Source: Amaricoccus sp.
GTDB lineage: Bacteria; Pseudomonadota; Alphaproteobacteria; Rhodobacterales; Rhodobacteraceae
DNA length: 32,789 bases
Assembly: GCF_017993425.1 (NCBI RefSeq)
Contig: NZ_JAGOMQ010000041.1
Location: forward strand, 1-32,789
Direction of reading: 5' to 3'
Both the position numbers and the translations under genes were made by a program. The notes beneath the pieces were generated by a model. It saw only the letters and a list, made by a program, of their open reading frames with translations. It had not been told where the DNA came from and did not search any database. This document shows, one piece after another, positions 1-32,789 of this stretch (position 1 is its first letter; the number at the start of each line of letters is the position of its first letter).

Positions 1-36
1 GGTCCCGGCCGCAAGCGGGCCGGGGCGGGGCGGGCG

Positions 37-61
37 GGCCCCGGCCGCGCGGGCCGGGGCC
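37..61 (-). terminator. Hairpin just downstream of petC
   Basis: A perfect 10-bp stem (GGCCCCGGCC / GGCCGGGGCC) with a 5-nt loop lies 7 bp beyond the petC stop codon. A second GC-only hairpin (arms 4-10 and 18-24) follows. There is no T-run, so this is a likely transcript end or RNA-stabilising structure for the petABC operon rather than a textbook intrinsic terminator. Confidence 0.5.
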
Positions 62-68
62 TCGCCGG

Positions 69-866
69 TCAGGCGTGCTTCTTCTTCGCGCCCTTCTGGG
101 TCGACCAGATCTTCTTGTTGGTGAAGTAGAGGAGCACGGTCAGCACGACCAGGAACAGCACCGCGGTCAGGCCCGCCTGCTTCCGCGCCATCATCTTGGG
201 CTCGGCGGTCCACATCAGGAAGGCGGCGACGTCCTGCGCCATCTGCTCCTCGGTGGCCTGGGTGCCGTCCTCGTAGGTGACCAGGTCGTCCGAGAGCACC
301 GGGTTCATGGCGACGAAGGCGCCCTTGGCGGTGTTCTCGTAGAGCACGACTCCGGCTTCCTCGCGCTCCTCGCCGGTGAAGCCGGTGACGAAGGAGGCGA
401 TGTATTCCGGCCCGCCCATGCCGCGCAGGATCTGGTTGATCCCGAGCCCGGCCGGCCCGTGGAACCCGGCGCGGGCCTTGGCCATCAGGCTGAGATCGGG
501 GGCGTTCTCGAGCCCCGAAGGCGGGAAGTGGTCGGGCGGGGTGCCCGGCCGCGTCTCGCCGGTGGCCGGATCCTCGAACTCGAACTGGGCGGCGTAGGCC
601 CGCATCTGCTCCTCGGAGAGCGCCGGGCCGCCGACGTCGTGGAGGTTGCGGAAGGCGACGAACTTCAGCCCGTGGCAGGCGGCGCAGACCTCGGTGTAGA
701 CCTGCAGGCCGCGCTGGAGCTGCGACTGGTCGAAGCTGCCGAACGGCCCCTCGAACGAGAAGCTGAAGTCGTTGACGTGCGGATGCGCGGCGTGGTCCTG
801 GGCGAGGCCGGCGCCGGCCCCGAGGCCGAGCGCCGCCGCCGTGCAGAGGATGAGCTTCCGGATCAT
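69..866 (-). CDS. petC: Cytochrome c1 subunit of the bc1 complex
   Basis: Membrane-anchored c-type cytochrome that takes electrons from the Rieske protein and passes them to a soluble or membrane cytochrome c. The 265-residue product has a cleavable signal peptide (about residues 1-22, ending AGLAQ), the heme-binding motif CAACH at 61-65, a likely axial Met187 (VAMNP), the family stretch [15 protein letters not shown] near the C-terminus, and a C-terminal transmembrane anchor followed by a Lys-rich cytoplasmic tail. The chosen ATG (866) has GAGG nine bases upstream. In-frame ATGs at 875 and 881 are possible; the one at 881 would overlap the petB stop as ATGA. It is the last gene of petABC and is translationally close to petB. 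Confidence 0.97.
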
Positions 867-877
867 GGTCGACATCC

Positions 878-2191
878 TCATTCGGCCGGGGTCGGGCGCG
901 CCTCGCCCAGCATCTGGCCGGGCGACTCGTAATGGGCCTCGAAATCCTCCTGGATCGTCGCCGGCGGCGTCCTCGGCGTCTCGATCACGCCGAGGAGCGG
1001 CAGCACCACCAGGAAGAACACGAACCAGTAGAGCGTCGCGAGCTGGCTGATGATGACGTAGGGCTGCTCGGCCGGCATGCCGCCGCACCACATCAGCAGG
1101 AAGAAGTCGACGACGAGGCCCCAGAACCAGAACCGGAACATCGGCCGGTAGCGCCCGGAGCGGGTCCGGCTGGTGTCGAGCCACGGCACCAGCACCAGCA
1201 TGATGATCGACCCGAACATGGCGAGCACGCCGCCGAGCTTCGAGTTGATGAACAGGATGTCGAAGGTGATGGCGCGCAGGATCGCGTAGAACGGCAGGAA
1301 GTACCATTCCGGCACGATGTGCGCCGGCGTCTGCATCGGGTTCGCCTCGATGTAGTTGTCGGGGTGGCCGAGGAAGTTCGGCATGAACCCGACGATCGCG
1401 GCGAAGAAGATCAGGATGAACGCCAGCGCGAACAGGTCCTTGATCACGAAGTAGGGCCAGAACGGCAGGGTGTCCTTCTCCGCGTCGGCCTTGGAGCCGC
1501 GCCGCACCTCGACGCCCGTCGGGTTGTTGTTGCCGGTGGTGTGGAAGGCCCAGATATGCACCGCCACAAGCGCCGCGATCACGAAGGGCAGGAGGTAGTG
1601 CAGCGAGAAGAACCGCGTCAGCGTCGGGTTGCCGACCGCCGGCCCGCCGAGGAGCCAGGTCTGGATGTCGTGGCCGACGACCGGGATCGCGCCGAAGAGG
1701 CCGGTGATGACGGTGGCGCCCCAGAACGACATCTGTCCCCAGGGCAGCACGTAGCCCATGAAGGCGGTCGCCATCATCAGGAGGTAGATCAGCATCCCGA
1801 TGATCCAGGTGATCTCGCGCGGGGGCTTGTAGGAGCCGTAGTAGAGGCCGCGGAAGATGTGCATGTAGACGGCGATGAAGAACAGCGACGCGCCGTTGGC
1901 GTGGATGTAGCGCAGCGCCCAGCCGCCGTTCACGTCGCGCATGATGTGCTCGACGGAGCGGAAGGCGAGGGTGGTGTCCGGCGTGTAGTGCATGACGAGC
2001 ACGATGCCGGTGACGATCTGCAGCGCGAGGCAGAAGGTCAGCACGATGCCCCAGATCCACATCCAGTTCAGGTTGCGGGGGGTCGGGATGGTCAGCGTCG
2101 CATGGGCGAGGCCGAGGATGGGAAGGCGCGATTCGACCCACTTCTCCGCCGTCGTGGTCGGCTCGTAGTGGTCGTGCGGGATGCCGCTCAT
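878..2191 (-). CDS. petB: Cytochrome b subunit of the bc1 complex
   Basis: Core membrane subunit of ubiquinol:cytochrome c oxidoreductase, carrying hemes bL and bH and both quinone sites. At 437 residues it has the full-length alphaproteobacterial size. Visible landmarks are the two histidine pairs H97/H111 and H198/H212 expected to ligate the hemes, the PEWY quinol-oxidation motif at 294-297, and eight hydrophobic segments. It starts at ATG 2191, 12 bp after the petA stop, and its end lies against the start of petC, so the three genes form one operon. Function is assigned from strong family resemblance; nothing looks altered or truncated. Confidence 0.98.
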
Positions 2192-2203
2192 CGGGTCTTC
2201 TCC

Positions 2204-2773
2204 TTAGCCGAGCTGGAGCACGCCGTCCGACACGAAGCTCGCGACGGGGATCGCGAGGTTCTCCGGAGCGGGGCCTTTGCGGATGCGGCCGGCAGTGTCG
2301 TAGTGCGAGCCGTGGCAGGGGCAGAACCAGCCGCCGTAGTCGCCGGCGTCGGCCAGCGGCACGCAGCCGAGATGGGTGCAGACGCCGGTCATCACCAGCC
2401 AGACGCCCGTCGGATCGAGCGAGGAGCGGTTGGCGTCGGTCGCCGGGTCGTCGGGGGGCAGGTTGGCGTTGCGCGCCAGCGGGTCGGGCAGCTGGTCGAC
2501 GGGCACGGCGTCGGCCTCGGAGATGTTCTCCGCGGTGCGGCGGCGGATGAACACCGGCTTGCCGAGGAAGCTGACGGTGAGCTGGGTGCCCTCCTCGACC
2601 GAGCTGACGTCGACGCGGATCGAGGACAGCGCCTGCACGTCGGCGCTCGGGTTCATCTGGTTGATCAGCGGCCAGACCGCCGCCGCGCCGGCGACCGCCC
2701 CGGCCGCTGCGGTGGCGACGTAGAGGAATTCCCGGCGGGTGCCGCCTTCGTGCTCGTCTGCTGCGTGGGCCAC
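2204..2773 (-). CDS. petA: Rieske iron-sulfur subunit of the bc1 complex
   Basis: The 189-residue [2Fe-2S] protein takes the first electron from quinol at the outer face of the inner membrane. The N-terminus TRREF followed by a hydrophobic segment (residues 17-37) looks like a Tat-type uncleaved signal anchor, as expected for Rieske proteins. Cluster ligands sit in CTHLGC (C132, H134) and CPCHG (C151, H154), with C137 and C153 placed to form the stabilising disulfide. It is the first gene of petABC. A weak sigma70-like promoter lies upstream at 2848-2876. Confidence 0.98.
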
Positions 2774-2847
2774 CCCGTATCACTCCTGACAGCCGCCCCT
2801 GTCGGGCCTGCGTTGCTCGGTCGGTCCCGCTCGCCGCGGTCCCGGAA

Positions 2848-2876
2848 ATAGAATCCGTCTAGACCGCTTCTCCCAA
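2848..2876 (-). promoter_or_regulatory. Possible petABC promoter
   Basis: On the minus strand TTGGGA (2871-2876) is separated by 17 bp from TTCTAT (2848-2853), about 75 bp before petA. The match to sigma70 consensus is modest. The surrounding gene-free stretch (2774-3103) holds nothing else I can identify beyond the 5' leader of the cytochrome b561 gene on the other strand. Confidence 0.33.
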
Positions 2877-3103
2877 CTGGTCCAGCGGTCTGTGCAAGAA
2901 TCCGGTCGGCCGGCGCTGCGGCCGGGCACAGATCCGGCCGCGGGCTCGCGCGCGCTCGCGACGCGATCGGCATCATCCCGCCGTCACGCATTGGTGACGA
3001 CAGTGCCGTTTCTCCCGCATGTTACCATTTTTCCCGCGACGGCCGCGCAGGGGCTCATGGCCGTCGGCATGCGACGACAGCACCGACGACAGGGAGGCCG
3101 GCA

Positions 3104-3613
3104 ATGGCTGTTCCCGCGACCTATTCGCATGCCCAGATCGCGGCCCACTGGCTGATCGCCGCCCTGGTGGGATTCGAGATCCTGTTCTCCGACATCGCCG
3201 AGGAGCGGTGGGCGGCGCGCATGCAGGGCGACATCGAGAACGTTCCGATGCCGAACCCGCACGCGATCGTCGGCGTCCTCGTGCTCGGGCTCACCGTGTG
3301 GCGGCTCGGGCTGCGGCTTGCGCGGGGCGTCCCGCCGCCGCCGGCGGGCGAGCATCCGCTCGCGGCGCTCGCGGCGAGGTGCGTCTATCTCGCCTTCTAC
3401 GTCTTGCTCTTCGCCGTGCCGATCTCCGGCTTCACCGCCTGGTGGCTGGGGATTCCGGCGCCGGCGCAGCTCCACGGACTCATCGCCGACCTACTGATCG
3501 GCCTCATCCTGGTTCATGCCGGCGCGGCCCTCGCCCACCAGTTCTGGTTCCGCACCGACGTGCTGCGCCGGATGCTTCCGCGTCGCCCGACCCGTCGTCA
3601 CGCCCGGTGGTAG
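3104..3613 (+). CDS. Cytochrome b561-type di-heme membrane protein
   Basis: A 169-residue protein with four hydrophobic helices and the layout of the bacterial cytochrome b561 (CybB) family: H15 in helix 1 (AAHWLIAA), H53 at the start of helix 2 (NPHAIVG), and H124, H138 and H145 in the C-terminal helix pair, with the family stretch PISGFTAWW between them. Such proteins pass electrons from quinol or to periplasmic acceptors; the partner here is unknown. GGGAGG lies 8 bases before the ATG. The 3' end overlaps the convergent rlmH by 16 bp. Proximity to petABC suggests respiration, but it is transcribed on its own. Confidence 0.85.
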   Translation: MAVPATYSHAQIAAHWLIAALVGFEILFSDIAEERWAARMQGDIENVPMPNPHAIVGVLVLGLTVWRLGLRLARGVPPPPAGEHPLAALAARCVYLAFYVLLFAVPISGFTAWWLGIPAPAQLHGLIADLLIGLILVHAGAALAHQFWFRTDVLRRMLPRRPTRRHARW

Positions 3614-4068
3614 GGGCCGCCGGCGAGGATGGTGGCGGCGCGGTAGAGCTGCTCGGCGAGCATGACGCGGGCGAGGAGGTGCGGCCAGACCATGCGCCCG
3701 AGCGAGATCGCCGCCGCCGCCCGGTCGCGGAGGCCGGGGTCGAGCCCGTCGGCGCCGCCGATGGCGAAGGCGAGCCCGGGCGCGCCGCCGTCGGCCCAGC
3801 GGCGCAGCATCGCGGCGAACTCCGGCGAGGAGGGAGCCGCCCCGCGCTCGTCGAGCGCGACGAGGAGCGCCCCCTTCGGCGCGGCGGCGGCGATCAGCGC
3901 CGCCTCGGCCGCGGGGCCGCCGCCGCGGCGGTCCTCGACCTCGACGAGGCTCGCCGGGCCGAGGCCGAGCGGCCGGCCGGTGCGGTCGAAGCGGGCGAGG
4001 TAGTCGGCGACCAGCGCGGCCTCGGGGCCGCCGCGCAGGCGCCCGACCGCGACGATCGCCACCTTCAC
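3598..4068 (-). CDS. rlmH: 23S rRNA pseudouridine-1915 N3-methyltransferase
   Basis: SPOUT-class methyltransferase that methylates pseudouridine 1915 in helix 69 of 23S rRNA on assembled 70S ribosomes, using S-adenosylmethionine. The 156-residue length is typical. Recognisable family motifs are ALDERG (about 92-97), FAIGGADGLDP in the cofactor knot, and the C-terminal signature EQLYRA...GGPYH. It lies 22 bp downstream of rsfS on the same strand, the usual rsfS-rlmH pair. The 3' end runs 16 bp into the convergent cytochrome b561 gene. Confidence 0.96.
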   Translation of the reverse strand: MKVAIVAVGRLRGGPEAALVADYLARFDRTGRPLGLGPASLVEVEDRRGGGPAAEAALIAAAAPKGALLVALDERGAAPSSPEFAAMLRRWADGGAPGLAFAIGGADGLDPGLRDRAAAAISLGRMVWPHLLARVMLAEQLYRAATILAGGPYHRA

Positions 4069-4090
4069 CCGCCGGCCCCGGGAGCGGCGG

Positions 4091-4504
4091 TCAGGCCGTC
4101 CCGCCCGGGCGCGGCCGCGGCGCCGCCTCGGGCGCCCACATCTTCTCGAGCTGGTAGAAGTCGCGCACCTCGGGCCGGAACACGTGCACGATGGCGTCGC
4201 CCGCGTCGATCAGCACCCAGTCGCCCAGGTCCTTGCCCTCCATGCGCACGATCACGCCGTGGTCGGCCTTCAGGCGGTCGGCGAGCTTCTCGGAGATCGC
4301 GGAGACCTGGCGCGACGAGCGGCCCGAGGCGATCACCATGTGATCGGCCATCTCGGACTTGCCGGCGAGGGGGATGACGACGACGTCCTCGGCCTTGTCG
4401 TCCTCGAGCGAGGCGAGGATTGCGGACAGGAGCGCGCTCCCGTCGATCGGCCCCGCACGGCGCGAAATTGCCTCCGCCGGGGCGGCGGCCGCAGCCGCCG
4501 GCAT
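4091..4504 (-). CDS. rsfS: Ribosomal silencing factor RsfS
   Basis: A 137-residue RsfS/DUF143 protein. RsfS binds ribosomal protein uL14 on the 50S subunit and blocks 30S joining when nutrients are short. The core motif VVIPLAGKSEMADHMVIASG (about 42-61) and the downstream GKDLGDWVLIDAGDAIVHVF are characteristic. The first 25 or so residues are an Ala-rich extension, so the true start could be internal; GAGGAG is visible but about 20 bases before the chosen ATG. In many proteobacteria nadD precedes this gene; here the upstream neighbour is a divergent hydrolase instead. Confidence 0.94.
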   Translation of the reverse strand: MPAAAAAAPAEAISRRAGPIDGSALLSAILASLEDDKAEDVVVIPLAGKSEMADHMVIASGRSSRQVSAISEKLADRLKADHGVIVRMEGKDLGDWVLIDAGDAIVHVFRPEVRDFYQLEKMWAPEAAPRPRPGGTA

Positions 4505-4759
4505 GTGTTGGGTCAGGTGTAGCTCCTCTTCGTTGGCGCGCGCCGTCGGACCCGGCGCCGGCCCTTCCGAATGTAGGGGACAGGGCCCCTCGTCTCAAGC
4601 AGCGGTATGGTGAACGCGCCCGGTTCACGAATGTTTCACGGTCCGTGCGGCCCCGAAGGCACGTCCGCGGCGCGGGCGGCGCGGCTATTGCCGGCCCCGA
4701 TCGAGGCGCCGTAACCTCGGCCCGCGCCCTGCCGCGCATCCCCATCCGCGAGCCGCCCG
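4505..4759. other. Gene-free divergent region
   Basis: This 255-bp stretch separates rsfS (minus) from the alpha/beta hydrolase (plus). It must hold promoters for both, but I see no convincing -35/-10 pair, repeat or operator in it. Confidence 0.5.
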
Positions 4760-5971
4760 ATGACGCTCCTCTTCAAGGACGACCTCCACGACGAGTTCGG
4801 CACGATGCCGCTCGGGTTCGCGCCCTGGGGCGGGCCGGAGCTCGGCGAGGTCCGGGCGCTGGCGGCGGCGGTCGGGAGCGGCGACGACGCGGCCTTCTGC
4901 GACGCCTGGGTCGCCGCCGGCGACCGGCTCGCCGCCGAGGGCGAGGCGGCGCTGGCCGCCGGCCACGCGGCGAGCGCCCGCGCGGCGCTCCTGCGCGCCG
5001 CCTGCTTCTACGGATCGGCCTACCGGCCGCTCTTCGGCGCCCCGGTCGATCCGCGCCTGCTCGCCGCCTATGCGCGACAGATCGCCGCCTTCGACAGGGC
5101 GCTCGGCCTCGGGGCGCATCCGGTCCGGCCGACGCCGATCCCCCTCGAGGGGGCGTCGATGCCCGCCTACCTCATCCCCGCCGAGGGGCGCGAGACCGAG
5201 GTGCGGCCGCTGGTGATCCTGACCAACGGCTACGACGCGACCGTGACGGACATGTATTTCGGCTCGGCGGCCGCGGCGGTCCGGCGCGGCTACCACGCCC
5301 TCGTCTTCGACGGGCCGGGCCAGGGCGGGATGCTCTACGAGCAGGGCGTGCCGATGCGGGCGGACTGGGAGACCGTCGTCGCCGCGGTGGTCGACTTCGC
5401 GCTGGCGCAGCCGATCGTCGATCCCGAGCGCATCGCGCTCTCCGGCTGGAGCCTCGGCGGCCATCTGGCGCTGCGCGCGGCCTCGGGCGAGCCTCGCCTC
5501 GCCGCGGTGGCGGCCGATCCCGGCCTCTGGAGCATCACCGGCCCGCTCCGCGCCATGGCGGCGCGGCTCGGCCTGCCGGAGGCGGCGATCGAGGGCGTGC
5601 TCGCGGGCGACGGCGCGCTCGCGCCGCTCTTCGGCCGGACGCTGGTCGGGCTGTCGCGGCGGATGCGCTGGAGCATCGCGCAGCGGGCGTTCTGGGTGCA
5701 TGGGGTGAGCGATTTCCCCGACTATTTCCGGGCGATCGCGGCCTTCACGCTCGACGGCCGCGCCGGGGGCATCCGCTGCCCGGCGCTGATCTGCGCCGCC
5801 GAGGACGACCAGCTCAGCCGCACCGCCGACCAGGTCCTCGCCGCGCTGATCGGCCCGAAGACCCTGCTGCGCTTCACCGCCGCCGAGGGCGCCGGCGACC
5901 ATTGCGAGATGGGCGCGCGCTCGCTGCTCAACCGCCGCATCCTCGACTGGCTCGACGCCACCCTCGCCTGA
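4760..5971 (+). CDS. Alpha/beta hydrolase with helical N-terminal domain
   Basis: A 403-residue serine hydrolase. The catalytic domain (from about residue 125) has the oxyanion-region motif LTNGYDA, the stretch FDGPGQGG (183-190), the nucleophile elbow GWSLGG with Ser231, an acid in AEDDQ (Asp349/350) and the base in DHCEMG (His381). The helical N-terminal part of about 120 residues and FDGPGQG resemble the 2,6-dihydroxypseudooxynicotine hydrolase / FrsA-like group, which act on C-C or ester bonds of diverse small molecules. Substrate cannot be read from sequence. It is transcribed toward cas3, but a strong hairpin at its stop codon suggests separate transcripts. There is no clear Shine-Dalgarno sequence before the ATG. 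Confidence 0.82.
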   Translation: MTLLFKDDLHDEFGTMPLGFAPWGGPELGEVRALAAAVGSGDDAAFCDAWVAAGDRLAAEGEAALAAGHAASARAALLRAACFYGSAYRPLFGAPVDPRLLAAYARQIAAFDRALGLGAHPVRPTPIPLEGASMPAYLIPAEGRETEVRPLVILTNGYDATVTDMYFGSAAAAVRRGYHALVFDGPGQGGMLYEQGVPMRADWETVVAAVVDFALAQPIVDPERIALSGWSLGGHLALRAASGEPRLAAVAADPGLWSITGPLRAMAARLGLPEAAIEGVLAGDGALAPLFGRTLVGLSRRMRWSIAQRAFWVHGVSDFPDYFRAIAAFTLDGRAGGIRCPALICAAEDDQLSRTADQVLAALIGPKTLLRFTAAEGAGDHCEMGARSLLNRRILDWLDATLA

Positions 5972-5983
5972 GCGAGGGTGGCG
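5956..5983 (+). terminator. Perfect 12-bp hairpin with the hydrolase stop codon in its loop
   Basis: Arms CGCCACCCTCGC (5956-5967) and GCGAGGGTGGCG (5972-5983) pair perfectly around a CTGA loop that contains the TGA stop of the alpha/beta hydrolase. No T-run follows. It probably ends or stabilises the hydrolase transcript. A GTG at 5978 that would extend cas3 upstream lies inside this stem, which argues against that start. Confidence 0.6.
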
Positions 5984-6028
5984 CACGGTGCGTCCGGGCC
6001 CCCACCTCAGACTCAGCGGGCGATCCGT

Positions 6029-8275
6029 ATGTTCTTTGCGCATTCCCTGCCATCGCGCGACGAAAGCGACTGGCAGACGCTGCTTGCCCACCTGACGGAG
6101 GTCTCCCGTCGCGCCGCCGGATTGGCCCGGGACCTCGGCCTCCCCCTGGCCGCGGCGCTGGCGGGGCTCGCCCATGACCTCGGCAAGTACGACCCGCGCT
6201 TCCAGGACTACATCCGGGGGCGGGGACCGTCGGTGGACCACTCGACGGCGGGCGGGGCGATCCTGATGGAGATCGCGGGGCGGGCCGGAACGGCCGAGGC
6301 GCGGATCGCGGCGGAGGTCCTCGCCTATTGCATCCTCGGCCATCACGCCGGCCTGCCGGATCGCATCAACGACACGGCGGCCTGTCTCGACGCTCGGGTC
6401 GAGCGGTTCGGGAACGGGCTCGATCCGGCGTGGAGGACCGAGCTGGCGTTGAGCCTCGACGGGGTGGCCGCCGAGCTTCTCGCCCATGCGGGGGGCCGGG
6501 ATACGTGGGAGTTCGACCTGTCGGTCGTCGTCCGGATGATCTTCTCCTGCCTGGTCGAGGCCGACTTTCTCGACACGGAAGCCTTCTATGCAGCGAAGGG
6601 AGAACGGACGCCGGACCGCTCCTGGCCGCGGCTGCAGGAGCGCCTGCCGGAGCTGCGCGCCCGGTTCGACGCGCATGTGGCGGGGCTCGGCGCGGGCGGG
6701 GACGTCAATCCGGTCCGTCGCCGCATCCTCGCGCATGTGCGGGAGCGCGCGGACCTCGTGCCCGGCCTCTTCACCCTGACCGTGCCGACGGGGGGCGGCA
6801 AGACGCTCGCCTCGCTCGGCTTCGCGCTCGACCATGCGGCGGCGCACGGGGCCCGCCGGATCATCTATGCGATCCCCTTCACCTCGATCATCGACCAGAC
6901 CGCGGCGATATTCCGGGACGTGCTCGGGAAAGGCGTCGTGCTGGAGCACCATTCCGCCATCGACGAAGAGCGGAACGAGCGACGCGAGGGCAAGGACAAG
7001 CTCCGCCTCGCCATGGAGAACTGGGCGGCGCCGGTGGTGGTGACGACCAACGTCCAGCTCTTCGAGAGCCTCTTCGCCGCCCGGCCGTCGCGGGCGCGCA
7101 AGCTCTGCAACATCGCGGGTAGCGTGATCGTGCTCGACGAGGCGCAGGCCCTGCCGAAAGAGCTGCTCAAGCCGTGCCTGCGGATGCTCGACTGCCTGGC
7201 GCGGCGATGGGGGTGCTCCATCGTCTTCTGCACCGCCACCCAGCCCTCGGTCGAGCAGGCGCTCGAGGGAGAGGTGACGCTCGACCTGCGCGAGCTGGCG
7301 CCGGACCCTGACGACCTTGCGGCGACGCTGCGCCGGGCGCGGATCGTCGATGGCGGCGAGATGGACGACGCCGCGCTGGTCGAGGCGCTGGCGGGCGCGG
7401 ACCAGGGGTTTGCGATCGTCAACAGCCGGGGGCACGCGCTCGAGCTCTTCCGGGAGGCGAAGGCGGCCGGGCTCGCGGGGCTCGTGCATCTGACCACGCG
7501 CCAGACGGCGGCCCATCGGCAGGAGATCCTGGCGGAGGTGCGGCGGCGGCTGAGGGACGGCGAGCCCTGCCGGCTGGTCGCCACCAGCCTGATCGAGGCG
7601 GGGGTCGACGTCAGCTTTCCGCGCGGCTGGCGGGCGAAGGCAGGACTCGACCAGATGATCCAGGCGGCCGGCCGGGTGAACAGGGAGGGAAAATGGCGGC
7701 GAGAGGACAGCCTTCTGACCTTCTTCGCCAACCCGGCCTATCCGACGCCCCCCGAGGTGCGGTCGCTGATCGGCGACGCCGAACGGATGTGGGATGCGCA
7801 TGCGGACGATCCGCAGTCGCCCGCGGCGGTGGCGGCGTATTTCCGGCAGGTCTACGCCCGCCTGCGCCTGAACAAGGGACTGGACCGGAAGAAGATCGTC
7901 GGCGCCTTCACCTGCGGGCGAAGCGGGACGGAGTTCGCGTTCCGGTCGGTCGCGGAGCGGTTCCGGCTGATCGAGAGCGCGATGCTGCCGGTGGCGATCC
8001 CGCGCGGCGAGGCCGCCGGGCAGGTGGAGCGCCTGTGGGCGGCCGAGGTTTCGTCGGGGACGCTGGCGCGCGCGCTGCAACGGCACGTGGTTCTGGTCCC
8101 GGAGCCGGCCCGGCGGCGGCTGCTCGACTGCGGCAAGGCGGAGTTCGTCGCCCCGAAGCTGCGGGGGGATCAGTTCTGCGTCCTGAAGGCCGAGCATCTC
8201 GACCTGTACCATGAGGACAGCGGCCTCTGGTGGGAAGACGCGGAGTATCTGGGCGTGGAGCAGGTGAACATTTGA
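6029..8275 (+). CDS. cas3: CRISPR-associated nuclease-helicase Cas3 (type I-C-like)
   Basis: A 748-residue HD nuclease fused to an SF2 helicase; Cas3 is recruited by Cascade and degrades target DNA. The HD domain shows H21, H49-D50 (AHDLGKYDPRFQDY), H71 and H105-H106. Helicase motifs are Walker A PTGGGKT (253-259), motif Ia YAIPFTSIIDQ, the DEAQ box at 370-373 and FCTATQP, with motif VI QAAGRVNREG further on. The C-terminus (HEDSGLWWEDAEYLG) is intact, so all catalytic elements are present. VPTGGGKTLASLGFAL...IPFTSII is typical of the I-C branch. No cas5, cas8c, cas7, cas4, cas1 or cas2 lies in the window. ATG 6029 is preferred over a GTG at 5978 that sits in a hairpin. Confidence 0.95.
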   Translation: MFFAHSLPSRDESDWQTLLAHLTEVSRRAAGLARDLGLPLAAALAGLAHDLGKYDPRFQDYIRGRGPSVDHSTAGGAILMEIAGRAGTAEARIAAEVLAYCILGHHAGLPDRINDTAACLDARVERFGNGLDPAWRTELALSLDGVAAELLAHAGGRDTWEFDLSVVVRMIFSCLVEADFLDTEAFYAAKGERTPDRSWPRLQERLPELRARFDAHVAGLGAGGDVNPVRRRILAHVRERADLVPGLFTLTVPTGGGKTLASLGFALDHAAAHGARRIIYAIPFTSIIDQTAAIFRDVLGKGVVLEHHSAIDEERNERREGKDKLRLAMENWAAPVVVTTNVQLFESLFAARPSRARKLCNIAGSVIVLDEAQALPKELLKPCLRMLDCLARRWGCSIVFCTATQPSVEQALEGEVTLDLRELAPDPDDLAATLRRARIVDGGEMDDAALVEALAGADQGFAIVNSRGHALELFREAKAAGLAGLVHLTTRQTAAHRQEILAEVRRRLRDGEPCRLVATSLIEAGVDVSFPRGWRAKAGLDQMIQAAGRVNREGKWRREDSLLTFFANPAYPTPPEVRSLIGDAERMWDAHADDPQSPAAVAAYFRQVYARLRLNKGLDRKKIVGAFTCGRSGTEFAFRSVAERFRLIESAMLPVAIPRGEAAGQVERLWAAEVSSGTLARALQRHVVLVPEPARRRLLDCGKAEFVAPKLRGDQFCVLKAEHLDLYHEDSGLWWEDAEYLGVEQVNI

Positions 8276-8367
8276 GCGGATCCTGTCCCGGTTAGTGGCG
8301 TGGCTCGACGGTAGCGCCGCCACCCGCCCTGCGCGGATCGCCTCCCGCGCGGGGCGGGGAACGAAAC

Positions 8368-8388
8368 CCCGTGGAGATCACCCACGGG
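8368..8388 (+). terminator. Weak hairpin downstream of cas3
   Basis: CCCGTGG (8368-8374) pairs with CCACGGG (8382-8388) around a 7-nt loop, about 95 bp after the cas3 stop. No T-run follows. Confidence 0.25.
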
Positions 8389-8421
8389 ATCACGGCGGGT
8401 GCCGCGTCCCGCGGGGGCGAC
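8389..8421 (-). repeat. Probable decayed CRISPR repeat
   Basis: The last 12 bases (CGCGGGGGCGAC, 8410-8421) are identical to the end of the repeat at 8457-8487, and GATCAC at 8388-8393 recalls the GATCCA of intact repeats. The gap to the next repeat is 35 bp, matching the 33-34 bp spacers. The middle is too diverged to be certain. Confidence 0.45.
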
Positions 8422-8456
8422 CCCTGACCGGCCGACGATCTTCTCCGCCAAAGAGA

Positions 8457-8686
8457 GTTTCGATCCATGCCCCTGCGCGGGGGCGACACGAGCGCCGGTG
8501 CCGGCCCCGCAGTATTCCCCGTTTCGATCCACGCCCCCCGCGCGGGGGGGCGACACGGCGGGGCTGTCCTGTCCCTCATCTCCGCCGGGTTTCGATCCAC
8601 GCCCCCGCGCAGGGGGCGACGGGAGACGATCCTGCACCTGCGCGGCCCGAGCTGGTTTCGATCCACGCCCCAGCGCAGGGGGCCCG
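8457..8686 (-). CRISPR. Short eroded CRISPR array, type I-C-like repeats (4 repeats, 3 spacers)
   Basis: Repeats are at 8457-8487 (31 nt), 8521-8554 (34), 8589-8620 (32) and 8655-8686 (32, far end altered). Spacers are 33, 34 and 34 bp. On the plus strand each begins GTTTCGATCCA(C/T)GCCCC and ends GGGGGCGAC, the reverse complement of the I-C form GTCGCCCC...GGATTGAAAC, so crRNA is expected from the minus strand, against cas3. All four repeats differ: C/T change in the first, enlarged C6/G7 tracts in the second, C-to-A change and a lost GAC end in the fourth. Variation in the C and G tracts changes the length of a stem that still pairs. Spacer targets are unknown. Confidence 0.93.
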
Positions 8687-8748
8687 CCGGCTGGCCCGGG
8701 GGGCGGCGCCGGCCTCGGGGAGCCGCAAGGGCTCCCGCCCGGCCGGCG

Positions 8749-8772
8749 CCCGGAGGGCGTTCGCCCTCCGGG
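8749..8772 (-). terminator. Hairpin ending the bhc operon
   Basis: A perfect 11-bp stem (CCCGGAGGGCG, 8749-8759, with CGCCCTCCGGG, 8762-8772) lies 6 bp beyond the bhcD stop on the minus strand. A second hairpin (GGGAGCC / GGCTCCC) is just beyond. It is the likely end of the bhcABCD transcript and separates it from the CRISPR array. Confidence 0.55.
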
Positions 8773-8778
8773 GCCTGC

Positions 8779-9753
8779 TCAGGCGTCTACCTCGATGGCG
8801 AGGCCGCGCTCGCGGGCGACCTCGACGATGCGGGCGGAGACGGCGAGGTCCTGGAGGCCGACGCCGGTGCCGTCGAAGAGGGTGATCTCCTCGGCGGAGG
8901 AGCGGCCGGGATGCGTGCCGTTCACGACGGCGCCGATCGGGGTGATGGCGCTCTCCGCGATCAGGCCGGCGGCGATGGCGTGCTGGCTCTCGCCGATGGT
9001 GATCGCCTGCGCGACCTCGTCGGTGAAGACGGTGGCCTTGGCCAGCAGCGCCGTCTCGATCTCCTGCTTGCCCTTGGTGTCGGTGCCCATGCAGGCGAGA
9101 TGCGTGCCGGGCGAGACGTGGGCGGCGAGGAGCGAGGGGGCGAAGGAGGAGGTGATGGTGATGATGACGTCGGCGGCGCGCAGGCCGTCGAGCTCCACCG
9201 CCTCGAAGGGCAGGCCGACCTCGGCCGCGACCTTCGCGAGGCTCGGCAGCATGTCGGGGTGGAGGTTCCAGGCGACGACCTTCTCGAAGCTCCGCTGCTT
9301 CGCGGCGGCGCGGAGCTGGAAGCCGGCCTGGTGGCCGGCGCCGACCATGCCGAGCACCTTCGCGTCCTTGCGGGCGAGGTGGGCGATCGAGACGGCCGAG
9401 GCGGCGGCGGTGCGGGCGGCGGTCAGGTAGTTGCCGCCGACCATGGCCGAGACGCGCCCCGTGTCGGGATCGAACAGGAACACCGTCGACTGGTGGTTGA
9501 TGATGCCCTTGCCCGGATAGCGCTCGAGGTTGTGCGGCCAGTAGCCGCCGGCCTTGACGCCGAGGGTCCCTCCGGCGCGGTCGAAGCCGCCCTTGAAGCC
9601 GTAGAGGGCGTCGGCGTGGCCGATCGCCTCGCGGATGACCGGGAAGTTGTAGGCGTCGCCGCGGGCCATGGCGGCGAAGACGGACTCCACCGCGACGAAG
9701 GCGTCCTCCATCGAGATGAGCTGCGGGCAGACGGCTTCGGGGACGATGAACAC
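8779..9753 (-). CDS. bhcD: Iminosuccinate reductase (beta-hydroxyaspartate cycle)
   Basis: Last enzyme of the beta-hydroxyaspartate cycle: reduces iminosuccinate to L-aspartate with NAD(P)H, regenerating the amino donor for BhcA. The 324-residue product is of the ornithine cyclodeaminase / mu-crystallin fold: substrate-domain Lys67 in GVKAGGYWP, dinucleotide loop GMVGAGHQAG (135-144), and ITSSFAP followed by GTHLACMGTDTKGK. GTG 9753 is chosen because AAGGA lies 10 bases upstream and the protein then begins MFIVPEA; an in-frame TTG at 9783 would add ten residues. Identification rests on the fixed bhcABCD order as much as on the family, since the family also contains cyclodeaminases and other imine reductases. 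Confidence 0.93.
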   Translation of the reverse strand: MFIVPEAVCPQLISMEDAFVAVESVFAAMARGDAYNFPVIREAIGHADALYGFKGGFDRAGGTLGVKAGGYWPHNLERYPGKGIINHQSTVFLFDPDTGRVSAMVGGNYLTAARTAAASAVSIAHLARKDAKVLGMVGAGHQAGFQLRAAAKQRSFEKVVAWNLHPDMLPSLAKVAAEVGLPFEAVELDGLRAADVIITITSSFAPSLLAAHVSPGTHLACMGTDTKGKQEIETALLAKATVFTDEVAQAITIGESQHAIAAGLIAESAITPIGAVVNGTHPGRSSAEEITLFDGTGVGLQDLAVSARIVEVARERGLAIEVDA

Positions 9754-9785
9754 GGGGGCGCGGTCCTTGAATCGGGGCGGCAAAG

Positions 9786-9811
9786 CCTGCGTATCACGCG
9801 TGATACGCAGG
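9786..9811 (-). promoter_or_regulatory. 26-bp perfect palindrome before bhcD
   Basis: Each arm is 13 bp (CCTGCGTATCACG and its complement), with no interruption at the centre (9798/9799). It lies 32 bp upstream of the chosen bhcD start in the bhcC-bhcD gap. It could be an operator, or an RNA hairpin that tunes bhcD expression. The inner TCACGCGTGA also occurs at 20378-20387, downstream of secA. Confidence 0.6.
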
Positions 9812-9839
9812 TCATGTCGTTGATTTTAAAGGGAAATCT

Positions 9840-9859
9840 CCGCGGCGTCAGCGCCGCGG
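9840..9859 (-). terminator. Hairpin between bhcC and bhcD
   Basis: CCGCGGCG pairs with CGCCGCGG around a 4-nt loop, 15 bp after the bhcC stop. On the minus strand it is followed by AGATTTCCCTTTAAAATC, moderately T-rich, so it may act as a partial terminator that lowers bhcD expression relative to bhcABC. Confidence 0.45.
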
Positions 9860-9874
9860 CAAGCTTTGCAGGCG

Positions 9875-11038
9875 TCAGTAGGCCTTGCCGCGGGCCGAGA
9901 CCGGCCAGAGCGCCTCGACCTTGCCGCCGCGCACGCCGACATACCAGTCGTGGACGTTGCAGGTCGGGTCGCAGTGGCCGGGGACCAGCTTCAGCTTCTC
10001 GTTGATCTTCAGCACCCCGTTCGGGTCGTCGACCACGCCGTGCTCGTCGGAGCACTTGATGTACTTCACGTCGTCGCGGCCGTAGACGAAGGGCAGGCCG
10101 CTGTCGACCGACTGCGCCTTGAGGCCGGCGTCCACCACGGCGAGGTTCGGCTTGGCGTGGGACATGACGCTCGTCAGGATGAAGAGCGCGTTCTCCCACT
10201 CGCCCTGGTCGATGCGCTTGCCGTCCTTGTCATGGATGCGGCCGTAGTCGGCGTCCATGAAGGCGTAGCTGCCGCACTGGAGCTCGTTGTAGACGCCCGA
10301 GTTCGCCTCGAAGTAGTAGCTGCCGGTGCCGCCGCCGGAGACCAGCTCGGGCTTGAGGCCGATGGCGGTCAGCGCGTCGACGGCGTCCTTCACCTGGGCG
10401 ATGGCGGCGTCGAGCTTCTCCTTGCGGGCCTCGAAGCTGTCGAGGTGCTGCATGGCGCCCTGATAGGCCTGGATGCCGGTGAACTTCAGGTTCGGCGCGG
10501 CGTCGATCGCCTTGGCGATCTCCACCACGGCCTCGGTCGTCTTCACGCCGCAGCGGCCGGCGCCGCAGTCGATCTCGACGAAGCACTCGAGCGTCGTGCC
10601 GTGCTTCTGCGCCGCCGCCGAGAGGTCGGCGACGTTCGCCACGTCGTCGACGCAGACGATGATCCGGGCGCCGTATTTCGGCAGGCGGGCGAGCCGGTCG
10701 ATCTTGGCCGGGTCGCGGACCTGGTTCGAGACGAGGATGTCCTTGATGCCGCCGCGGGCGAAGACCTCGGCCTCGGAGACCTTCTGGCAGCACACGCCGA
10801 CGGCGCCGCCAAGCGACTCCTGGAGCTTCTGCACGTCCACGGACTTGTGCATCTTGCCGTGGGAGCGGTGGCGCATCCCGTGCGACTTGGCGTAGTCGCC
10901 CATCTTCTTGACGTTGCGCTCCAGCGCGTCGAGGTCGAGGATCAGGCAGGGCGTCTGGATCTCGTCCACGGACATGCCGATGGCGGCGGGGATGTCGAAA
11001 CCCACCTCGGGCTCGGCGATCTTCTCTTGCTTGGTCAT
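9875..11038 (-). CDS. bhcC: beta-Hydroxyaspartate aldolase
   Basis: Joins glycine and glyoxylate into (2R,3S)-beta-hydroxyaspartate, the carbon-carbon bond-forming step of the cycle. The 387-residue protein is a fold-type III PLP enzyme related to D-threonine aldolase: barrel start with the Schiff-base lysine K62 in RSHGKMHKS, the middle VEIDCGAGRCGV, and the glycine loop SGGGTGSYY. The C-terminal PGHCDPTCNVHDW has His and Asp placed as in the divalent-metal site of D-threonine aldolases. It starts at ATG 11038, with GGGAGGA upstream, 13 bp after bhcB. The gene context separates it from ordinary D-threonine aldolases. Confidence 0.95.
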   Translation of the reverse strand: MTKQEKIAEPEVGFDIPAAIGMSVDEIQTPCLILDLDALERNVKKMGDYAKSHGMRHRSHGKMHKSVDVQKLQESLGGAVGVCCQKVSEAEVFARGGIKDILVSNQVRDPAKIDRLARLPKYGARIIVCVDDVANVADLSAAAQKHGTTLECFVEIDCGAGRCGVKTTEAVVEIAKAIDAAPNLKFTGIQAYQGAMQHLDSFEARKEKLDAAIAQVKDAVDALTAIGLKPELVSGGGTGSYYFEANSGVYNELQCGSYAFMDADYGRIHDKDGKRIDQGEWENALFILTSVMSHAKPNLAVVDAGLKAQSVDSGLPFVYGRDDVKYIKCSDEHGVVDDPNGVLKINEKLKLVPGHCDPTCNVHDWYVGVRGGKVEALWPVSARGKAY

Positions 11039-11051
11039 GGCGTCCTCCCGC

Positions 11052-12029
11052 TCAGGCGTTCCAGGGCAGCTTGTCGAGGTCGACGTTGCCGCCGGTGACG
11101 ATCACGCCGACCCGCTTGCCGGCGAACCTGTCCTTGTTCTTGAGGATGGTGGCGAGCGGCACCGCCGAGCTCGGCTCCATCACGATCTTCATGCGCTTCC
11201 AGATCAGCTTCATCGCGTCGACGATCTCCTCCTCGGTGGCGACGAGGACGTCGGTCACGTGGCGCGAGACGAAGTGCCAGGTCAGATCCTTGAGCGGCAC
11301 CTTGAGGCCGTCGGCGACCGTGTCCGGCGCGTCGTCGGCGATGATGTGGCCGGCCTTGAAGCTGCGGTAGGCGTCGTCGGCGTTCTTCGGCTCGGCCGCG
11401 AAGATCTCGACATGCGGCGCGATGGTCGAGAGCGTCAGGCAGGTGCCCGAGACCATGCCGCCGCCGCCGATCGGCGCGACCACGGCGTCGAGGCCCTCGA
11501 CCTGGTCCATCAGCTCGCGCGAGCAGGTGCCCTGCCCGGCGATCACGCGGGGGTCGTTGTAGGGATGCACGAACTCCGCGCCGCTCTCGGCCACGACCTC
11601 GGCGAAGACCGCCTCGCGCGAGCTGGTCGAGGGCTCGCATTCCACCACGCGGCCGCCGTAGCCCTTCACGGCGTCCTTCTTGGCCTGCGGCGCGGTGCGC
11701 GGCATGACCACCGTGCAGGGGATGCCGCGCCGGCCGGCCGCATAGCTGAGGCAGGTGCCGTGGTTGCCGCTCGAATGCGTGGCGACGCCCTTGGCCGCCT
11801 GCGCGTCGGAGAGGCCGAAGACGGCGTTGGAGGCGCCGCGGGCCTTGAAGGCGCCGGCCTTCTGGAAGTTCTCGCACTTGAAGAACAGCTCGGCCCCGAC
11901 GAGCCCGTTGATGAAGCTCGAGGTCAGGACCGGCGTCTTGTGGATGTAGGGCCGGATGCGCTCGTGCGCAGCCAGCATGTCTTCGAAGGTCGGAATGACG
12001 AGGGTGTCCGCGACGGCGGTCTCGGTCAT
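11052..12029 (-). CDS. bhcB: beta-Hydroxyaspartate dehydratase
   Basis: Removes water from beta-hydroxyaspartate to give iminosuccinate, the substrate of BhcD. The 325-residue protein is a fold-type II PLP enzyme of the threonine dehydratase / serine racemase group: Schiff-base K62 in AGAFKARGA, SSGNHGT for the carboxylate, phosphate loop APIGGGGMVSG, and TGGNVDL near the end. The ATG at 12029 has AGGAAG a few bases upstream and lies 8 bp beyond the end of bhcA. By sequence alone threonine dehydratase or serine racemase activity could not be excluded; its position between bhcA and bhcC decides the call. Confidence 0.94.
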   Translation of the reverse strand: MTETAVADTLVIPTFEDMLAAHERIRPYIHKTPVLTSSFINGLVGAELFFKCENFQKAGAFKARGASNAVFGLSDAQAAKGVATHSSGNHGTCLSYAAGRRGIPCTVVMPRTAPQAKKDAVKGYGGRVVECEPSTSSREAVFAEVVAESGAEFVHPYNDPRVIAGQGTCSRELMDQVEGLDAVVAPIGGGGMVSGTCLTLSTIAPHVEIFAAEPKNADDAYRSFKAGHIIADDAPDTVADGLKVPLKDLTWHFVSRHVTDVLVATEEEIVDAMKLIWKRMKIVMEPSSAVPLATILKNKDRFAGKRVGVIVTGGNVDLDKLPWNA

Positions 12030-12037
12030 GGTCTTCC

Positions 12038-13228
12038 TCACGCGGCGTTGGAGAGCGTGGCGCTCTCGGTGGTCCGATAGTACTCGGCCGCCGCCGCGAC
12101 GCCAGAACCGAGCTTCACCTGCATGCCGAGGTCGGCCATGACCATCTCGGCGCAGGCGAGGCCGGAGAGCGCCATGACGTCGGTCAGCGAGCCGAGATGG
12201 CCGATGCGGAAGACCTTGCCCGCGACCTCGCCGAGGCCGACGCCGAAGGCGACGCCGTACTTGTCCGCCGCATGGACGACGAGCTTCGTGCTGTCGACGC
12301 CCTGCGGCACGACGATGGCGGAGACGGTGTCGGAGTAGAGATCCGGCGACTGGGCGCAGAGCTTCAGCCCCCAGCCGGCGACGCCGCGGCGGACGCCCTC
12401 GGCGATGCGGCGGTGGCGGGCGAAGACGTTCTCGAGCCCCTCCTCCTCGATCATCTTCAGCGACTCGCCGAGGCCGAACAGGAGCTGCACCGGCGGCGTG
12501 TAGGGATAGCCGCCCTTGGGGTTCATGTTGAGCATGTCGCGGAAGTCGAGGAAGCAGCGCGGCAGCTTCGCCGTCTCCATCGCGGCGATCGCCTTGGAGC
12601 TCGCGGCGACGATGGCGAGGCCCGCCGGGAGCATGAAGCCCTTCTGGCTGCCGGTGACGGCGACGTCGACGCCCCACTCGTCCATGCGGAAGTCCATCGA
12701 GGCGATCGAGCTGACGCCGTCGACGAGGAGCAGCGCCGGGTGCCTGGCCGCGTCCAGCGCCTTGCGGACGGCGGCGACGTCGGAGCGGACGCCGGTGGCG
12801 GTCTCGTTATGGGTGACGAGGACGGCCTTGATCTCGTGGCTCTTGTCCGCCTCGAGCACGGCCTGGAACTCGGCCGCCGGCGCGCCGGCGCCCCAGGGGG
12901 CGTTGAGCTGGTGGACGTTCAGGCCGTGCCGGTTGCACATGTCGATCCACTTGTGGGAGAACATGCCGTGGCGGCAGGCGAGGACCTTGTCGCCGGGCGA
13001 CAGGGTGTTGGAGATCGCCGCCTCCCAGCCCGCGGTGCCGGTGGCGGGGAACAGGAACACCTCGCCCTTCTCGGTCTTCAGGACCTTCCGCACGCCCGGG
13101 AACAGCGGCGCGAAGATCGCCGCGAAGCTCGCCGAGCGGTGGTCGAGCGTCGGCATGTTGACGGCGTGACGCAGCCGCTCGGGGATGTTGGTGGGGCCGG
13201 GGATGAAGACCGGGTTCTGGCTGGACAT
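12038..13228 (-). CDS. bhcA: Aspartate-glyoxylate aminotransferase
   Basis: First enzyme of the cycle: transfers the amino group of aspartate to glyoxylate, yielding oxaloacetate and glycine. The 396-residue protein is a fold-type I class V aminotransferase of the alanine/serine-glyoxylate type: GPTNIPERL near the N-terminus, FPATGTAGWEA (59-71), HNETATG (140-146), VDGVSSIASMDF with the PLP-binding Asp170, and Schiff-base K196 in TGSQKGFM. ATG 13228 has GGAGGAA 6 bases upstream; an 19-residue longer frame to 13285 would run over the promoter. It heads the bhcABCD operon and is divergent from bhcR. Confidence 0.95.
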   Translation of the reverse strand: MSSQNPVFIPGPTNIPERLRHAVNMPTLDHRSASFAAIFAPLFPGVRKVLKTEKGEVFLFPATGTAGWEAAISNTLSPGDKVLACRHGMFSHKWIDMCNRHGLNVHQLNAPWGAGAPAAEFQAVLEADKSHEIKAVLVTHNETATGVRSDVAAVRKALDAARHPALLLVDGVSSIASMDFRMDEWGVDVAVTGSQKGFMLPAGLAIVAASSKAIAAMETAKLPRCFLDFRDMLNMNPKGGYPYTPPVQLLFGLGESLKMIEEEGLENVFARHRRIAEGVRRGVAGWGLKLCAQSPDLYSDTVSAIVVPQGVDSTKLVVHAADKYGVAFGVGLGEVAGKVFRIGHLGSLTDVMALSGLACAEMVMADLGMQVKLGSGVAAAAEYYRTTESATLSNAA

Positions 13229-13256
13229 GGCGTTCCTCCGCTTGTCGTTGCCGAGG

Positions 13257-13285
13257 GTTATAGCCCGCGCCGACCGGGGGCGCAA
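13257..13285 (-). promoter_or_regulatory. bhcABCD promoter
   Basis: On the minus strand TTGCGC (13280-13285) and TATAAC (13257-13262) are separated by exactly 17 bp, with the -10 box ending 28 bp before the bhcA ATG. This is one of the best sigma70-like pairs in the window and gives a leader of roughly 20 nt. Confidence 0.65.
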
Positions 13286-13291
13286 TTTTTT

Positions 13292-13306
13292 TGAAATCTT
13301 TTTTCA
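13292..13306. promoter_or_regulatory. IclR-type operator candidate (BhcR site)
   Basis: TGAAATCTTTTTTCA is a 15-bp dyad (TGAAA-N5-TTTCA) whose length and arms resemble the E. coli IclR consensus TGGAAAT-N-ATTTCCA. It sits 6 bp upstream of the bhcA -35 box, between bhcA and bhcR. A second, tighter dyad, TGAA-TTT-TTCA, is at 13349-13359. BhcR of Paracoccus is known to bind this intergenic region; the exact base assignment here is inference. Confidence 0.5.
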
Positions 13307-13433
13307 TAACCTTTGCGACTGCGGTAAGCGCATGGAAAGGCTGGTGTTTGAATTTTTCATGGGATGGACGGGTTTTTCGTTTTATGAATTTGCGGTTGCC
13401 GGGTAAGACGGCGCGAGGAGGAGCGAGTCGCCG

Positions 13434-14258
13434 ATGGAAGCCGTTCCGAAGCGCACGCGCGGCCGGCCGCGCGCCTTCAATCCCGACCCCGAGGCGGGCG
13501 TGGTGCAGTCGCTCGACCGGGCGCTCGCCATCCTCAAGGTGCTGGCCTCGGGCGAGGGGATGAGCCTGACCGAGCTCGCCGAGGCCTCGGGGCAGGCGCC
13601 GGCCACGGTCTATCGCGCGCTCCAGACCTTCGCCGGCCACGGCATGGCCGAGCAGGACCCGGCGACCCAGCTCTGGGCCGTGGGTCCGGAGGCGTTCCGC
13701 ATCGGGGCGGCGTTCCTGACCCGGACGAGCCTCGTCGAGCAGTCGCGTCCCGTGCTGCGCGAGCTGATGGCCGAGGCGGACGAGACGGCGAACCTCGGCA
13801 TCGCCGACGGGGCGGAGGTGGTGTTCCTGAGCCAGGTCGAGACGCAGCAGCCGATCCGGGCGTTCTTCCGGCTCGGGGCGCGCGGGCCGATCCACGCGAG
13901 CGGCATCGGCAAGGCGCTGCTCGCCTTCGGGCCGGAGGCGCGGCTCGCCCGTCTGCTGCGCGCCGGGCCGCTCGGCGCCTTCACGCCGCGGACGCTGGTG
14001 GAGCCGGCCGCGCTCCGCGCCGACCTCGCGGCGGCGCGCGAGCGCGGCTGGGCGATCGACGACGAGGAGCGGACGGAGGGGATGCGCTGCATCGCCGCGC
14101 CGATCTTCAACGAGCACCGCGAGGCGGTCGCCGGGGTCTCGGTCTCCGGGCCGACGCTGCGGGTGACGCCGGCGCGGGCCGACGCGCTCGGCGAGGCGGT
14201 GCGGCGGGCGGCCGACCGCATCACCGCCGCCGTCGGCGGCGACGCGCCGCGGCGGTGA
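13434..14258 (+). CDS. bhcR: IclR-family regulator of the beta-hydroxyaspartate cycle
   Basis: A 274-residue regulator divergent from bhcA. Residues about 23-85 form the winged helix-turn-helix (QSLDRALAILKVLASG...LTELAEASGQAPATVYRALQTF). The C-terminal effector domain has the IclR landmarks GPIHASGIGKALLAF, a DDEE-containing stretch (RERGWAIDDEERTEGMRCIAAPIF) and VAGVSVSGPTLRV. An Arg/Lys-rich N-terminal tail (KRTRGRPR) precedes the DNA-binding domain. In Paracoccus the homologue controls the bhc genes and its DNA binding responds to glyoxylate; that role is inferred here from position. GAGGAG precedes the ATG. A clear intrinsic terminator follows. Confidence 0.93.
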   Translation: MEAVPKRTRGRPRAFNPDPEAGVVQSLDRALAILKVLASGEGMSLTELAEASGQAPATVYRALQTFAGHGMAEQDPATQLWAVGPEAFRIGAAFLTRTSLVEQSRPVLRELMAEADETANLGIADGAEVVFLSQVETQQPIRAFFRLGARGPIHASGIGKALLAFGPEARLARLLRAGPLGAFTPRTLVEPAALRADLAAARERGWAIDDEERTEGMRCIAAPIFNEHREAVAGVSVSGPTLRVTPARADALGEAVRRAADRITAAVGGDAPRR

Positions 14259-14364
14259 TCCAGATCAAGGCGGGGGCCCCCGGGGAGGCCTAGGAAAGAG
14301 CCGGAACGGGACGGCAAGGCTGCGGCCGGCCCGATCAGCGCCGCCGGCTCTCCGTCGCAGGACG

Positions 14365-14389
14365 GGCGCGCCGGCGGCGCGCCTTTTTT
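14365..14389 (+). terminator. Intrinsic terminator downstream of bhcR
   Basis: Two copies of GGCGCGCC (14365-14372 and 14376-14383) form an 8-bp stem with a 3-nt loop, followed by six T residues (14384-14389). Confidence 0.82.
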
Positions 14390-14395
14390 GGGCGT

Positions 14396-14454
14396 CTGAT
14401 ACGGGAATCGCCTGATACGTTCCCGCGCGTGTCAGCCGGATCGACGCGACACGC
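14396..14454. repeat. Cluster of short direct and inverted repeats
   Basis: CTGATACG occurs twice (14396-14403, 14412-14419). CGGGAA (14402-14407) and TTCCCG (14420-14425) are inverted around the second copy. GCGTGTC (14427-14433) pairs with GACACGC (14448-14454). No gene is visible between bhcR and the glutathione transferase gene (14259-14709); this cluster, the terminator and the structured repeat that follows are its content. Confidence 0.4.
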
Positions 14455-14468
14455 TGGCAGATGTCTCC

Positions 14469-14590
14469 GCGCGATTTGGCGAGTGACAAATCGCGCCGCG
14501 CCTGCCCGCCCGGGGCAGGCGCGATTCCGCGCCAGCCGGGCAGGCGCGCCGCGATTGCGCGCGACGGGGAAATCGGCGCCCCTCTCGGGT
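14469..14590 (-). repeat. Diverged member of the hairpin-rich repeat family
   Basis: Read on the plus strand, this stretch aligns with the reverse complement of the middle of the 19981-20328 element. Shared blocks include GCGCGATTCCGCGC (14519-14532) and GAAATCGGCGCCCCTC (14570-14585). It opens with a 9-bp stem (GCGCGATTT 14469-14477, AAATCGCGC 14488-14496) in the place where the other copies have GACGGATTTG...CAAATCCGTC. An 11-bp stem (CGCGCCTGCCC 14497-14507, GGGCAGGCGCG 14513-14523) follows. The outer ends of the element are not recognisable here. Confidence 0.6.
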
Positions 14591-14709
14591 CTCGCTTCGG
14601 CGTGGCCCGACGGACCGCGCGGGTCTCCACCGGAGACCCGGCAAGATGCGGTCCGGGGGGATATCGTCGAGCTTCCGGGGAAGGGATCAACCGAAGGTCG
14701 TCTGACCGG

Positions 14710-15372
14710 CTAGTCGCGGTCCGGCGCGCCCGGCGGGAAGTACGGGCGATACGGGCGGGCGGCGTCGACCGCCCTCGCCATCGACGGGCGGGCGAGCAGG
14801 CGGGCGCGGAAGGCGCGGGTCCGTGCCAGATCCTCCGGGATCGGGTGAACCCAGTCGGCGTAGAAGAGCGAGGGCGCCGCGGCGCAGTCGGCGAGGCCGA
14901 ACTCCGCCCCCGCGGCCCAGGCCCGCCCCTCCATCGCGCCGTCGAGCCAGCCATAGGCGGCGTCGAGCAGCCGCCGCGCCTCGGCCACGCCGTAGGCGTC
15001 GCGCTCGCCTTCCGGACGCAGATGGTCGAGCACGACCTTCTGCATCGGCGCCATCACATAATTGTCAAAGAACCGGTCCATCTTGCGCGACTCGAGCGCC
15101 GCCTGCGGATCGCCCGGCAGCAGCCGCGCCGGCCCCGGCGCCCGCAGCGAGAGGTGCTCGACGATGACGCTCGACTCGACGACCGTCCGCCCCTCGTCGA
15201 CGAGGACCGGCATCCGCCGGATCGGCCACAGCGCCGCGAACTCCGCGTTCGCCTCGGGATCGTCGGGGCTGCCGAGCACCCGGAACGTGAAGGCGAGGCC
15301 GAGCTCGTCCAGCGCGACCAGCACCTTCTGGCAATAGGACGAGAACGGGTGCCCGTAGAGAACCAGATCCAC
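14710..15372 (-). CDS. Glutathione S-transferase family protein
   Basis: A 220-residue protein with the two-domain GST layout. The N-terminal thioredoxin-like domain (about 1-80) contains YGHPFSSYCQKVLVALDELGL, RRMPVLVDEG with the cis-proline, and VVESSVIVEHL, whose ES pair contacts the gamma-glutamyl group of glutathione. The helical C-terminal domain has the conserved FGLADCAAAPSLFY capping segment. Such enzymes conjugate, isomerise or reduce with glutathione; the substrate is unknown. It is divergent from the deaminase gene at 15463, with a 90-bp gap, and is followed by a gene-free repeat-rich stretch. Confidence 0.88.
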   Translation of the reverse strand: MDLVLYGHPFSSYCQKVLVALDELGLAFTFRVLGSPDDPEANAEFAALWPIRRMPVLVDEGRTVVESSVIVEHLSLRAPGPARLLPGDPQAALESRKMDRFFDNYVMAPMQKVVLDHLRPEGERDAYGVAEARRLLDAAYGWLDGAMEGRAWAAGAEFGLADCAAAPSLFYADWVHPIPEDLARTRAFRARLLARPSMARAVDAARPYRPYFPPGAPDRD

Positions 15373-15407
15373 CGTCCCCTCCCGCGGCCCGGCATACTTT
15401 GGTCAGG

Positions 15408-15431
15408 TTGACAGCACGCGCCAGCGCGTGC
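15408..15431 (+). promoter_or_regulatory. TTGACA box followed by an 18-bp dyad
   Basis: A consensus -35 box TTGACA (15408-15413) runs directly into GCACGCGC-CA-GCGCGTGC (15414-15431), a perfect dyad filling the usual spacer position before the deaminase operon. The expected -10 (CAAGCG) is poor. The arrangement suits a promoter with an operator in its spacer. Confidence 0.42.
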
Positions 15432-15462
15432 AAGCGCTCGGGCAAAAAGGGACAGGTTGCGG

Positions 15463-16785
15463 ATGACTGCCGATCTGATCGTCACGCGAGCGACGCTCGT
15501 CACCGCCGACGGCCGTGACGACGGGCGCGGCACGGTGATTCGCGACGGCGCCCTCGCCGTGGCGGGGGGCCGGATCGCCCGCATCGGCACGGCGGCCGAG
15601 ATCGGGACCGACGCCCGCGAGGTGGTCGACGCGGAGGGCGGCCTGCTGGCCCCCGGCCTCGTCAACACCCATTGCCACGCCGGCTGCTCGCTCTTCCGCG
15701 GGCTGGTCGAGGGGCTGCCGCTCGAGCCCTGGCTCCGGCAGGTCTGGAAGGCGGAGGCGGCGATCCTCGACGACCGCACCACCCGGCTCGGCGCCCGCCT
15801 CGGCCTCGCCGAGCAGCTCCTCTGCGGCGTCACCTGCGTGCTCGACATGTACTGGCGCCCGCGCCAGACCGTCGCCGCGGCCCGCGACCTCGGGATGCGC
15901 ATCGCCACCGGGCCGATCTTCTTCGACGGGCCGGGCGTCGACGGCGCGACGCCGGAGGCCCGCATCGCCGACGCCGGCCGCTTCTTCGCCGAGCACGCGG
16001 GCGCGGCCGACGTGCTCCCCGCCGTGCTGCCGCACGGAACCTACACCGTCTCGCCCGACCTCCTCGTCGCCTCGCGCCGGCTCGCCGACGCGGCCGGCGC
16101 GATCTGGTCGACCCACGCCGCCGAGACCCGCGCCGAGCAGGCCGACGTCGCCGCCCGCTACGGCCGCTCCGTCGTCCGCCACCTCGACGCGCTCGGCCTC
16201 CTCGGCCCGCGCACCGTGCTCGCCCACGGCGTCTGGCTCGACGACGAGGAGATCGCCATCCTCGCGGCGCGCGGTGCCGCCGTCGCCCACAACCCGGTCT
16301 CGAACCTCAAGCTCGCCTCGGGCATCGCCCGGGCGCCGGACCTGCTCGCCGCCGGCGTGCGGGTGACGCTCGGCACCGACGGGGCGATCTCCGGCAACGA
16401 CCTCGACCTCTGGCTGGCGCTGCGCCTCGCCGCCATGCTCCACAAGGGCGCGACGCTGCGCGCCGACGCCGTCACCGCGACCCAGGCGCTGGCCATGGTC
16501 ACCCGCGAGGCGGCGGCGGCGCTGGGCGCGGACGACCGCATCGGATCGCTGGAACCCGGCAAGCAGGCGGACATGATCCTTCTCGACCTGCGGCGGCCGA
16601 GCGCCCAGCCGCTCTTCGACCCCGTCACCCACCTCGTCTGGTCGGCGGCGAAGTCCGACGTCCGCCAGGTCTGGATCGGCGGCGCGCGCGTGGTGCGCGA
16701 CGGCGCGCTCGTCCGCCACGACATCGGCGAGACGCTCGACGAGGTGGCGGCGCTCGCGCCCCGGATCGCGGAGGCCGTGGCATGA
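15463..16785 (+). CDS. Amidohydrolase, MTA/SAH (adenosine-type) deaminase-like
   Basis: A 440-residue metal-dependent deaminase of the amidohydrolase superfamily, TrzN/MtaD/SsnA branch. Metal ligands are HxH at 70/72 (VNTHCHAGCS), a His in STHAAETRAEQ, a His in LAHGVWLDD and Asp in LGTDGAISGND; PGKQADMILLDL is the closing small-domain motif. The branch deaminates 5'-methylthioadenosine, S-adenosylhomocysteine, adenosine or related bases. It overlaps the next gene, a purine nucleoside phosphorylase, by ATGA, so nucleoside deamination before phosphorolysis is the most sensible reading. An upstream in-frame TTG at 15457 is possible but ATG 15463, with AGG 8 bases before it, is preferred. Confidence 0.85.
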   Translation: MTADLIVTRATLVTADGRDDGRGTVIRDGALAVAGGRIARIGTAAEIGTDAREVVDAEGGLLAPGLVNTHCHAGCSLFRGLVEGLPLEPWLRQVWKAEAAILDDRTTRLGARLGLAEQLLCGVTCVLDMYWRPRQTVAAARDLGMRIATGPIFFDGPGVDGATPEARIADAGRFFAEHAGAADVLPAVLPHGTYTVSPDLLVASRRLADAAGAIWSTHAAETRAEQADVAARYGRSVVRHLDALGLLGPRTVLAHGVWLDDEEIAILAARGAAVAHNPVSNLKLASGIARAPDLLAAGVRVTLGTDGAISGNDLDLWLALRLAAMLHKGATLRADAVTATQALAMVTREAAAALGADDRIGSLEPGKQADMILLDLRRPSAQPLFDPVTHLVWSAAKSDVRQVWIGGARVVRDGALVRHDIGETLDEVAALAPRIAEAVA

Positions 16786-17621
16786 CCACCCCCTACGCCG
16801 CGCGCGTCGCGGCGGCGCGCGCCAGCGTCGAGCCCCGGCTGGGCGGGGGCCCCGGCGCGGAGGTCGAGATCGGCATGATCCTCGGCTCCGGCCTCGGCGC
16901 GCTCGCCGACCGGGTCGAGGACGCCGTCGCCGTGCCCTTCGCCGAGATCGAGGGGATGCCGGTCTCCACCGCCCCCGGCCATGCCGGGCGGCTGGTCGTC
17001 GGCCGGCTGAACGGCCGCCGCGTGGCGCTGGCGCAGGGACGGCTCCACCTCTACGAGGGCTGGTCGGCGCAGGACGTGGCGCTGCCCGTCTACCTGATGC
17101 GGGCGCTGGGCGCGCGCAGCCTCGTGGTGACCAACGCCGCCGGGGCGCTCGACCCCGAGCTGCGCCCGGCGGACGTCATGGTGATCGAGGACCACCTCAA
17201 CCTCACCGGGGCGAACCCGCTGACCGGGCCGAACGACCCCGGCCTCGGCCTGCGCTTCCCCGACATGAGCCGCGCCTACGACGCCGACCTGCGCGAGCGG
17301 GCCATCGCCGCCGCCGAGGCGGCCGGCCTGCCGCTCGCCCGCGGCATCTATGCCGGCATCGCCGGGCCCTCGCTCGAGACCTCGGCCGAGCGGCGCTGGC
17401 TGCGCTCGACCGGCGCCGACGCGGTCGGCATGTCGACCGTGCTCGAGGTGATCGCGGCGCGCCATGCCGGGCTCTCGGTGCTCGGCTTCGCGGCGATCAC
17501 CAACTCGGCGACCGGCGGGCCGGAGCAGGAGCCCGACACGATCGAGGGCGTGCTGGCGACGGCGGCGGTGGCCGGCAAGACCGTCGCCGCGGTGCTCGAC
17601 CGGCTGTTGCCGCGGCTCTGA
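16782..17621 (+). CDS. Purine nucleoside phosphorylase (trimeric type)
   Basis: Splits inosine- or guanosine-type nucleosides with phosphate into base and ribose 1-phosphate. The 279-residue protein carries the PNP-family signature: phosphate site GMILGSGLGAL (31-41) and PGHAG, the family pattern running through RLHLYEGWS, TNAAGAL, EDHLNLTG, GIAGPSLETSAERRWLRSTGADAVGMSTVLEV, and a final ITNSATG in which an Asn is placed for base recognition. It starts with ATG overlapping the stop of the deaminase gene and is followed 3 bp later by an MFS transporter gene, forming a three-gene nucleoside salvage operon. MTA phosphorylase activity cannot be ruled out. Confidence 0.93.
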   Translation: MTTPYAARVAAARASVEPRLGGGPGAEVEIGMILGSGLGALADRVEDAVAVPFAEIEGMPVSTAPGHAGRLVVGRLNGRRVALAQGRLHLYEGWSAQDVALPVYLMRALGARSLVVTNAAGALDPELRPADVMVIEDHLNLTGANPLTGPNDPGLGLRFPDMSRAYDADLRERAIAAAEAAGLPLARGIYAGIAGPSLETSAERRWLRSTGADAVGMSTVLEVIAARHAGLSVLGFAAITNSATGGPEQEPDTIEGVLATAAVAGKTVAAVLDRLLPRL

Positions 17622-17624
17622 GCC

Positions 17625-18803
17625 GTGGCCGCGGCGGGCAAGGGCCGCTCGATCGCGCTCCTCGTCGCCGCGGTGACGCTGGCGATGAGCCTGTGGTTCG
17701 TCTCCGCCGCGGCGCTGCCCGAGCTGGTCGCCGAGGCCGGGATCGGCCGCGGGCGCGCCGCGGCGCTGTCGGCGGCGGTGCAGCTCGGCTTCGTCGTCGG
17801 CGCGCTGGCGCTCGCCGCCCACGGGACGGCCGACCGCTTCGACCCGCGCCGCGTGCTCGCCGTCTCGGCGCTGCTCGCCGCGGGGGCGAACCTCGCCCTC
17901 GTCGCCGCGCCGGTCGGCGGCGCGGCGCAGGTCGGGCTCCGGGCGCTGACCGGGGCGGCGCTGGCCGGGGTCTATCCGGTCGGCATGAAGATCGCCGTCG
18001 GCTGGGGCGCCCGCGACCGCGGGCTGCTGGTGGCGCTGATCGTCGCGGCGGTCACCCTCGGCTCGGCGACGCCCTACCTCCTCGCCTTCGCCGGCGGCGC
18101 CGACTGGCGGGTCGCCGTCGTCGTCGCCTCCGGCCTCGCCTGCCTCGGGGCCGGGCTGGGGCTCGCCGCCGGGCTCGGGCCGGGCCACGCGCGGGCGCGC
18201 GGCTTCGATCCGGGCGCGCTGCGGCTCGCCTGGACCGACCGCCGGCTGCGCCTCGCCTATGCCGGGTATTTCGGGCACATGTGGGAGCTCTACGCCTTCT
18301 GGGGCTGGATCGCCGCCGCCGCGACCGCCGCCTTCGCGGAGCGGCTCGCCGCGCCCGCGGACGCCGGGCGGCTCCTCGCCTTCGCCGCGATCGGGCTCGG
18401 GGCGCTGTCGGCGGCGCCGGCGGGGTGGCTCGCCGACCGGATCGGCAAGGCGCGGGTGGCCCGCGGCGCTCTGCTGGCGAGCGGGTGCTCGGGGCTCGCC
18501 GCGGCGCTCGCCTTCCACGGGCCGGCCTGGCTCTTCGTCGCGGTGGTCTGCGCCTGGGGCCTGAGCGTCGTCGCCGACAGCGCGCAGTTCTCGGCGCTGG
18601 TCGCCGACGCGGCGCCGCCGGAGCGCGCGGGGAGCCTGATGACGCTGCAGACCGCCATCGGCTTCCTGCTGACGGTCCCGGTGGTGCAGGCCATCCCGGC
18701 CGTCTCCGCGGCGCTCGGCTGGCCGGCGACCCTGGCGCTGATGGCGGTCGGCCCCGCCGCGGGCGCCGAGGCGATGCGCCGGCTGATCCGTCTCGGCGGC
18801 TGA
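17625..18803 (+). CDS. MFS transporter, probably for purine nucleosides or bases
   Basis: A 392-residue membrane protein with about twelve hydrophobic segments in two halves and the cytoplasmic loop ADRIGKARVARGALL between helices 8 and 9, matching the major facilitator loop motif. The N-terminal signature LAMSLWFVSAAALPEL resembles NarK/CynX-type transporters. It begins with GTG 3 bp after the phosphorylase stop, with no room for a promoter, so it belongs to the deaminase-PNP operon. Nucleoside or nucleobase uptake (or export) is inferred from that position only. The 151 bp to the convergent gene at 18955 hold only GC-rich hairpin-prone sequence. Confidence 0.8.
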   Translation: MAAAGKGRSIALLVAAVTLAMSLWFVSAAALPELVAEAGIGRGRAAALSAAVQLGFVVGALALAAHGTADRFDPRRVLAVSALLAAGANLALVAAPVGGAAQVGLRALTGAALAGVYPVGMKIAVGWGARDRGLLVALIVAAVTLGSATPYLLAFAGGADWRVAVVVASGLACLGAGLGLAAGLGPGHARARGFDPGALRLAWTDRRLRLAYAGYFGHMWELYAFWGWIAAAATAAFAERLAAPADAGRLLAFAAIGLGALSAAPAGWLADRIGKARVARGALLASGCSGLAAALAFHGPAWLFVAVVCAWGLSVVADSAQFSALVADAAPPERAGSLMTLQTAIGFLLTVPVVQAIPAVSAALGWPATLALMAVGPAAGAEAMRRLIRLGG

Positions 18804-18954
18804 GGGCTGTTCGGCGGATGGCCCCGCCCCAGGCCGGGCGCGCCGGGCGCCCCCGGTCTCCGCCGACGCCCCCTTGAGAGGTCGCTTGGCCCGGGAACGA
18901 CCGCCGACGCGGAAGGACGGGCGGGGCGGTCCTCCGGGGCGATGGCAGGAGCGA

Positions 18955-19194
18955 CTACTCGGCGAGGATCTTCTCGATCTCGGCGACCTTGGCCTCGTCG
19001 CCGTCGGTCCCGTCGAGGACCGACTCGATGCGCAGGACCTGGTCCTCGGTCAGCACCAGCCCCTCGACCTCGACGCCGAGCGCCGCCATCTGGTCGAGCA
19101 CCGCCTCCGCCGTCTCGGCCTGGGCGAGGGCGGCGGGCGCGGACATGAGCGCCAGCGCAAGCGCCGCGGCGGCGCGTGAAAGGACCGGTGTCAT
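18955..19194 (-). CDS. Small secreted protein of unknown function
   Basis: A 79-residue product with a clear signal peptide (MTPVLSRAAAALALALMSAP, cleavage likely after AALAQ at about residue 25). The mature part, about 54 residues, is acidic and predicted helical, with LTEDQVLRIESVLDGTDGDEAKVAEIEKIL. AGGAGGGAGA precedes the ATG (19194), a strong ribosome binding site that supports a real gene despite its size. I do not recognise a family with a known function. It converges with the MFS gene and stands alone. Confidence 0.68.
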   Translation of the reverse strand: MTPVLSRAAAALALALMSAPAALAQAETAEAVLDQMAALGVEVEGLVLTEDQVLRIESVLDGTDGDEAKVAEIEKILAE

Positions 19195-19284
19195 GCGGAC
19201 GATCTCCCTCCTGTCGACCTCCCCGGAAGATAGGCGCGCCGCGAGCGGGCGTCCATCCGCGGAGCGTGCGCCGGCGAATGGCAA

Positions 19285-19313
19285 CGCGCCCCGTCAACCA
19301 CACGAGGGGCGCG
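19285..19313. repeat. Inverted repeat in the gene-free stretch
   Basis: CGCGCCCC (19285-19292) and GGGGCGCG (19306-19313) form an 8-bp stem with a 13-nt loop, about 90 bp upstream of the small secreted protein gene. It may be part of that gene's leader or a terminator of unseen transcripts. Confidence 0.35.
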
Positions 19314-19392
19314 CACCCTCATGGCCCATCGCCCGCGATGCTGCCGGACGAGCCCCGGCCAGATGCGAACGGACGGCATCTCGATCATGTTT

Positions 19393-19566
19393 ATTTGCGC
19401 GCAAATATAACTCGAAACATATTTGCAAATATTTTGAATATAAACGGTGAAAATCATTGTACGTTCATCAGCGCCGCATTTCGCGGCGCCGTTCGACTCA
19501 CTTCGAGCTTGCGCCCTCCCCGCCCGAACTGTTCCGCGTCGAGCCGGTTGACATGCCCATGTCAAC
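19393..19566 (-). repeat. AT-rich palindromic repeat, copy A
   Basis: Read on the minus strand it opens with a dyad (GTTGACATG-GG-CATGTCAAC), then CGGCTCGACGCGGA, a variable 30-bp stretch, GTGAGTCGAACGGCGCCGCG with a small GCGCCGC-GAAAT-GCGGCGC hairpin, TTCACCGTTTATATTCAAAATATT, the palindrome ATATTTGCAAATAT and finally the palindrome ATTTGCGCGCAAAT (19393-19406). The same order recurs in the opposite orientation at 26071-26232. The AT-rich third stands out sharply from the GC-rich surroundings. No conserved reading frame runs through both copies. Confidence 0.75.
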
Positions 19567-19631
19567 CTGCGGGAGCCATCGCGGGGCGAGACGTCGCCGC
19601 CGGGCGATCCTTGCCGCCTCCGTCACGGAGC

Positions 19632-19980
19632 GTGGCCCACGTCACACTGCACGACACCTGTCTGCTCTGCTGGGTCCACGGGGCGCGCGCGCGCGCCGAC
19701 CGACCGACCGAAGCGGGCTTGCCCGCGAGGCCCGGCGCGACAGGCGAAAGCACGGCTTTCGCCGCGCCGACGGCTGGAGCGCGGTTGCGCGGAAGCCGTG
19801 AGGGGCGCCGATTTCTCCGGGAGCGCGCAATCCGTCCGGGAGCGCCCCGGCGAGCGCGGCAACGCGCTCGCCCCCCGCAGGGGCGATCGCGGACGGATTT
19901 GCCACGGGTCAAATCCGTCTGGCGTCACCGTCGCGGCCAGCCTCGGGCCGGGCTTCCTCTCCACTGTCGTGCAGTGTGAC
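19632..19980 (+). mobile_element. MITE-like hairpin element, copy 1 of a tandem pair
   Basis: A perfect 25-bp terminal inverted repeat (19632-19656 and 19965-19989; inner part CACACTGCACGACA / TGTCGTGCAGTGTG) bounds about 350 bp without a convincing gene. The interior is a series of hairpins: GCGGGC-TT-GCCCGC, GGCGAAAGC-ACG-GCTTTCGCC, GGCGAGCGC-N6-GCGCTCGCC and GACGGATTTG-N8-CAAATCCGTC (the last read on the minus strand), plus a (GC)n run next to three CCGA units. Copy 2 follows immediately and shares the 9-bp junction. No target-site duplication or transposase is visible, so MITE-like is a description, not proof of transposition. Confidence 0.72.
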
Positions 19981-20328
19981 GTGGGCCACACTGCACGACA
20001 CCTGTCTGCCCTGCTGGGTCCACGGGGCGCGCGCGCGCGCCGACCGACCGACCGAAGCGGGCTTGCCCGCGAGGCCCGGCGCGACAGGCGAAAGCACGGC
20101 TTTCGCCGCGCCGACGGCTGGAGCGCGTTGGCGCGGAAGCCGTGAGGGGCGCCGATTTCTCCGGGAGCGCGCCATCCGTCCGTGAGCGCCCCGGCGAGCG
20201 CGGAATCGCGCTCGCCCCCCGCAGGGGCGATCGCGGACGGATTTGCCACGGGTCAAATCCGTCGGGCGTCGGCGTCGCGGCCAGCCTCGGCCGGGCTTCC
20301 TCTCCACTGTCGTGCAGTGTGGGCCCAC
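19981..20328 (+). mobile_element. MITE-like hairpin element, copy 2 of a tandem pair
   Basis: The second unit repeats copy 1 at an offset of 344 bp with roughly a dozen differences by eye. Ends are GTGGGCCACACTGCACGACA (19981-20000) and a matching inverted end at 20308-20328 with one extra G. In the GGCGAGCGC-N6-GCGCTCGCC hairpin the two copies differ only in the loop (ggcaac versus ggaatc) while both arms are unchanged. The unit lies downstream of secA, 129 bp from its stop codon. Confidence 0.72.
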
Positions 20329-20376
20329 GTTCACGCCGCATTAACGCCTCAAGTGAAATCAATCACTTAGCGAATT

Positions 20377-20388
20377 TTCACGCGTGAA
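20377..20388. promoter_or_regulatory. 12-bp palindrome downstream of secA
   Basis: TTCACGCGTGAA is a perfect palindrome in the 128 bp between the tandem repeat and secA. A weaker dyad, AAGTGA-N6-TCACTT (20351-20368), is beside it. The inner ten bases match the centre of the palindrome at 9786-9811. It may be a protein-binding site or the stem of the secA 3' end. Confidence 0.4.
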
Positions 20389-20456
20389 CACCACGCCTTT
20401 TCCACAGGGCCCGCCCGAGGCAGGCCGTCCCGATGCGGCGCAGGCGGGAGCCCGGC

Positions 20457-23213
<2,757 letters not shown>

Positions 23214-23340
23214 ACGTGCGTTCCTTAACGTGCCGGCCGGCTCCCGTCCCCTGACGGGTTTGTCATGCCGGGGGCGCTTGTTCCGCCCGGGCGATCGGTC
23301 TAAGACGTCGCCCCTATCGGGCCGGCCTCCGACGGGTCGG

Positions 23341-23369
23341 GACATAAGCGGCGCGCCCGAGCCTGTCAA
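23341..23369 (-). promoter_or_regulatory. secA promoter
   Basis: On the minus strand a consensus TTGACA (23364-23369) is 17 bp from TATGTC (23341-23346). This leaves a leader of about 120 nt before secA, long enough for leader-based control, although I identify no secM-like frame in it. Confidence 0.58.
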
Positions 23370-23426
23370 CGGGACCCCCGGGACGCGGGGTTTGCGCCGG
23401 ATTCTCACACGGGGAGAGCACTTCTC

Positions 23427-24326
23427 ATGCGCCGCCAACTGACCGCCGGACTCCTGGCCGGTCTCGCCCTCGCGGGCGCCGCCTTCGCCCAGGACCAGGC
23501 CGCCACCGCCGCCGATGCGCCGGCCGCCGCCCCCGCGGGCGACTGGACCGCCGAGACCGTCCTCGCCACGGTGAACGGCCGCAACATCACCCTCGGCAAC
23601 GTGATCGCCGCGCTCTCCAGCCTGCCGCAGCAGTATCAGGGCCTGCCGGACGAGGCGCTGATGACCGGGCTGCTCGACCAGCTCATCGACCAGACGCTCC
23701 TCGCCGACACCGTCTCGACCGACCCGGCCGAGGACCCGCTCTCGGTCCGCCTCGCCGTCGAGAACGAGCGCCGCGGCTCGCTCGCCTCGCTCGCCGTGCA
23801 GGAGCGCATCGGCAAGCCGGTCGACGAGGCCGCGGTCAAGGCCGCCTACGACGCCAGGGTGGCCGAGTTCCAGCCCGCCAAGGAGTGGAGCGCCGCCCAT
23901 ATCCTCGTCGCCACCGAGGACGAGGCCAAGGCGATCAAGGCCGAGCTCGACGGCGGCGCCGACTTCGCCGCCATCGCCAAGGAGAAGTCGACCGACCCGG
24001 GCTCGGGCCCGAACGGCGGCTCGCTCGGCTGGTTCGGCGCCGGCCAGATGGTGCCGGAGTTCGAGGCCGCCGTCGCCGCGCTGCAGCCCGGCCAGACCTC
24101 CGACCCGGTGCAGAGCCAGTTCGGCTGGCACATCGTCCGGCTCGACGAGGTCCGCGACAGCGCGCCGCCGCCGCTCGACCAGCTGCGCCCCGAGATCGAG
24201 AACGAGCTGCGCCAGAAGCAGCTCGAGGCCGAGCTGGCGTCGCTGCGCGCCGCGGCCAAGATCGAGAAGCCGGAGACCGGGGTCGCCCCGGCCGCGATCC
24301 GGCAGGTCGACCTCCTGACCAACTGA
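23427..24326 (+). CDS. Periplasmic peptidyl-prolyl cis-trans isomerase (parvulin)
   Basis: A 299-residue secreted folding factor of the PpiC/SurA/PrsA type. A signal peptide (about 1-21, ending AGAAFAQ) is followed by a SurA-like N-terminal helical region (about 45-140; [15 protein letters not shown]...) and a single parvulin domain (about 150-250) with [42 protein letters not shown] and [14 protein letters not shown] helical tail closes the protein. The divergent secA neighbour fits a joint role in secretion. argJ starts 8 bp after it, so these two and mutT probably form an operon. Confidence 0.94.
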
Positions 24327-24334
24327 GGAAGGCG

Positions 24335-25591
24335 ATGGCCAAGGGCGCGCTCCCCGTCTCGCCGCTCGCCCCCGCGGGCGGCTTCCCGGCCCTGCCGGAG
24401 GTCGCCGGCGTCCGCTTCGCCGCCGGCGCGGCGGGCGTGCGCTACGCCGGCCGCGACGACGTGATGCTGGTCGAGGTCGCCGCCGGCGCGGCGGCGGCGG
24501 GCGTGCTGACCCGCTCGGCCACCCGCTCGGCGCCGGTGCTCTGGTGCGAGCGCTGCCTCGCCGGCCAGCGCGGCTCGGACGCCGGCTTCGCCGTGCTGGC
24601 GAATTCGGGCAACTCCAACGCCTTCACGGGCGCGGTCGGCCGCGAGGCGGTCACCGAGACGGTGGAGGCGGCGGCGCGCGCGCTCGGGCTGACCCCGGAC
24701 CGGGTCTTCGTCGCGTCGACCGGGGTGATCGGCGAGCGGTTGCCCGCGGAGCGGATCGTGGCGCGGATCGACGCGCTGGCGGCGGCGCTGTCGCCCGGCG
24801 GGGCCGAGGCGGCGGCGCGGGCGATCATGACCACCGACACCTTCGCCAAGGGCGCGGCGGCGCGGATCGAGATCGACGGCGCGCCGGTGGCGATCGCCGG
24901 CTTCGCCAAGGGCTCGGGGATGATCGCGCCCGACATGGCGACCATGCTCGCCTTCGTGTTCACCGACGCCGCGGTGGAGCGCGACCTGCTGCAGCGGCTG
25001 GTGACGGAGATCAACGGCCGCACCTTCAACTGCGTCACCGTCGACGGCGACACCTCGACCTCGGACACCCTGCTGGTCTTCGCCACCGGCAAGGCGGCGA
25101 TGGCGCCGCTCGCCGGCGACGACGACCCGCGGCTGCCGGTCTTCCGCGCCGCGCTGGAAGGCGTGATCCGCGACCTCGCGCTGCAGGTGGTGCGCGACGG
25201 CGAGGGGGCGAGCAAGCTCGTGGAGATCAACGTCACCGGCGCCGCGAGCGACGAGGACGCGGCGAAGGTCGCGCGGTCCATCGCCAACTCGCCGCTCGTG
25301 AAGACGGCGATCGCCGGCGAGGATCCGAACTGGGGCCGGGTGGTGATGGCCGTCGGCAAGGCCGGCGCCGCGGCGGACCGCGACACGCTCGCCATCCGCT
25401 TCGGCCCGGTGCTGGTGGCCGAGCGCGGCATGGTCTCGCCCGACTACGTCGAGGCGGAGGCGGCGGCCCACATGAAGGGGCAGGAGATCGAGATCGGCGT
25501 CGACCTCGGGCTCGGCGGCGGCAAGGCCACGGTCTGGACCTGCGACCTGACGCGCGCCTACATCGACATCAACGCCGACTACCGCTCGTGA
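24335..25591 (+). CDS. argJ: Glutamate N-acetyltransferase / amino-acid acetyltransferase
   Basis: Bifunctional ArgJ transfers the acetyl group from N-acetylornithine to glutamate, recycling it in arginine synthesis. The 418-residue precursor has the family motifs [11 protein letters not shown] (89-99), [10 protein letters not shown] (128-137), MTTDTF (165-170), [16 protein letters not shown] with the self-cleavage site and nucleophile Thr203, GDTSTSDT and the C-terminal NADYRS. The enzyme cuts itself before Thr203 into alpha and beta chains. ATG 24335 has GAGGAAGG just upstream. The stop overlaps the GTG start of the next gene. Confidence 0.97.
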
Positions 25592-26013
25592 CGGCGGCGA
25601 CGGACGGCGGGGTACGGCTCGTCCTCGTCGCCGCGGTGGCGCTGGTCGATCCCGACGGGCGGGTGCTGATCGCGCAGCGCCCGGAGGGCAAGGCGATGGC
25701 GGGGCTCTGGGAGTTCCCCGGCGGCAAGATCGAGCCGGGCGAGACCCCGGAGGCGGCGCTGATCCGCGAGCTCGACGAGGAGCTCGGCATCGAGACCTGG
25801 TCCTCCTGCCTCGCCCCGATCGGCTTCGCCAGCCATTCTTACGCGGATTTCCACCTGCTGATGCCGCTCTGGGTCTGCCGCAAATGGGGCGGCACGCCGC
25901 AGCCGCGCGAGCATACGGCGCTGAAATGGGTCCGCGCCCGCGACCTCTCCGCCTACAAGCTGATGCCCGCCGACCTTCCCCTCCTGCCGGTGCTGCGCGA
26001 CCTCCTCGGCTAA
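25588..26013 (+). CDS. mutT: MutT-type Nudix pyrophosphohydrolase
   Basis: A 141-residue Nudix hydrolase, expected to clear 8-oxo-dGTP from the nucleotide pool. The Nudix box runs from G46 to I68 and matches GX5EX7REUXEEXGU in full (R60, E61, E64, E65). RPEGKAMAGLWEFPGGK before the box is the typical MutT approach. Translation starts at GTG 25588, overlapping the argJ stop (GTGA), so it is coupled to argJ. A gene-free stretch of 580 bp follows. Confidence 0.93.
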   Translation: MTAATDGGVRLVLVAAVALVDPDGRVLIAQRPEGKAMAGLWEFPGGKIEPGETPEAALIRELDEELGIETWSSCLAPIGFASHSYADFHLLMPLWVCRKWGGTPQPREHTALKWVRARDLSAYKLMPADLPLLPVLRDLLG

Positions 26014-26070
26014 GGGCCGCGTCGTCGCCCCTCCCGAGCGGCGAGGTCCGTCCCGCGACGGCGCCCGCCG

Positions 26071-26232
26071 GGTGGACATGCGCATGTCACCCGGCTCGAC
26101 GCGGAGCGGCAGCAGCGGGGACGGCGGAACCTTCAAGTGAGTCGAACGGTGCCGCGAAATGCGACGCTGAGAACGATGCAATGGTTTCACCGTTCATATT
26201 CAAAATATTTCGAAATATACTTGCGCGCAAAT
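26071..26232 (+). repeat. AT-rich palindromic repeat, copy B
   Basis: Same order of blocks as copy A (19393-19566) but in the opposite orientation: a GACATG-CG-CATGTC dyad with GGT/ACC flanks, CCGGCTCGACGCGGA, GTGAGTCGAACGGTGCCGCG, TTTCACCGTTCATATTCAAA, the palindrome ATATTTCGAAATAT (26204-26217) and TTGCGCGCAA (26221-26230). The palindrome centres differ from copy A (CG instead of GC; G-C instead of T-A flanks) yet remain palindromic. The rest of the gene-free stretch (26014-26593) shows nothing else apart from the terminator near its end. Confidence 0.75.
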
Positions 26233-26545
26233 TCCGGACACAGGCGGCACGCCCGCAATTTTCTTTACTCCGTCATTCTCCACCCGATCAACGTCGACAT
26301 GCCCGGACCTGCCGATCCGGCCGGCCAAACGGAACATATCAAGCGAGTCCGACATCACGTATGCGGAGCTTGCGCCCGCGGGGCTGTGCGGGGCTGTAAC
26401 GAACGGCCATCGCGATCCGAATGGCATGATCGAAACCCGCAGCCGGTCATAGGGCCGACACAAGCAGGCGCTAAAGGGGGGCGTCCGCGGGGGAGGCGGG
26501 CTGGTAGCGAGTGTGTCGTGCCGAGCGTCGGAGTTCGGGCCGGCC

Positions 26546-26574
26546 GGGGCGGGAGCCGAAGGGCTCCCGGCCCC
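26546..26574 (-). terminator. Terminator hairpin of the purine operon
   Basis: GGGGCGGGAGCC pairs with GGCTCCCG(G)CCCC around a GAAG loop, with a single bulged G. It lies 19 bp beyond the allA stop on the minus strand. A hairpin with the same GGGAGCC / GGCTCCC stem occurs downstream of bhcD. Confidence 0.58.
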
Positions 26575-26593
26575 GCGCCGGTCAGGCCGCCCG

Positions 26594-27091
26594 TCAGGCC
26601 ACCGTCCAGGGCTCGTCGAAGAAGTGCTCCTCGAGGTTGTTCCCCGTCCCGATCCGGTCGACGATCAGGAAGTCCGCCGGCCGGTCGAGCGGGGTCAGCA
26701 CCCCGTGCCAGACGTTGCGGAGGTAGTTCACCCCCTGCCCGGGCGCGGTCAGGAAGGCGCGCGGCCGCCCCGGACGGCCGCCCTCGTCGGGGGCGACGAC
26801 CACCACGAAGGGATCCGGCCCCAGCGGCACGAAGGCCTGGCTGCCGAGCGGGTGGCGCTCCACCATGTCGAGGGTCAGCGGCAGCACGTAGGGCTGCGAG
26901 CGGCCGATCGAGACGCCGACCCGGCCGTCGCCGGTGACCTCGGTCCGGGCGAGGTCGTGGTGGCGGCGCGCCATGCCGCGGTTGAAGTCGAAGCTGCCGG
27001 GACCGGCGGCGTCGATCACGTCGCCGAACGGCGCGAAGGCCTCCGCCGTCAGCGTCTCCAGCCGCAGGGTGCGGTCGATCACCTCGCTCAC
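26594..27091 (-). CDS. allA: Ureidoglycolate lyase
   Basis: Splits (S)-ureidoglycolate into glyoxylate and urea, the last step of purine-ring breakdown. The 165-residue length is that of AllA. Visible family motifs are FAPFGDVID near the N-terminus, FNRGMARRHHDLA, the strongly conserved PGQGVNYLRNVWHG (about 116-129), and FLIVDRIGTGNNLEEHFF near the end. Translation begins at GTG 27091, overlapping the allE stop (GTGA), so it is coupled to the genes before it. It is the last gene of the minus-strand operon and its product, glyoxylate, is the substrate of the bhc pathway encoded earlier in the window. Confidence 0.95.
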   Translation of the reverse strand: MSEVIDRTLRLETLTAEAFAPFGDVIDAAGPGSFDFNRGMARRHHDLARTEVTGDGRVGVSIGRSQPYVLPLTLDMVERHPLGSQAFVPLGPDPFVVVVAPDEGGRPGRPRAFLTAPGQGVNYLRNVWHGVLTPLDRPADFLIVDRIGTGNNLEEHFFDEPWTVA

Positions 27092-27960
27092 CGCCCGAAC
27101 CCCCCGACGCCGCGCAGCCGGGCGTGGCGGTTGACGTCCTTGTAGAGCAGGTAGCGGAAGCGCCCCGGCCCGCCGGCGTAGCAGGCCTGCGGGCAGAAGG
27201 CGCGCAGCCACATGAAGTCGCCGGCCTCGACCTCGACCCAGTCGCGGTTGAGCCGGTAGACCGCCTTGCCCTCGAGCACGTAGAGCCCGTGCTCCATCAC
27301 GTGCGTCTCCTCGAAGGGGATCACGCCGCCGGGCTCGAAGGTGACGACGGTCACGTGCATGTCGTGGCGGAGGTCGGCCGGGTCGACGAAGCGCGTCGTG
27401 GCCCAGCGGCCCTCGGTGCCCGGCATCGCCGCCGGCGCGATCGTCGTCTCGTCGGTGACCAGCGGGTCGGGGGCGGGCAGGCCCTCGACCGCCTCGTAGG
27501 CCTTGCGGATCCAGTGGAAGCGCGCCGGCGCCTCGCCGGGGTTCCGGAGCGTCCACGGCCGGCCGGGCGGGATGTAGGCGAAGCCCCCGGGCGCCATCCG
27601 GTGCGCCGCGCCGTCGAGCGTCAGCTCCACCTCGCCCTCGACGACGAAGAGCGCGCCCTCGGCCTCCGGGTCGGGCTCCGGCCGGTCGCTGCCGCCGCCG
27701 GGGCCCACCTCCATCACGTATTGCGAGAAGGTCTCGGCGAAGCCCGAGAGCGGACGCGCGATGATCCAGGCGCGGGTGGCGTCCCAGAACGGCAGGGGGC
27801 TCGTCACGATGTCGGAGAAGACGCCCTTGGGGATCACCGCGTAGGCCTCGGTGAACACCGCCCGCCCGGTGTGGAGCGTGGCCTGGTCGGGCAGGCCTCC
27901 GTGCGGAGCGTAATACGGAGCCGGAGCGGCCTGCGGCCGGCGATCTTGCGTGTTCATCAT
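27088..27960 (-). CDS. allE: (S)-Ureidoglycine aminohydrolase
   Basis: Converts (S)-ureidoglycine to (S)-ureidoglycolate plus ammonia. The 290-residue protein is a double cupin (bicupin): the first cupin around residues 75-150 (GALFVVEGEVELTLDG...YIPPGRPWTLRN) and the second around 200-275, with the manganese-site cluster EETHVMEHGLYVLEGKAVY (Glu, two His) and a Gln in WLRAFCPQACYAGG. Two consecutive ATG codons (27960, 27957) follow GGAGGAGGC; either could be used. The start overlaps the deaminase stop and the end overlaps allA. AllC (allantoate amidohydrolase), which would supply its substrate, is not in the window. Confidence 0.9.
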   Translation of the reverse strand: MMNTQDRRPQAAPAPYYAPHGGLPDQATLHTGRAVFTEAYAVIPKGVFSDIVTSPLPFWDATRAWIIARPLSGFAETFSQYVMEVGPGGGSDRPEPDPEAEGALFVVEGEVELTLDGAAHRMAPGGFAYIPPGRPWTLRNPGEAPARFHWIRKAYEAVEGLPAPDPLVTDETTIAPAAMPGTEGRWATTRFVDPADLRHDMHVTVVTFEPGGVIPFEETHVMEHGLYVLEGKAVYRLNRDWVEVEAGDFMWLRAFCPQACYAGGPGRFRYLLYKDVNRHARLRGVGGFGR

Positions 27961-29294
27961 GCCTCCTCCAGGAACCGCCGCGCCGCCGCGCCGTGCTCGG
28001 CGCGCAGGCGGGCGAGGTCGACGCCGACCGGCTGGCCGTCCTCGACGGTCCAGCGTCCGGCGATCATCACGCGGTCGGCCCGGTGGGCCCCGCACAGGAC
28101 CAGCGCGGCGAGCGGGTCGCCCGCGCCGGAGAACCGCAGCTCGTCGAGATCGAAGAGCGCGAGGTCGGCCTGCCTGCCCACGGCGATCTCGCCGATGTCG
28201 GTGCGCCCGAGGCAGGCGGCGGAGCCGCTGGTCGCCCAGCGGAACACGTCATGGTGGCTGACGGTCGCGTCGTAGGTGAGCCGGCTGAGCATCAGCGCGT
28301 GGCGCACCCCCTCCATCAGGTTCGAGCTGTCGTTGGAGGCGGAGCCGTCCACGCCGAGCCCGACCTTGACGCCCGCCGCCTCCAGCTCGCGGGTGCGGCA
28401 CTGGCCGGAGGCGAGCACCATGTTCGAGGTCGGGCAGTGCGAGACGCCGATCCCGGCCGCGCCGAGCCGCGCCACCTCGCCGTCGTCGAAGTGGATGCCG
28501 TGGGCGAGCCAGGTCCGCGGACCCATCCAGCCGACCGACTCGAGGTAGTCGAGCGGGCGCAGGCCGAAGGTCTGGAGGCAGAAATCCTCCTCGTCGCGGG
28601 TCTCGGCGAGGTGGGTGTGCAGGCCGCAGCCGCAGCGGTTGGCGATCTCGGCCGTGCCGGCCATCAGCTCGCGCGTCACCGAGAAGGGCGAGCAGGGGGC
28701 GAGGGCGACCTGGAGCATCGCGCCCTCGGAGGGGTCGTGGTACTTCGCCACCACCCGCTCGCAGTCGGCGAGGATGGCGTCGGCGTCCTGCACCACGCTG
28801 TCCGGCGGCAGGCCGCCGTCCTTGACGCTGAGGTTCATCGAGCCGCGGTTGAGCGTCATGCGCACCCCGAGCGCCAGCGCCTCCTCGGCCTGGATGTCGA
28901 GCGCGTCCTCGAGGCCCGTGGGGAAGACGTACTGGTGGTCGGAGGAGCAGGTGACCCCGGAGAGCATCAGCTCGGTCAGCGCGCAGCGGGTGGCGAGGCG
29001 CAGCGCGTCGGGCGTCAGGCGCGCCCAGACCGGGTAGAGCGACTGGAGCCAGGGGAACAGCTCCTTGTTGATCGCGTCCGGGTGGGCGCGGGTCAACGTC
29101 TGGTAGAAGTGGTGGTGGGTGTTGACGAGCCCCGGCAGCACCACGTGGCGGCTGGCGTCGAAGACCTGCGCCGGGGTCGCCGGCTGCTTGCCGGCCGCCA
29201 CCAGCTCGACGATGCGGCCGCCCTCGACGACCACGCCGCCCTCCGCCCCGGGCGCGAGGATGGCGAGCGGGTCGCGGATCCAGAGCCGGGTCAT
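27957..29294 (-). CDS. 8-Oxoguanine deaminase / guanine-type amidohydrolase
   Basis: A 445-residue zinc amidohydrolase of the ATZ/TRZ branch. Metal ligands are HxH at 60/62 (VNTHHHFYQTLTRA), a His in LHTHLAETRDEE, a His in LAHGIHFDD and the Asp in LGVDGSASNDSSNL. The combination ELFPWLQSLYPVW, SSDHQYVFP and CPTSNMVLASG matches enzymes annotated as 8-oxoguanine deaminase, which turn 8-oxoguanine into urate; guanine or isocytosine may also be accepted. Urate production fits its place between puuE-uraD and allE, with ATGA-type overlaps on both sides. Confidence 0.88.
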   Translation of the reverse strand: MTRLWIRDPLAILAPGAEGGVVVEGGRIVELVAAGKQPATPAQVFDASRHVVLPGLVNTHHHFYQTLTRAHPDAINKELFPWLQSLYPVWARLTPDALRLATRCALTELMLSGVTCSSDHQYVFPTGLEDALDIQAEEALALGVRMTLNRGSMNLSVKDGGLPPDSVVQDADAILADCERVVAKYHDPSEGAMLQVALAPCSPFSVTRELMAGTAEIANRCGCGLHTHLAETRDEEDFCLQTFGLRPLDYLESVGWMGPRTWLAHGIHFDDGEVARLGAAGIGVSHCPTSNMVLASGQCRTRELEAAGVKVGLGVDGSASNDSSNLMEGVRHALMLSRLTYDATVSHHDVFRWATSGSAACLGRTDIGEIAVGRQADLALFDLDELRFSGAGDPLAALVLCGAHRADRVMIAGRWTVEDGQPVGVDLARLRAEHGAAARRFLEEA

Positions 29295-30712
29295 GCGGGC
29301 AGCATGTCGCGCAGGCGCAGGAGCGCGATCCGCTCCACCTGCCGGCAGGCGGTGGCGAACTCCTCGTCGCGGCTGTTGTCGATCCGCCGCTGGAAGGCGG
29401 CGAGGATGTCGTCCTTGGTCAGGCCGCGCACGGCGATGATGAAGGGGAAGCCGAACTTCGCGACATAGGCGTCATTCAGGCGGGTGAAGGTGGCGCGCTC
29501 GTCGTCGGTCAGCGCGTCGAGGCCGGCGCCCGCCTGCTCGGCGGTCGACTCGGGCGTCAGGCGCTTGGCGGCGGCGAGCTTGCCGGCGAGGTCGGGGTGG
29601 GCGGTCAGCACGCCGAGCCGCTCGCTCTCCGAGGCGGAGCGGAAGACCCGCGCCAGCGCGTTGTGGACGCCGCCGGCGGTGTCGTGCGCGGGCCCGAGCT
29701 CGCTCTCCCAGGCGCGCTCGGCGATCCAGGGAGAATGCTCGAACACGCCGCCGAACTTCGCGACGAAGGCATCCTTCGCCATCGTCGAGGGCCGTTCGGC
29801 CGCCGCCGGCGCCGGGTGCCGCTCCGCCCAGTGCTGAGCGATGGCGAGGCGGGTGGGGAACCAGACCCTGTCATGGCCGCGGGCGTAGTCGAGGAAGCGG
29901 GCCAGCGCCGCGGCGCGGCCGGGGCGGCCGATCAGGCGGCAGTGGAGGCCGATCGACATCATCTTCGGCGAGCCCGCCTCGCCCTCGGCGTAGAGGGTGT
30001 CGAAGGCGTCCTTGAGGTACTGGTAGAACTCCTCGCCGTGGGTGAAGCCCGCGGCGATCGCGAAGCGCATGTCGTTCGCGTCGAGGGTGTAGGGGATGAT
30101 GAGCTGCTGCCGGCCGGCGTGCTCGCGCCAGTAGGGCAGGTCGTCGTCGTAGGTGTCGGAGACGTAGTCGAAGGCTCCCGTCTCGGTGACGAGGTCGACG
30201 GTGTTGACCGAGCAGCGGCCGGTGTACCAGCCGCGCGGCGGCTCGCCGGTGACCTCGGTGTGGAGGCGGATCGCCTCGGCGATCTGGGCGGCCTCCTCCT
30301 CGCGGGGCATGTCGCGGTGCTCGACCCATTTCAGGCCGTGCGACGCGATCTCCCAGCCCGCCTCCTGCATCGCCGTGACCTGCGCCGGCGAGCGGGCGAG
30401 CGCGGTGGCGACGCCGTAGATGGTGACCGGGATGTCGCGCGAGGTGAACATCTCGTGCAGCCGCCAGAACCCGGCGCGGGCGCCGTATTCGTAGATCGAC
30501 TCCATGTTCCAGTGCCGCATCCCCGGCCAGGGCTGGGCGCCCGTGATCTCGGAGAGGAACGCCTCGGAGGCCGCGTCGCCGTGCAGCACGCAGTTCTCGC
30601 CGCCCTCCTCGTAGTTCAGCACGAACTGCACGGCGACGCGCGCGCCCCCCGGCCAGTCCGCCGCCGGGGGCTTGCCGCCATAGCCTTGCATGTTCCTCGG
30701 GTAGCGTCGCAC
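29291..30712 (-). CDS. puuE: Fused allantoinase (PuuE type) and OHCU decarboxylase (UraD)
   Basis: A 473-residue bifunctional protein. Residues about 1-305 are the metal-independent PuuE allantoinase of the polysaccharide-deacetylase fold (RYPRNMQGYG, VQFVLNYEEGGEN, GWEIASHGLKW, GWYTGRCSVNT, DDLPYW), opening allantoin to allantoate. Residues about 310-473 are UraD, which decarboxylates OHCU to (S)-allantoin (HPDLAGKLA, STAEQAGAGLDALT, AYVAKFGFPFIIAVRG). It thus carries out two consecutive steps. GTG 30712 is chosen since PuuE proteins begin with such an RYPR stretch; an ATG at 30790 would add 26 residues across the operator region. Its stop overlaps the ATG of the deaminase. Confidence 0.94.
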   Translation of the reverse strand: MRRYPRNMQGYGGKPPAADWPGGARVAVQFVLNYEEGGENCVLHGDAASEAFLSEITGAQPWPGMRHWNMESIYEYGARAGFWRLHEMFTSRDIPVTIYGVATALARSPAQVTAMQEAGWEIASHGLKWVEHRDMPREEEAAQIAEAIRLHTEVTGEPPRGWYTGRCSVNTVDLVTETGAFDYVSDTYDDDLPYWREHAGRQQLIIPYTLDANDMRFAIAAGFTHGEEFYQYLKDAFDTLYAEGEAGSPKMMSIGLHCRLIGRPGRAAALARFLDYARGHDRVWFPTRLAIAQHWAERHPAPAAAERPSTMAKDAFVAKFGGVFEHSPWIAERAWESELGPAHDTAGGVHNALARVFRSASESERLGVLTAHPDLAGKLAAAKRLTPESTAEQAGAGLDALTDDERATFTRLNDAYVAKFGFPFIIAVRGLTKDDILAAFQRRIDNSRDEEFATACRQVERIALLRLRDMLPA

Positions 30713-30769
30713 CGGCGGCCTCCGTCCATCTCTTTTGCGCAAGCCTAGTGCAAGCGAGCCCGGGAGGCT

Positions 30770-30786
30770 TTCAAATTCTCCTTGAA
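30770..30786. promoter_or_regulatory. TTCAA-N7-TTGAA operator candidate, site 1
   Basis: This 17-bp dyad sits in the 232-bp gap between puuE-uraD and uraH, inside a longer shared block (GGCTTTCAAA ... TTGAAGCA, 30766-30789). An imperfect extra half-site (CTTGAGGC) follows at 30791-30798. It is a likely binding site for the regulator of purine catabolism, which is not encoded in the window. Confidence 0.6.
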
Positions 30787-30849
30787 GCATCTTGAGGCTT
30801 CCCAGTGTGCCCGGAGGCGCGGGATTCGCCCCGGGCGGGCCGTGCGGCT

Positions 30850-30866
30850 TTCAAAACCGGATTGAA
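30850..30866. promoter_or_regulatory. TTCAA-N7-TTGAA operator candidate, site 2
   Basis: Second copy of the dyad, within GGCTTTCAAA ... TTGAAGCA (30846-30869). It is exactly 80 bp from site 1 and in the same orientation, while the N7 centres differ, so the arms and spacing appear to be the conserved parts. Confidence 0.6.
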
Positions 30867-30944
30867 GCAGCTTTCCGGCGGGACGGGCTGGCGCGCGCGG
30901 CCGGAGGCGGCGACAAGGGGGCGCTCGACAGGGGAGAGAAGCGC

Positions 30945-31304
30945 ATGGCCGAAGGCTACGTCACCACCCACGTTCTCGACGCCGCGCGCGGCTGCCCGGC
31001 GGAGGGGCTCGCGATCGAGGTGTTCCGGCTCGACGGCGACAGCCGGCGGCTGGTGCGCCGGCTCGTCACCAACGACGACGGCCGGACCGACGCGCCGCCG
31101 ATCCCCAAGGGCGAGCTGGAGCCCGGGGTCTACGAGTTCGTCTTCCATGCCGGCGCCTATCTCGACGGCGCGCTGGGGCCGTCGGACGGCCCGCGCTTCC
31201 TCGACGTGGTGCCGATCCGCTTCGGCGTCGCCGACGCGACGGCGCATTACCACGTGCCGCTGCTGCTCTCGCCGTTCAGCTACTCGACCTATCGCGGCAG
31301 CTGA
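30945..31304 (+). CDS. uraH: 5-Hydroxyisourate hydrolase
   Basis: Transthyretin-like enzyme that opens 5-hydroxyisourate, the urate oxidase product, to OHCU, which UraD then decarboxylates. The 119-residue protein has the catalytic His9 in TTHVLD, Arg in the FRL/RLVTNDDGRTD region, a His in YHVPLLLSPFSYSTYRGS, and ends in the diagnostic YRGS tetrapeptide. GGGGAGAGAA precedes the ATG. It is divergent from puuE-uraD and shares with it the paired operator-like dyads. Urate oxidase itself is not in the window. Confidence 0.97.
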   Translation: MAEGYVTTHVLDAARGCPAEGLAIEVFRLDGDSRRLVRRLVTNDDGRTDAPPIPKGELEPGVYEFVFHAGAYLDGALGPSDGPRFLDVVPIRFGVADATAHYHVPLLLSPFSYSTYRGS

Positions 31305-31310
31305 GCGCGC

Positions 31311-32231
31311 GTGGCCGCGGCGCTCGCCTGGGTCGGGGCGAACGCCCGGCCGCTGCTCGCGCTCGCCGCGGCGCTCTGCTTCGTCGCGCCCGGCCTCTCG
31401 GCGGCGCTGCGGCCGTTCCTGCCGCTCAACGTCGTGCTGGTGCTCGGCCTCGCCATGGCGCGGATCGAGCTCGCCGCCACGGCGCGCGCCGCGCTGCGGC
31501 CGCGCGCCGCGTTCGGCCTCCTCGGCGTCACGCTGGCGCTGATGCCCGCCTCGGCGCTCGCCTATGCCGCCCTCGCCGGCGCGCTCGGGCTCGGGCCCGA
31601 CCTCACCGAGGCGCTGATCTACCTCGCCGCGGCGCCGCCGATCGCCTCGGCCGGCGGGCTCTGCTTCATCCTCGGGCTCGACGCGCGCCGCGCGATCGAG
31701 GTGACGATCGCCGCCACCCTGCTGACGCCCCTCCTCGGCCCGCTGACCGTCGAGGCGCTGCTGCCGGGCGGCACGCCGCTGTCGCCGGCGACGCTGGGGC
31801 GCCACCTCGCGCTGATGATCGCCGGCGGCGTGGCGCTCGCGGCGGCGATCCGCGGGCTCGCCGGGCCGGAGGCGGCGGCCCGCAATCCCCGCGTGCTCGA
31901 CGGGCTCGCGACGCTGGCGCTGATCGCCATGGTCCTGCCGCTCTTCGCCGGGGTTCCGGACCTCGTCCGCGCCGAGCCGCGGCTCGCCGCCGGGCTGCTC
32001 GCCGTCGCGGTTTCCGTCAACCTCGGCGTCAACCTCGCCGTCCGCGCCGGGCTGGCCGGGCGCATGACGCCGGAGCGGGCGGGGGCCTACGGCTTGCTCT
32101 TCGGCAACAGGACCATCGCGATCTACGCCGCGGCGCTGCCGCACGACCCGCGCTTCGCGCTCTTCGTGGCGCTCTACCAGGTGCCGATCTTGCTGACGCC
32201 GATGGTCCTGCCGCGGCGCGCAACAAATTGA
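31311..32231 (+). CDS. Bile acid:sodium symporter (SBF)-family transporter
   Basis: A 306-residue integral membrane protein with about ten hydrophobic segments and features of the SBF/BASS family: YLAAAPPIASAGGLCFILGLD in the core, and the late motif FGNRTIAIYAA. Family members carry organic anions with sodium. It begins with GTG 6 bp after the uraH stop, so the two are almost surely cotranscribed. A purine-pathway anion such as urate, allantoin or allantoate as substrate is inference from that context. No standard purine permease of the NCS1 or NCS2 type is present nearby. Confidence 0.8.
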   Translation: MAAALAWVGANARPLLALAAALCFVAPGLSAALRPFLPLNVVLVLGLAMARIELAATARAALRPRAAFGLLGVTLALMPASALAYAALAGALGLGPDLTEALIYLAAAPPIASAGGLCFILGLDARRAIEVTIAATLLTPLLGPLTVEALLPGGTPLSPATLGRHLALMIAGGVALAAAIRGLAGPEAAARNPRVLDGLATLALIAMVLPLFAGVPDLVRAEPRLAAGLLAVAVSVNLGVNLAVRAGLAGRMTPERAGAYGLLFGNRTIAIYAAALPHDPRFALFVALYQVPILLTPMVLPRRATN

Positions 32232-32255
32232 CTCGTTAACTCAGTTTGCTACAAG
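32228..32255 (+). promoter_or_regulatory. pntA promoter candidate
   Basis: TTGACT (32228-32233) and TACAAG (32250-32255) are 16 bp apart, in a short AT-rich patch with a GTTAAC palindrome that overlaps the stop codon of the SBF transporter. This suggests pntA is transcribed separately, with a leader of about 50 nt. Confidence 0.5.
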
Positions 32256-32314
32256 GCCGGGCGTCCACACGGCCTCCCAGCCGCCGTGCGGCCCAGCGGG
32301 AGGAGCGAACGGCA

Positions 32315-32789
32315 GTGAAAATCGGCGCGCCACGGGAAATCTTCGACGGCGAGAAGCGGGTGGCGATGACCCCGCAATCCGCCCTGGCCCTCAAGAAGCT
32401 CGGCTACGACTGCCTGATCGAGGCGGGGGCCGGCGAGGCCGCGCGCTTCTCCGACGACGCCTACCGCGACGCCGGCGTGACCGTGGTCCCGACCGCGGCC
32501 GATCTCTGGGCGCTCTCGGACGTCGTGGCGAAGATCCGCCCGCCCGAGGCGAGCGAGATCGAGCGGGCGAAGCCGGGCCAGATCGTCATCTCGTTCCTCT
32601 ACCCCGCGCAGAACGGCGAGCTGCTCGAGGCGCTCCGGGTCAAGGACGTGACCGCGCTCGCCATGGACATGGTCCCGCGCATCAGCCGGGCGCAGAAGAT
32701 GGACGCGCTGTCGTCGATGGCCAACATCGCCGGCTATCGCGCGGTGATCGAGGCCGGCAACAACTTCGGCCGCTTCTTCACCGGCCAGA
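32315..32789 (+). CDS. pntA: NAD(P) transhydrogenase subunit alpha, N-terminal part (cut by window edge)
   Basis: The first 158 residues are present; the frame is open at the window end. PntA is the NAD(H)-binding part of the proton-translocating transhydrogenase, which makes NADPH from NADH. The start MKIGAPREIFDGEKRVAMTPQSALALKKLGYD, the block VVAKIRPPEASEIE and AMDMVPRISRAQKMDALSSMANIAGYRAVIEA are characteristic of the alanine dehydrogenase / PntA N-terminal domain. GTG 32315 is preceded by GGGAGGAG. Alanine dehydrogenase is excluded by the PRISRAQ-MDALSSMANIAGY block typical of PntA. Confidence 0.95.
   Translation, partial: MKIGAPREIFDGEKRVAMTPQSALALKKLGYDCLIEAGAGEAARFSDDAYRDAGVTVVPTAADLWALSDVVAKIRPPEASEIERAKPGQIVISFLYPAQNGELLEALRVKDVTALAMDMVPRISRAQKMDALSSMANIAGYRAVIEAGNNFGRFFTGQ

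Follow-up and report, generated by a model that had tools for sequence, protein, structure and literature searches.

The window analysed here (the whole stretch of 32,789 nucleotides, contig C68 of a 4.24-Mb Amaricoccus sp. draft genome) contains five neighbouring genes previously described, from the letters alone, as a complete beta-hydroxyaspartate cycle (BHAC) operon with its own regulator. This locus raises two questions: whether the five proteins are genuine Bhc enzymes and regulator, and from where the glyoxylate that they would consume is supplied. The genome is incomplete and distributed over 102 contigs and, as a consequence, the gene absences given below are tentative.

The bhc operon and the identity of its proteins

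All five frames were found open at positions 8779-14258, with bhcABCD intact, in that order, and bhcR divergent, as the preliminary description had it, and the catalytic lysines stand at the numbers it had given (K196 in BhcA, K62 in BhcB and K62 in BhcC). According to the coordinates (Table 1), bhcA and bhcB are separated by 8 nt, bhcB and bhcC by 13 nt, and bhcC and bhcD by 121 nt. This last gap holds a perfect 26-nt palindrome, which was located at one exact place and, with 3 mismatches, at one other when the window and the genome were searched. Inverted repeats with arms of at least 8 were present in 27 of the 104 gaps compared, their sequences being unlike each other. The bhcD start taken here is a GTG; the list of open reading frames begins the gene at a TTG (9783), which is a possible alternative.

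Table 1. Features located in the window, ordered by position.
Feature	Position	Strand	Evidence and remarks
bhcD, iminosuccinate reductase	8779..9753	-	324 aa; GTG start; NF045643 573.5 bits, cut-off 500
Perfect 26-nt palindrome CCTGCGTATCACGCGTGATACGCAGG	9786..9811		bhcC-bhcD gap
bhcC, 3-hydroxy-D-aspartate aldolase	9875..11038	-	387 aa; K62; NF045642 775.9 bits, cut-off 690
bhcB, beta-hydroxyaspartate dehydratase	11052..12029	-	325 aa; K62 in GAFKARG; NF045641 612.2 bits, cut-off 550; lineage B1
bhcA, L-aspartate:glyoxylate aminotransferase	12038..13228	-	396 aa; K196 in TGSQKGF; NF045640 724.9 bits, cut-off 650
Candidate bhcA promoter	13257..13285	-	TTGCGC (13285-13280), 17-nt spacer, TATAAC (13262-13257); predicted from sequence
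Candidate BhcR operator TGAAAAAAGATTTCAAAAAAATTG before bhcA	13283..13306	-	0 mismatches to pattern
bhcR, IclR-family regulator	13434..14258	+	274 aa; divergent from bhcA; NF045644 388 bits, cut-off 350
Amidohydrolase, adjoining purine nucleoside phosphorylase gene	15457-16785	+	
Purine nucleoside phosphorylase family domain	16869..17609	+	PF01048
Ureidoglycolate lyase (releases glyoxylate)	26594..27070	-	PF04115; NF009932 196 bits, cut-off 160 (subfamily cut-off only)
(S)-ureidoglycine aminohydrolase / allantoicase bicupin	27088..27960	-	NF008373 529 bits, cut-off 445; NF040771 496.5, cut-off 350
8-oxoguanine deaminase	27957..29294	-	NF006055 667 bits, cut-off 532
Allantoinase PuuE fused to OHCU decarboxylase	29291..30790 (listed ORF; start approximate)	-	TIGR03212 528.7, cut-off 424.6; TIGR03164 214.8, cut-off 96.25
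5-hydroxyisourate (HIU) hydrolase	30945..31304	+	TIGR02962 119.1 bits, cut-off 87.45

Each of the five proteins exceeded the curated NCBIfam equivalog cut-off of its Bhc family, and no competing model shown reached its own. The best solved relative of BhcC was 6qkb (747 bits), the next being a D-threonine aldolase (319.6 bits), and that of BhcD was 6rqa (435 bits), followed by an alanine dehydrogenase (143.7 bits); no solved chain named BhcA or BhcB appeared among the matches listed (60 of 127 in one of the two lists). Identity with the Paracoccus denitrificans proteins was 69.6, 76.8, 84.0, 65.1 and 54.1% for BhcA, BhcB, BhcC, BhcD and BhcR, respectively. A tree was built from 40 rows, of which 21 were Bhc proteins and 19 paralogues; the groups were set beforehand at 60% identity, and L132, with an internal stop, L138, which is partial, and paralogues without a locus were left out. 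In this tree, BhcB of the window grouped with P. denitrificans BhcB and 19 other Bhc rows, apart from the 19 dehydratase paralogues, on a branch with 100/100 support. This tree against paralogues covers BhcB, and BhcA, BhcC and BhcD were assigned by score.

The Bhc identity proposed for the four enzymes and the regulator is thus upheld by the curated family cut-offs and the BhcB tree. That the four enzymes could instead be a serine-glyoxylate aminotransferase, a threonine dehydratase, a D-threonine aldolase and an ornithine cyclodeaminase clustered by chance is hardly credible. They do belong to the superfamilies of those generic paralogues; however, the cut-offs and the well-supported BhcB branch contradict such a reading, and the order of the bhc operon is conserved across many genera. 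Neither BhcB, by tree, nor BhcC, by the above scores, was seen to group with threonine dehydratases or D-threonine aldolases. It had also been anticipated that single-gene annotation would miss the pathway. This holds for some records, such as that of P. ferrooxidans (CP038202), which gives generic names only, but all five proteins are named by the NCBIfam models now in use, and already so in RefSeq records.

To judge by its sequence, the window locus is one more copy of an already known operon type. The operon is widespread and known, because the 80 best loci in a scan of a genome collection had BhcC at 82-90% identity, and BhcC matches were also obtained in 8 of 11 genomes of the same genus (at least 77%; distant relatives only in the other three) and, by the BhcC cut-off, in 14 of the 386 genomes of a class-wide draw. 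All four enzyme genes lay within the stretch examined at 70 of these 80 named loci, the nearest named genome by BhcC being Amaricoccus solimangrovi (90%). The matches include rhizobia, Methylobacterium, Ancylobacter and the gammaproteobacterium Marinobacterium, so that the range first given, Paracoccus and other marine alphaproteobacteria, was too narrow. One of the 80 loci is labelled Spirulina, which, as a guess, is probably contamination.

The bhcRABCD genes of P. denitrificans (Pden_3922-3918 region; strain HAMBI_2443 in our set) share with the window the five genes, their order and the divergent regulator. Unlike P. denitrificans, the window has the 121-nt bhcC-bhcD gap with its 26-nt palindrome. 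In addition, homologues of the 8-oxoguanine deaminase and the HIU hydrolase follow bhcD in P. denitrificans, whereas in the window they are found beyond bhcR.

BhcR and its candidate operator

Placed in IclR numbering by spacing and aligned against Table 1 of PMC11323563, the regulator of the window matches P. denitrificans BhcR at the oxygen-binding positions G160, I161, D212, S239 and S241. Among the four "patch" positions, A146 and M220 agree, and the other two differ, with P in place of T at 143 and G in place of S at 154.

The pattern TGAAAnnnnnTTTCAnnAAAATTG was found with at most 3 mismatches in 79 of 86 bhcR-bhcA gaps, 23 of them exact, as against 2 of 1720 mononucleotide shuffles, the pattern having been drawn from the same sequences in which it was counted, and the 86 gaps including the window and one genome counted twice. 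It lies mostly 74-82 nt ahead of the bhcA start, and the likely bhcA -35 box starts with its TTG. P. denitrificans has an operator-like palindrome before bhcA with 3 mismatches, while the site in the window has none. For P. denitrificans, PMC11323563 reports a palindrome ahead of the -35 region of bhcA as a possible BhcR site. As a sequence pattern, the conserved footprint agrees with the placement of that reported site and extends it over many genera.

In the whole genome, a single site with at most 3 mismatches was present, the one before bhcA. The 2.16 Mb of loci gave 7 further matches, of which 5 are before bhcA; the other two are located just before bhcD (L041) and ahead of both bhcR and the ureide bicupin gene (L047). 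BhcR would sense glyoxylate and act from the palindrome that immediately precedes the bhcA -35 box, and it looks like a local switch because the genome has one operator site. For the same reason, regulation of ureide or glc genes by BhcR in this genome is unsupported. BhcR is reported to be an activator partly released from DNA by glyoxylate, and the footprint supplies an exact candidate site on which the way it works can be tested.

Probable glyoxylate sources in this genome

We are nearly certain that the window encodes an ordinary, complete BHAC operon, predicted to be switched by BhcR in response to glyoxylate, which would probably be supplied by glycolate oxidase and by purine breakdown. 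The set of BHAC reactions of P. denitrificans is named in PMC11166783. By homology, BhcA would use aspartate as amino donor to convert glyoxylate into glycine, which BhcC would join to a second glyoxylate to give beta-hydroxyaspartate; BhcB would then remove water from it to form iminosuccinate, and BhcD would reduce the iminosuccinate to aspartate. The net outcome, with a chemistry established in P. denitrificans and predicted here through homology, would be the conversion of two glyoxylate into one oxaloacetate with no loss of carbon.

Descriptions of BHAC present it as a pathway for glycolate from algae, and its usual pairing is with glycolate genes. The first source of glyoxylate is probably the glycolate oxidase GlcDEF, a glcDEF-like cluster being present on contig C102; GlcF scored above its cut-off, and GlcD and GlcE were the best matches yet below theirs, these cut-offs being E. 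coli-like. The second is probably purine breakdown through the ureide cluster of the window, in which five steps are present: HIU hydrolase, OHCU decarboxylase, allantoinase, allantoicase/ureidoglycine aminohydrolase and ureidoglycolate lyase. The latter enzyme, with which the route would end, is the only one of its kind found in the draft genome. Purines and allantoin are named as glyoxylate sources in the introduction of PMC11323563.

Regarding the fate of this glyoxylate, allantoin breakdown in Pseudomonas aeruginosa gives glyoxylate without accompanying acetyl-CoA, so a specialist route is needed, and both E. coli and P. aeruginosa have the Gcl-GlxR-GlxK (glycerate) route as a specialist sink for allantoin-derived glyoxylate (PMC12694930). 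The present genome differs in that no glyoxylate carboligase (Gcl) over cut-off was found in the draft, the best match reaching 312 of 711.2 bits. Isocitrate lyase was not found in the draft genome either. One malate synthase domain is present and, therefore, another glyoxylate sink exists.

The ureide cluster lies 12-17 kb past bhcR, with other genes between. The purine nucleoside phosphorylase and amidohydrolase genes are near bhcR at 3 of 6 same-genus loci, as in the window. None of five ureide markers was found at these six loci in the flank examined around bhcC, and the distance between allA and bhcC is 74 kb in one same-genus genome (G010) and about 220 kb in another (G006). Because of this, the distance in the window suggests at most a possible link for this genome, and a general link rests on other genera. 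The lack of nearby ureide genes in the genus and the distant allA favour the possibility that BHAC serves here for glycolate alone, the purine genes of the window being coincidental, as do the glcDEF-like genes and the work in P. denitrificans that links BhcR and BHAC to glycolate (PMC11323563). We nevertheless consider it rather unlikely in view of the gene neighbourhoods described below.

Ureide and glycolate genes around bhc

Five ureide markers (allA, bicupin, puuE, uraD and hiuH) and three glycolate-oxidase genes were searched for by profile within about 11 kb of bhcC, with thresholds placed by visual inspection where the score lists show gaps and with contig ends cutting some flanks. Removal of the duplicates among 111 loci (L102 is L002, and L105 is L071) left 109 distinct ones. 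As plain tallies that ignore relatedness, some genomes contributing two loci, at least one ureide marker was present at 49 of the 109 (49/111 before de-duplication) and at least two at 27, and at least two of the three glc genes were near bhcC at only 2 of 109. In one of these two (L168), bhcC is present and none of bhcA, bhcB and bhcD is over threshold. The ureide linkage was detected at 43 of the 80 best named loci, at 2 of 11 of the own family and at 4 of 20 of the class-wide draw, the latter comprising 14 loci above the BhcC cut-off and 6 below. Neither ureide nor glc genes were found in 20 control regions of 20 kb each, taken at hand-picked, non-random, round-number positions of 13 of the same genomes. 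The excess of ureide-linked over glc-linked loci, the many layouts in which it occurs and the empty controls argue against a service for glycolate alone.

The neighbourhood of bhc and ureide genes might also be due to inheritance of the gene order or to a mobile replicon in common, with no working link, an explanation that we judge improbable. Paracoccus, in which 28 of 30 named loci are ureide-linked, accounts by itself for 28 of the 49 cases; bhc is frequently carried on plasmids or chromids; and the class-wide draw, an even sample, gave only the 4 of 20 mentioned. However, the ureide genes occur in 21 layouts, upstream, downstream and on both sides, in both orientations, and 15 of 50 named loci remain linked without Paracoccus. 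At least one case was present in 13 of the 30 genus or group labels. Furthermore, in P. ferrooxidans the purine permease, 8-oxoguanine deaminase and uraH genes come directly after bhcD, on the same strand and with short gaps (39, -1 and 17 nt). In Paracoccus, the genes for purine permease, 8-oxoguanine deaminase and HIU hydrolase may even form the tail of the bhc operon.

Other genera have different arrangements. In Pseudosulfitobacter, xdhABC, guaD and the bicupin are upstream of bhc, and a nucleobase transporter gene is between bhcC and bhcD. On plasmid NZ_CP022191.1 of Alloyangia pacifica, the same operon has ureide genes at short distance and sits within a purine island: xdhABC, a permease, guaD and ureidoglycine aminohydrolase are upstream, and a symporter, ureidoglycolate lyase, puuE and puuD downstream, whereas the window has other genes between. 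As a separate matter, EDTA or iminodiacetate genes were considered beside the second Chelativorans copy and discarded, since what is there is a relative of FAD amino-acid dehydrogenases and no model reached its cut-off.

The gene neighbours of bhc point far more often to purine breakdown than to glycolate. Tentatively, and granting that it may well prove wrong, we propose that in much of its group BHAC serves above all as a carbon-saving sink for purine-derived glyoxylate, in the position that E. coli and Pseudomonas give to Gcl, whose GlxR-GlxK route loses CO2, in their allantoin regulons; that consumption of algal glycolate would come second, often with no gene linkage; and that bhcB circulates as two mutually replacing lineages. 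If the use for purines were common, caution would be required with estimates of glycolate turnover from bhc gene counts, and the scavenging of purine nitrogen would gain a carbon-saving connection to carbon supply. Purines as a glyoxylate source are already in print, and no report of BHAC linkage to purine or ureide genes was found among the open-access papers searched; what merits attention is the presence of purine genes beside bhc in different genera.

Two lineages of bhcB

The bhcB genes of 78 complete operons split into two lineages of 37 and 41, with a support of 0.926 for the split on their own tree, the lineage trees being quick ones (FastTree). The window belongs to lineage B1 and P. 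denitrificans to B2. Lineage changed once on the bhcB tree and 13 times on a tree built from the remaining three genes, for which shuffling gave a mean of 26.1; an identical test yielded 2 changes for bhcA and 3 for bhcD, and was uninformative for bhcC. Between P. versutus and P. kondratievae, identity was 97% for BhcA, 79% for BhcB, 93% for BhcC and 91% for BhcD. The simplest reading would be that bhcB has been repeatedly replaced in place in operons that are otherwise coherent. Five residues separate the two lineages, one of them being residue 57 (K or E), located five before the catalytic K62.

The gap between bhcC and bhcD

A perfect palindrome of 26 nt lies between bhcC and bhcD, and the genome search found its exact sequence at this one place in the genome. 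The same gap in other loci of the genus contains hairpins of dissimilar sequence. The string CCTGGAGAGCAGTCG, common to the bhcC-bhcD gaps of three of these same-genus loci (L002, L103, and L106), is located immediately ahead of a hairpin and is not present in the window's own gap.

Features located in the window and in one comparison locus
Feature	Sequence	Positions	Strand	Evidence
Frame upstream of cas3	window	4760-5971
cas3, type I-C	window	5978-8275	+	PADLOC Cas3c, 666 bits
Four imperfect repeats	window	8457-8690		spacing 64-68 nt
Palindrome, 26 nt	window	9786-9811
bhcB	window	11052-12029
tRNA-Ala(CGC)	window	20185-20271
Adenine deaminase	L022 (Nitratireductor)	3001-4764		TIGR01178

Variation among bhc loci

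Comparison of bhcB from the window and from loci L002-L081, L103-L112, L203, and L204 revealed two lineages, swapped within bhc operons that are coherent in other respects. At locus L168, bhcC directly follows glcDEF, none of bhcA, bhcB, and bhcD was detected over the threshold, and the short frame behind bhcC may be a remnant of bhcD. Two complete bhc operons (L163 and L164) were identified in a single genome, one adjoining ureide genes and the other not. In the Nitratireductor locus, an adenine deaminase gene, which is a purine gene outside the five-marker ureide count, was located two genes away from bhcR.

The cas3 gene and repeats beside bhcD

No PADLOC model matched the upstream neighbour of cas3, which stands alone. 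After cas3 there are four imperfect repeats of GTTTCGATCCAYGCCCC, and the far end of this stretch closely adjoins bhcD. The lone cas3 and its repeats look like a decayed CRISPR remnant.
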